A stretch of DNA of 64,000 nucleotides from Diphasiastrum complanatum (lineage: Eukaryota > Streptophyta > Lycopodiopsida > Lycopodiales > Lycopodiaceae): NCBI GenBank assembly GCA_029204225.1, contig CM055095.1:59696414-59760413 (forward strand). Direction: 5' to 3'. The notes below the pieces were generated by a model, which worked only from the letters and a program-made list of their open reading frames with translations, was not told the DNA's origin and did not search any database. The translations under genes and the position numbers were made by a program. How positions within the stretch are numbered: the stretch's first letter is position 1; every line of letters starts with the position of its first letter. Shown piece after piece: positions 1 to 64,000 of the stretch.

Positions 1-2408
1 GCTTCACCTACACAAGTTGGTTCATCAAAAGAGGTAAGAAAAGCAAAGTTAGAGTTGTCCACCACTTGCTTTCCTTTTTCATCATAGGTTAGCCTTGATG
101 GCTTAGCCCTTTGCCTTTGAGTCTTCCTTGAAGTTTGCTTTGGAGTGGCATCTCCATCTTCATCCAAGACATCTTGCACATCATGATGATTAGTAGGCAC
201 ATCAACATCAACATCAACAACATTGGAAACATTCTCTTCATGAAAGATGACATCCCTACTTATGACAACTTTCTTTGTAGAAGGAATGTACACTTTGTAA
301 GCCTTGCTTACTTCACTATAGCCAACAAACACACCCTTCTTTGATGAAGGATCTTCTTTAGTTCTATCATCAAGTGTGATATTGACAAAACATGTACATC
401 CAAAGATCCTACAATGCTTGACACTCGGCCTTCTACCATAAAGAACCTCATGAGGAGTTTTACCATCCAAGGAAGCACTTGTCCATCTATTACATAGATA
501 GTTAGCACATGCTAAAGCTTCCCCCCAAAAAGACTTAGCAAGATTAGCATGTAGTCTCATTGCCTTGGCACATTCACAAAGGGTTCTATTCTTCCTCTCG
601 GCCACTCCATTCTGTTGTGGAGTCCTAGGACTAGACATTTCCCTCTTAATCCCATGTGCTATACAAAAGTCTTTGAACCTATTTGAGGTGTATTCCCCTC
701 CATTATCAGATCTTAAGCATTTGATCTTTGTATTGAATTGGTTTTCCATTTCATTCTTGAACTTGACAAATGCAGCAAACACTTCATCCTTACTTTTAAG
801 AAGATAGATCCAAGTATACCTACTAAAGTCATCAATGAAAGTTGCATACATCTTTGCCCCACCATTGCTAGTTGTACTAGAAAAATGAATATCAGAATGC
901 ACAAGTTGAAAAGCTTCTTTAGATCTAGAAGTAGATCTAGAATAAGCAAGTCTATGAGATTTGGACAAGGCACAATGTTCACAAACACTATTGTTTGCAA
1001 CAAGACTTTTAGGGAGACCAAGAACAAGCTCTTTCTTTGCCATTACCTCCAAAGATTTGAAGTTGGGATGGCCCAACCTCTTGTGCCAAACTTCTTGGTT
1101 TGTCAATTGCTCCCTAGCCATACATCCTTCATGATTAGAGATCACACATGCATCAAGCTTGAAAAGTTTACCATGCCTCCTACCTTGAGCAATCAAGGAT
1201 CCACATTTACTTATCAAACATGCATCTCCAATGAACTCCACATCAAGTCCTTTGTCAATCATTTGACTTACACTAAGCAAATTCTTAGTGATTGAAGGAA
1301 TGTACAAAACATTTTCAAGATTTGCTTTCCTATTTGTTGAAAGGGAAATAGGAATAGTGCCTATGCCTTTGATGTCACATTGACCATCATTTGCAGTGTA
1401 GATGATGTTACCTTCTCCCTCATAAGACAATAAGGATGTAAAGTATTCCTTATGTCTTGTCATGTGAGATGAGGCTCCACTATCAATCCACCAAGGATCA
1501 TTATCATCTATGTTGGCTAACAAACTTGAAGTCATAACAAGTGATTCACATGTGTTATGTTCTTCCTCATCTATTGTAAGATTTCCTTGCCTCTCTCCTT
1601 GCTCTCTTTTCTTCTTATAACATTCATTTGCAAAATGACCTTTTATCCCACAATAAAAGCACTTGAACTTTGACTTATTGTTCTTAGTAGAAGAGGAAGA
1701 GGAAGAGTGATCATCATGATCAAAGTTACCACCTTTGGACCATTTCCCTTTGCCTTTACCTTTGCCCTTGAATTTGCCTTTTGTGAAGAAAGCCTCTTCA
1801 CCTCCACCTTGCAAGGATGCACCATCAAGCTTTGATTGCAACCTATGTTCTTCAGCCAATAAGATTTCTTGCAAGTCAACCACACTTGGCAAGACTCTTT
1901 GAATGGCAAAACTTTGCACAAGGTTAGCATGTTCATTTAGCAAACCATTCAACATAACTTGGACTATTTTACCATCTTTTATGTTCTCATCAATGCATGC
2001 TAAATCATCACTTAAGGACTTAACTCTCAAGATAAATGCATGAGCACTTTCACCCTCTCTTTGCCTACTAGAAAATATTTGTCTCCTTAGGGTCAATACC
2101 CTAGATGTGGACTTTGATTCAAAGAGCTTCTTTAAGGCATTCCATGCCTCACTTGCACTTTGACACTTTCCAACTTCCTTGAGAAGTTCATTTGTAACAT
2201 TCATTTTAATGATATGAAGAGCCCTTTTGGCCTTCTTATCAAACCTTTGTTGCTCTTGAAGTGTGAGAGGTCTCTCTTCAATTTCTGCAACTATGTCCAT
2301 GAGTTCATTCAACTCAAGTAAGGACTCCATCCTCACTTTCCAAGTAGAGTAGTTTGATGAACTCAACCTTTCACTAGACTCTAGCATGATCCCACCATTG
2401 GAAGCCAT
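1..2408 (-). CDS. Copia (Ty1) gag-pol polyprotein, element A1, C-terminus off window
   Basis: This is the 5' part of a Copia polyprotein, open for about 802 codons from an ATG at 2408 to the window edge with no stop seen. In order it contains a UBN2-type gag, a CX2CX4HX4C zinc knuckle (residues about 250-263), an aspartic protease with WWIDSGASSH (catalytic Asp about 309), an integrase zinc domain starting at WHKRLGHPN (about 441) and the integrase core with Asp506, Asp568 and Glu604, spaced as a DD35E triad. The reverse transcriptase and RNase H would lie left of position 1. Protease and integrase catalytic residues are all present, so the element looks recently active. The first 260 codons are nearly identical to the gag of element A2 (ATG at 15868). 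Confidence 0.93.
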   Translation of the reverse strand, partial: MASNGGIMLESSERLSSSNYSTWKVRMESLLELNELMDIVAEIEERPLTLQEQQRFDKKAKRALHIIKMNVTNELLKEVGKCQSASEAWNALKKLFESKSTSRVLTLRRQIFSSRQREGESAHAFILRVKSLSDDLACIDENIKDGKIVQVMLNGLLNEHANLVQSFAIQRVLPSVVDLQEILLAEEHRLQSKLDGASLQGGGEEAFFTKGKFKGKGKGKGKWSKGGNFDHDDHSSSSSSTKNNKSKFKCFYCGIKGHFANECYKKKREQGERQGNLTIDEEEHNTCESLVMTSSLLANIDDNDPWWIDSGASSHMTRHKEYFTSLLSYEGEGNIIYTANDGQCDIKGIGTIPISLSTNRKANLENVLYIPSITKNLLSVSQMIDKGLDVEFIGDACLISKCGSLIAQGRRHGKLFKLDACVISNHEGCMAREQLTNQEVWHKRLGHPNFKSLEVMAKKELVLGLPKSLVANNSVCEHCALSKSHRLAYSRSTSRSKEAFQLVHSDIHFSSTTSNGGAKMYATFIDDFSRYTWIYLLKSKDEVFAAFVKFKNEMENQFNTKIKCLRSDNGGEYTSNRFKDFCIAHGIKREMSSPRTPQQNGVAERKNRTLCECAKAMRLHANLAKSFWGEALACANYLCNRWTSASLDGKTPHEVLYGRRPSVKHCRIFGCTCFVNITLDDRTKEDPSSKKGVFVGYSEVSKAYKVYIPSTKKVVISRDVIFHEENVSNVVDVDVDVPTNHHDVQDVLDEDGDATPKQTSRKTQRQRAKPSRLTYDEKGKQVVDNSNFAFLTSFDEPTCVGE

Positions 2409-3569
2409 GATTCTAATGTTTCTTCAACTTTTAGGTTCTGTCCTAAAGCACTTAGCACTCACTTTTCTCTCAACAAATGATAGATAAAGAGATCTATGAA
2501 GATTTAGGACCCTAAAACACTTCTATCTTGAACCTAGATGGTTTCCAAGCATAGAAAGGAAGATTGAAACACATGCAACACTTTGCACACACTAAGAATG
2601 GATTACAAAATCAAACCAACCTGAACACACTCTTGCTTAAGCTCTCAAACTTTCCAGCAAGTGACCAAATCAAGTTATGGTGTGAAGAGTTACTTGCATT
2701 CTTAGAAAATACCCAAAACTAGGATGCCTTGATTACCTAGTAATGAACAAACTTGATCAACATATGATCAACACACTAAGATATTGATTCAACCTGTAAA
2801 ACCACATGTAAACCACACTTCTAAAAGTTTATAAACTCCAGCAAGTGATAAATACAAGATTTAGAGGTGAATGAATGAGCACACTTAGTGAATCACAAGA
2901 CTAGCTTCACTATCTTGTCAAATCTTGGTGTTTAGATGTAGATCTAAGATCACTTCACATGAGAATGTTCCTCAACCTGTTAAGAACCTGAAAACACACT
3001 TGCATAATGGTTAACACCTTCCAGCAAATGCTCCAATCAAATTACATAAGGAGAGTTACTTACATGCTCAACAAAGTACACCAAAATTTATGCCAAAATT
3101 GATGACAATCTTTACAATATGCTCTTCACAATGGAGCTTACAATATGTTCACCCAAAAAAGGGGATCTTTCATCCAAATGGGAGCTTTGCTCAGCCTTTA
3201 GGAGAATTACAACTCACTCAAAAGAGCATTTGTCATCCACTTAAGGAGAAGTTTCATCCACTTAAGGAGAGTGTTCATCCAAGAATGGAGATTGTCAACA
3301 ATAGGATTGAAAAGAACATTGTTAGTATTGAATATGCACAAGCCTCACAATCACAAATGATTAGGTGTTATGATCTGATCCAAAATAGTTTCTTTTCAGC
3401 CTCTGATCTTCAATAGACCTGAAATATGCTTTTGATCCACAAGTTCAACTCACAAAACAAAGGTTAGTAAGATTTGATCAACAAAGCAATGCAAAATCAT
3501 GCTAGAACTTGATCAAACATCCAAATATCACCAAAAATGGAATACTTACTGTAAATAGAAGCCAACCAG
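2409..3569 (-). other. Untranslated leader of Copia element A1
   Basis: This interval lies between the primer binding site and the gag ATG on the minus strand. It is unusually long (about 1.16 kb) and differs from the A2 leader (15869-17029) at only a handful of positions that I could find by eye. It contains short imperfect repeats around CATCCACTTAAGGAGA near 3235-3290 and no convincing sense open frame. Confidence 0.8.
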
Positions 3570-3580
3570 CTCTGATACCA
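3570..3580 (-). promoter_or_regulatory. Primer binding site, element A1
   Basis: The minus strand reads TGGTATCAGAG immediately after the LTR. This is the plant initiator tRNA-Met complement used by most plant Copia elements. Confidence 0.9.
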
Positions 3581-4235
3581 TGTGAAAAATACAGATCCTA
3601 AGTGGATCTAAACTCCAAGATCATTGGCTTGAATGCTTGCACTCCAAACTACATAAGCTAGGAATTGGCAACACATTCTATGCTACCTAGAATGCAAAGA
3701 ACTTGATCAAAAAGAATTTATCACAAATGGAAACTTCCATAAACATCAAGTGCGGCCCAACATAGCATTATACAGTCCATAATACATCAGCCTACCACTT
3801 TTGGAAAGCACCTAAGATCATACACAATAGCTTGAAGACAATACACACAACAATGCTCTCAATGGAGGAAGAAACAATGACAATGATCTATTGATCTCAA
3901 TGAAGCATACAAAAGGTTTCTCCAACCTGTTCTCCACGACTTCCCTACTATTTATGGATGAGGAAGATGACTCTCTCTCCTCTCTCTAGAAGGTACTTGA
4001 CCCTAGATATTCCCTATATAGGAAAAATAGCTAAAAATGGCTTATATGACCAAAATACATCAAAATGGTCTCATTTTGAAGGGTATGAAGTTTGACACTT
4101 CATCATACTGAAAAAATACAGTAAATAAAAACATTGTGGCCTGGTTCACACGTGTGAAACTCCAGAACCAAAACTATTTACAATTTTAGCCAATTTAGGC
4201 CTCAAACTAGCTAGGAAATGTTGACAATTTTCACA
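3581..4235 (-). repeat. 5' LTR of Copia element A1 (655 bp)
   Basis: On the minus strand the LTR begins TGTGAAAATTGTCAAC and ends ATTTTTCACA, directly abutting the primer binding site. It carries the palindrome TTCACACGTGTGAA near 4145-4159. The 245 bp next to the primer site (3581-3825) are almost identical to the 3' LTR of A2, but the distal part, which includes the U3 promoter, is clearly diverged. Confidence 0.9.
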
Positions 4236-4674
4236 TAAATTTCGAGGAACATGCTTGTGTGATGTGCAGCTAAAGCCAGTTGAAGGAATATTAAGGATAA
4301 AAGAGACCTGAAATCTCTGTGGGTAGAATCCGAAGAGGGATTGGAGGTGGGTTTTTTTTCGTGAAGGGATTGTTGATGGATGGAGATGGGAGCAATTGAC
4401 AAGAGTGCAAGAGAATGTGGTGGGGTGTTTTTGGACTTTGTGTTGAGTGGATGGAAAGGAAATAACTCGGCGGACATTGTTAGATGATTTGTGCCTAGCC
4501 TCGACCTAAATCGCAGGTACTATATAAGTATTTGTTTAAAACTTAGGACTGTATTTATACGCATATAAATTAGCTTGTAATATTAAGCTAATCAGTTTTG
4601 TAATTGTAAAATGAAATTAGTATCAACAGAGGTACAATGAAAAGATATATTGCGAGTGCAAACAATGCAAAGGA
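4236..4674. other. Intergenic, no feature recognised
   Basis: AT-rich sequence between the A1 LTR and the gypsy remnant. I see no coding frame or RNA gene in it. Confidence 0.6.
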
Positions 4675-7247
4675 TTGAAAATTCGAGAAAGACGAATAGT
4701 GGCGCAACATCTGTGGAAGTTTGGAAAGCACATTGAGGAGCCCGATGTGGATTTGGAGGTACATTTTGACTATTTAGTATTGTTTTTATCATACACAGTC
4801 ATTGTTCCTAAGAAAAATGAAAAATTGCGAATCTGTGTAAATCTCAAAGCATTGAATAAAGTGACACGGAAGGTCCGTTACCTTCTACTGAAAGCATTTT
4901 GGATCGCCTTGCTGGAGCTGAAGCTTATAGTTTTCTGAATGGATTTAGTGGTTACAACCAGGTTAAGATTGCACCTGCCGATTGCCACAAAACTGCTTTT
5001 GCAACAGAATGGGACACCTATGCTTACAAAGTAATGTTGTTTGGACTCTGTAATGCACCAAGTTCATTCCAAAGAGTAATGCAATTTGCCTCTAAAGATT
5101 ATCTGCAAAAATTTCTTGAAATTTACTTGGACGACTTGGGAGTTCATAGTACAGATACAGGCCACCTGGATCGATTGGAGAAAGTCTCTGAAAGATGCCG
5201 CAAATATCAGATTTCTCTAAATCCAGAAAAATGCTAGATATGGGTTTCTCACGGAGTGGTGCTTGGACATGTGATATCAAGACATGGTATTGCCACCGAT
5301 TATTCTAAGATCAAAGTTATTGTTGAATTGCCACAGCCAGCAACAATTCGAGGAGTTTATGTGTTTATGGGTCATGCGAACTACTATCGAGTTTTTATTA
5401 TCTTCTTTGCGGATTTAGCACGACCTATATACAAATTAACTATTGTTCCTATTTGGACAGTAGAGGCGTTAGAAGCCTTTGAAAAGTTAAAAAAAGCATT
5501 ATCTTCAGCACCAATACTGCGTTCTCCAGATTGGACATTAGAGTTTCATGTTCATACGGAGGCCTCAAAATACGCCATTGGATCAGTTTTGATGCAGCCA
5601 GGTCACTATAAGAAGGATTATCCTATACAATTTGCAAGCAGACAACTTATAGATTCAGAGAAGAATTATTCAACGCTAGAACGTGAAGCGCTAGCCATGA
5701 TTTTTTCTGTTCAAAAATTTCATCACTACCTCATGGAAACGCATTTTGCATTTTATACGGAAACCGTTACTTTACTTGGTAAATAAGATGTATAATACTG
5801 GACGTATTGCAAGATGGTTATTATTATTGACTGAATTTGACTTTCGAATTGTGGTCAGAAAGGGGAAGCAACATTATCTAGCTGATCACGTTTCGCGAAT
5901 TGAATCCGCACCAATTAATACTGAAGTGGATGATGAATTGCCAGATGCTGCGTTGTTCTATGTTGAAGCAGTACCTGAGTGGGCAACAAATATTGTTGAG
6001 TACCTGATGCTAGGACAACCGAATGACTCTTTGACAAAAGTATAGAAAAGACAATTGATTCATAAGGCTCAACCTTATCAATTAATTGCAGGACAATTGT
6101 ACCATCGTGGATCAGATAATATTTTACGAAGATGTGTTTTACCGCATGAAGTACCAGATCTAATCATGTTTTCACATGATGGCATGAGTGGAGGACACTT
6201 CTCTACAGATATTATTGTTCGCAAACTTTTGCAATCCGGTTGTTGGTGACCAACGTTTCATAAAGAGACAGAAAATTTTATTCAGACATGTGATGTCTGC
6301 CAGCGAGCACGACGGCCTACTCGACAGAATTATGAACCCTTATATCCAATTTTATCGCAAGCACCATTTGAAAAATGGGGACTGGATTATGTTGGTCCTA
6401 TTCATCCCGCTGCGCAAGGATCTCAGGCCCGATACATTATCGTCGCAACTGATTATATGACCAAGTGGGTTGAAGCCAAAGCTGTCAAAGTGGCTGATGC
6501 GAAATCTACGACCAAGTTTCTATATGAAAATATTATAATCAGATTTGGATGTCCGATCGAAATTGTCAGTGATCGGGGTACACACTTTGTTAATCAAACA
6601 ATAACGTGTTTACTGGAGATTTTTTTGTTATACACAGATTTAGTACTCTTTATTATCCGAGAGGGAATGGCCAAGCTAAATCTTCCAATAAGATTCTCTG
6701 CACCATTATGACAAAGACAGTTGAATCGAGTCGGTCTGATTGGGAACATAAACTGTATGCAGCATTATGGGCATTCAGAACCGCTTACAAAAATAGTACA
6801 AATCAAACACCTTTTCAACTGGTTTATGGTCAAGATGCTGTTATGCCAATTGAATTTTTAATCCCATCTTTACGCATAGCATCAACGGAATGATTAAATG
6901 ATGATCAGTCTTTACAACTTCGTCATGAAGCATTGCACAAATTATGTGAAACCCGATTGATGGCAGTTCATGCCTTAGCAGCAGAGAAAGCCCGCCGCAA
7001 GGCATGGCATGATTGTCGATTGCACAAGAAAGATCTGAAAGTAGGAGATCTTGCATTGTTGTACAAAACCAAGCTGATCAAGGGTAAGTTGAAGTTTATT
7101 GGTGAAGGCTTGTATAAAGTGAAGAAAATTTTGAACTATGAAGCAATAATTCTTGAGCACTTGGATGGAAGACGATTCGATACTCCGGTAAATGGCAGTC
7201 GATTACGCAAGTTTTGGCAGCTTGCTCCGCCAATTCAGCAAGCCTGA
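4675..7247 (+). pseudogene. Ty3/gypsy pol remnant (RT, RNase H, integrase)
   Basis: Translation in shifting frames gives a Ty3/gypsy pol. The reverse transcriptase contains VIVPKKN, FGLCNAPSSFQRVM and the catalytic box YLDD (about 5130). RNase H follows with EKNYSTLEREALA (about 5660). The integrase has an HHCC zinc finger ending CDVCQRA (about 6290) and core motifs GLDYVGP and VSDRGTHF. The usual integrase glutamate in the GNGQA-E context is lysine (GNGQAK, about 6670). In-frame stops occur near 5235, 6043 and 6247, with frameshifts near 4890, 5780, 6600 and 6890. Gag, protease and LTRs were not found on this strand. The copy is inactive. Confidence 0.88.
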
Positions 7248-7344
7248 TCTCAATGGATTTTTTAATTTATTTGTTTTTCAATTTTTTGTTTTCAATAATT
7301 AATTTGCTGACTTTTTTTTGGAAAAAGACAGTTAAAAAAATAAA

Positions 7345-7880
7345 TTAAAAAAATAGAAGCTGGTGGTGGCTTCGGTCTTGTTGGACAATCTTTATAGTAC
7401 TGCCCATATCCACAGTCACGACAGAATGGTACAAATTTTTCTTTATTTGGGCATTCTGCAACTCTGTGATTTTCTCCACATGCAAAGCATCCAAGTGGTG
7501 CTTAGGCCCAATTTCTCGAGGCTTGTTGTTGAGCGGCAGCATAAATGGCATACTGTTATGAAGATCCACCTTCCTGATCATTACCATAGCTCCATTGCTC
7601 AGCACTTCCGTAAGGTTTTGGTTTCATCAAATTGGCAGGAGGAGTGAAGTGTTTTGGTGGGGCAGACAAAGCTAAACGTTCTGGGTATCCAAGAGTAGAT
7701 TGTCGCAGTCTTGTTGCTGGATTGCCTCCATACTGTGGATTTCGATATTCCATCTGGGCATACCATTGTTGAATTATCCGAGGGTTGAAGTTGCAAAATA
7801 TAGTCTCATGGTCAGGTGAATTACATAGATGGCAAACACTAATTTCCATTTGTTTTTTCAATTGAGGACACTCGTTTACT
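7345..7880 (-). pseudogene. Retroelement gag C-terminal fragment with three zinc knuckles
   Basis: The minus strand encodes three Cys/His knuckles: CHLCNSPDHETIFC, CFACGENHRVAEC and FCRDCGYGQYYKDC. They are separated by a Pro/Gln-rich linker and interrupted by two stops (near 7556 and 7510). The pattern fits a gypsy-type gag nucleocapsid. It lies tail to tail with the gypsy pol remnant just upstream, so either a rearrangement inverted part of one element or two elements collided. It is truncated at about 7880, just before the next LTR. Confidence 0.6.
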
Positions 7881-7902
7881 GTGTGATTTCATGTACAAAT
7901 AG

Positions 7903-8550
7903 TGTGAAAGATTCAACTAGTTTCATCACATTTTGCAATATTTCCATATTTGGCATATTGAGGCCAAAACTTGTTTTAGACATAGAGGGTGACTTTTCAA
8001 AGTTCATTAGTCTAAATTTCATTTGAATAAACACTTTTTGAAAGTGGGGGAAAGATAGAATGAGAGTTTGAGTAGATTCAATTTGAATAAGTTGGGTACA
8101 TTGAATCTAGACCCAAAATTGGTAGGGTTAGCATTTTGGTGGGAAAGCCAAGTGGCCAAATAGGGTTTGGACCTGTTATAAAAGGATGTAACTCGTGGAG
8201 AGAGTCATCTTCTCTCTTCTCTATCTTATTTCATGCTTATACATGGTTCTCTTGGGTTCTACTATCCATTGGTGCACTATCTTGGTGATTGCTTGCAATT
8301 CTATGTGTAGAATGATCTTTATTTGCTATTTTTGGATCCACACGTGTGAAACACAGTAGCTTGCTAGTTTTGTACGGACAAAAACAGTACATAATCATTT
8401 CATTCAAGTTTGATCAAGTTCTATTAGTGTTTGCATCTCAAATTGTGTGTAGAAGCTGATTTTTCTACATTGGTGAAATTGGTAGTGTATTTCTCTTTCT
8501 AACCAAAGATCATTCAAGTAGATTGGATCTTAAGGATCTGAAATCTTTCA
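7903..8550 (+). repeat. 5' LTR of a truncated Copia element (648 bp)
   Basis: The LTR starts TGTGAAAGATTCAAC and ends GAAATCTTTCA, giving matching inverted ends. It is followed by TA and the primer site. It contains a CACACGTGTGAAAC palindrome near 8339 and a plausible promoter region near 8175 (ATAAAAGG). Confidence 0.82.
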
Positions 8551-8552
8551 TA

Positions 8553-8564
8553 TGGTATCAGAGC
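8553..8564 (+). promoter_or_regulatory. Primer binding site
   Basis: TGGTATCAGAGC, the initiator tRNA-Met complement, lies immediately downstream of the LTR. Confidence 0.9.
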
Positions 8565-8772
8565 TTGTGTTTCAGGTTATGAAGGAGGAAATCAGATCTA
8601 TCAATGATTTGGTGAAGATATCAAGTCTAGAGCATGCTAGAGAGGATTCTACACCAAAATCGGATTTTTTGCTTTTGTAGATTGGACCTTTTGTAGATCA
8701 AAACACTAAATAGGTCAAAGGAGTGCTTTGTGCATTGAAACAGGTTGAAAGAGAAGATCAGGTCATTGCTAC

Positions 8773-9816
8773 ATGGCAACCTCAATTGGAGTCATGTTGG
8801 AAGCCAATGATAGGCTTACCTCAAGTAACTATTCATTATGGAAAGTGAGGATGGAGTCACTTCTTGAGATGAATGATGTTTTGGATATTGTTGTAGGTTT
8901 GGAGGAGAGACCAGCAACACAACAAGATCAATTGAGGTATGACAAGAGGGCCAAGAAGGCTCTACACATGATAAAGATGAATGTTACCAATGAACTTCTC
9001 AAGGAAGTTGGTAAGTGCACATCATCTTTGGAAGCTTGGAATTCATTGAAGAAGCTTTATGAATCCAAATCTACTTCTAGAGTGTTGACTCTAAGAAGGC
9101 AAATCTTTTCTTGTTTGCAAAAGAATGAAGAAAGTCCAAGTACTTTTGTTTTGAGAATGAAAGCATTGAATGATGAGTTAGTTTGCATAGATGAAAGCAT
9201 TAAGGAAAGAGAGCTTATTCAAGTGATTCTTAATGGCTTGTTGAATGCTCATGCTAACATTGTTCAAAGTATTGCTATTCAAAAGACTTTTCCAAGTTTG
9301 ATGGATCTTCAAGAGATCTTGATCAATGAGGAATATAGGCTTCAAGCAAGAGGTGGATCTACATCGACACTTCAAGAGGATGCTATGTTCACAAAGGGCA
9401 AATTCAAGGGAAAAACCAAAAGCAAGTGGTCTAAAGGGCAAGATCAAGTGGATTCTTCTTCAAGTGGCAAAAAGAAGGATAGATCAAAGCTCAAGTGCTT
9501 ATATTGTGGCATCAAAGGACACTTTGAAAGTGAGTGTTACAAGAAGAAGAGAGATCAAGGAGACAAGCAAGGTAATCTTACTCTTGATGAGGATGGTTTG
9601 GATGTGCAAGATGCAAATGATGATGCTTTTGTGATGTCTTCATATATGCTTGCTAATGATGGAGATCTAGATCCTTGGTGGATTGATAGTGGAGCAAGTT
9701 CACACATGACCTTTCACAAAGAGTACTTCACTTCTTTGTTGTCATATGGAGATGACAAGAGGGTGATCTACACGGCCAATGCCCTCAGGTTGCATCAATT
9801 AGATTTCCTCTTCTAA
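8773..9816 (+). pseudogene. Copia gag and partial protease, truncated
   Basis: The open frame starts with MATSIGVMLEANDRL and runs through a UBN2-type gag, a zinc knuckle CLYCGIKGHFESEC and the protease motif WWIDSGASSHMT. True homology ends at about 9785, after the protease residues VIYTAN. The last ten codons come from an abutting, oppositely oriented Copia RT fragment. It is related to but clearly distinct from A1/A2 gag. Integrase, RT and RNase H are missing, so this is a deletion derivative with an intact gag. Confidence 0.88.
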
Positions 9817-12111
9817 GAAGCCATTCAAGAAGGCATTTGTCTCATCCATTTTGTAGAGATCTCACTTGAACAAAGTAGCAATGCAAATGATTAATCCAAT
9901 AGTTACAAGCTTAGCTACAAGTGCAAATGTTTCTTCATAATCGAATCCTTTTACTTGAAGAAATCCTTTAGCAACAAGCCTAGCCTTGTACTTACTAATA
10001 GATCCATCTTGATTGTACTTTATTCTATAAATCCACTTACATGCAAGAGGCTTCTTCCCTCTTGGAATATTTACAAGATTCCAAGCATGATTTTTTTCTA
10101 ATGCATCATACTCTACTTGCATTGCATCTCTCCAAACTTTAGATCTATATGCTTCTTCAAAAGATGATGGTTCTTCAAGCAATGTAACTAAGAAGGAGTA
10201 AGATGTAGAAGATGTAGAGTCTTCCTTTTGCTTTCCCTTGTCCACATAGCTCGGCCTTGAGGGCTCGGCCTTGCTTCTTGTTGATCTTCTCGGCCCCATT
10301 TGACTAGGATCTTTGTCTCCATCCTCGGGTTTGTCAAGATCTTCAATGCACAATGGGTTAGATCCAATTGTGACTCATCAAAAAGTACATCCTTGATTAC
10401 CTTTACTTTCTTGGATATAGGATCATATATCCTATAGCCCTTGTTATTCTAAATTGTTTCTCAACTAGAGACTTGAACTTAATGAAAGCTTCATAGACAA
10501 GGCTTTTCTTTGATAGTAACTCAGTCCATGTGAATCTAGTACAATCATCTATAAATGCTACATACATCAAGGAACCTCCATTACTTGCATGTGAAAAACT
10601 ATGTACATCATAATGTATGAGATCCAAGGGAGAGGTAGATCTTGATGAAGATCTCTTGTAAGAAGATTTGTGTGACTTTGCAAGGCCACATGCCTCACAC
10701 ATCTTTTCACACTTTTTGAAAGCTTTTGGTAGGCCGAGAGCTAGTTCCTTGCTTGCCATTGACTCCATGGATTGAAGATTAGGATGGCTTAATCTCTTAT
10801 GCCAAAGCTCCACTTGAGATAGCTCCTCCCTCGCCAAGTTCGCACTTTCATTTGCAACATTAGCATCCAACTTGAAAAGTCTGCTTTGCTTAATGCCTCT
10901 AGCTATGCACTTATCATTTTTCAAGATGGAACAAACTCCATTCTTGAAATGTACATCTAGTCCATTGTCAATTAATTGTCCTACATTAAGTAGGTTTCTT
11001 GAAATGGTAGGAACATACAAAACATTATCTAGATCTATCCTTTTAGATGTTCCTAAGCAAAGAGGAATAGATCCTATACCATCTATCTTGCATTCTTGAT
11101 CACTAGCAGTGTATATTGACTTCTTAGAGTCATTACAAGAGAGAAGAGTAGAAAAATAATGTTTATTAAAAGAAACGTGGGAACTAGCCTCACTATCTAT
11201 CCACCATGTATCCTGACTTGAAGTTGGTGTAGGTGCAACCATTAAGGATGTGTTGAATCCTTTTTCATCTTCTTCCTCTTGAGCAATGTTCCCTTGATCT
11301 CCATTTGCTTGTGGATTCTTCTTCAAGTAACATTATGAGGCAAAGTGTCCTTTCTTCCCACAAAATAAACACTTGAGATTTGCCTTGTTCTTCACTTTGC
11401 CTTTGGAAGTTGAACCTCCATTCTTCATCTCGGCCTCCTTGCCTTGATTCTTCTTGAATGGATGTTCTTTCTTCTTACTTTTGGAAGTAAAATTTGCTTT
11501 CTCCTCTCCTCCATTAAGTGACATGCCTTCCATTCTTGTCTTGAGGTGTAGGAGTCTACTCTCCTCGTCCACAAGAACATTGTGCAACTTTTCAATGCAT
11601 GGAAGAGTGTCTTGAATAGCAAATGATTGGACCAAGTTGGTGAACTCATCACCTAGGCTATTCAATATGATTTGTACTAGCTCTTGATCTTGGATCTTTT
11701 CTCCTATAGCACTCAATTCCTTGTTAGGGATTTAATCCTAAGGACATACTCTTGTCCACTCTCTTCACTTCCTTTCATGCTTTGAAAGACTTGATTCCAA
11801 AGCATGAGGACTCTTGAAGTGTTATTGGATTCATAGATACTCTTTAGTGAATCCCAAGCCTCTGTTGATGAGGCACAAGAAGACACCTCCTTCAAGAGGT
11901 CATTGCATACATTCAACTTTATGCAATGTAGAGCTAATCTTGCTCTCTTCTTGTATTTGGTTTGTTCTTGGGCAGCTTGAGGCTCTTTCTCAACTCCTAG
12001 AACTATGTCAAAGAGGTCATGGATCACTAGGAGTGATTCCATCCTCACTTTCCAAATGGAATAATTTGTGGAAGTGAGTCTCTCACTTGATTCCAACAAA
12101 TAACCACCCAT
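9786..12111 (-). pseudogene. Decayed Copia element B (gag, protease, partial integrase and RT)
   Basis: Gag starts with MGGYLLESSERL at 12111. It shifts frame near 11715 and has a stop beside its zinc knuckle CLFCGKKGHFAS (about 11340). The protease reads WWIDSEASSH, with the catalytic DSG changed to DSE. The integrase keeps WHKRLSHPN and the first core Asp (HYDVHS, about 10605). It then jumps near 10435 to its C-terminal domain (GYRIYDP), so the second Asp and the Glu are deleted. The RT start (YKARLVAKGF) is followed by stops and a truncation at 9786. The gag start is separated from its own leader by the A2 insertion. A sibling copy with an uninterrupted start is at 53172. Confidence 0.88.
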
Positions 12112-12115
12112 GGAT
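12111..12115 (-). repeat. Target-site duplication of A2, 3' side
   Basis: The minus strand reads ATCCA directly after the LTR end TTTTTCACA and then continues TGGGTGG of element B gag. The matching pre-insertion sequence ATCCATGGGTGG is intact at 53177. ATCCA also precedes the LTR start at 63918. Confidence 0.8.
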
Positions 12116-12762
12116 TGTGAAAAATACAGATCCTAAGTGGATCTAAACTCCAAGATCATTGGCTTGAATGCTTGCACTCCAAACTACATAAGCTAGGAAT
12201 TGGCAACACATTCTATGCTACCTAGAATGCAAAGAACTTGATCAAAAAGCATTTATCACAAATGGAAACTTCCATAAACATCAAGTGCGGCCCAAAATAG
12301 CATTATACAGTCCATAATACATCAGCCTACCACTTTTGGAAAGCACCTAAGATCATACACACAAAGCTTGAACTCAATCACTACACAATGCCAACAATGG
12401 AAGGAGAACCCAATAGAAAAATCTCTCATTAAGCAAATGAATACAATGGATCTGCTCCAACCTGTTTCTCCACGGCCTACCTGCTATATATAGCTGAGAG
12501 AGATGACTCTCTCTCCTCTCTCTAGACCCTCCTTACCTAAAATATGCCCTATATAGGTAAAATTGGCATATATGTCCAAAATACATGAAAATGGACTCAT
12601 TTCGAAGGTCTTGAAGTTTGACACTTCTTCATACTGAAAAAATACACTTACTAAAAATATCTAGACCTGTTTCACACGTGTGAAAAGTCAGATCCTAAAC
12701 TATGTGCCATTTTTAGCAATTTTGGCCTAAAACTAGACAAGGAAATGTTGACAATTTTCACA
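12116..12762 (-). repeat. 3' LTR of element A2 (647 bp)
   Basis: The LTR begins TGTGAAAATTGTCAAC (at 12762) and ends ATTTTTCACA (at 12116) on the minus strand. A TATA-like CTATATATAGC lies near 12482 and a palindrome TTTCACACGTGTGAAA near 12670. The last 245 bp match the A1 LTR almost exactly, whereas U3 is diverged. Its first 83 bp are identical to 63918-64000. Confidence 0.9.
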
Positions 12763-12775
12763 CTCCCTCTTCAAC
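12763..12775 (-). other. Polypurine tract of element A2
   Basis: The minus strand reads GTTGAAGAGGGAG just before the 3' LTR. The stop codon of the long open frame lies immediately upstream, so the coding region runs right up to the tract. Confidence 0.75.
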
Positions 12776-15700
12776 TTAACTTGCTAGTTTTACAACACTA
12801 CTTTGTTCCAACTTAAGAATGATCTCCATCATCAGAATAGATCTCTTCTCAAGGATCCTAATATGTACAAAATAGGACACAACATAATTGATATAGATAA
12901 TAGTGTCCATATAGGATGCTTCACTATTTCTTACATCAATTTTACATAGAATCATAAAAATGGTACATGTAAAAGAACATAGAATCTCAATTAATGAATT
13001 CCTCCATGTATCCATCTCTGGTTTCTCTGTAAAATAGCAGCAAACAAGTTGTAAATGAAAGTGATCAACAAGTGTTTGCATGCCTCCTCCACATTTCACT
13101 ATACATATAGTGAATGCAACATGTATCTCCATGAATGAACTTCCATCACCACCTTGCCTTTGTAGATCTTCAATCCATGAAAGCCTTTGAGTGAATGAAT
13201 GCCAAAAAGATGTGTTCCCTACTCCATTTGAATGACCAAAACCTGAACTTGAAATACTTGAAGTACCTCCACAAGATTTGCACACAACGCTTGATCCTAC
13301 AATGTCAACAAGTTGCCAATTTGCCAACACTAGAATACTAGATCTTGAACTTTGTTCAAAAGAAAACATATTGACCACTTCAATACCTTTCAAGATCTGA
13401 ATGAATTCATGTACTTGATCATACAAACCAGCAATGATAACTATTCCATCTCCAAGATCCAAAGGATGCAAAACTATGGAACTAGTTTTATTGAAATTTG
13501 ACAATTTCAACACATTGACATAACAATGTTCATACATGAGATTAGGCAAGTGAGGTAGAGTAAGAAGACACTTCCTTGCAGATCCAAAGACCTTACTTGA
13601 ACCTTCAAGAACCTGTAAAAACAGATCCAAAATGCCTTGACCATTTGTCTCTTCTTTGATGCTTTTCACTAGCTTCGAATTGCCACTTGTCTCTTGGTGT
13701 TGATGAAGCAATCCAAGATCAACCTCTTGATCTTCCAATAAGACATCAAAGATCTTGCATATGTGAACATCTTCAGATCTGAAACTCTGAAGATACTCCC
13801 TCTCAAACACATGATTAAGATCCCACAAGATCTCATCAATGCTCAAATTTGACCCTTCACTATAGTTAGTGAAAACAATGCCACCATCATAAACCAAAAG
13901 ATAGATTCCAACATTTCCATTTAACATGAAGTAGAGTAGGTGAAGATGAGTATCAAACCTAATCAAAACAGCCCTCTTGAGTTCATAACAAACCTCAATA
14001 AGCTCACCAATGATATCTCCCTTGCCTTGAAGAAGTTGCCACTTGAGTTGCTCCATGTAGTCTTCTTCAACCAACCTTTTGCCATCTTGACCATGAATGA
14101 ACAATCCACCACAATCATAGAATGCTTTGAGTTGATGAAGAGATGTTAGATCCATGCTTTGGATCTTCCCAAGAACCACTCTTCCATTGCCCTTTCCTTC
14201 ACAAGACTCCCTCTTAATGCTAGCACCACAAAAGTTAGAAACCTCCCTCTTGATAGTTGCACCATAAGAAGTAGAAGACTCTTGAATATTAGAAGCCAAG
14301 AAAAGAATCCTTAGTACCTTCAACATAAGAGTGATTGAAGTACTCTCTCTTTTCAAACATGAACTTCTACTCAATGATTTAGGTAATGAGTCATATGATA
14401 ATGATTCTTCCTCACTATCGTTCATAAAAACATCATTCAAAGTACATCCTACTTTGAACACTTCACATACTTCTCTTCCTTTTGACTTGTGATCTCCCTC
14501 ACCAAGTCTCATGATAGAAACCTTTGATCTACTCTTTTTATGAAGAAATGTGACACCACTTGTTGCACAAATGACTTTATCACAAAAAGATGTAAAAGAA
14601 CCATTTCCTTCAAGCATGCTCAAAGCACCATCATCTTTTCCCACATGATTACATACATCAATATGAAAAGAATTAGAAGAACAACCATCTTCTTGCAAAG
14701 AATGACACTTAGCATCTCCATCTTTTTCCATATGAACAAACAAGTCATTAGCAACAATCACTTCCAAAGAAGAATCTTCATCAACTCCATTGATGAAGTT
14801 AGCTCCTTCCTTACCTTTTCCATTTTTGCACTTGCCATCTAGCACCATTGAAGAACCACCAAGCCTTGGAAGTCCATGAGTAGAAGAGTACAAACATGAT
14901 GCTAATTTAGCTCCACATGACTCCATATGACTAGTAGGTAACACTAGTGCATCTTCAAGATCCAATGGATCCAAAAAATTGACCATAGATTCACCAAAGC
15001 TTGCCAAGTTAGCACAACAATTATCATCTCCAAGAAGTACATTAGATCTCAACCTAGATCTAGCATTTTGTTTCTTATGGCATTCATTTGCAAAATGTCC
15101 TTTTATCCCACAATAAAAGCACTTGAACTTTGACTTATTGTTCTTAGTAGAAGAGGAAGAGGAAGAGTGATCATCATGATCAAAGTTACCACCTTTGGAC
15201 CATTTCCCTTTGCCTTTACCTTTGCCCTTGAATTTGCCTTTTGTGAAGAAAGCCTCTTCACCTCCACCTTGCAAGGATGCACCATCAAGCTTTGATTGCA
15301 ACCTATGTTCTTCAGCCAATAAGATTTCTTGCAAGTCAACCACACTTGGCAAGACTCTTTGAATGGCAAAACTTTGCACAAGGTTAGCATGTTCATTTAG
15401 CAAACCATTCAACATAACTTGGACTATTTCACCATCTTTTATGTTCTCATCAATGCATGCTAAATCATCACTTAGGGACTTAACTCTCAAGATAAATGCA
15501 TGAGCACTTTCACCCTCTCTTTGCCTACTAGAAAATATTTGTCTCCTTAGGGTCAATACCCTAGATGTGGACTTTGATTCAAAGAGCTTCTTTAAGGCAT
15601 TCCATGCCTCACTTGCACTTTGACACTTTCCAACTTCCTTGAGAAGTTCATTTGTAACATTCATTTTAATGATATGAAGAGCCCTTTTGGCCTTCTTATC

Positions 15701-15868
15701 AAACCTTTGTTGCTCTTGAAGTGTGAGAGGTCTCTCTTCAATTTCTGCAACTATGTCCATGAGTTCATTCAACTCAAGTAAGGAGTCCATCCTCACTTTC
15801 CAAGTAGAGTAGTTTGATGAACTCAACCTTTCACTAGACTCTAGCATGATCCCACCATTGGAAGCCAT
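12776..15868 (-). CDS. Gag fused to a ~765-residue unrecognised C-terminal region (element A2)
   Basis: This is a 1030-residue open frame. Residues 1 to about 263 are a UBN2-type Copia gag ending in the zinc knuckle CFYCGIKGHFANEC and are nearly identical to A1. After the knuckle the protein diverges completely: no protease, integrase or RT motif follows. The remainder starts with a polar region rich in Ser, Cys and Asp. It then has a more hydrophobic half with motifs such as LHQLKAFYDCGGLF and VLHPLDLGDGIVIIAGL, and a hydrophobic C-terminus. I do not recognise a family. An open frame of this length without one stop in AT-rich DNA argues for recent constraint or very recent origin. The start is the same ATG context as in A1. 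Confidence 0.85.
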   Translation of the reverse strand: MASNGGIMLESSERLSSSNYSTWKVRMDSLLELNELMDIVAEIEERPLTLQEQQRFDKKAKRALHIIKMNVTNELLKEVGKCQSASEAWNALKKLFESKSTSRVLTLRRQIFSSRQREGESAHAFILRVKSLSDDLACIDENIKDGEIVQVMLNGLLNEHANLVQSFAIQRVLPSVVDLQEILLAEEHRLQSKLDGASLQGGGEEAFFTKGKFKGKGKGKGKWSKGGNFDHDDHSSSSSSTKNNKSKFKCFYCGIKGHFANECHKKQNARSRLRSNVLLGDDNCCANLASFGESMVNFLDPLDLEDALVLPTSHMESCGAKLASCLYSSTHGLPRLGGSSMVLDGKCKNGKGKEGANFINGVDEDSSLEVIVANDLFVHMEKDGDAKCHSLQEDGCSSNSFHIDVCNHVGKDDGALSMLEGNGSFTSFCDKVICATSGVTFLHKKSRSKVSIMRLGEGDHKSKGREVCEVFKVGCTLNDVFMNDSEEESLSYDSLPKSLSRSSCLKRESTSITLMLKVLRILFLASNIQESSTSYGATIKREVSNFCGASIKRESCEGKGNGRVVLGKIQSMDLTSLHQLKAFYDCGGLFIHGQDGKRLVEEDYMEQLKWQLLQGKGDIIGELIEVCYELKRAVLIRFDTHLHLLYFMLNGNVGIYLLVYDGGIVFTNYSEGSNLSIDEILWDLNHVFEREYLQSFRSEDVHICKIFDVLLEDQEVDLGLLHQHQETSGNSKLVKSIKEETNGQGILDLFLQVLEGSSKVFGSARKCLLTLPHLPNLMYEHCYVNVLKLSNFNKTSSIVLHPLDLGDGIVIIAGLYDQVHEFIQILKGIEVVNMFSFEQSSRSSILVLANWQLVDIVGSSVVCKSCGGTSSISSSGFGHSNGVGNTSFWHSFTQRLSWIEDLQRQGGDGSSFMEIHVAFTICIVKCGGGMQTLVDHFHLQLVCCYFTEKPEMDTWRNSLIEILCSFTCTIFMILCKIDVRNSEASYMDTIIYINYVVSYFVHIRILEKRSILMMEIILKLEQSSVVKLAS

Positions 15869-17029
15869 GATTCTAATGTTTCTTCAACTTTTAGGTTTTG
15901 TCCTAAAGCACTTAGCACTCACTTTTCTCTCAACAAATGATAGATAAAGAGATCTATGAAGATTTAGGACCCTAAAACACTTCTATCTTGAACCTAGATG
16001 GTTTCCAAGCATAGAAAGGAAGATTGAAACACATGCAACACTTTGCACACACTAAGAATGGATTACAAAATCAAACCAACCTGAACACACTCTTGCTTAA
16101 GCTCTCAAACTTTCCATCAAGTGACCAAATCAAGTTATGGTGTGAAGAGTTACTTGCATTCTTAGAAAATACCCAAAACTAGGATGCCAAGATTACCTAG
16201 TAATGAACAAACTTGATCAACATATGATCAATACACTAAGATATTGATTCAACCTGTAAAACCACATGTAAACCACACTTCTAAAAGTTTATAAACTCCA
16301 GCAAGTGATAAATACAAGATTTAGAGGTGAATGAATGAGCACACTTAGTGAATCACAAGACTAGCTTCACTATCTTGTCAAATCTTGGTGTTTAGATGTA
16401 GATCTAAGATCACTTCACATGAGAATGTTCCTCAACCTGTTAAGAACCTGAAAACACACTTGCATAATGGTTAACACCTTCCAGCAAATGCTCCAATCAA
16501 ATTACATAAGGAGAGTTACTTACATGCTCAACAAAGTACACCAAAAATTATGCCAAAATTGATGACAATCTTTACAATATGCTCTTCACAATGGAGCTTA
16601 CAATATGTTCACCCAAAAAAGGGGATCTTTCATCCAAATGGGAGCTTTGCTCAGCCTTTAGGAGAATTACAACTCACTCAAAAGAGCATTTGTCATCCAC
16701 TTAAGGAGAAGTTTCATCCACTTAAGGAGAGTGTTCATCCAAGAATGGAGATTGTCAACAATAGGATTGAAAAGAACATTGTTAGTATTGAATATGCACA
16801 AGCCTCACAATCACAAATGATTAGGTGTTATGATCTGATCCAAAATAGTTTCTTTTCAGCCTCTGATCTTCAATAGACCTGAAATATGCTTTTGATCCAC
16901 AAGTTCAACTCACAAAACAAAGGTTAGTAAGATTTGATCAACAAAGCAATGCAAAATCATGCTAGAACTTGATCAAACATCCAAATATCACCAAAAATGG
17001 AATACTTACTGTAAATAGAAGCCAACCAG
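15869..17029 (-). other. Untranslated leader of Copia element A2
   Basis: This is nearly base-for-base the leader of A1 (2409-3569), with only scattered substitutions. Because A1 and A2 are so similar here yet unrelated after the gag knuckle, the 5' region has been exchanged or homogenised recently. Confidence 0.8.
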
Positions 17030-17155
17030 CTCTGATACCATGTGAAAAATACAGATCCTAAGTGGATCTAAACTCCAAGATCATTGGCTTGAATGCTTGC
17101 ACTCCAAACTACATAAGCTAGGAATTGGCAACACATTCTATGCTACCTAGAATGC
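17030..17155 (-). repeat. Primer binding site plus truncated 5' LTR of A2
   Basis: The minus-strand primer site TGGTATCAGAG occupies 17030-17040. Next to it are only 115 bp of LTR (17041-17155), corresponding to the U5 end. The LTR stops within the sequence GCATTCTAGGTAGCATAG, and what follows is unrelated microsatellite-rich DNA, which marks a rearrangement breakpoint. Confidence 0.85.
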
Positions 17156-17436
17156 GTATTTTTCCTTCAATTTTGATGAGGCATAAGTCATAAATTTATA
17201 CTGAAGACCATTTTTATCAAATGTATTTTCTAACTTAAATAAAAATAGCTCAGCACCTCCCGACGTGGCTTAAGATTTTGAGTTTCCCATTTTCCATTTT
17301 GAGTTAAATAAAAAAATCAGAACCTCCCGCCGCGGTGAGAGGTTTTGAGTTTTCCATTTTTTGAGTAAAATTGAAGAAACTCAGAACCTCCTGCCTCGGC
17401 GGGAGGTCCATTTTTTATAAAAATATTATATATATG

Positions 17437-17493
<57 letters not shown>

Positions 17494-17723
17494 TATATAT
17501 GTATATATCACATATATATAATTATATCTTATACAAACGATATATAATTGTATCTTATATATATACAAAATTATGTATCTTATATCATTTTATTTTTATA
17601 TATGCATTTTGTATATCTATATAAGTATATATATACAAATATATACATATACAATAAAAAGAAAATTCAAAACCTCCCGCCGCGGTGGGAGGTTTTGAGG
17701 ATATATATCTTAATATATATATA

Positions 17724-17770
<47 letters not shown>

Positions 17771-17930
17771 ATATATATATATGCGCTATGTATATTATAT
17801 TTGCCAAATATTACATATATGTATAGAAATATGTGCTATAAACATTCTATGTTAGGTCCTCAATCTTACGTTGCATGAAAACATTTTTGATATTTTATTT
17901 GACATTTTATTTGAACTGTATTTTTTGCAG
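17156..17930. repeat. Microsatellites and GC-rich palindromes
   Basis: AT-rich sequence holding a (GT)25 tract at about 17443-17492 and a (TA)n tract at about 17727-17785. It also carries copies of a GC-rich palindrome (consensus CCTCCCGCCGCGGCGGGAGG): a degenerate one near 17251 and clearer ones at 17318-17347, 17382-17409 and 17670-17695. No gene is supported. Confidence 0.75.
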
Positions 17931-19908
17931 GCTTACTACACTGTAGACCAAAACGTTTTAAGGCCCTCCAAGAATGCCTCTCCATTATATCTTACTAAAG
18001 GTTGGAAGATACTTCATAAACCTAGCTCAAGTGGACCTCATGTGAAAGCCTTTGTGGTAATATCCAATAAATCAATTGGCAACCCTGAATTTTCCATGGA
18101 TAATGTTGAAAGTCTTGGTGTAATTCGCTGTATCTACCTTCAAGACAAATTTTCTTTCGACATGGCTGAGTTTATGACTTGCAACCAAGATGGTTCTGAG
18201 CGTCATGTTAATTTGTCTTGTGCGGACACTGCTCATTTTACTGCTGAGCCACCAACTCATGACTCAAACGAGTTTATTCTTAACTACGAGGGTTCTCTCT
18301 TTAATAAATTGATGGCCCTATGTAGCAAACATAAGCTATTGATGGAAGCTAACGGAATACATAGTGTTTTTTATGATGTTGCAATTATTGGATCTACTGC
18401 AACTTCTATGATTGGAGATGTAACAGTAATGGAAATTGTTCCACGTACAGAAACAAATCTCTCTCGTAAAGAACCAGAAAAACAAACTTTGAAAAGAAAG
18501 AGACAAGTAACCACTTCAAGACCTAGAAAAAAAAGTCGTGAGGTTCAAACTGAAAGAGAGACTGCAAAAGCTGTTGGGACCGCCAAGAAAAGACTTGTGG
18601 AGCCGAGACTAGATTGATCGATAATGCAATCTGGCTCTTATTGCAATGTATCAGACGATGAAGAGCTTACGGTCGAGGTAGAGCAAATCCCTAAGTTTGA
18701 GGATGATGCAAATGTCAATCTAGACAATTTTGTAATTGATGACATCGGGCACATATGGGGTAAAAATACAATCTATCATATAGAAAGCAAAAATATCCAG
18801 CATGCCTCACTTTTCATGAAACAACAAGCTTTGGATCACTCGTTTGCTAAGAAGTTGGTTGCTAATTTGAGCAAGCCCAATAGTCCACCACCCGCATCAA
18901 TCAACGTCACTTTAAGGCTAATTTCATTCAGGAAAGGTGATGAGGAAGAAATTCTCTTTTAAGGCCCAATTATGGTTGAAAAGATGTATTGTAAATTCAT
19001 GCATGTTGATAGAGCAAAGAATGAGCAGGTCTACAGAGACACTTACCCAAAGGAGGTGGATCTCAATCCTGGATCCAAATTGGATGGATTGTGTAAAATC
19101 ACTTTTTGTCATATTCTATTTTTGAGCCTATCGATGGTCAACAATTTTGTTATGCATGTAATGAATTTGCAAAGGTTGCATTAAATCAAAATAGGATACA
19201 TCTTCGGATATTTGATGCCACTTTTAGATTTGTGCATGCCAAGATATGTATCTTTAAGAATGCATCTCGTTACATTCTTGAATCGGATAGACACAATCAT
19301 GAGCCAAAAGAGTAAAGAAAAAAGGGCAGTCTGCCAGAAATCATGGAGCCTGCACGTGATCTATGGATAACATTGAGTCGACCACAGTTTGTTAAAGGAG
19401 TGAAGCTAAATCATGAGCAACTGAAACAGATGAGAGCATTTTATCTCGGTTTGTATGGTGTCCTTGGCAGTAGTAATGTTGGATCTTTGTCAGGATAACA
19501 CACAATTACATCTTTGTATGAAAAATTTGAGGAGTACACAATAATAATCTTTCGTTCAGATGAAACATTCAATAATTATATGCAAGTCGTGAAATTGTAT
19601 GTAGATGATCAAATTTGCTATGATGAACCTGCATTGGGATGGACGAAGACAAAAACAAACCGATATCTATTCAGTTGTTCAGATTTTGGAGGTATATGCC
19701 AAACGCCATGTGCGATCATATCCTAAAGAAGCTTGTAAATGGAGAATTGTATTTTGGAAGAAAAAATAGAGAAAAACACATTGATGAAGGAGTTTTTCTT
19801 ATGGTTTGTGAGATGGCTGCACGAAGTGCTGTACAATATTTGCTTACTATAGAAGAAGACTTGCCTTCACACTCTTTCATACCTCCTTTTCATTTTTCAC
19901 ATATTTAA
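17931..19908 (+). pseudogene. Degenerate multi-domain gene, possible zinc-finger transposon protein
   Basis: A 3' splice acceptor (TTTTTTGCAG) precedes codons starting AYYTVDQNVL at 17931. One frame continues to about 19110 with only two stops (18615 TGA, 18960 TAA). It then shifts frame and continues with further stops at 19313 and 19498. Visible parts are an N-terminal globular region, a basic stretch likely to be a nuclear signal (KRKRQVTT, RPRKKSR, about 18500) and an acidic segment. A segment then has CYACNEF followed by a C-terminal HNHEP, which resembles the end of FLYWCH/FAR1-type zinc fingers of Mutator-like transposases. I do not recognise the first 230 residues. It is certainly non-functional as it stands, and the transposon assignment is tentative. 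Confidence 0.45.
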
Positions 19909-19937
19909 GAGTTTGTTTTTTTTTTCACTCTCTCACA

Positions 19938-20068
<131 letters not shown>

Positions 20069-20136
20069 TTTTCATTTTTCACATTTGATATCTTTCCAAG
20101 TTCTTTTCACAACTTCATATCTTTCTCTCAATAGTC

Positions 20137-21275
20137 ATGTCTACTAGCGGTAGCAGAGCATCAAGGAGGAGGTTAAGATTCTCTTCTAGTGGAAGAGGAC
20201 AAGCCTCAAAATCAGATTTTGATCGAGTGCGAGATTTTTATATATGCTATCTCCCGAGGAAAAGCAAAGGATGAAAGCCCTTTTTCTTTCCGAAGGAGAA
20301 TCCGATCAACAAGATCGTGGATTCGTTTCGACGGAGATGCCATCAGAAGAATCCACGAATATTTTCTATGACCTTGATGAGGACGGTTCCCTCATCATTG
20401 ACATTAGGGGTAAGGTCATCATCAATAGATTGCACGACCTTACTCTTAAACACTTTGGTCACGATTTGTTTAACGCTTGGGAGCAACAAGACCAAGGGGA
20501 CAAAGACAAGATATTTGATATATTGTACCATGAGTTTTCACAAGCAAATCGATTTAATGACAAATGGGTGAAGACAAGTATGTGTATGCATATTCATCAT
20601 ACGCGCCAATCATTAGGACGATTATGTAGTAAAAGAAAGAAGAGGCCAGGATGGGCATCTAAAAAAGATTGGGAAAAAGTTGTTTATGAATCCAAGCATT
20701 CTAATCCCAAGCGCTTTAAGTAACAAAGAGAGGCAACAAAATCAAGGCTTAATCTTTTTGGCTAATCTCACCTTGGATCGGGATGCAAGGCCAATATGCA
20801 TGCCCAATTTGTAAGCAATTATCTTTTAGCTAATTGCATTTCATATGTTCGTTGTTTACCGATAATTTTTTGCGTTTTCCTAATCATCGATTTCTGTTGA
20901 TGTAGGTTGAAGATTATGGGCGTAATTACACAAATGCTGAGTACAATATTGGATATTGCCAAGGCTATAGTGCCTTGGTTGATCATCTTGCGGCACAAGA
21001 CGTACATCCAAGGATAAATTTTTGTTACATAATTTGTATTTCTCATATTTTTGATACACAATTTGTATTTCATTTCATTTTTATGACATGTGTTTGGCTA
21101 ATAATTATTAATTTGTTTTGTGAATGTGTATGTAGAGGGCATCCGCTTCCTTTGTGGAAGAAAGTACGAGAGGAAACCAAGGAGAAGAAGGGAATGAAGA
21201 TGAAGGGGACGAAGGCGAAGACAAAGGACAAGATTCGGCCTTGAGCAACAATGAGGGAGAAGATAGCGAAGACTA
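20137..21275 (+). pseudogene. Plant Ptta/En/Spm-like (Transposase_24-type) gene remnant
   Basis: The start MSTSGSRASRRRLRF is followed by a frameshift near 20240 into LSPEEKQRMKALFL. The later block NDKWVKTSMCMHIHH, RPGWASKKDW and REATKSRLN resembles the plant transposase family often carried by CACTA (En/Spm) elements. Stops interrupt it at 20721 and 20763. A candidate intron follows (GTAAGC near 20811 to GATGTAG near 20905), leading into VEDYGRNYTNAEYNIGYCQG. A last acidic exon after TGTATGTAG (21135) ends EDSED at about 21275. The family assignment rests on motif resemblance only. Confidence 0.55.
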
Positions 21276-22050
21276 AGAAGCCTACTATTACTTCTTAGAT
21301 TTGATGTATTTTAAGTATTTGCAAAAGTAGAAGAAAAGGGTATTAGTATCAATGTTCTTTTCATGAATTAGATTCGAATATGTACACTTTTCTTAAATAT
21401 GAATATAAACTTTTGTATTTGATCATCTCTATCTCATTATGTATGGAATGATTGTTTATTGTTTACATTTTTCTATTTCATCTTGTATAAGTTTGTTGTA
21501 AATATATACAAACAATAAAAAACAAACAAAAACATCAATTTAAGATGATAAAAACATACCTCGTCTATTGTTTGGATGATCGTTAATTCCTTCTAAGATG
21601 CATCTTTTTTTTTCTCTATAAAAGCAAACAATGAAAACCAAATCATTGTTAGATTATAAATCAAATAATCATTGTTAGATTACAAATCAATCAACAAAAT
21701 GAAAATTGTTAGAATACAAATCAAAGAATCATTGTTAGATTAAAAATCATCAATGATTGTTACATCAATCTCACCATGTTGAAGATAATATGAAAATGCA
21801 CTTTATGACTCAAATGTAATCTACCAAAATTTAGAATGCATAATATACCTCATGAATAAACAATGAAAAACTAACAAACAAAACTATCTCTCTCTCTCTC
21901 TCTCTCTCTCTCAAAAGCTTTTCTTCAAAATTTAGAATGCCTAACATACCTTATGCATTTGCTTGGATTGTCTCCTTTCCTTCTAAATTTCTACAAAAGC
22001 CAACAATGAACAATCTTTCACTAACCAACCAATAAACAAATCAATAAACA
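21276..22050. repeat. AT-rich intergenic with short repeats
   Basis: The phrase ATCATTGTTAGATTAAAAAT recurs with variation near 21640-21750. A short (CT)n tract lies at about 21888-21913. No gene is supported. Confidence 0.6.
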
Positions 22051-22059
22051 ATGAAAACA

Positions 22060-22277
<218 letters not shown>

Positions 22278-22377
22278 CAAAGATTTTCTTTCAAAAGCTT
22301 CTCTTCGCGAAATCTATTTGCAAATGCAGTCGAGGACCCCACCTTTTCCATTTCGCAGGTTTTTTTTTTGTTAAAGC

Positions 22378-22810
22378 ATTTCTGCGTGGCACTGCCATGC
22401 GTGGCAGTGCCATACCCTAAAAAAAAATTCCAGAAAACTTTGCACGGCATGGCAAGTTCTTGCTTGCTGGAAAAATTTGCCACGCGTGGCACTTCAAAAA
22501 CATTTTCAAGCACTTTGCCACGTGTGGCAAACTTTACCATTCTCGAAAAAAAATGCCATGCATGGCAAATTTCCAGAATTTTAAGCGTGGCAGTGTGACG
22601 CAGATTAAAATTTGAATTGCTCTGAGCCCCCCCCCCCCCCCAATCTGTTTGGAGGAGGAGCCGGTGACGGAGAACTTTGATGGCAGTGCCATGCATTCAT
22701 TGCCACACAGTTTGCCACGCGATTGCCATGGACATTGCCACGCGAGGGCAGTCATGTCAAATCTGGTCCCCGTCTTATGTGTGTGGCAATGGGCGTGGCA
22801 ATGGGCCTAT
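22378..22810. repeat. Cluster of TGCCA/TGGCA dyads
   Basis: Short palindromes of the form TGCCAYGYRTGGCA recur, for example TGCCACGCGTGGCA near 22480, TGCCACGTGTGGCA near 22517 and TGCCATGCATGGCA near 22553. Many half-sites occur before 22400 and between 22676 and 22800. A homopolymer run of C lies at about 22627-22641. I see no coding frame that survives comparison of frames. Confidence 0.65.
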
Positions 22811-22829
22811 ATGTGTAGTTTTGTTAGTC

Positions 22830-26540
<3,711 letters not shown>

Positions 26541-26639
26541 AAATTTTTTTCAAACAAAAAATGAAACACTCAGAACCTTGCAGTGCAGAATACCTGCAAA
26601 AAATATAGTTTAAGTAAAATGTCAAATAAAACATCAAAA

Positions 26640-27190
26640 TAATTCCAAGACATGCTTAATGGATCATTAGATATTTAGGCAAAATTGGGCGCACATCTAG
26701 AATCATTCACGAGCTAGAAATCATGCATCTACCATGCTAGAACTTGGAAATACATGAAGATATGATCAAAATCACTAAGATATGATATAATACTAATTCT
26801 TTCCATACAAAAGCATTGATACATCACACTTCACACGTGTAGAATCAAGTACAACAAGAAAAATCATATTCTACACATTAGAAGTCAGGATATCATAAGA
26901 AATATGCAAGTGATAGACATAGAATTAAAAGAGGAAAGTTCTCCATAGAAACTGACAACATGAAGATCATTTCTCCACTGTTTTACAACTATTTATAACA
27001 TCCATAATGCCATTTGGCCAGTTTCCCTAAATTTTCCCTAAAATGACAACTTCTAGGTACTTCACCAAAAACCTAGAAATAAGTGACTAGTTTCATTGTA
27101 TCTCAACTAACCAATAACAGCTCTAAATCTGACTTTATCTACTTATGTACTTGCTAAATTATGAAAAGGAAACAATTTTTAGTCCTCGTT
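26640..27190 (-). repeat. Probable LTR-like fragment
   Basis: The minus strand ends up resembling a Copia LTR. It starts near TGTCAACGAGGACTAAAAATTG and has TTATAAATAGTTG at about 26993 as a TATA box. It also carries CACACGTGTAG-type sequence at about 26831-26842, like the other LTRs in this window. No primer site or partner LTR was found, so the call rests on composition and motifs. Confidence 0.35.
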
Positions 27191-27528
27191 GACATTAAGA
27201 AATTTGCCGTCCTAAGCTCATCTGTTTGTTGTGCAAGCCGGTGCACCAACCAATGCAAATGGTATGAGGTCTCGGTATAATGCCATTACAAGGTTTCCCT
27301 GGCTTTCTCGAGCAAAATGTCATAGGCTGGAAGAGTTGGGAATTCAAAACAAAGACAATGGTAGATAGGAAAAGAATATGTAGAGGTTGTGGGGTGAGTT
27401 GGAAGTGGAAGAGTTAGCTGTGTCGTTGTATCAGTAGCAACGGGGATGGTAGGAATGGTGGTAGTGGTAAATGAAATGGTGATGAAGGTGGTATCAACAA
27501 GGGTGATTAGTGGTGAGATAAGTACAGT

Positions 27529-27609
27529 TGTGAAAATTGTCAACATTTCCTTGCTAGTTTGAGGCCTAAATTGATAATTTTTGTACATAGTTTTGGATCT
27601 AACATTTCA
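27529..27609 (+). repeat. Short LTR fragment (A family)
   Basis: The sequence begins TGTGAAAATTGTCAAC and continues through TAGTTTTGGATCTAACATTTC, matching the first 80 bp of the A1/A2 LTR with substitutions. It then stops. It truncates the F-box pseudogene that follows on the other strand. Confidence 0.75.
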
Positions 27610-28139
27610 AACAGTTCCGGCTCGTACGTCGCATAATCCAAAATTTGCGAATAACTTGTTACACACACCAATCCATCTGCGGAGGCAATTTTGTGCCACA
27701 TTATATAGTTTTGCTGATCCCTTGAACGCATAAGAGGAAGCGGAAATTTATACCACCTGTTGCGGATAGGATCGTAAGCCCATGGGACACCACTGTCCCC
27801 AATCGAGTAGAGCCTTTTAGCTAATATATACCAAGGACGAGGGGGCTAAAGTGGGTCGTATGCCACTGGTACTAACCGTGCTGTAGTTGTAAGGATCCGG
27901 TTTAAGCGACGGGAAGCGTAATTAGCGATGAACGTTCCTCCCTTACGAAGAGGCATATTCGAGATTACTTGCATGAACGCATCATCTGACATCTTCTTTA
28001 ACAAAAATAGGGGCAGATCTCTCTCATCAATATCCGCACTATTATCATCCTGCTCATTCTGGTTCACCACTAGTCTGGGTGGCACACATCTGGGTAGACT
28101 GAACAAGTGATAATTAGGTTCCATATCGATGTCAGCCAT
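27610..28139 (-). pseudogene. F-box/kelch-type protein, truncated
   Basis: The frame starts MADIDMEPNYHLFSLPRCVP (ATG at 28139). It continues with an F-box-like segment (LPLFLLKKMSDDAFMQVISN), then after one in-frame TAG at 27846 goes on with RPWYILAKRLYSIGDSGVPW, AYDPIRNRWYKFPLPL and IASADGLVCVTS. This is the layout of plant F-box proteins with a kelch or FBA-like region, which act as substrate receptors of SCF ubiquitin ligases. The C-terminal half is lost where an LTR fragment abuts at 27609. The start region is tandemly duplicated 279 bp upstream (second ATG at 28418). Confidence 0.6.
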
Positions 28140-28510
28140 GCGCGCTCTTTCTCTCCTTTTCTCTCTCTCTCTCTTGCGCCCTCTCTCTCGCTCTGCCCTC
28201 TATCTCTGTCCTGTGCGCTCTCTCTCTCTCTCTCTGCTCTCCCTCTCTCTGTCTCTCCTCGCGCTCTCTCTCGCTCTCTTTCTATCGGTGTCCTGTGCGC
28301 GCTCTCTCTCTCCGCTCTCGCTCTCTGTCTCTCCTCGCACTCTCTCTCGCTCTTTGGGTAGCACACATCTGGGTAGACTGAACAAGTGATAATTAGGTTC
28401 CATATCGGTGTCAGCCATGCGCGCTCTTTCTCTCCTTTTCTCTCTCGCTCTGCCCTCTATCTCTTTCCTGCGCGCGCGCGCGCGCTCTCTGTCTCTGTCT
28501 CTCTCTCTCT
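28080..28510. repeat. 279-bp tandem duplication with CT-rich tracts
   Basis: The block from GCACACATCTGGGTAGACTG through the F-box start and into the following CT-rich tract occurs at 28082 and again at 28361 with few changes. The intervening sequence is an expanded, impure (CT)n with CGCG runs, so the duplication carries both the coding start and the microsatellite. Confidence 0.85.
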
Positions 28511-29445
28511 CATTATTGTTATTTTTCTTCTAAAACCTAAAAGAACCCTAAAATATTAAAAAACACACCTCTTTCTTTCCTATGCACGTCCCTTCTTCTC
28601 TCTCTTGCCCTTTTATACCTTTCTCTCTTTTTAAAAAAATCTCTTTCTATGAATTTTTAAAGTCACATGTTCTTTCTCTAGAAATTTCTAAAGTCACATG
28701 TGATTTTCAAGCATTTCAAATGCCCTTCAAATAAACTTTAGGGCAAACGTGGCCCAATCAAATGGCAAGAAACTTGTTTTCTCCATCACTGTTGACATTC
28801 TCCCGCTCGCTCTCTCTCTCACACACACACACGGACAATGATCGATTCTCCTATACATTATAAGTATTGGTCGTTCCCCTATAGATTATAGTAATGGCCG
28901 TTCGCCTGATTTTAAGGCCCGTTTGCCCCTATATTATTTAGGGTAAAATAATATAGTGCCTGTCATTTTTTTCTATTTTTAGATTGATATATTTTTCTAT
29001 TTTATCTTTTTTTTTCTCTCTCTCTCTCTCTGTACATTATAATAATGGACGTTCGTTTGATTTTAAGACCCTTTTGAGTTCTATATTATTTTGCATTTTG
29101 CATAATATAGGGCAAAATTATATAGGGCCCTATCATCTTTTTCTATTTTTAGATTGATATACTCCCTGGGTGTGCGACAGCTCGTGCAGAGACTTCTGCA
29201 TGGTGCAACAGCCCGCCCATGGAGAGAGAGTGAAGACTCAGGAGAGAGGGTGCGACAGCGCGTGGAGAGAATGATGCCTGGGTGTTGAGTGCGACAGCAT
29301 GTGGAGAGAGAGAGTGGAGAGAGAGGAGAGAGAGAGAGGAGAGAAGGGAGAGGAGAGTGTGCGGAGGGAGGGAGAGCAGGGAGAGGATAGAGAGAGGGGA
29401 GAGAGAGAGCGCGGAGAGAAGAGAGAGTGTGCCTAGGTAAGAAAA
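28511..29445. repeat. Low-complexity intergenic with a tandem duplicate
   Basis: A unit of about 150-170 bp containing ATTATAGTAATGGCCGTTCG and TTTTTCTATTTTTAGATTGA is present twice (about 28870-28995 and 29030-29160). GA-rich sequence with repeated TGCGACAGC...GTGGAGAGA phrases fills about 29165-29435. No gene is supported. Confidence 0.6.
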
Positions 29446-30745
29446 AACAATGTGAATGAGGTGGCTTTTGAACTTTATGATGGGTGGTTCAAGTTGATCA
29501 AACTTTTGTCTACGCATAAACATTTAAATGAAGAAACTGTAAGGGAGCATGCGACTTTATGTAAAAACATTGCCATGGAATTCATAAAAAAAAGAACTTA
29601 GCTATATGGCAATAAGGACACAATTGCAAAAATACAAATTGCTAAAAATGAAAGATTATGGCTCACAAATCTGCTCTACATTAATGGCATTGACAAGACA
29701 CAACACAATCCCAGTTTCATATGTAAATTCCTTGTACAGAAGCTTGCCCTAGATAGACTTAATAGTCCTGACTTCAGCCCCTTTCCTAATGATCAAGAAA
29801 ACTTTGTTACGGAAACTATCGCTTATGTCATGGAAAAGCTGAATGGATTTCTACCCAACATCTTCATGGGAAATGACTCTTTGCCATATCTACTTTGTAC
29901 GTACAAAGCCCACAAGGAATCTTTTAGATGGATTACCAACGCGCATGACTGTTGCTTTACTAAACTCGCAAAATTCCTGACAGGAGCTCTTGGTATGCTG
30001 TCACCATTCCTCAAGGAAGGTACAGGGCTTAAGGCAAAAACATATAAGGGTATCCTAACTGTGGATACATACTTATTTTGGTAGTGCGAATCCTCGATCG
30101 ACTTTTATCTCAATTTACCATCAAATATTACCAATGTATGGGTTCCAGATATCTCTAAGTGTTATGAAAACATACCTTTAGATGACACTAATGGGCTGAA
30201 AACTATCATGAATAAATCCATTACATATGCGTTCGAACATTCTAATAAGTTGTTTCTGAGTTTTAAATGGAAACAAGAAAGGGATGCCTTTAAATGATCA
30301 TGGAATAATAAAAAATCGAAAGGGTGGTACAATATCAATAAAAATCGCTTATGCTTGTGGAATGCCTTCCTAATAGACAATTGTATTGTCAGGCTAGGAA
30401 ACAAAACCTGGAGACAAATTCATGGTATACCGATGGGTTTTTCATGCTCACCTACTTGGTGTAACTAGTACCTTGCGTTCTTTGAAGCTCAATTTATTAA
30501 AAGACTGGCCAAGTTAGGTCTCAGAAAGGATATGAATGTTTTCTGTCACTCGTTTAGATATATTGATAACATTTGCTTCATAAATAATCCCATTCTTGAT
30601 GCATTTATGGACAAAAATTAGATTAGAGTACCAGATGACCCTTTCTGGATTTATCCTCGAGTTTCTTGAAATCGAAAAGAAGTCTTGTGTTGTGGATGTA
30701 GTTCAAAGTGCATGGGGTATTGATCATATAACACATTATATAGTA
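29446..30745 (+). pseudogene. Penelope-like reverse transcriptase remnant
   Basis: One frame runs from 29446 to about 30650 with five in-frame stops and no frameshift. It carries reverse transcriptase motif A as VPDISKCYENIPLDD (about 30142), motif B as HGIPMGFSCSPTWCN (about 30420) and motif C as FRYIDNICF (about 30550), where the second catalytic Asp of YIDD has become Asn. A downstream PFWIYP block follows in another frame. The GIPMG..CSP box and the spacing point to Penelope-like or TERT-like RTs rather than Copia, gypsy or LINE enzymes. A GIY-YIG nuclease was not found. A Copia LTR cuts it at 30747. Decay only by base substitution suggests moderate age. Confidence 0.6.
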
Positions 30746-30747
30746 AG

Positions 30748-31553
30748 TGTGAAATGCAAAAATAAGCTTGGTAGAGGTCAAAAATCTTGTATATAGATAA
30801 ACACACATATGTGGAGCCTGTTCCCACGTGTGAAAATAGTGTACTTGTCATGTAACATAATCATATAGGTTGTACATATGATTTAATTCAAATTCTAGTG
30901 GCTAAAAATGCCAAAAACTAGTTTTCTAGGCATATGACACATGACATCAATCTATTGATTGCATGAGCCACATCCTTTGGTTAGGTGTCATATCACATGT
31001 GTGGAATAAGCTGAAGTAGGCGAATTTTTGACTTCTAGAAGATTTCCAAGTAGATCTCCATATAGAAGGAAATAAAAATGCTCAAAATAAAAGGTTTTGT
31101 CCAAGTGTCAGTTTTGCATGATGAATCATCATATGACAAATAACCTTCACACATGTGGGATCAAAGGGATGATCAGTACTACAAGCTCCCACTTATTGTA
31201 TATATAGAGCCACATTGGGCCATAATCAGTGTGAGACACCAATCTTGGTTTTGAAAGCAATTTTGAGTGATTCTGTCCATTTGTCTACATTTGTTTTGAT
31301 TGTTTTGAGGTGCTATCAATGTGTACTTGATTTTCAGGTTGGAGTCCGTACTCAGACAAGGTTTCACACGTGGGAAATCAGAAAGTACACCTACCTTCAA
31401 TTAATGATTGTTCTTGTTAGGATTTGGTGTCTAGAATTGATCTAGATTGATCTTAATCTCAAGTAGATTGATAGATCAAGTAATCTGACAACCAATCCCT
31501 CTTGAGGATCAGATTAGGATCCACTCTTGGTCTTTTTTGTACTTTTTTGCACA
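30748..31553 (+). repeat. Copia LTR (806 bp)
   Basis: It starts TGTGAAATGCAAAAATAAGC and ends ACTTTTTTGCACA, with partly matching inverted ends, directly before a primer site. It contains CCCACGTGTGAAAA near 30822 and CACACGTGGGAAA near 31364. A short derivative of its 3' end occurs again at about 52150-52260. Confidence 0.72.
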
Positions 31554-31789
31554 TGGTATCAGAGCCTAGTACAAGAGGTTTTGTTGAAATTGATAGGGTT
31601 AATCCAAATCAAAGCCAAAATTAGCAGTCTTTCGGAAACTAGTCAATTTTTTTTTTTGTGTAGCATTAGAGGAGTTCTAAATCCAAAAAGACCCTTTGTA
31701 AAGATTCCTTTTATTTTTTTTCTCAATTTTTTTCTTACACATGGACCAATCTGACCCCAATGCAAGACGGACCACATAACGGTGATCAC
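31554..31789 (+). other. Primer binding site and truncated Copia leader
   Basis: TGGTATCAGAGCC at 31554-31566 is the initiator tRNA-Met complement. The leader then runs about 220 bp and breaks off against an oppositely oriented gypsy fragment. No gag of this element remains. Confidence 0.75.
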
Positions 31790-32874
31790 TAGCCATGGTG
31801 GGCACTCGAAGCTTCTACACAAGTTGAGCATTCAAAAAATTGTGAGTACTACCTGAATCAAATAGCACATTTACATCTTTCCCTAATATATTGCCTCTCA
31901 CCCGAAACAATCGATTAGGCTTGAAAGAAAGTGCACTAAAGTTACAAGCACAAGCACAATTATTTAACAAATTGACTTCCAATTTACCTGTCGGTAAATC
32001 CACAGTCATGAAACTTGACGACTTTGCTTTCCATTCGTGTTTAGCATGGTGCACGGGTTCATTGCAAAGAAAACATAGATTTTGCTTCAGCGCTGCCAAT
32101 CGTGCTTTGTCTTTTACCATGAGTTTCTTCTTATTCTTTTTCTTCCTTGACTGTTGGTACGCTTCTGCTTCCAATTCGTTGAAAAACTACTTCTTTCAGT
32201 TGTTGGCTTTTTCCTGTTTGGGTTTCATCGCCGTTTGGCCGTGCACACTTTTTTGTGAGGGTACAACGGTGCTATCATAGGCCTTGGCCACACGGATAGC
32301 ATCTTCCAGTGAATGGAGGATATTTCGTTTGCACTCATTTTGATAGTCAGCTGGCAGTCCAACGATGAACTGCCATTGTGCCAAAAGGCAATCAAACAGC
32401 AGCACCTTGGCCAAAGAGTCCAAGAACTCTTGGACATAATTGTCCAGTTCTCGGTTGTCCATTTTGCAGTTGATAAAAATGAATATACAGCTCGAAATTG
32501 TCTACCATGACAAAAGCTTTCCAGAATTCCGTTAGGAATCCAGCCCAAGTCACTGGTTTCGTGGAAAGTTTCCTCCACCAAGAGGAGGCCTTGCCTTCCA
32601 GAAACAATAGAACTGAGGATATTTGCTTATCCTCGCCCAAGTTTGTTGAGGTGATGGCCTGCAATTGGTTAAATAGGTTTTACATCTGGTTATCTCGTTG
32701 TTTATTACTCTGGTGAAGTTCCAGTACTGCCTTGCCCAGAGTGAGTGATAATTTATTTTAATCGAGGGCGTCATCACTGTCTGGTGATGCCGGTTGGATT
32801 TTTGTGTCATCACTAGCCGGTGATGCCGGACGGATTTCTGTATCCCCCATCACTAGAATATCATCTTTGTCCAT
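31790..32874 (-). pseudogene. Ty3/gypsy gag and protease remnant
   Basis: The minus strand starts MDKDDILVMGDTEIRPASP at 32874 and soon hits a stop. It then gives gag-like KASSWWRKLSTKPVTWAGFL and, after a frameshift near 32470, VQEFLDSLAKVLLFDCLLAQ. Further on are a degenerate knuckle CFLCNEPVHHAKHEW, with Trp in place of the last Cys, and a retropepsin box VLFDSGSTHNFL (about 31855). The order is gag, knuckle, protease. RT and integrase are lost at the junction with the Copia leader near 31790. Confidence 0.75.
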
Positions 32875-32879
32875 TGCAA

Positions 32880-33866
32880 GTGTAACTGAAAAAAAAAATT
32901 CGTTTAGTTTTAATTCCATTACGGGTATAATATTCGATCAGACAATGTATACAAAAAAAAAATGAGTTTTTCAAAATAGACCAATGTAATATTAAATTAT
33001 ACCAATGGATATTTGCAATGCTGACAATTTAAACAACAAAATATATAACCATTCAAATGCCATAAAAACCCAAGTAACACTAATTAGAAAAGCCATCTAC
33101 TTTACTGTACTCCTAAAATAACAGTCCAGAATGACTGAGAAATAAAAGGGGGAAAATCACAAGTTTTAAAAAAAACCCCACCTTAAACACCCACCCCACC
33201 CCCCCACCCACCTACCTTAACTCATAGAATGCATGGCAAACTCTTAGTTTCTTAAAACTAAAGATTTCTAAGCATCCCAGGAGCCCTCTCCCCCTCAAAT
33301 CCCTCCATGTTTTCCGGGCCACGGAAACCCGAGCTACCAGGTCGCAGCCCTTCCTTTCAAACCCTCAACAGTTTTTCTTGCAGGAACATGTAGTCTGAGG
33401 GCGCACATGAGGGTGGTTTTTCCAGCGGATTCCCTACTCAACTTTCTGAGTTTCATTCACAGTTTTTCAAGTTTACTTTACAGAAAGCAGTGAGCCAAAT
33501 GCATCTGCTGTTTTTTTGCAGATTGCAACTGCCCTAACAGCGATTTACATAGTACTTTGCTTTACTTTAGCTAGTTTCAAGCATAAGCAACTTCTGATTA
33601 CAATTTTGCAGGGTTCCACTTTTTATGCCTGAGAAACAGGGTATATGTTCCCGAAATTTTCTCAAAAACTACGACTTGCAGGTTACACATCTATTATACT
33701 AAATAGAACTTGTTCTGAACCAAACCACTTCCAAGAAATGGCTTTACAGGTTCCAATCCCTGCAATCAAACTGTTAGTTTGCTGGAAAATGAAGCATAAG
33801 CCTATAACTCCACATTAGACAGCCTTGCAAACCTGTCAATTCACACCAACACTCACATCCAAATTA
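32880..33866. other. Intergenic, no feature recognised
   Basis: AT-rich DNA with poly(A) and C-rich patches (for example near 33175-33205). I found no conserved frame, LTR or RNA gene. Confidence 0.5.
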
Positions 33867-34331
33867 TTAGAGTATTTTTGCCTCTATTTCTGCCTTTTCC
33901 CACTGATTTAACACAAAACCGGCTTCCAAAAAAGCAATAGACAGCATTCGAAATACAAGAATCACTACTAAAAGAACAAGAAATCTGAGGAAAAAATCAG
34001 CATAACCAATAAGGTAACTGTTCCTTCTATAATGAAGAAAATTTTTTCTATCATATGGATCTAGAAAATCAATCAATCTTTTTTTGCTCAAGTCAATGTA
34101 TCCAGAGAAAACAACTAAGGAGGAAGACCTTTTCGGAACTTCTTCAGCTACATAGCCAAACACTTTTATGGCAATGTCTCTCTTCACAAAAATAATTTTA
34201 TATGTATTCGGAGGGTATTTATGCCCGTTTGAGAAATAGGATAACGCTTTAATTGCCATTATTATTGTCGCAGCATCTGAAGAAAATTTGCTATGATGAA
34301 TGCAAATCTCTTTATTTACAAAGCACTTCAA
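33867..34331 (-). CDS. Hypothetical 154-residue protein with one membrane segment
   Basis: The open frame starts MKCFVNKEICIHHSK and encodes a soluble N-terminal part (IKALSYFSNGHKYPPNTYKI). A Ser-rich SSSLVVFSGY stretch follows, and then a strongly hydrophobic helix FFLRFLVLLVVILVFRMLSI near residues 112-131. It lies on the same strand just downstream of cassette gene P1-A, 48 bp after its stop codon. No family is recognised, and there is no counterpart beside P1-B in this window. It could be a real small gene or a chance open frame. Confidence 0.35.
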   Translation of the reverse strand: MKCFVNKEICIHHSKFSSDAATIIMAIKALSYFSNGHKYPPNTYKIIFVKRDIAIKVFGYVAEEVPKRSSSLVVFSGYIDLSKKRLIDFLDPYDRKNFLHYRRNSYLIGYADFFLRFLVLLVVILVFRMLSIAFLEAGFVLNQWEKAEIEAKIL

Positions 34332-34378
34332 ATAATTGGACAGGGATGAATCCCTTTGTCATGATCCATGGCCTTACC

Positions 34379-35583
34379 TTAAATATCCCTGTTTGTTGCA
34401 AAGGCATTCACCTCAACAATAGCCTGTAAAATACGAGCAAAGGTCACATGTCTTGTAAAACAAAATAACTATATCTGAATAAAAATCTCATTAAGATAAA
34501 ACCAGATTTACCTACCAGATCACGCTCATCAGCTTCAATAAGTGCAACAATATGTAGATCATGACCAGCAACAATGGTTGTCGAAGCACTGGATGGACCA
34601 GTTTCCGAAGACTGTGACACATATCTGCTCCAAATTTTCAGAAATTCCTCCTCACCGGGCAAATTTGCCTGGTATGCCCTGCTTTTAGACATGATTGACT
34701 GCAGTGCTTCAGTCCCATCCATCCATTCATCTCCTTCTTTGTAATAAATAGAAGCACGTAGATCATCATCACCGTTGAGATCTATGAAGTCCTCGAATTC
34801 TTTGATGAAATTAGACAAAATTGATAATATTTCGTCCTCCCTCAAATCAAGAACATCTCCAACATCATTCAGTGAGAGGGTTGCGACACTATTCATGTAA
34901 TACACTGGCAAATCGAGGGGAGTCTTGGTTTTGTCATATGAATTCACATCAGATAAAAAAGAAATGGACAATGCACGAGACTCGGTTGGGTCGTATATTG
35001 AAGTCAATCTTGCCTCCTCGTCAGCACCCAAGGCGTCATCAACAATAGCTGACTCTGATATCACAGAATCAGTTGATGATGAGGCACCCTCAATGCTAAG
35101 CACCGAAGTTCTTGCCTCATCAGGAATAAGAGCACAAAGATAAAACACAAAGCCCATGCCTTCCTGCAAAAAATGACATGATCGATTGTGTTGGTCACAA
35201 TGGACCACACGTTTAAAATCACTCACGATTTTCGTGAATCGTCGGTTGTGGCTTTGCTTTGAAGATGGTTGGGCAAGTACTAGGTCATGGAAATGGATGA
35301 ATTGTAGATTATCCATCATCAACATAGACTGATTCAAACTATCATAATACTCCTTATACAGCACTGAAAAATATGATTTATATTCTGATCCAGACCTCTC
35401 AATATTAAAAGACATATTGAAATACGTCTTATAGTGACCTATGTAGTTACCAACACCGGATTCAACGAGGAAGGCGTGCAAAGCATAATCAAAAGTATTA
35501 GAGGATGACACGGCCGTCTCGAAAGTATGACCAATATGGCCGAGTATCGCTATGACGCGGGGTGGCAGGGAGTCAGAAGACAA
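34379..35583 (-). CDS. Cassette gene P1-A, unknown function, one intron
   Basis: Exon 1 (35583-34516) and exon 2 (34423-34379) flank a 92-bp GT-AG intron and give about 370 residues from MSSDSLPPRVIAILGHIG. It is paralogous to P1-B (57105-58536). Both share the motif LREDE followed by (I/M)L (about 34830 here), an acidic Ser-rich middle, and an exon junction in the same phase between DERDL and AIVEVNAFATNR. P1-B has DEGTE and DAVELDAFAMRR at that junction. A TATA box (TATATAAAT, minus strand, about 35787) sits upstream, beside an array of CACGTG boxes shared with a divergent H3-like gene. No enzyme or DNA-binding motif is visible, and I do not know its function. The frame is intact. Confidence 0.6.
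34424..34515 (-). other. Intron of P1-A (92 bp, GT-AG)
   Basis: The donor is CTG followed by GTAGGTAA and the acceptor is TTTTACAG followed by GCTATTG. Its position and phase 0 match the 92-bp intron of P1-B at 57447-57538. Confidence 0.7.
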
Positions 35584-36532
35584 TCAGGACTTCCTCGCGT
35601 GATGGCGATATTGGCGAATGACCTGATATCGGAACGACGCGAGGGATCTTAGATCGTCTAGAATCTCTGAAAGATTCTTGCGTGGTAGCGATACTGCAAA
35701 TAAAAAGAACTGTTCACACATTGTGAGATACAGGGAGTGAAAATCCAAAACTTAGCGAAATGTTTTAACTGATCAAACAACATTTATATAGCTAAAACCA
35801 AGAAAATCCAAGCCGTACACTTGTCGATCCAACAACGGATCAGATCTATGGCGCGTAGTACAACTGTCCACACGTGCTACAATACACGTCAATCTGCCAT
35901 TTGCCCACGTGCCCACACGTGCAAGATCACACGTGCCAGAACACACGTCACTAAACCATTGGACCACGTGGACACACGTGCAAGTTTCACACGTGAGGAT
36001 ACAGAGGTGTAGGTCCCACACGTCAGGTACTGATTGGGCCACGTGACCACACGTGCAAGAACACATGTCACTGATCCATTCGGCCACGTGTTTCCATGTG
36101 GGTTCCCACACATGTTGATCCAGACATGCAGTTTCACACGTGCGTATACAGACGTGTGGTTCCACATGTCAGCTATTGACTGGGCCACATGTCGCTGGTA
36201 TTCACACGTGCCAATTTTTTCCCCTATATAAGTCCATTCCCGGAGATTGTACAGATTTTCGAATAATTTGCTAGCGCATTTGATTGCATTCATACGAAAT
36301 GCATTCGTGATATCGCCATCACGCAAGCGACCTCCTCTCCATGCCCGTTCCTTACACCCTCTCACGTCGTAGCGATATCAGCTTGACTTCCCCAGTATCG
36401 CCATCACGCGAGCCCCTGCCTCTCCCCGCCTGACTCTGCCACTCTCTCATGTCATAGCGATATCATGGTTAGAGTTCTCAGTGTCTCTTCTGTTGTGTCT
36501 CTATCCTCGCGTAGTATAGATATTCGGCCTCA
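35584..36532. promoter_or_regulatory. Divergent promoter with a dense G-box array
   Basis: Between P1-A (-) and the H3-like gene (+) lie about sixteen ACGT-core elements in about 345 bp (35870-36212), roughly twelve of them full CACGTG. They are arranged as repeats beginning GGCCACGTG. A TATA box faces each way: TATATAAAT on the minus strand near 35787 and TATATAAG on the plus strand at 36225. Beyond each TATA, both leaders carry copies of a motif close to CTCGCGTGATGGCGATAT (35594, 35665 and inverted near 35630 on the P1 side; 36308, 36360, 36398, 36450 and 36508 in both orientations on the H3 side). The symmetry suggests co-regulation. G-boxes are bound by bZIP and bHLH factors. Confidence 0.7.
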
Positions 36533-36664
36533 ATGGATCGGACGAAGCAAACCACTAAGCTTACCAGTTTTGTTCATCCGTCCCGTCCCCAGACATTTGA
36601 ACCCGTACGTCCGCAAAGACCCAGCCGTCCATGGTTGAGGGACATCAGGGCGATAGGCAAATAG
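36533..36664 (+). pseudogene. Histone H3-like N-terminus, copy A, histone fold missing
   Basis: A 43-codon frame starts MDRTKQTTKLTSF and keeps the H3 N-terminal RTKQT motif around Lys4. It goes through a Pro/Arg-rich tail (RPQTFEPVRPQRPSRP) and ends in WLRDIRAIGK, matching the start of the H3 alpha-N helix (LREIR in canonical H3, WIQDIR in copy B at 56273). It then stops at 36662, and no alpha-1 to alpha-3 sequence follows before the end of P2-A at 36841. A plus-strand TATA box lies about 300 bp upstream. It is either a truncated pseudogene or a gene for a tail peptide. The close match to copy B in start motif and helix supports the assignment. Confidence 0.6.
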
Positions 36665-36840
36665 AAAGTGGGCTATTACTGAATGCCACAAATATATTAT
36701 ATCGATGTCAAAAACAATGTACATTTTTCAAAATACTAAATACAAATTGCTTGATGAAATCTTGAAGTCATTTGAGACTTCTTTGTATTTCTTTTTTTTT
36801 GAAAAAGTACATTGATGTTGCTCGTCTATCATCCCAATGT

Positions 36841-37630
36841 TTATGCGGTTTCAACAATTTCTACGCTTCTATTTAAGTCTTTGCACCCTATGTGACTTTC
36901 TTGTCTTGGTCTTACCTGTACATCAAAGAAACTTGTTAAACAATATCAACATTGAGATTATGTCAAATGAAATATTGCAATATCAAAAACACTAAAACAT
37001 GTTCAAATAAAATCATTGAAAGTCATTTCAAATGTGTACTGGAATAAATACACATACACCTACCAATCTCTCCTTGACTCGAAAACAGAAGTGGTTAGGA
37101 ATATCATATTGCAGCAATGTAAGCTCTGATCGAATGTGATCGAGTGTCCAATCTTCCTCCACCTCAATTATTGTAAGAGTAGAATTTTTTTTCCTCACTT
37201 GAATTTTTATTTGATCTTGATGATTCACTGTAAAATCCTGATCCAATGCTTTCCATCCGTTGCCAACTTTGGAACATCTTCTATAATAAAATGTTAAAGA
37301 AAGCACTTGTTTTTCTATAAGATATCTAAATTTCATTGACAATCTATTAAGTATGCACTCGATATTGCCATTACTCTTTTTATCCCAATGATCATCAAGG
37401 AGGCTTGATAACATATTGTCTGTTAAATCACTACAAATAAACATTGTCACTGTTTTACGAATATTACATTCAACAGAAAAATCAACAAAAATTGCAATAG
37501 GCAAAAACCAGTGCAATCTATTGTTTTTTGAACCTGTGCTACATTTCATACAGTTTTGAATGTCCATAAAAAACCTTGATCGGAAGCTCTCTGCTATATT
37601 GGAGATGGTCATGAGCCCACATTCGTGCAT
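36841..37630 (-). CDS. Cassette gene P2-A, partial, one intron
   Basis: Exon 37630-37064 and exon 36915-36841 flank a 148-bp GT-AG intron (36916-37063). The protein aligns with the C-terminal half of P2-B (53861-54867), with shared blocks GSK, IRKTVTMF versus FRKTNTMW, LSLTFYYRRC versus SLSSIYRRYK, and a C-terminal segment IKIQVRKKNSTLTIIEVEED. That segment has the look of a beta-grasp (ubiquitin-like) fold. The last exon VRPRQESHIGC matches IRRRAKKDHEC of P2-B at the same intron phase. The N-terminal third is missing or too diverged to see. The function is unknown. Confidence 0.5.
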
Positions 37631-37639
37631 CGTGGTTTG

Positions 37640-39674
37640 GATTCGATTTCTTTGCCAGAGTGTATGTGTCTAAGGACGTGCGATGTGTGCAAATTGATTT
37701 CATTTACTTTTCCCGATTTTTCATGACGCTACATGGATATTGATTTTTTAAGAAGCGGTGCAATATTGACCCCATTGAACAAAAATGTGGATCTTCCTAG
37801 TGATGCTTGCACTTTTTATAGTGCTGATAGCATGGTTGAGCGTGATGACTATCATGTGTACGCAGTAAAGTTTTGAATAGCTGGCAACCGAGTGGATCCC
37901 CTCCACATAAGTTGGTGTTGAAGGCTGACATGATAGTGATGTTGTTGTGATCGATAGCGTCACACAAGAGATTGTGCAATGGTACAAAACTTATCATTCG
38001 TAGATTGGGCAAACAGGTCATAGAGGCGGAGATAGTGACTGCGAAGAATATAGGAAGTAGAGTTCTCATTCAGTAGTTTGGTTGGAGTAAAGGTAAGGGT
38101 TAGAGTTAGGATTTTAGATTTTAGGATTATGAGTTAAGATTTTAGAGTTAGATTTATGGATTATGGACATGCAATAGGTTTAGGTTTAGATGTTAGGGAA
38201 GATTAGGATTGGGGTTTTATGTAAAAACTGAAGTATTCAAAAAATTTGCTAAAAGTTACAATACACAAAAATTAGAAAGAGCCCAATTGGTACAATTTTT
38301 TCAGATTCGTGCAAAATGTGATACAAAATCTAGTTTTTTTGGGATCTAGCATCTAAACCTATATCCTCGTCTGTGCCTATGCCTCTAGACCATCAATGTC
38401 ATCATTAGAATGTGAAGAAGTGGAAGATCTATCCTCCTCATTACTATCAATCAAAACATTATCTTCATCCCTATCTTGTAGTCTGAGGTCATCCTCTACA
38501 TGCTCTTGTTTTTCTTGACGAAGGTCCAACTTCAACTACATATTCTTTTCTTGGCAGTCTTTGATGAATGATTTCCTTTGTTGTTTTTCGAAACTAGTGA
38601 CCCAAACTGGTTAATTCAAATTCACAAACAACCTTGAGCCTCAAGACAAGGTGACTTAAGTGGAACCGATTTTTGGTTGTGAGACGTTTTCTTTACCATT
38701 TGAGTTTGCAATCATTTCAGGACATCCTTTCTTGTAATGCATCATGATGTTTTGTTCGATACTTGTGTACATTAATAGATAGTCTCACCATTCTCAGACT
38801 TTGACAAATCAACAGCCTTGCATAACCAAAAAGGATGGCCAAGAAAATTGTCATCTGCAAGTGTGGCAGCCATTGTACCCACCTTGATTTCCTGCACATT
38901 TCCCCTCTAAAAGTTAGGGCCACTTGGACGTTGAAAGCGTGCAAAAGGCATCTTTACAACGGGCCCATTTTGAGTCCTATTATCCCCTAATGCAAGGTGA
39001 TCACATATATTAATAGGTCAATTACTAACCTCAATTCAAGGCTATAATTGCCTTGCTAGTATACTTGGGATGAGTAGAGACAACAAAGTCGGCATGGGAG
39101 AAACATTTGGGACAACACATCCGGCTTGTTACTTCTTTATTTGAAGGAATAGATCACAACAAAGCCGACAGGTCATTTGTTTATAATTTGGATGGGCACC
39201 TGCAGTGCTAGCCCCACACCATCCAATGGTGATGAATGAGGCTAACTAGGTTAAAAACAACTTTCTATCTCCTTGGTGGTGTGAGAGCTGTGCACCAATG
39301 CATGTGCATCTACGGTGCACTCTCTAATGAGAGCCCTCATTAAAGAGTGCACCACAAAGCAGATGCATCAGCGGGGCCTCTGCACAGGCCGCACTCCATC
39401 CAAGGGATCACATATCTTGTTTTTCCTTAGCTTCATCGGACGGAGTGGGGCCACGAAGGAGTGCTCGTGCACATGGAGTGCACACATTCCTTAAGTATTC
39501 CCTCATTGGGAGGACACGACACATCACTTCTACAGTACTCGCTTGCTCGCCGCTCGCTGAGTGCACAGCCCTGTCATCTATCTAGTCAAGGATTTCTGAT
39601 CCGCAGCTAAGCTGCAAGTAAGTCGACGTTGTGTCGATCAGAAGATCAATATTCTTAAGTAGTAAGTATTAGTA
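37640..39674. other. Intergenic, weak coding traces
   Basis: Degenerate TTTAGG-like sequence occurs at about 38095-38200. A minus-strand trace TMAATLADDNFLGHPFWLCK at about 38816-38875 looks like part of an old transposon protein, but I could not extend it. 39000-39674 includes the 5' flank of the dioxygenase gene, with no clear TATA box. Confidence 0.4.
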
Positions 39675-40719
39675 ATGGAAACTTTCGAGCCAATTGATCT
39701 TTCAGGCCTGAATGATGATGTAAAGGCTTCTTCCATCAGGGCTCAGATTGCTGAAGCCTGTGAAAAGAATGGCATCTTCCAAGTTATCAATCACGGCGTG
39801 CCAGTAGAGCTCATGGACAAGCTGAAAGAAGTGGGCCACAAATTCTTTGATCTGAGCAAGGAAGAAAAGCTTGTAATTGCTGCAAAGCCAGAGATAGCAG
39901 CTGATGGCTATGTCAGCTGTTTGAACCTTACTGATCCTGAGCAGAAGAGCTGGCGGGAAGCTGTGGAGATTCAAACTCTCCCACTGTCCGGAAGGCAGTA
40001 CAAGTACTGGCCACAGCAGCCAGCTGAACTCAGAGAGACCCTGGAAAAGTACACAGTAGCAATACTGAATCTAGCTCGTATGCTGCTGGATGTCATCTCT
40101 GAGAACCTCGGGCTGAAACCCACGTACCTGAGGGAGGCTATGGGGGATCCGGAGATACAGCAGAACTATCATTCCAGTGTTATCGTGCCTGCCCAGAGCC
40201 AGAAAATTTTTATGGCCTGCCTCCACACTCCGACATTGGATGCCTCGCCATTGTGATGCAAGAGGGCGAGGGATTGCAAATCTTTGACGAATTGAACGAT
40301 AAATGGGAGCTGGTGCCAGCTTATCCGAATGCATTGGTCGTTTATCTAGCAGATCAAACTGAGGTTAGTGCAACACGCAAATATTGCTGCTTAAATCTAC
40401 CTCCCTTCACGCTCCATGGAAAAAGTTTTAGCTCATCTGTAGTTGGCAACGTTATATTGTTGTATGAGTGACGCTGCTGTATGTTTATGAACTGTAGATC
40501 ATTACGAATGGGAGATACAAAAGTCCAGAACACATAGCTATTGTGCACAGCCAACGCACAAGGAGATCCTACGTAACCCAGTACCATCCAGGAATGGAAC
40601 AGAAGATCTTTCCCGCACCAGAGCTAGTGGACACGAAGGTAGGTTCTGTGTACAGGGAATTCTTCTTCAAAGATTATCGGCAGGCTTTGACAGAGGGACG
40701 TGTAATAAAAAACGTCTAA
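39675..40719 (+). pseudogene. 2-oxoglutarate/Fe(II)-dependent dioxygenase, one frameshift
   Basis: Exon 1 (39675-40363) starts METFEPIDLSGL and contains the DIOX_N region ending in GIFQVINHGVP. After a frameshift near 40180 it continues CPEPENFYGLPPHSDIGCLA with the first iron ligands His-x-Asp, then LQIFDELNDKWELVPAYPNA. A 134-bp GT-AG intron (40364-40497) precedes exon 2, which carries IITNGRYKSPEH with the distal His and RRS as the 2-oxoglutarate-binding Arg-x-Ser. It ends at TAA 40717. The family includes plant hormone and specialised-metabolism oxygenases such as the SRG1/DMR6-like groups. All three iron ligands are present, so apart from the one frame break near NYHSSV the gene looks intact. 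A sequencing error or a very young pseudogene are both possible. Confidence 0.85.
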
Positions 40720-41173
40720 TTCAGTCATTTGCCATCAATAACTCTGTGAGTAGTTGACTTCAACCTTTTTCATGATCAAACAGTTGTATCGGTCAAACTG
40801 TCAAGAATAGGTATTTCTTATATAGCTTATTGAACACATTCAAGTGAAGTGGGTTGCTAGAATGAGGATCGCGATTTGCTAGATAGAATTTGCCACGCTT
40901 GCTTGAATTCAATTCCTGTTTTTAATAGTTTCCTTTTCTAATTTTGGAAAAGTAGACATCTTGATCAGAGCGCCTACCTCAGATCTCTCTTGGTATTATT
41001 ACTTGGCATTGGACGTGCATTTTGAAGCTTTTTATTATCGGTTTTTTTGAAAGTCAACATCCTATAAGTTTTTCATGAAAATTGTTTTTTGATGAAAGAT
41101 GTCGGTTGCATTCTCAAGAGATGCCGGCATTGCCGAACACTGCTTCATACTTCTTAACAGCAACAGCAACGAT
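40720..41173. other. 3' flank of the dioxygenase gene
   Basis: AT-rich, with no further exon or repeat recognised. Confidence 0.5.
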
Positions 41174-41387
41174 GTGGTATTATACCACAAAGGCTTTGCC
41201 ATGTCATATTGTCTTATTTTGATTTTTTGTGAAGATTAAAAGAATGTGCAAGAATAGCTTAGTAAAATTTTGATGGTTGTTTGTAACTTTTACAAGGCAA
41301 ATGGTATTAAAGATTGTGATGATGATTTTTTTTTGGTTAATCCAACAATTTCAGCATTATGGCAAGGCTTTCGTGACATAATACCAC
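41174..41387. mobile_element. MITE-like element with ~29-bp inverted ends
   Basis: GTGGTATTATACCACAAAGG...TTTGCCAT at 41174-41202 is the imperfect inverse of ATGGCAAGGCTTTCGTGACA...ATACCAC at 41359-41387. The 214-bp span is AT-rich and non-coding. A clear target duplication was not visible. Confidence 0.5.
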
Positions 41388-42493
41388 AATAATAACTCTA
41401 ATACACACATTTAAAACTTCAATAGATAATAGCTAAGTTTGGTACAAGCACTAGAAACTTCAATCTGTTATGATTCAACTTTCGTCTTTTTGTCTTCTAA
41501 AAGACCAGTTTGGCTTTGTAAATCTAAAATTGCAAAGTACCAACTTGTTATTGAGTTCACGTGAAGAGATCTGATATGATAAGATTTTTGGATGATTATT
41601 ATTCTGTTATACTAGACGATACAATTAACTAAACAAAGCTGTTGTCCTAAAAAAGACTCTTGCTCGCCTCTGCTTTTTATTCTATTGTGACATTATTAAC
41701 TAATAGATCTACATCTAACGATAATCGCTTTTTTTGGGGATAAAAATGACCACCCCTTTGTTGGAGGTGATAGAACTCCATGAAAATCATAATCAGCCAC
41801 ACAATAGTGATGTAGTACACCTCATCACCAAAACAAAATAGCTCCATCAAATCTTGCACAAACGTTTTGTGATTTACGACAATCTTCACCATCTGCAAGA
41901 GCATAAACTATGTGTCAACCAAACTATGCAACATTGAACATTGTCAAAAACGCTTGTATTTAATAGTTTAGCAAAATTTTAGCATCTGCAAGAAGATAAA
42001 CAACATCAATCAGACCTTCATGAGATAAAAACTGATACAATCATAACAACAACATTGAACATTGTTAAAAATGATTCATACATGACCTAAACATTGTATC
42101 ACTCTACATTCATAAATCCTAAACTATGCAATGTATTTGGTCAAGATAATAAATAACTCACCAACATTACTGACATGCTTGCTGATTGGATTCAATGTTC
42201 GAAATTTGTCATCAAATAAGTTGCAAATATAGATCTTGACAAACCTTTCTTGCAGACCGCTCCCAAACTACGTCTGTTTCTTGTGTGACACAGATTATGC
42301 TACAACTTCCACCTAGGAGAATTTTAAATTGGAATAGGCTCTAATTGGTCAAGGGTTTTCACTGGAGGCCTCTACATTTGTATACAAAGTTTAAACTTTG
42401 GCATTCACCAAAGTGATTGTGTACAGTTGCAAATGCCTAGATCTAAATGCTTGCAACAATAAGAGCCTCTCCAAGTTTAAAGGTTTGCTCAGG
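41388..42493. other. Intergenic, AT-rich with short repeats
   Basis: The phrase AACATTGAACATTGTCAAAAA recurs near 41930 and 42045, each after CATCTGCAAGA. Minus-strand fragments such as QMVKIVVNHKTFVQDLMELF (near 41880) and FVKIYICNLFDDKFRTLNP (near 42220) might be exons of the helicase-bearing element to the right, but this is weak. Confidence 0.35.
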
Positions 42494-42753
42494 TCACAAA
42501 GCTAGTATCTGAAAACGTTGAGGATAATACTGTAGCGGTCCCTCATCCCAAAAAAAAAAGATCTGCTTATTCCTATCGGCTCCCTCCACACCCATAACAC
42601 GCATGTTCATTGATAGTTTGTACACCTCCATGTATTCTACAAATGCAAACACTTCAGTGAAGCGTTCACAATCTGTGCACGGCTGCCCCATCGTACGACC
42701 AAGAGCACCTGACGGAAATCACCACAAAAAATGATCATAACTCCAAATTGATG
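42494..42753 (-). pseudogene. PIF1/Helitron-type helicase fragment
   Basis: The minus strand reads HQFGVMIIFCGDFRQVLLVV then RAQIVNASLK. After a frameshift near 42660 it gives YMEVYKLSMNMRVMG. GDFRQVLPV, the NASL box and KL..NMRV are hallmark motifs of PIF1-like helicases in plant Helitrons. The fragment is short and lacks both the Walker A region and the C-terminus. The neighbouring intergenic DNA may hold further remnants. Confidence 0.7.
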
Positions 42754-42759
42754 GAATGC

Positions 42760-43960
42760 TAAGTGGGAGAGAGAAAGAGAGATAAGGTGCAAAATAGTTT
42801 TCGTTCACAACAAGATTGATAAAATAATTCACACTCAGACAAACATGAGTACAATCCATCGAATAGATCAGATGAGGTGTGGAATTACTACGAAATAGTT
42901 TCGGTTTTGAAGTTTAGTTTAGAATTTCAGAATGATAATGCAGTATGATAAATTTGGTTCCTCAAGTGTCGCAGACAGCCATCATCTGATCAGAAACTGA
43001 GTCGTCATAGATGTTTGTATTCTGATTAGAGTGAGTGAACGAGTGTGAATTAGCAGTAAATCAGTAGGATGAAAGTGTAATAAGATCACAATACAAATAT
43101 CTACATTAGACACAGGTAGAAAGAACGTGTTGCTTGTATATTACACTGAAATTTTGAACAACACAAAGTGTTATAGCCAGAATGCAGGCGTGACTTGGAT
43201 GCTAAATAAATTCCGTTTAGATGAATTAGTTTGCATCATGGAGCATCATCAATTGATATGAACTAGAGATGTATTTATAGATGGCATTCTTGTAATTACA
43301 AGAACACAAAGTTGGCTCCAACGGTGCCTTGGCGGTTCCTTGCGGTGCCTTTCAATGCCTTGGTTGAGTCTTTGTGAGATGACTCGAAGTCGTCAAAGTT
43401 TGTCGAACAAGTCGATCGAGGTAGTCGCATGCCTCGATCATCGAACCAGTGAGGTGATTTGATCATCGAAGTGCTTGGATCAATAGATCATCGAAGTGGT
43501 TGGATACTTCAGATACTTCATTGAAGTAGTCGAGTGACTTGATGGTTGAAGTTGTCGAAGATGGCCAGGTCTTCGATGCTCTTCGAAATACTTTGACATT
43601 CGAGTAGAGAAATAGATGGGAATGGATACCCTTTGTTATGATGTAGATTAGACGGAAAGTCGATGAAGTTAACTTTCAAATAGTTTGGCTGATTTGATTT
43701 GATTCTGTGTAGAAATTGCAGGTTGTCGAGCTACTTGCAAAAACCCGTGTATTTTACCAGACATTGTTCTGCACATAGAATGAGAATAGTTTTGTAGAGT
43801 AGCAAAACAGGCAACTATGATTTCTATAGGTATCAGATGAGTAGACACAGAACCAAAAGAGGTTGCATTTGATCCAGATCAATGATCACAAATGTGCAGG
43901 AAGAATTCTTGAAATATAAAATAGCATCACCAAGGAGGAAATTGTGAGCTTAATTTCCAA
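42760..43960 (-). repeat. Probable 3' LTR region of a Copia element
   Basis: On the minus strand a purine tract AAGGGGGAC (about 43965) precedes sequence starting TGGAAATTAAGCTCAC. A TATA box CTATAAATAC lies near 43275. This fits a 3' LTR following the RNase H fragment at 43965-44575, but the far end could not be fixed because no second copy is in the window. Repeated GTCGAAG/CATCGAAG phrases fill 43380-43580. Confidence 0.4.
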
Positions 43961-43964
43961 TAGT

Positions 43965-44575
43965 CCCCCTTAAGGTCACAGTTGGTGCCTTGATTGTCTT
44001 TGACAGATTCAGCATATTTAAGAATTTATGGTGCTTGATTATGGGAAGAGCTTTGGTGAATATGTCTACAACCATTTATGTTGTGGAGCAGTATTGGAGA
44101 ATCACTTAACCTGAGAAAGTCTTTTCCCAAATAAAATGGTATTGGATCTTAATGTGCTTTGACTTGCCATGAAATCTGGGATTCAGAGACAATGAAATAT
44201 AGCTCAAATTGTCACACATAATGGTAGTAGGCTAAAATTGAGTGTGAGGTAAATCATGGAATAATAACCTGATCCATATGGCTTCTTTTGAAGCTTGGCA
44301 TGCTATGATGATGTACTCTACTTCGGTTGATGAAAGTTTTATTGATTTCTACTTTCTTGAATTCCACAAAATTGGTCTCCTTGCCAGAAAGAAACATAAC
44401 CCAAAGGTAGAACTTTTTTTTGGTAGAGACAGTTCCTCCCCAATCTGAGTTTGAGTAGCCTCGCAGGACTAGTGGGTCGATAACATTCCCATCATAGCAT
44501 AAAATGTGAGCTAAACTTTCCTGAATATATTTCATCACTCTCTCTAATGCTTTCCAATGCAAAATCCTAGGATTA
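43965..44575 (-). pseudogene. Copia RT/RNase H C-terminal remnant
   Basis: The minus strand reads HWKALERVMKYIQESLAHIL and LRGYSNSDWGGTVSTKKKFY. Decayed blocks follow, including a degenerate integration-proximal end (VDIFTKAL, about 44065). These match the last part of Copia pol. Several frame breaks are present. Confidence 0.75.
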
Positions 44576-44983
44576 GAGATGAATTAACTTTTTAGGAATA
44601 GTGATTTGAAATTTTTTGAATAAATGCATAAGAAATCCTACAATAAAATAATTGTTTTACTAATTATTGATTATTATAAAATTATTATCTTTGTAATGGT
44701 GATGATTATATGAACTTTGTCAGTCATGCTTTGTGATATCTCACATGGATTTTAGTTCATGAATGCATGACTATTGAACAAGAAAATATTTTGTATCAAT
44801 AACCACATTATGAATAAATGACACATGCCCATGTATAAAAAATCATCAAAAAATAGAGTAAGATTATCATTTTGAGTTAATATGCAAAGTTAAGTGTCCA
44901 ATATATTACCCAAAATGGGGGCAATGGATATTCTAAGCGACATCCCATTTCCATAAGTGGGTTTGGCTTGAATTTTGCGAAGA
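44576..44983. other. Intergenic, no feature recognised
   Basis: AT-rich, with no coding frame or repeat that I can support. Confidence 0.5.
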
Positions 44984-45087
44984 ATGGATGCTGCGTCCGA
45001 CATTACTGAACAACAACCCTAGCGCAGCAGGCGGAGAAGGATACCATCGACTCGGGACAATATATCACTCTGAAGGTCATTGCACAG
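44984..45087 (+). pseudogene. SUMO-like first exon, orphan
   Basis: ATG at 44984 gives MDAASDITEQQP. With a one-base shift the frame continues LAQQAEKDTIDSGQYITLKV then IAQ and a GT splice donor (GTGGGT) at 45088. Plant and animal SUMO proteins begin with a short polar tail followed by (H/Y)I.LKV.GQ, and plant SUMO genes have an intron right after this Gln. No second exon with the remaining beta-grasp fold was found downstream, so this looks like a stranded exon of a broken gene. The match is short and therefore tentative. Confidence 0.35.
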
Positions 45088-46069
45088 GTGGGTCTGGATT
45101 TGCTCCTTTTCTAAGGGCAATAATTGAGGTTGAATGCTTGCGTTTCTTATTTAGAGTGAAGGATTCGGAATGTTGGAGAAGTAGGAAAATTGATTGGTAG
45201 TTTTATTTGATGGGGAGCTTTGTATTTGTTTGTGGAACTATTAGAATTGGCTTGGAAATTGAGTTTCCTCTTTTGAAGCAGAAGTGCCATGTTGGTGTTC
45301 TTCCTGGCTTTGAATATAAGAGGCTGCAAATTAACCCCTATTCTAATTTAAGATGGCTTTGACCCATACCTCATTTTTTTGGTTTTCAGAATGGAAACCA
45401 AACATTTTTCAGGATCAAAAGAAAGACTAAGCTAAGAAAGCTAATGAAGGTTTATTGTGAGCTGTAGACAATTGACTTAAATGCAATTGCTTTTCTTTTC
45501 GACAACTACAAACTAAGAGGGAACAGATTCCTGAGGAAGTACCTCGCATTCTGGCCCAAAATTGAGAGCGATGTGTTTCTGCTTCCAAGTAGAAAAAAAA
45601 ACAATTCAAGACACATAAAAAAAGCTTCCATTATGAAAAAAGTTTACAGATCCAAGGCTGCCAAACCACGCGCTTCACAATAAAAACTGAATTTAATGAT
45701 GAAGTATCATCACCATTGGGGCTATTGGGGTGGCCTGGAGGAATCAAACGCGGTAGAGAATATTTTGCTGCAGGCATTGCATCTGACCATACCTTCACTG
45801 CTGTGCCGGCTCTCCATTAATCCAATTATAGCTTTCAATCCACCTTCTATTGCTCCAAAAAATCAAAAAAAGCTTACCCACGGTCATCTTAGTTCAGCTG
45901 ATTTTTCTTTAACAATCAATAACCTCTATTGCAATCCAATGCAACCATTTAGAATGTTATTAGCATCGTTCTATCTGGTACTCATTGTTTTGGCTATTTC
46001 TTTTGTGTTGATCTCTACAAAGTGGCATGTTGCAGCCGGAGACTTTCTCTGATCATTGTCCACTGATGA
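45088..46069. other. Intergenic, no feature recognised
   Basis: No homologous frame was found. A plus-strand open frame starting at 45696 includes a hydrophobic stretch but overlaps the antisense of the ketoacyl-CoA synthase remnant and is not called. Confidence 0.45.
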
Positions 46070-46814
46070 TTGCAACCTAAAACAAGTGATTGTGAAAGAT
46101 GAAGGAGCTCATCTTTCATTCATAGATGTTCTCCATGCTCACAACAACAACATACGAGCTACCATGCATGGCGCACTTTCAAAGGACTCCTTTGAGAAGT
46201 CCATGGCAATCAAGCCCACACTGCCGCCTGTTCCTCCCAAATTATAGCTCCTAATGGTCTCTTTGATCTTGTAGTGATTGACTACCATCGCTGAGTGCAA
46301 TGGCATTGAAGTAGCGATTGACTACCATCGTTAGTGCAATGGCATTGAATTGAACAAACTGTAGCTAACAATCAAAATTTCTATCTCTGTCAGAGTATTG
46401 ACGTTGGGTTTTCTGAAGAGCTTATCCAAAGCTCCGAACATTAACTCTTCCGGCTCCAAGCATACGTGCTTCATACCAGGCTCGGTGGATTGCTGTTGAT
46501 CAAAGACAAAGGAAGGGACGTAGGCTTCATCACCCAAACTGGAACGCATCAACACTTTCTATGGAAATTGAGGATCACGTCGTTGTACATGCCATATTGC
46601 CTCGCAAAATGCTTGAGATGTTCAATAGAGCATTTGCAATAGTCCTCAGGCCTATAGTATGCAAAATCCACGAGGTAGATCAACCGCAGGGTGTGATTAG
46701 TGTAATTACATAAACAACAGCTACTATGGAAGCAACTCCAACCCATAGGAGCGAGCTGATACCATTGATCTCTAGACTTTTGGTTGCAAATTCAATCAGC
46801 CCATCTCCCGCCAT
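46070..46814 (-). pseudogene. 3-ketoacyl-CoA synthase (FAE1/KCS family), catalytic Cys lost
   Basis: From ATG 46814 the minus strand encodes MAGDGLIEFATKSLEINGIS and an N-terminal membrane helix (VGVASIVAVVYVITLI). After frame breaks it gives LIYLVDFAYYRPEDY, SLGDEAYVPSFVFD, LEPEELMFGALDKLFRKPNV and EILIVSYSLFN. A gap follows and then SAMVVNHYKIKETIRSYNLG, which leads directly into GTGGSVG. In active KCS enzymes the last motif is GGMGCSAG with the nucleophilic Cys; here the Cys codon is GGC (Gly, about 46219). It ends around SSYVVVVSMENIYE. KCS elongates very-long-chain fatty acids for cuticle wax and suberin in the ER. This copy has at least three frame breaks and cannot be active. Confidence 0.85.
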
Positions 46815-46855
46815 GCCATCAAATTCTATTGCCACTACAATGACTAAGGAATGCA

Positions 46856-47790
46856 TTAATTATCAAACAACCTTAGCCAAGTCTGAGATCTGAGACAATG
46901 GGTGAAGAGAAGAAGAGATGAAGAGACGAGTGAAGAGGAGACGAGAGGAGTGAATAGGAGAGAGGTGTTGCGAGGAGCACGTGAGATAGAGGTGCGGGGG
47001 GAGAGAGAATGGAGAACGCGTGAGCTCTTGACATGCAGATATCGCGGAGGTGGGGAGAGAGAGAGAGAGATTTCACGCGAGCGACAGAGAGTAAGTTTTA
47101 AGGAACAACTTCCAACACCTTCAATTGCACATGTATCACCAACTGTTGTGTATATTGATTTCTTAGGATCTAGAACAGATTCAATAGAAACAAAAGAATA
47201 TTTGGAGCAACTCACATGAGTTGTTGTTCCACTATCAATATACCATGATACATCATTAAAAGGTAAAGAAGAAAACTAGACATTAAAAGAGATGTCTCTC
47301 CACAACTTGCATGTGAGTCTTCTATGATACAACTGGTTTGAACTTCTTGTGTCTTCTTCTTGAAGTTAGAAGGATGAGCTGACTCATCTTCTACTCCACC
47401 ATAGTCTTTGTTCTTTGCGTTTTTCTTGGTGAAGGCACGAGAGTACTAGTTCTTACTCCTCTTTCTTGACTTGATCTTGGCTTCTTGAAGGTTCTTCAAA
47501 GTCTCCCAAGTCTCCTTTGCTGAGGTGCATGAACTAATCTCTCTCAACATCTCATCAAAGATGTTCAATTTGATGATATGTAGAGCAATTCTTGCTCTCT
47601 TCTTGAATCTCTGAGCCTCATCAAAAGCTGCAGGTTCAACTTCAGTTCCAGTTACAATATCCATTACACCATAGAGAATCAACAAGGATTCTATCCTATC
47701 CGTCCAAACTGAATAGTTAAAGGTGTATAGTCTTTCACTAGCTTGAAAGAGACAATCTCCTACATGAATGTGAAGACTCTTGTAATTGGA
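46856..47790 (-). pseudogene. Copia gag and protease remnant
   Basis: The minus strand gives HVGDCLFQASERLYTFNYSV and LHIIKLNIFDEMLREISSCT (gag), a deletion of the gag centre, and then VSWYIDSGTTTHVSCSKYSF (protease, about 47230). Homology ends in a GA/CT-rich stretch near 46900-47075. It lies just upstream of the ketoacyl-CoA synthase remnant. Confidence 0.78.
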
Positions 47791-48523
47791 CTACAATATG
47801 TTTGAGCTTGTTCCTATCTGAATTAGAGTTGCTGCTCTCTTTCACTATAGGTATTTTCAAAAAATGTACTACCTTCCTATGTGAAACACATGCAACTGTA
47901 TTTGAGACAGATCTCAAATATTCCACAAGACAAGCTAACTAGATCAGATACACAAAGTGGATTGTGACACTTTGGTTAGTTTGAATCCTACTTTTGGCAC
48001 GTGTGAAATGCAACAAAAGAAAACAGTATTGACACTCAGAAGGCTCAAAGGGTGTTCAATTACTTCAAACTCAGTCTTGATTTTTAGTTTCTTGTGTAGG
48101 ATGCTCACAACCATGAATTCAGAACAAAGTAAAAATTGATTCGAATCAAAATGTTGTCACTCGGATTTTGGACCTATCCTAATCCTCTTTAAGAGCTTAT
48201 AGCTCTTTCTAGACACTTCAGATTGATTTGATTTTGATTTCTATGGAAAGTACAGATCATAAGCTTTCCATCAAGCTATAACACTACTATCTTTGGATCT
48301 ATCAGCAAGGAAAACAAAGGGACTGAAAATATCGGATTTTCACACGTGTGGAATTCCATAATTCCGTACTACCTCAATTTAGGCTTGAAAATTCAGTTCA
48401 GGTCCGATTTGATCCAATTACACTTCAGAGAAATGTTAGAAAAGGTGAAAAACTGCTTTTTTGCTTGTTTATCTCTTAATTTCTTGTACTATCAAGGAAA
48501 TTAACATGCAAAGCTTAATGAGG
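47791..48523 (-). other. Leader of the Copia element at 46.9-48.9 kb
   Basis: Non-coding sequence between gag and the primer site. It includes a TTTCACACGTGTGGAA palindrome near 48340. Confidence 0.6.
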
Positions 48524-48906
48524 CTCTGATACCATGTTGAAAATTCCAGAATTCACACGTGTGGGGAATGTCCACAAGAGTGATTGATCTTGATTAAGCT
48601 TTGTGATTGGCACAGTACCCTGATTCTAGATTGCTGAAAACTTAGGAAATTATGCATTTATTGTGGCTCGAGTTTCTACAAGGTCATAATTGACCAATTC
48701 CATGTGAATCTCTATATGCATGTCAAACTAGACATTGTCAACATTATTGCATATCATACTAGACCAACTAGACTTTATGCATGTCACTGGAATTTGATCT
48801 ACCTAACCCAAACTCGTCCTATTCTACAAGGATATGTGCTCAATTCACATACCTTGGATATGTACAAAATATTTACATGGGTAGGATCCCCCAAACATTA
48901 ACAACA
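48524..48906 (-). repeat. Primer site and LTR of the same Copia element
   Basis: TGGTATCAGAG (minus, 48524-48534) adjoins an LTR end reading GAATTTTCAACA. The LTR holds CACACGTGTGG near 48553. Its other end is placed tentatively at 48906, where the minus strand reads TGTTGTTAATG. Confidence 0.55.
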
Positions 48907-49753
48907 GATGATAGATATGTTTTTTAATTTTTAACAAGAAGGAGTTATGGGACATTGTTGCAGGCATTGAAGTCCGGCCTAATACTACTCCAGGTGATAT
49001 GAGGGCCTTTGACTCGAAGCACAAACAAGAACAATTCGCGACAGTCAACATGTCTTTGACTCAAAGCACGAACGATTCGCAAATTAATCGTGAATTGCAA
49101 GCACACCTCCAGGACCGCAAACCGCAAAAAGGGACGCGAAACAAAAACTACGAAAAGAAATGAAAAGAACGAATGCAAACATGAGATTACGATTCGGACG
49201 AAGAAAAATCTTTTGCGTTGTCAGCTGGCAGCTCAACGGGCTTCACGCCCAGCTGAAACGCGTAGCAACAACGGAGACTAACTAACTAGTTGATTAGCGT
49301 TAACTAGTCATGTGATTCGACATTTAGCTATCTTGTAAACTCCACATAGTGGAGGTATAAACGATCCTCTCTGGATCATAAGAAATAAGATGAGAATACA
49401 GAGATCTGTAAGAGACAGAGAGAGACGTAGCAAATAGAGTAAGAAAGTAAAGACACCATAGCTGTGCATGAAAGCCTGCCAACGAGCAGAACACAGTGAA
49501 AGAGTAGAATGTCATTCCACCAACAAGCCTCTAAACTAAAATTGATAATTCAGTCACTCTATTTTCGTGCATCTCGTCTTGTGTTGTGTGTCATGATTGC
49601 TAGAATAGAATGTGTTCTGTGATGCGTAGTTGAGTGTCTGGGTTCCTGTAAGGGCTTCCACACAGAAGAAAATTAAAAGACAGAAAATTGTTCGCGATAA
49701 AGAAGACTAAGAGGATGAACACAAATAAGTCCCGCACACACGGCCCCGCGACA
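48907..49753 (+). repeat. Probable 5' LTR region of Copia element D
   Basis: The sequence directly left of the primer site at 49754 ends GCGACA and includes GGTATAAACG near 49352 as a possible TATA box. The left boundary is not visible because no second LTR copy was found. Confidence 0.4.
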
Positions 49754-51163
49754 TGGTATCAGAGCTGCTAGGTTGTCACTATTGATATCCCAGTAGTGAT
49801 TCTACCAGACAACACAATATGTCTACGACAATTCAAACCAGAGTAGCAATAAGTGTCGATGGTGCAAATTACAGAATCTGGAAATTCAAAATCAAAACAC
49901 TCCTGAAGGGCAAAGGCATCTGGTCGGTGACTGAGCTCTCAGAGGTGCAGCCTCCAGAGGGAGACCCGAGGAGAACTGGATGGATCAGAAAGGATGAGCA
50001 CGCAATGGCGATCATCATTTCGTCCATAAATGAAGATCTACTCACGCAGATTGAAGACTACGAAAGCAACCATGCAGCATGGGAAAGATTAAAGCAGAAG
50101 TATGAAGTGAGGACTGCAACTTCAGTCATGCACCTACACAATCAGCTGCAATCAATACGGTGGGATGGCAACTAGTTGGATCAGCACGTTGAGAAGATCA
50201 GAATGATCTTTGCTCAACTCGCTGCATTAGGACAGGAGCACCAGGTCCCAGCACCACAGTAGTTGATGTACTTCATCAAATCTCTACCGACGTCCTATCA
50301 GCCGTTGAGAATGCTCATACTGAGTCTACCAGATATGACATTTGACAAAGCAGTCAGTCTTGTCGCTGATGAGAGACTGATTAGAGATGAAGGAGAGGGA
50401 AGCACTGATCAAGAGAAGGCTCTCTTCACAAAAGGAAAGAAGAAAAACAAAACAAGCCAAGATTCGAGAAGCATAAGCCTTATAGAAGGCTTATTGATTC
50501 ACTAATGTACTTGACAAACAATATGAGATCGGACATTGCTTACACAGTGTTCAAAATGAGTCAATTCAATATTAATCCAGGACCCAAACATTGGAAAATT
50601 GCCAAGAGGATCTTGCAGTACCTGCAGCAGACAAAAGACTATGGTCTTTGTTTTTCTCATGATGTAGGATTTCAGGTGAAGTCCTACAGTGATGCAAGCT
50701 GGACATCTCTCAAAAATGACTCCAAGAGAATTTCAGGAGGATATACCATCGCATCAGATGCAGTTGTTATATGGGTCAACAAGAAACAGACAATAACTGC
50801 CCAATCATCTTGAAAGGTAGAGTATGTTGTTGCATCCAAGATGGCTAATGAGCTGACATGGCTCAAACAGTTCCTGGAAGGACTGGGAGAGAGCACCAAC
50901 GAGCCGCTAATGCTATACATGGATGACACCTCTGCTATTCATCTAACGAAGGACCTTGTGTTTTATTCTAGAACGAAATACATTTTCAACAAATATTACT
51001 TGATCAGAGATCTAGTTGAAAGAAACGAGCTGAAAACCACGTTCATTTGAATGAAGCAGATGGTGGTCGATATCCTAACAAAGCCTTTAGACAAGGCAAT
51101 GTTTGAAAGGCAAAGGGCAAGCTTGGGAATCAGAAAAATACCCGCTTTCAGAGGAAGTTGAAG
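49754..51163 (+). pseudogene. Copia element D, gag joined to RNase H by internal deletion
   Basis: The primer site TGGTATCAGAGC at 49754 is followed by gag from ATG 49819 (MSTTIQTRVAISVDGANYRI) with stops at 50174 and 50262. After KKNKTSQDSR (about 50470) the frame jumps to the end of the RT (KPYRRLIDSLMYLTNNMRSD). RNase H follows (SYSDASWTSLKNDSKRISGG, then a stop at 50811, KVEYVVASKMANELTWLKQF) and then the terminal DILTKPLD. Zinc knuckle, protease, integrase and most of the RT are missing. The gag type differs from the A and B families. Confidence 0.82.
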
Positions 51164-52119
51164 AAAGTTAATGTTTCTACCATCAAAGCTATTGTATTTT
51201 TCTTTATGTTTTTCGAACTACTGCATCTTGTTTTTCACGTAGTTCACACTCTTCTCATTTTTCGCAAAGTCCTCCATATGGTTTGCAATGAAGACCAAAA
51301 CTACAACATTGAAAATCGAAGGAAACCGTAATGTCAATGATTTTTGTCCACAATGAAGTCACCAAAGTGATCGACACCAAAGGACGACACATTAGGTAAG
51401 GATGACAAATCGTCTTACCAAGCCATGACAGTCGACAACGATAGATCGGGCACCAAGGAATACAAACAAAAGATCAGGACACATTATTGAGCAATGACAA
51501 ACTATCAAGACCACAGCTTGACAAGCGTGAAAATTTAAATCTTCACGCTCAATTGTAAGCGACGTACAAAAGAGAGACATGGTTAACTGATGTTTAACTT
51601 AAATCTCTCTTGTAATAATCAATAAATTAATCTTGTAATCTCACTTGGCATGATATATGTATTGGATCATCATGAAAAAAAAAAGATATAGATGTAACGA
51701 GAAGTAGCTAGTTACAAGATATAGAGAATTAGCAATAGCTAGACTTACTCGTGAGAGAGAGCACCTCTCTTGCGCCGACGCGTTGATTTGGGAAACAGAC
51801 AATGCTCAAAACAATTGTTGTTGTATTCTTGATTTTGATAATATAGACAAGTTGCAGCACTCTGCTCTATCGTGTGCGTAATCTATGAATGAATTGTCAT
51901 GCTTGCTAGCAGTAAATATACTTCCACTGTTTCTCAGTTTATCTGATTAAACATTATCTACTATTCATAGATTTTATATTGGATCCGTAGTAGCACTCCG
52001 TAGTTCGGAAGATGATTGATCACGGAATGAAACAATAGCTTTGCCTGCATAGATGGTCTTCCTCTGAGCTTTGATGGAATCGTCGTCTGAAACCGACAAA
52101 CCACGCATTCCACCAATGG
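51164..52119. other. Intergenic, no feature recognised
   Basis: A 3' LTR for element D was looked for and not found. No coding frame is supported. Confidence 0.45.
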
Positions 52120-52578
52120 CTACAAAGTGATTTAAGACCAAGTATTCCAACAATTGATCTAATGAGCTCTAATCTTGTGTAGATTGGTAGATCAATTGAG
52201 TCTAACACCCAATCAATCTTGTGGATCTGATTTGGATCCATTATTGGTCTTTAATTCTTTGGAATCTCACATCTTGCATTCTACACCTTTGTGAGATTTC
52301 TAGTCATTTGTCTTGTGATTTCTATGAATGATTGCTATCTAGAACTATTGTACTTGTAGTTTCAGGTTCAGGTCGTACTATGGACAGTACACACGTGTGA
52401 GGCCACCTTCACTATTTTATGATGTGTTGATCCATTGCTCTTGCTTAAATCCAAGTGCAGTGAATCTAGATCAAGATCTAATGTGTAGAACTTGATAGAT
52501 CCATCGATTAAGCAACCAATAACTCTCTATGATTGTTAAGTTTAATCATTATTGTCCTAAAAACTGAAAATTTTATTA
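52120..52578 (+). repeat. Chimeric LTR: fragment of the 31-kb type joined to a B-type LTR
   Basis: 52150-52260 (ATTGGTAGATCAATTGAG, TGGATCTGATTTGGATCC) resembles 31460-31540. From about 52290 to 52578 the sequence instead follows the B-type LTR seen at 63050-63340 (GAATGATTGCTATC, GTTTCAGGT). It ends AAATTTTATTA before the primer site. Confidence 0.55.
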
Positions 52579-53171
52579 TGGTATCAGAGCTAAGTAAGAG
52601 AGTGATCATTTGAATCATAAAAATTGCAAAGATCATTGGCATAATTTGTTTTTGGCCAATATTAGTGAGGGCGAGTTCATCTAAAGTGATAGTTTGTATT
52701 CATTTGGATCAAACCAACTTGGAGGTTGTGTATGTACTTTTTCCACGTGTGAAATCGTACAACAACTTTCATTTCAAGTTACTTTCTATTTATTGGTCTC
52801 AAAATCACAATTCTAGTTCATTTTTTGTGCTTTTTGAAGCATAGTATTGATCTAGATTCAATCTAGCTAATGGCTATGCCAAATAGAGTATTGGATCATT
52901 GATGCATTTCTTTTTTGAGTCTAAGGTTAGGTCTTAGAGGCTGATTTGTTCAGATCCTTAGTTGAAGAGAAATCTCTAAGAAAAGTGTAAAGCAAAAAAT
53001 TTTGTGAGAGTGAAAGCTATGATTATCTGGCAAGATCTTTGTGTATCATTCAAGCTTGTGTGCTAGTTTGATAGAGACAAGGCTATAGGCAGTGTTGTAA
53101 GCTTTAGGCCTTTTATAGATCTTTTAAAATTCAGAAACCTTTGTGATTTTTAGAAGAGCATTCATTCTACA
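52579..53171 (+). other. Primer site and leader of Copia element B'
   Basis: TGGTATCAGAGC occupies 52579-52590. The leader resembles 63341-63907 through to the gag start and carries CCACGTGTGAAATC near 52743. Confidence 0.75.
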
Positions 53172-53580
53172 ATGTCATCCATGGGTGGATATTTGTTGGA
53201 ATCAAGTGAGAGACTCACTTCACAAATTATTCCATTTGGAAAGTGAGAATGGAATCACTCCTAGTGATCCATGATCTCTTTGACATAGTTCTCGGAGTTG
53301 AGGAAGAGCCTCAAGCTCCCCAAGAACAAACCAAATAAAAGAAGAGAGCAAGATTAGCTCTACATTGCATAAAGTTGAATGTATGCAATGACCTCTTGAA
53401 AGAGGTCTCTTCTTGTGCCTCATCCAAAGAGGCTTGGGATTCTTTAAAGAGCATCTATGAATCCAATAATACTTCAAGAATCCTCATGCTAAGAAATCAA
53501 GTTTTCCAATGCATGAAAGGAAGTGGAGAGAATGGACAAGAGTATGTCCTTAGGATCAAATCACATCAAAGATTCCAATG
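53172..53580 (+). pseudogene. Copia element B' gag, truncated; holds the intact A2 target site
   Basis: ATG 53172 gives MSSMGGYLLESSERLTS. A one-base loss near 53220 shifts the frame, and there is a stop at 53335. The later part (NVCNDLLKEVSSCASSKEAW) matches element B gag at 12111. Homology ends at about 53578. The codons TCATCCATGGGTGG contain the ATCCA site (53177-53181) into which A2 inserted in other copies. Confidence 0.8.
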
Positions 53581-53860
53581 AGCATTGAGTGCCCCATACA
53601 TTTTTAACTTTTGACTGGGTTTACATGCAACCATCGGACAAAGGAACTCACAAGGTTGCAAAGAGGAAGCGAAACAACCAAGACTGCCATTGAAAAGGAA
53701 GGATCCACGAATTCAAGATCGACCAAAACAGCGAATACCTTGCAAATGTGCAACATGTATACATGCGTCGAGATATTTTATTGGATGTGGTTGTTGCTGA
53801 TAGAACCATACAGTCACATTGTAGGTCTCACCTCTTTTATTCTTGTGCTAACTATTATGT
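53581..53860. other. 5' flank of cassette gene P2-B
   Basis: No element homology was recognised. A possible short upstream exon (ELTRLQRGSETTKTA) is not supported by splice evidence. Confidence 0.4.
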
Positions 53861-54867
53861 TTGAATTATTATTATGTCATTGTAATGGATAATAATGTTG
53901 CATTAATGCTTGGTACAAATGTCTTTCCTTCAAATAGCTTTGACTGGCAAAACGTGAAGTCCTTTAGTAAAAAATTCTCCGCCATACACGCCAAATATGG
54001 AGAACTAATATATGGTGGGTTGGCATCCTCTGCCCTGATCAAAATGGGCATTTTCTTTTACGATCACATGTACAAAGTTCCAAAAAAAAACTTTGGCCAA
54101 GGCAAATTAGCACCAATTTCCGAGCCTGCGATCGATTCTCACGAGTGGCCATATGTTGACCAACTGATTATTGAATTAACGAAGAGGCAACTTCTCAAAG
54201 AGATTACTGCTAATATGAAGCCAATATTTGGATCCAAACGAGTCTACACTAGCATCTTTGTGCCGCTCACCATATTTGTTGCCATATTTAAGGCGGTCCC
54301 CTTTAGAAAAACAAACACGATGTGGGCTTGGAAAGCAACAGAATCATCACTGTTGGATAACATATTTGTCACATGGGATTCAAAGGAAATGGAGCATAAA
54401 GGAGATTTAATAAGGTATAAGCTCTCTTGTGAAACAATGACCATGAGGTATCATGTTTCACGTCAAACATGCTCCTTAAGTTCCATCTATAGGAGATATA
54501 AGTTTGGTCATGGCCGATGGGACCCTCTGGATGCGGAGACGAATCAGCAAGAAGTGGAGATATCCATACATTTTCCCCATGATGAAATACGAGAAATTCA
54601 TATAAATAAGGAGTGCAACCTAGAAGATCTTCGACATATGCTTGGATTGACTTTTGTTGATGTGCCAGTAGATTTTGTCTTCACTTGTAATTGACAAAAA
54701 GTGAGTCCCTAATTTCCATCAGATTCTTGAATTTTAAATAGTAATGTTGAATAAATATAGGATTATTAACTTTGTGTCTGGTTTTGCAGATACGGAGACG
54801 AGCCAAAAAAGATCATGAATGTGTTTCATTTTTACAAACAGGGATATTAGGAGTCCAATGGAAATAA
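53861..54867 (+). pseudogene. Cassette gene P2-B, one in-frame stop, one intron
   Basis: Exon 1 (53861-54700) and exon 2 (54790-54867) flank an 89-bp GT-AG intron. Either ATG 53861 or ATG 53885 (MDNNVALMLG) could start it. The N-terminal half contains KYGELIYGGLASSALIKMG. The C-terminal half aligns with P2-A (36841-37630) and ends in a predicted beta-grasp-like segment EISIHFPHDEIREIHINKEC. A TGA at 54692 interrupts the frame just before the intron, and the frame then continues QK and IRRRAKKDHEC to a stop at 54865. It is upstream of, and on the same strand as, the H3-like gene. No catalytic motif was recognised, and the function is unknown. Confidence 0.55.
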
Positions 54868-55315
54868 AGGATTTAATCTAATGAAAAATAGAAAACACAA
54901 TTAGTTGGTTGTGTTTTGACTCTATTCTAATATATTTGGTTACGTTTTGACTTTACTTTTGCGTTGTCACATTTTATATGCCTGTTACTACATTTGTGGA
55001 TGTCCAAGGTTGAAACTTGTTAGGGTTTAAATCGTTTAGTGATATGCATTTTAATACTATTACTGGTTTTCTTCGAAGGTTTTCGCTAACTGGCAATTAG
55101 GATTTTTACTCATGAGCCTAGACAAGAACATACTATATTTGGAAAAGAGGCCAAAATTTTTATAGGGGCACTTACTAGAAATAGAACCCTTCACTATATA
55201 AGGGTGCTTGGGTCCTCATTTCTCCACTTCATCCCTTGAGTGTCAGAGTGTCAGGTTTTTAAATTCTCTGTTTTTCATCTCTCGTGTTCTTTGATACGTT
55301 TTCAAAGGCTAACCA
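54868..55315 (+). promoter_or_regulatory. Promoter region of the H3-like gene, copy B
   Basis: A TATA box CTATATAAGGG at about 55194 lies about 120 bp upstream of the start codon. No CACGTG array like that of copy A is present. Confidence 0.5.
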
Positions 55316-56647
55316 ATGTCGGAGGAAATGGCACGGACGAAACAAACGGCTAGAGATCCCAGAGTGACTGTATTGCTCCATAGGGATGCACTAGCCACCC
55401 TCGATGAGAGAGAGAGACGGGAGAGCAGAAGCGGGAGTAGGAGTCACAGCCCTATAGCGTCTCAGGAAGATCCGGCCACTCAGCGTGAAGCTGAGGAGGA
55501 CATGGCCCATACAGCAGCTGCACAGGAGGACCAGACTGAGCAGCAGCAGCAAGAAGACCAGCAGCAGCAGGAGGACCAGTAGTAACAGCAGCCACCACGA
55601 GAAAAAAGCCCTTCTTCGACGGCAACTCGACGGGAGAAAACAATGAAGTTCCTAGATGAGGAGCTTGCGACATTGGGTGAGTTGCCGATTCTAAATTATT
55701 CTTTCTTCGACCCATTTCCACCAACAATGGGCATGGACACATCAAATTTAGGCATATCGGGGGACACCACACCCACCGTGTCACCTCCAAGTCACGGACC
55801 GGTGATGGGCCCGATGATGTCGTTGCTGGTGGGTGGTTCTGATGAGGGCATTCTGATGTCGCACACAACAAGGATGAAGCAGAATGCGACCCATAGATGG
55901 TCAGAGAGAGGAGCACACAAGCGAAAGAGAAAGAATCCTCGCAAGACAGGCTCTACATCAAAGCGACGGAACCCTACAGCTCAGCAGCCATCACCACTAC
56001 CCACACCGCCAACATCGCCTCCACCTCCAGTGCCTCTGCCCCCACTGCCTCCACCGCCTCCACCACCTCCTCCACTACCTCCACCACCACCACCTCCACC
56101 ACCACCTCCAACACCACCACCTCCACCACCTCCACCGCCTTCAAGTTCTGCCGCCAAGTAGGACCGTAGAGCGTGGCAGGGATAGGCCGGCCCCTCGTGC
56201 AGCACCATGGGCTGGAAAGAAGCTCCGCAAGATGCAGCCACCACCTCCTCGACCACGTAGAAAGCGCAGGATCGCAAAGTGGATCCAGGATATACGGAGC
56301 TATCAGAAGTCCATACAATTTTTGATCCCTAGGGCCCCTTTTGTGAGGCTTGTAAAAGAAATAGTTGATGAATTTTCCTTGGGGAACAGAGTTACGGCAG
56401 ATGCGGTGTCCGCGATACAAGAGTCTGCGGAAATGTACCTAACGCAGCTCTTTGAGAACTCATTTTGTGTGCAGTGCATGGGAAGAGAGTCACAATGCTC
56501 CTGAAGGATCTCCACCTAGCTAGAAGGCTAAGGAGAGAGCGCAATGAAAAATATCATGTACATGATTTTATTTATAATATACTGAAGATTTGGTGTCAAG
56601 TATCTTACAGAATTTCAGGTTATGTGAATGCAAATCGTTGTGATTGA
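55316..56647 (+). pseudogene. Divergent histone H3-like gene with long Gln/Pro-rich tail
   Basis: The frame opens at ATG 55316, and a second ATG at 55328 gives MARTKQTAR, identical to the first nine residues of canonical H3. Asp-Pro follows instead of Lys9-Ser10. The tail of about 310 codons is polar, then Gln-rich, then a long poly-Pro run (55981-56160). From 56223 the frame encodes a basic patch (RPRRKRR) and an ungapped H3 core: WIQDIRSYQKS (alpha-N), FLIPRAPFVRLVKEI (alpha-1), AVSAIQESAEMYLTQLFEN (alpha-2), then LCAVHGKRVTMLLKDLHLAR (loop 2/alpha-3). The breaks are TAG and TAA at 55580-55585 inside the Gln tract, a frameshift in the poly-Pro run and a one-base loss near 56460. Loop 1 has canonical H3 length, so CENH3 is not indicated. 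The C-terminus extends about 35 residues past the usual end. Confidence 0.8.
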
Positions 56648-56795
56648 GTTTAATATCTGATTTCAGTCCTGTTTATGTGAATGCAGTCATTTGAAAATTT
56701 TAGTACCATCTATGTGAATTGAGTGATTTAAAATTTTCAGTACTATGGGAATGATAGTTTCTTTAACCATGTTGTAGCTAAGATAGGTTTCCATG
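56648..56795. other. 3' flank of the H3-like gene
   Basis: AT-rich, with short duplications (TATGTGAATG near 56618 and 56673). Nothing else is seen. Confidence 0.5.
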
Positions 56796-56890
56796 TCGTG
56801 GCGTGAAAATCATGCCAGGGCATGACCAGGGGATGTTTGACCTGGTCAAACGGGCCCTGGTCGCGCCTTGGCATGATTTTCATGCCACGA
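56796..56890. repeat. 95-bp near-perfect inverted repeat
   Basis: TCGTGGCGTGAAAATCATGC at the left is mirrored by GCATGATTTTCATGCCACGA at the right with one mismatch. The inside is itself nearly palindromic (GTTTGACCTGGTCAAAC). It would fold into one long hairpin and is followed by an A-rich run. It may be a foldback MITE or a small-RNA precursor. Confidence 0.7.
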
Positions 56891-57104
56891 AAAAAAAAAA
56901 GAAATCTTTATCAGAAAAAAAAAAATTAAATTCTAAATTCAATGAATAAGCACATCATATAATGACAACAGAGAATTAGGAGAGTCCTCAAGAAAAAAAT
57001 GACAAAATCTTTATTCACATTTGATCCATTTCCTTCAGAGAGGACTTCAGCTTCTCTGATCGCTTCTCTGATGACAGTACTGGGTTTAACATTTCTAATG
57101 CTAA

Positions 57105-58536
57105 TTAAGCATCATCTCCTTCATCCTCATAAGGGCCAATTAAGCCCGAGAGAATGAGCCGGGTCTCGAATCCAGGGCAAAAATCATTCAAAACGGCTTT
57201 TCGGAGGACACAGTAAGCCTTTGGCATTGACGGTGACAAGTCCAGCTCACCAATGTGCTTGGAGAGTGCTTTGCATTTAAGAAGCTCTGTCTGTCCATCT
57301 GGGCTGTACTTGTTGCTGAAGTAGAAAATAAAATTGTTGGACAAGTTCCCAATGTAGTGGGCCATAGACTTGTCCAGAGTTCCTGCTTCAACTTTCTCCT
57401 GAGCGCCACCCCTTCGCATTGCAAATGCATCAAGCTCCACTGCGTCCTGCATTTGATTCAAATTATTGCAAAATGAGTATAATGAAGACAAACAAACATA
57501 ACAAACACACGCAAGTTGAATTGTTGGGTCAGACTTGCCTCAGTGCCTTCATCAATGTCTTCGGTTTGCACAAGGTCAATTCCTTTGCCTTTGTACTTCA
57601 CGTCAGCAATTTTCCCTTCCAGTACCTTGAATGGCCTCATTTGAACTGGTGGTGGTTGAAGCGTTTTTAATTGGCAAAGCACGCTTGCTCGGTGGTGTCC
57701 ATGTCATGCCTGATCAGCTTCTCATACGTGTCGTCGGGCTGGGTGTGGTCGAAAGTGGAACTGCCATTCTGCAAATTTACCAATGCTGCCAGCATCTCAT
57801 CTTCTCGCAAGCCGAGAATATGTTGCAAGTCATGCATGAACACATACTCCTGCCCATCAATGATGATTGGAGCAAGGCCATGGATTCGAAGCACGACATC
57901 ATCAGACTCATCTATATCTTCTGGCTCCGCTGATGTGAATGCACATGTCGCCTCTTGCGCAGCCAAGACTGCTTCGTGCTCCGCAGATAAATCTTCCTCT
58001 TCACCCGGGTCGTTCATCTCGTTCACCTGCTCACTGGGATTGTATTTGTTGCTGGCCACAGTCGCTGGAAACTCATTAAGCAAAAAAATAACAGTAATCT
58101 CACCGGATAGAAACTTCTTTCCTACACTTTCAAGATCAAAAGTTTTCAGCTGATCCTTGGTCAGCTCCAAGTAATGATCGTTACCCAAGTGACTAATAAA
58201 TCTGTTGAGACGAGCGATAAAGGGTCTATCTCCTTTTCATATATAACTAAGCAAGTTATATGGAGTCCACATGATAGTTGAGCCAGGAATTTGTATGGCA
58301 TAAGGCTTCAAAGATTCATCTATATACTCACTCACGTACGTGAATGCATCCGTATTAGCCCGTAGAGTGGCAAGCGTGTCTATTCTACCGGTAAACATAC
58401 AATAAATACGATCTAATTGATCTAAAAACTCTGTGGGGGCTAGAAGATTGGCCAACTCTATTTTAGGGGATGACAATGTTATGCAACTAAGAACACTAAT
58501 TGACCAGCAAACTAGTAGTCTAATTGAACAAGACAA
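57105..58536 (-). pseudogene. Cassette gene P1-B, unknown function, one GC-AG intron
   Basis: The minus-strand frame from 58536 contains KIELANLLAPTEFLDQLD, a TGA at about 58245, then KTFDLESVGKKFLSGEITVI. An acidic segment follows, then YVFMHDLQHILGLREDEML, which shares LREDE with P1-A. After a frameshift near 57660 it continues MRPFKVLEGKIADVKYKGKG to DEGTE (57539). A 92-bp intron (57447-57538, GC donor, AG acceptor) precedes DAVELDAFAMRRGG and a final exon that runs to 57105. P1-A has its intron at the same codon boundary. A minus-strand TATA box (CTATATAAGAG) is at about 58598. The function is unknown. Confidence 0.55.
57447..57538 (-). other. Intron of P1-B (92 bp, GC-AG)
   Basis: GAG followed by GCAAGT is a typical GC donor, and AATGCAG followed by GACGCAG is the acceptor. 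Position, phase and even length match the P1-A intron. Confidence 0.65.
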
Positions 58537-58741
58537 GCTAAATTACGAGGAAAGAAATTTCAACAAAGCAAGAAGTAACAACAAAATGAAAACCCCCACT
58601 CTTATATAGAGGGACGTGTTTTCAAAAATAGATATTATTATAAAACCAAATAAAACAATTTCTATTTATAACAACAATCCAATTCGGCAGTAATATTTAT
58701 CACAAAGGAATATTTGAATTACAATTCAACATAAATTGTTT

Positions 58742-61393
58742 CTATTCCATCTCATTAGTTTTCGTAGTTTCTCTAGCACTGTTTTCCAAAACATTGGATC
58801 TTGGTGTCCTCGACATCCATCTCTTTCCAACTCGGACTCTAGACATCCTCCATTCTTGATGCCTTGTTCTAGCATTAGAGGACTTCCATGCTGTGTTTCT
58901 GACTGAATTTGAATTGGAGATCATTGAACACAACTCTTCAGTTCTTGTGTTTTGAAAGTGTCCTTGGCCCAAAACTCCTCTATAAAACCATTGGAATATC
59001 TCAACCAATGCATTGCTAAGACCCTTTCCTCCGCCATGCCATGAATTTTTGAAATATGCAGCCTTTGCCCTGTAATAACTCTTTTCCATACCTTGCGTAT
59101 TCCAAATAGCTAATGATCCATAGATTTTCATAAACCAAGGTCCATGAGCATAGAAGATGTGCTGTTCATAGAAAATTTGTATTAGTTTAAATCTTTACAA
59201 ATACATAAATACGAAAGTAAAAAATATGAGACACACATACCATATAGTGAGTTATGTGTGTTTCTCCCCATGCATCGATCATCAATTGAGTAAATGTTTT
59301 GACTTCTCTTGTGAATCTATCCAAATCTTCATCTCTCACAATCTTTTTGTTGATAGTTTGTGACAAGGCATCAAATGCTTGCCAAACCTTAGCACGTGTC
59401 TCTGCCATGCGAGGATCTGAGCCAATATTTGTTGTGCATTGACATATTTTCTTCCAGTACTCCCATTCAACACTGCTTTACATGCAGTATGATTTGATAA
59501 TAGGTGACTCGCTTTCGCACCACCCATTGAAACTTTTGCTGGAACATCTTGCGTTTTTCCACTCATCTCAATGTCTTTGGTAGGACTCATGTGGCCCCCG
59601 TGCAATCCCATATCGGATAAAATTATCTCTAGATTTCTAATGCTAACATCTGCTCTTGATTTGGGCTGCATGTTCCATGTGTAACAACAATGCAAAAATA
59701 ATAATTTGTCTAGTATTCGTAATTCACCATGCATTGTGCAAAAATGGACTCTTTTGTGAGGAATGTTCAACACAGGACTCCAAGCTTTGTCTAGATTGTG
59801 CCTATTTGGTGCAAGACGTTGATTGCAATTCAAAATACTTTTGTTCCACCCAGATTCAAACATACAATATATACAAAAATTCTTTGCATTTGCACCAAGA
59901 CCACAACCGTACATGCATTTCAAAGTCTTCAAATCAGTAGCTAGGTGCCATTCTACAGCAAAGCTTTCTCCTTCAACATTGAGCAATTTGCTTTCATTTT
60001 GTGCATGTATTATCTTAAATATACTACATTTTTCAAATAGCCACTCCAATATGTCATGAGACTCCTTAGGAACTTCAAATGCAGCTATCCACCATATGTG
60101 ATTTTCGGATTGCATGCTAAATTCTTTACAATAACTTCCGCCAAACTGTTGCAATTCACGATTCATGAAGGTGATTGTGACATGTTCAAGTTTACGCCCT
60201 TTTACGATTTTTGCTTCGTCCAACTTAATAACAAATATAACTTTACCTCCGCAATCTGTAAAACAGAAATTTTATTACGAAAACATATTAGTTGAAGAAA
60301 AGCATACAATTGAAAATCGAAATCCACAATACATGTTCTTACCATTTGTTCTAACTTCGTAATGTCGGATCATCATCACTTGGACCTTTTCCAGATCTAA
60401 GAATATATTATTGCCTTGATGATAATGAAAACATGTCGAAGGTCCTTTCTTCTTATTGATTACTGTAAAAAAATCCTCAATATGTGGAAACTTTCTTAAT
60501 GCAGAGAGAAAATCGAATTGCATTGTCGTTTGGCAGATTCAACAAGTTTATAAGTAGATATTATTTGATGGCGTTTTAACCCATTTTTGTCAGAGTGTTT
60601 CATATACTTCTTCAAAGCTCTATACCCCTTGCGACTCACACCTCCTTAGTCACATGCGTACACCATCTCTTTAACATTTGGATTTGGCTTGGACTTGTCG
60701 ACTAGCTTTTTTGCAATTCTCAAGCGAATTGAATCACTTGTTTCATCTTCCACAATCTTTATCAAATCTTTACCCTTCAAAAAATGTTTCATATATTTTT
60801 CGGCAATAAAATCTTTTCCAACCGTCTTTTTCAAGAACTCTTTTGTGTCCCTCATACGTCTTTTACTGGCACCACCACCTGGTGCCAAAGCTTCTAGTTT
60901 GTGTCTCTTAGTGTTTTCATTTTCTGCTTGCTGATCCATCGAGACTCTACGCTTTCGTTGTAAGCCATATATTGTCCTCTGAAATATACTGATTGAAGAT
61001 TGCAATTCTTCAATTTTTGCGACAGAACTGGCAAGCTCTATTTTCAAACCATTTATCTCCTACTCCAATTTCATATTTATTCTATGCAATGACTTTAAAT
61101 TGTCATTCATACTCAATATATGAATGTTTGCCGTATTTGCCAATGTCTCAGCTTGGATTCTTCAAGAATCCATTGCTTGACAATAGCCAAGAATGAGGGT
61201 ATAAATCACCTCTTACCCATAGGTCAATATATTTTTTTCCTTCTAATCTCCAACAATGCATGTCATACGGATTTAAGTTAACACCCCATGTAGCTTTGGT
61301 GGTCGCATAATCCTTCTCTAACTTCACATGTAAGTGATACTTGGTTGTCATCTTGAAGATGTCGAATTTCCCAAAAGAATCTATGTAGAACAT
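58742..61393 (-). pseudogene. Spliced transposon-associated protein of unclassified family
   Basis: The order along the minus strand is an N-terminal globular part (61393-61148), a coiled coil (about 61130-60950) and a basic linker (ENTKRHK). Then come EFLKKTVGKDFIAEKYMKHF, a stop at 60646 and GVSRKGYRALKKYMK. The intron 60256-60342 (GT-AG) follows, then CGGKVIFVIKLDEAKIVKGR. A block FAVEWHLATDLKTLKCMYGC precedes a Cys-rich motif NFCIYCMFE. After a frameshift near 59420 comes a segment ending THITHYM, then intron 59162-59240 (GT-AG) and HIFYAHGPWFMKIYGSLAIW, NTQGMEKSYYRAK. This architecture (a K..GDG-like strand, FLAM..G...CIWC-type Cys motif, terminal YGSL..FS.QG.E) is the one I know from repetitive, presumably transposon-encoded proteins of cnidarians and other animals. 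The plant relationship is inference. Confidence 0.5.
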
Positions 61394-62080
61394 TACAATA
61401 TACCTTAATCAAATGGTGTCAAAGTTCAATGTGAACTAACCATGATATAAGCTTTATTAGGCATATACGAGTTTCCATCCCTAGGGTCCTATTGTATTTA
61501 GGACAATGAAAGGTCGTCCTATACTAACCCTACTCTAGTTGTAATTTGTAACTTACCTATTAGTTGCCTATTATAGTCTATGAAAATGAGGGCTACATTT
61601 AGGCCTTAACTCTTGCTCACCTTGTATGGTAACCCAAGGTAAAGGTGCCACGTAGGATTGATTAGCACTAAATTAACTATGATTAGAAAACTTGTTTAGG
61701 CAAGGAAGAGGCCCTTTTTGTGTCCAAAAAGTGTCCAAAAAGGGCCCTAATGTATATTGCAGATGTCCAATATCAGTGTGTACTACATTTAACACACATG
61801 CAGATTCAGATTGAACCTAGTACACATGCACTTAAAAACTAAAATTTGTAGTAGAATACAATCCACTAAAATAAGCAAACTCTCGATAAACAAATCCAAT
61901 TTACTATATGATATATGTCTATCAGATCCAATGAGATTCCATAATATACTAGAGTAAAGAGATTTACACTTTCAAAATGCACAAAATTCTTAAAGGCTAA
62001 TCGAGTCACTTTCCACTTGACCTTGCTAGTCTAAAACTTTCAAAGGAACAATCTCCTCAAACAGAGACAAAAAAGAGAAA
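61394..62080. other. Intergenic, no feature recognised
   Basis: AT-rich, with a direct repeat GTGTCCAAAAAG near 61720-61740. No gene or LTR could be supported. Confidence 0.45.
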
Positions 62081-62527
62081 ATGAAGCAATATCCAGTTCA
62101 CTCCATCATCAGCTCACTGATGTATGCAATGCTCTGTACGCAACCAAACCTTACATACTCGATCAGTTCACTTAGCCAGTTCCTATCGAATCTAGGTCTA
62201 ACCCATTGGAAAGCACTCATGAAGGTCATAAAGTACGTCCAAGCAACCAAAAATCTCAGCATTTGTTATGGAGGCAGCCAACCTGCCAATATTCTTGAAG
62301 GATACATAGATGCAGATTGGGTAGGAGATATCGATACCAGGAGATCAACTTCTGGATTTGTATTTTTATACAAAAGTTGCAGTCACAATTTGATGAGAAG
62401 ATCAAAGCATTGGAAGATTTCCATGAAAAAGCGAACAAGGAACCTGAGAAGTTGTGAAGACTTTTCCTACCAGGGAAAATGTGTTGAAGATTGTCACTTC
62501 TCACTTTTCATTTTTTATTGTAAATAA
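62081..62527 (+). pseudogene. Copia RT/RNase H C-terminal fragment
   Basis: The open frame gives SIISSLMYAMLCTQPNLTYS, HWKALMKVIKYVQATKNLSI and LEGYIDADWVGDIDTRRSTS, the end of Copia RT and the start of RNase H. After VFLYKS the RNase H sequence is replaced by unrelated codons, so the later catalytic residues are missing. It is a truncated piece of a different element from the LTR that follows. Confidence 0.8.
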
Positions 62528-62534
62528 AGATCAA

Positions 62535-63340
62535 TCATGAGTACAATGTTCATGATCTGATTTCACACGTGTGGAACCTATTTCCAGGTGTAAAATAAAG
62601 TACTTTTTATATTTGTAAATATCCACTTTGATTTTGTATCAATCAAGTTAAGTGTGAACATGATATGACTAGTTTTTAGTCAAGTTGACTAGTCACCTAG
62701 AAGTTAGCTTATCCTTGCATGTGCATGAGTAAATGCTCCCACATGGCAAGTGGATGTTCACATGTGTGTATAGAGTTCTAGAAGATAAGAGCTGACCATT
62801 TTCCTTAGATCCTATTCTGTAGGGAATATTTCTAAATTCTAGGAGACTAGCTCTTTGGATTTTAGCCATATTCTAGAAGGTCAACTTTGGATAAGGATCA
62901 AGGATGGATCAAATGGATAGATTTGAGTGATGTGGCACTCTTCACACATGTGAAGACCTGCTGGGCTGTACCAGACTCGTGGATGTACTTGATCCATAAA
63001 AGGATCATCATTTTGCTAATGAGATTGATGAGACTTTTGCATTGTGCACTTTTGTGAGATTTCTAGTCAATATTAGTAATTTTATTGAATGATTGCTATC
63101 CAGAACCAATGTACTTGTTGTTTCAGGTGCAGGCCATACAGTGGATAGTACTCCACACTTGTGAGGCTGCTCTCACTTGTTTATAAAGATTTGATCCATT
63201 TCTCTTGCTTAAATCTAAGTGTAGTGAATCTAGATCAAGATCTAAAGTGTAGAACTTGATAGATCCATTTATTAGGCAATCAATAAGTCTCTATGATTGT
63301 TAAGTACAATCATTAATGTCCTAAAACTGAAATTTTATCA
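62535..63340 (+). repeat. Copia element B LTR (left end approximate)
   Basis: The right end AAATTTTATCA abuts a primer site. The right 300 bp align with 52290-52578. CACACGTGTGGAAC lies near 62563. The left boundary is set only by the end of the RNase H fragment. Confidence 0.55.
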
Positions 63341-63917
63341 TGGTATCAAAGCCGAGTAAGAGAGTGATCATTTGATTCATAAAACTTGCAAAGATCATTG
63401 ACAAAATTTGTTTTTGGCCACTACTAGTGAGGGCGAGTTCATCTAGAGTCATAGCTTGTTTCTATTTGGATCAAATCGACTTGGAGGCTGTGTATGTACT
63501 TTTCACACGTGTAAAACCATACAACAACTTTCATTACAAGTTACCTTGTGTTTTTTGGTCCTATAATCTCAATTATAGTCCAAATCTAGTGCTTTTTGAA
63601 GCATAGTATTGATCTAGATTCAATCTAGCTAATGCCTATGACCAAATAGAGTTTTGGATCATTCAAGCATTTCTTTTTGGAGTTTAAGATCAGATCTAAG
63701 AGGCTGATTTGTTCAGATCCTTAGTTGAAGTGAAGCCTCTTGAGAGTGAAAGCTAGGAATTTTTGTCAAGATCTAGTTGTGTATCATTCAAGCTTGTGTG
63801 CTAGTTTGATAGAGACAAGGCTATAGGCAATCTTGTGAGCTTTAGGCCTTTCATAGATCTTTAAAATTCATAAATCTTTGTGATTTTCGAAGAGCATTCA
63901 TTCTACAATGTCATCCA
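63341..63917 (+). other. Primer site, leader and first gag codons of element B
   Basis: TGGTATCAAAGCC at 63341 is a primer site with one change. The leader parallels 52579-53171. The gag ATG is at 63908 and reads ATGTCATCCA, where element B sequence stops at the A2 insertion site (ATCCA, 63913-63917). Confidence 0.78.
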
Positions 63918-64000
63918 TGTGAAAATTGTCAACATTTCCTTGTCTAGTTTTAGGCCAAAATTGCTAAAAATGGCACATAGTTTAGGATCTGACTTTTCAC
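63918..64000 (+). repeat. Start of an A2-type LTR, off window
   Basis: TGTGAAAATTGTCAACATTT and the following sequence to the window edge are identical over 83 bp to the U3 start of the A2 3' LTR (complement of 12680-12762). It sits in the same target site of element B as A2 does at 12115, but on the opposite strand. Confidence 0.9.

Follow-up and report, generated by a model that had tools for sequence, protein, structure and literature searches.

A histone H3-like gene carried by a multi-gene DNA transposon of the clubmoss Diphasiastrum complanatum

Introduction

DNA transposons that carry a histone H3 gene are already known from fungi, and two close precedents are described in the sections of the reports cited here (PMC3538342, PMC6710886). 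The first is a hAT transposon of Pyrenophora tritici-repentis with a long form of ~5.6 kb and 26 near-identical copies of a gene named H3L, whose authors considered passenger status possible (PMC3538342, sections cited). The clubmoss element described here resembles it in being a multi-copy DNA transposon with terminal inverted repeats (TIRs), a transposase, an open reading frame of unknown function and a divergent H3-like gene, and H3L likewise matches neither H3 nor CenH3 and has insertions in its N-terminal tail (same sections of PMC3538342). It differs in its probable RAG1-like transposase, its length of 8-9 kb, its two further genes, its number of scored copies (at least 150) and its H3-like tail of ~320 residues. 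The second precedent, an H3-capturing hAT of Pseudocercospora fijiensis, is similar in its size of ~9.5 kb, its H3-like sequence and its hundreds of decayed copies, but is a hAT with a 20-bp TIR and an 8-bp target-site duplication (TSD), and all of its amplified H3 copies, the original gene excepted, were inactivated by RIP (PMC6710886, sections cited).

A different comparison is offered by RAGL, ProtoRAG and Transib, which share with the clubmoss element a transposase fold (here a predicted one) and genes transcribed inward from both ends; the section cited names protostomes, cnidarians, fungi and echinoderms as Transib hosts, plants not being among them (PMC7204232). A survey of plant H3 variants includes, in the part cited, one lycophyte, Selaginella (PMC4357034), and the word Diphasiastrum does not occur in the available part of PMC11687628. 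Among the best-ranked results of the open-licence literature, no plant H3-bearing transposon and no plant RAG1-like transposase was recognised.

Here we analyse 64,000 nucleotides of contig CM055095.1 of D. complanatum (the window), in which a lineage-specific H3 variant near two unknown genes had been predicted. The H3-like gene is instead one of four co-travelling genes (gA, H3, gB and gT) of a TIR DNA transposon (Table 1). That it is an integral gene of the transposon we hold to be nearly certain, and to the whole reading, in which the gene belongs to a multi-gene TIR DNA transposon and is possibly used for the chromatin of the element, we assign a probability of roughly 0.6.

Table 1. Features of the element and of its insertion site, in window coordinates
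Feature	Position	Strand	Remarks
Copia piece, left	52260..53561	+	LTR, primer site 52579-52590 (which we take to be of tRNA-Met type), gag (Retrotran_gag_2, E 6e-10)
Truncation point	53562..53585	+	left ~600 bp including left TIR missing; Copia gag joined
gA, 277 aa	53861..54694	+	sub-threshold PB1 hint, E 0.06
H3-like gene, broken copy	55316..56647	+	MSEEMARTKQTAR N-terminus, 317-codon tail, H3 fold
Histone-fold core	56259..56545	+	reading frame 1, then frame 0
gB second exon	57105..57491	-	tblastn of copies
gB first exon	57667..58188	-	tblastn of copies
gT last exon	58742..59161	-	HxxxxH at 59161/59146, E at 59086
gT central exon	59336..60223	-	D at 60220, D at 59935, CxxC at 59875
gT N-terminal piece, probable RAG1-like transposase gene	60646..61047	-	
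Right TIR (CATTAGGGCCCTTTTTGG...)	61705..61752	-	short internal duplication in window copy
Copia RT/RNase H piece, right	61947..62524	+	similarity to other Copia-like ORFs in window and to a Copia consensus

The H3-like Gene in the Window

Frame 0 from the ATG at 55316 reads MSEEMARTKQTARDPRVTVLL..., and the predicted exact H3 N-terminus, MARTKQTAR, begins in the same frame at 55328; what the original prediction had overlooked is the in-frame ATG four codons upstream, with an MSEE start that is common to other copies. Translation from this first Met would place ARTK inside the protein and not at a free N-terminus, and the sequence around the second ATG offers what we take to be the stronger start context. 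A TATA-like box is present at 55195 in the window copy. The tail measures 317 codons between Met 55328 and the Trp of WIQDIR (56280), close to the ~310 expected, and its frame-0 part contains 21% Pro and 7% Gln. The canonical ARTKQTARKS tail with K9, K27 and K36 is absent: ARTKQTAR is kept, DP comes next, as predicted for Lys9-Ser10, and the remaining tail is unrelated to that of H3, so the gene is called "H3-like" here.

Alignment to H3 by sequence profile extends over the whole histone fold. The main piece matches Pfam Histone with an E-value of 3.3e-17 and the C-terminal piece alone at 0.0039, below the family cut-off; PDB H3 chains are matched with 3e-16. The core is identical to plant H3.1 at 48 of 96 positions (50%) without gaps, so that the ungapped alignment of the prediction stands and its identity of ~45%, estimated by eye, was slightly low. 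A real, very divergent, long-tailed H3-like gene, with a fold detectable by HMM, is thereby confirmed. Because the structure model of an H3 relative (P0019) is of low confidence (pLDDT 62, best Foldseek E 0.002), the assignment of the H3 fold rests on sequence. The His and Asp of the H3-H3' bundle, at what we assume to be their positions, are kept in the core.

The breaks noted in this copy were located as stops and two frame changes: adjacent TAG and TAA stops at 55580-55585 interrupt the tail, a stop at 56159 is accompanied by a switch to frame 1, and frame 0 returns near 56456-56466 for the C-terminal part. The tail frame contains 2 stops versus a mean of 8.3 in dinucleotide shuffles (as few in 7 of 1000), and the core frame (56166-56455) none versus a mean of 4.6 (as few in 6 of 1000). 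Downstream of the gene, at 56796-56890, lies a palindromic unit of ~91 bp, which in several other copies of the element is matched two or three times at the same place.

Copies and Relatives

The window's own assembly (1.74 Gb, 5,176 contigs) was searched with a 73-residue piece of the core, and the best 150 of 4,366 first-look candidates, window included, match it with E <=2e-28. The matched stretch is open in 117 of these and holds a stop in 33, with TGA in 1, TAA in 5 and TAG only in 27. This excess of TAG in decayed copies fits C-to-T change at CAG codons in methylated DNA. A nearly identical inverted copy is found ~163 kb away on the same contig (G000:C4:59589956 versus window 56262), reflecting either a segmental duplication or an assembly effect.

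Intact relatives had been suggested as worth seeking in the same genome, and 4 of 25 examined copies have frames that cover N-terminus, tail and core without interruption (439, 416, 398 and 365 aa), two of them with the exact MARTKQTAR. A protein search with the core returned three short D. complanatum proteins (O6H91_05G054700, 13G100400 and 07G108800) that are 79-86% identical, whereas a long query matched none of 158 candidates; because uninterrupted long frames exist in the genome, the protein database seems to be without the long H3-like proteins. All relatives found in the searches made come from this clubmoss genome or from D. complanatum, in line with the predicted lineage specificity. 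Two other origins were rejected. The joint recurrence of tail and core in other copies speaks against the fusion of an ordinary H3 pseudogene with unrelated low-complexity DNA, the outcome that the original prediction had feared; a viral origin was dropped, as the viral contigs scanned contained no relative of the H3-like gene or gT and tblastn of the H3 piece found no match in a phage collection.

The Four-Gene Unit and Its Candidate Transposase

Across copies in the genome, gA, H3, gB and gT are repeatedly found together with the same order and orientation. Twenty copies of ~10 kb each were picked for long open frames among the 150 scored, and tblastn detected gA, gB and gT, each at least in part, in 18, 16 and 13 of them respectively, and all four genes, again at least in part, in 11. 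Order and orientation in these 20 are mostly those of the window; three rearranged loci (L012, L019 and L023) count against the reading proposed here.

A genome search with gT yielded 12,025 candidates, the best 133 of which were scored. A scored gT lies within 8 kb of 68 of the 150 H3 copies, versus 0.18 expected, and in these 68 pairs the median distance is 3,657 bp, gT lies downstream of H3 in 67 and the two genes have opposite strands in 66; conversely, 68 of the 133 gT copies have a scored H3 partner within 8 kb. Copies with no scored partner in that range (82 of 150 for H3 and 65 of 133 for gT) weigh on the other side, and the pairing counts are lower bounds because both lists hold the best-scored candidates only.

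The predicted fold of a gT homologue is, among the matches listed, that of RAG1/Transib transposases, and gT presents the residue pattern D, D, CxxC, HxxxxH, E, with labels that we take to be those of RAG1-type transposases. Several observations argue against this assignment: the gT model has a mean pLDDT of 55 and its RAG1 matches in Foldseek are weak (E 0.06-0.09), sequence profiles of gT against PDB did not find RAG1, no Pfam family matched gT, and the spacing between the first and second acidic residues is 95 in the window gT versus 108 in RAG1. Overall, we consider it quite probable that gT is the RAG1-like transposase of the element, and the predicted fold together with the residue pattern suggests that the element has a transposase gene of its own. 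No kelch (RAG2-like) domain was detected in gA or gB by Pfam. The clubmoss family of RAG1-like transposases, with 18 homologues (P0001-P0018), is worth a study of its own.

Ends of the Element and Insertion Site

In nine loci the right end reads ...AAAAAGGGCCCTAAT, with one base varying between copies, and the sequences diverge beyond it. On the left, homology to the window stops at 53562 in ten loci, all ten of which have further upstream sequence in common. Of six left flanks followed outward from there, five terminate after another ~540-680 bp in CATTAGGGCCCTTTTTGGACTCAAAAAGGGCCTCTTC, or in a version of it with one or two bases changed, which is the inverse of the right end, and one (L031) has just 83 bp in common. 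The copies are bounded by 37-bp inverted repeats that begin with CATTAGGG and for which hairpin folding is predicted; 18 of 22 distinct ends have the outer CA. In the C12 copy, which spans ~8.9 kb from end to end, the two repeats are alike at 34 of 35 columns, and the C6 copy spans ~8.2 kb.

No TSD was seen in any of five left/right pairs, all from diverged copies and compared at occupied sites, and this counts against the preferred reading. TSDs are not made by all superfamilies of TIR transposons. The Transib TIR consensus, CACWRTG, is absent from the zones scanned on both sides of the window block. In RAGL, ProtoRAG and Transib, unlike in the clubmoss element, TIRs begin with CAC and TSDs are predominantly 5 bp (PMC7204232, section cited).

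The Copia pieces around the element are its torn insertion site. Pfam gave no Copia family match for the right piece, and a further LTR/leader copy is present at 63037-63919. Three other arrangements were rejected: capture of the H3 gene inside Copia, because the transposon is bounded by ends of its own; TCCAATGAG, a direct repeat of 9 bp (53574 and 61927), as TSD, as the true right end is at 61752 (depending on the length of the zone, 12 to 79 of 2,826 background pairs have a repeat as good); and a Helitron end (hairpin and CTAA before T), as the same sequence is found inverted at the left end.

Selection Across Copies

Pooled pN/pS with codon bootstrap was computed for 25 copies, 20 of which had been selected because their H3 frames are long, and each segment was counted only in the copies that match it ungapped. 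The H3-like core has been under purifying selection across copies, with a pN/pS of 0.54 (0.40-0.72; 24 copies) and a mean dN/dS of 0.51. The second tail segment (tail2) gave 0.61 (0.43-0.89; 22 copies) and the first (tail1) 0.69 (0.43-1.12; 15 copies), the latter interval including 1. Within gT, values were 0.45 (0.32-0.64; 9 copies) for the last exon, 0.75 (0.63-0.93; 11 copies) for the central part and 0.59 (0.41-0.91; 9 copies) for the N-terminal part; exons 1 and 2 of gB gave 0.77 (0.64-0.93; 11 copies) and 0.67 (0.46-1.00; 16 copies). gA is near neutral at 0.88 (0.76-1.01; 11 copies), which does not favour the proposed reading, nor does the fact that the H3-like values are far above the pN/pS of a host H3, expected near zero. 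Because the copies are mostly decayed and were picked for H3, these ratios reflect both earlier constraint and subsequent drift and may be biased towards H3.

These values bear on the first alternative, namely that a host H3 or CENH3 was captured by transduplication and is carried as an unused passenger, diverging by drift. Fungi provide documented cases of H3 capture by DNA transposons (PMC3538342, PMC6710886, sections cited), 21 of the 25 examined copies are without one uninterrupted frame, and the tail1 interval includes 1. However, the core and tail2 intervals both lie below 1, and the MSEEM-ARTK-type start (13 of 25 copies by a strict pattern), the tail and the core recur together, and we consider an unused passenger unlikely.

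Parentage of the H3-like Gene

The family forms a single clade (100/100) on a long stem. In the best tree, whose family rows were 10 of 24 aligned cores plus the window, without the three named D. complanatum proteins, it groups with three plant CENH3 at 79/90; an earlier tree, which included those proteins, gave 77/89. Grouping with H3 is not rejected (p-AU 0.11; 0.107 in the earlier tree). The H3 and CENH3 rows of this comparison come from organisms other than this clubmoss, and several rows, those of the three plant CENH3 among them, are provisional sequences. The tree with H3 and CENH3 that the original prediction had proposed is not decisive as to the parent of the H3-like gene.

An origin from plant CENH3, with a protein that may act at centromeres or an element that may target them, is about as improbable as the passenger reading. 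In addition to the grouping above, a long variable tail is shared with plant CENH3, which also has a MARTK start and an IP-x-APF-like alpha-1, and the LIPRAPFVR and TADA stretches of the core are presumably CENH3-like. On the other hand, loop 1 is of canonical H3 length, the lengthened loop of CENH3 type not being found; identity of the core is 50% to H3.1 and H3.3 but lower, 43-48%, to the five CENH3 rows; and the gene, unlike plant CENH3, is carried by a transposon. Finally, a clubmoss-specific family of host H3 variants that merely lies beside transposon genes is very improbable: three short predicted proteins annotated as ordinary hypothetical proteins would suit it, but the recurrent order with gA, gB and gT and the sharp common ends with 37-bp TIRs, in a family whose 150 best-scored copies lie on many contigs, refute it for the examined copies, unless TIRs and order are an artefact of segmental duplication.

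Discussion

Under the preferred reading, that of an H3-like gene belonging to the transposon, gT would move the element and the H3-like protein would pair with host H4 and enter nucleosomes, probably on or near the element, an expectation based on the ungapped H3 fold and the retained His and Asp of the H3-H3' bundle. Such nucleosomes would escape methylation at H3K9 and H3K27, and K36 would also not be methylatable, because the K4 end is kept, Asp-Pro stands at K9-S10 and an unrelated acidic, Gln/Pro-rich tail replaces the K27/K36 region. The element might thereby be kept transcribed or open to its transposase. We regard this anti-silencing role as a tentative suggestion. More doubtful still is the full proposition that a plant element with a RAG1-like transposase, belonging to a RAG1-type lineage beyond the animal and fungal hosts given for Transib, encodes its own H3 and builds from it nucleosomes that keep K4 and are unmethylatable at K9, K27 and K36, so as to escape silencing.

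Canonical H3 hardly changes in evolution, whereas here about half of the core residues are replaced and the tail is several times longer, and this altered H3 has been kept under selection inside a mobile element with very many copies. If entry into nucleosomes proves true, a question of long standing would become testable, namely whether a transposon counters H3K9/K27 silencing by altering the histone itself rather than by blocking the writers. Furthermore, a RAG1-like enzyme in a plant element would bear on the origin of the RAG lineage, though the ends differ from those of RAG/Transib.

Other Features of the Window

A second block on the minus strand (33867-37669) contains a diverged relative of gA (31% identity, E 1e-14, z 22) and, less surely, of gB, with z 7.0 and 3.9 for exon 2 in two runs, z 3.6 (one shuffle scored higher) and 1.9 for exon 1, and an intron position common to both; H3 and gT were looked for in this block and left no trace, and it is perhaps a related element family. 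A direct repeat of 2,084 bp (1612-3695 and 15072-17155, 99.4% identical) overlaps Copia-type gag ORFs and probably represents young retrotransposon copies. In addition, an open frame on the plus strand (39675-40256) matches the N-terminal domain of plant 2-oxoglutarate dioxygenases (Pfam DIOX_N, E 1e-23) and, judged by this match, is a host-type gene or fragment.
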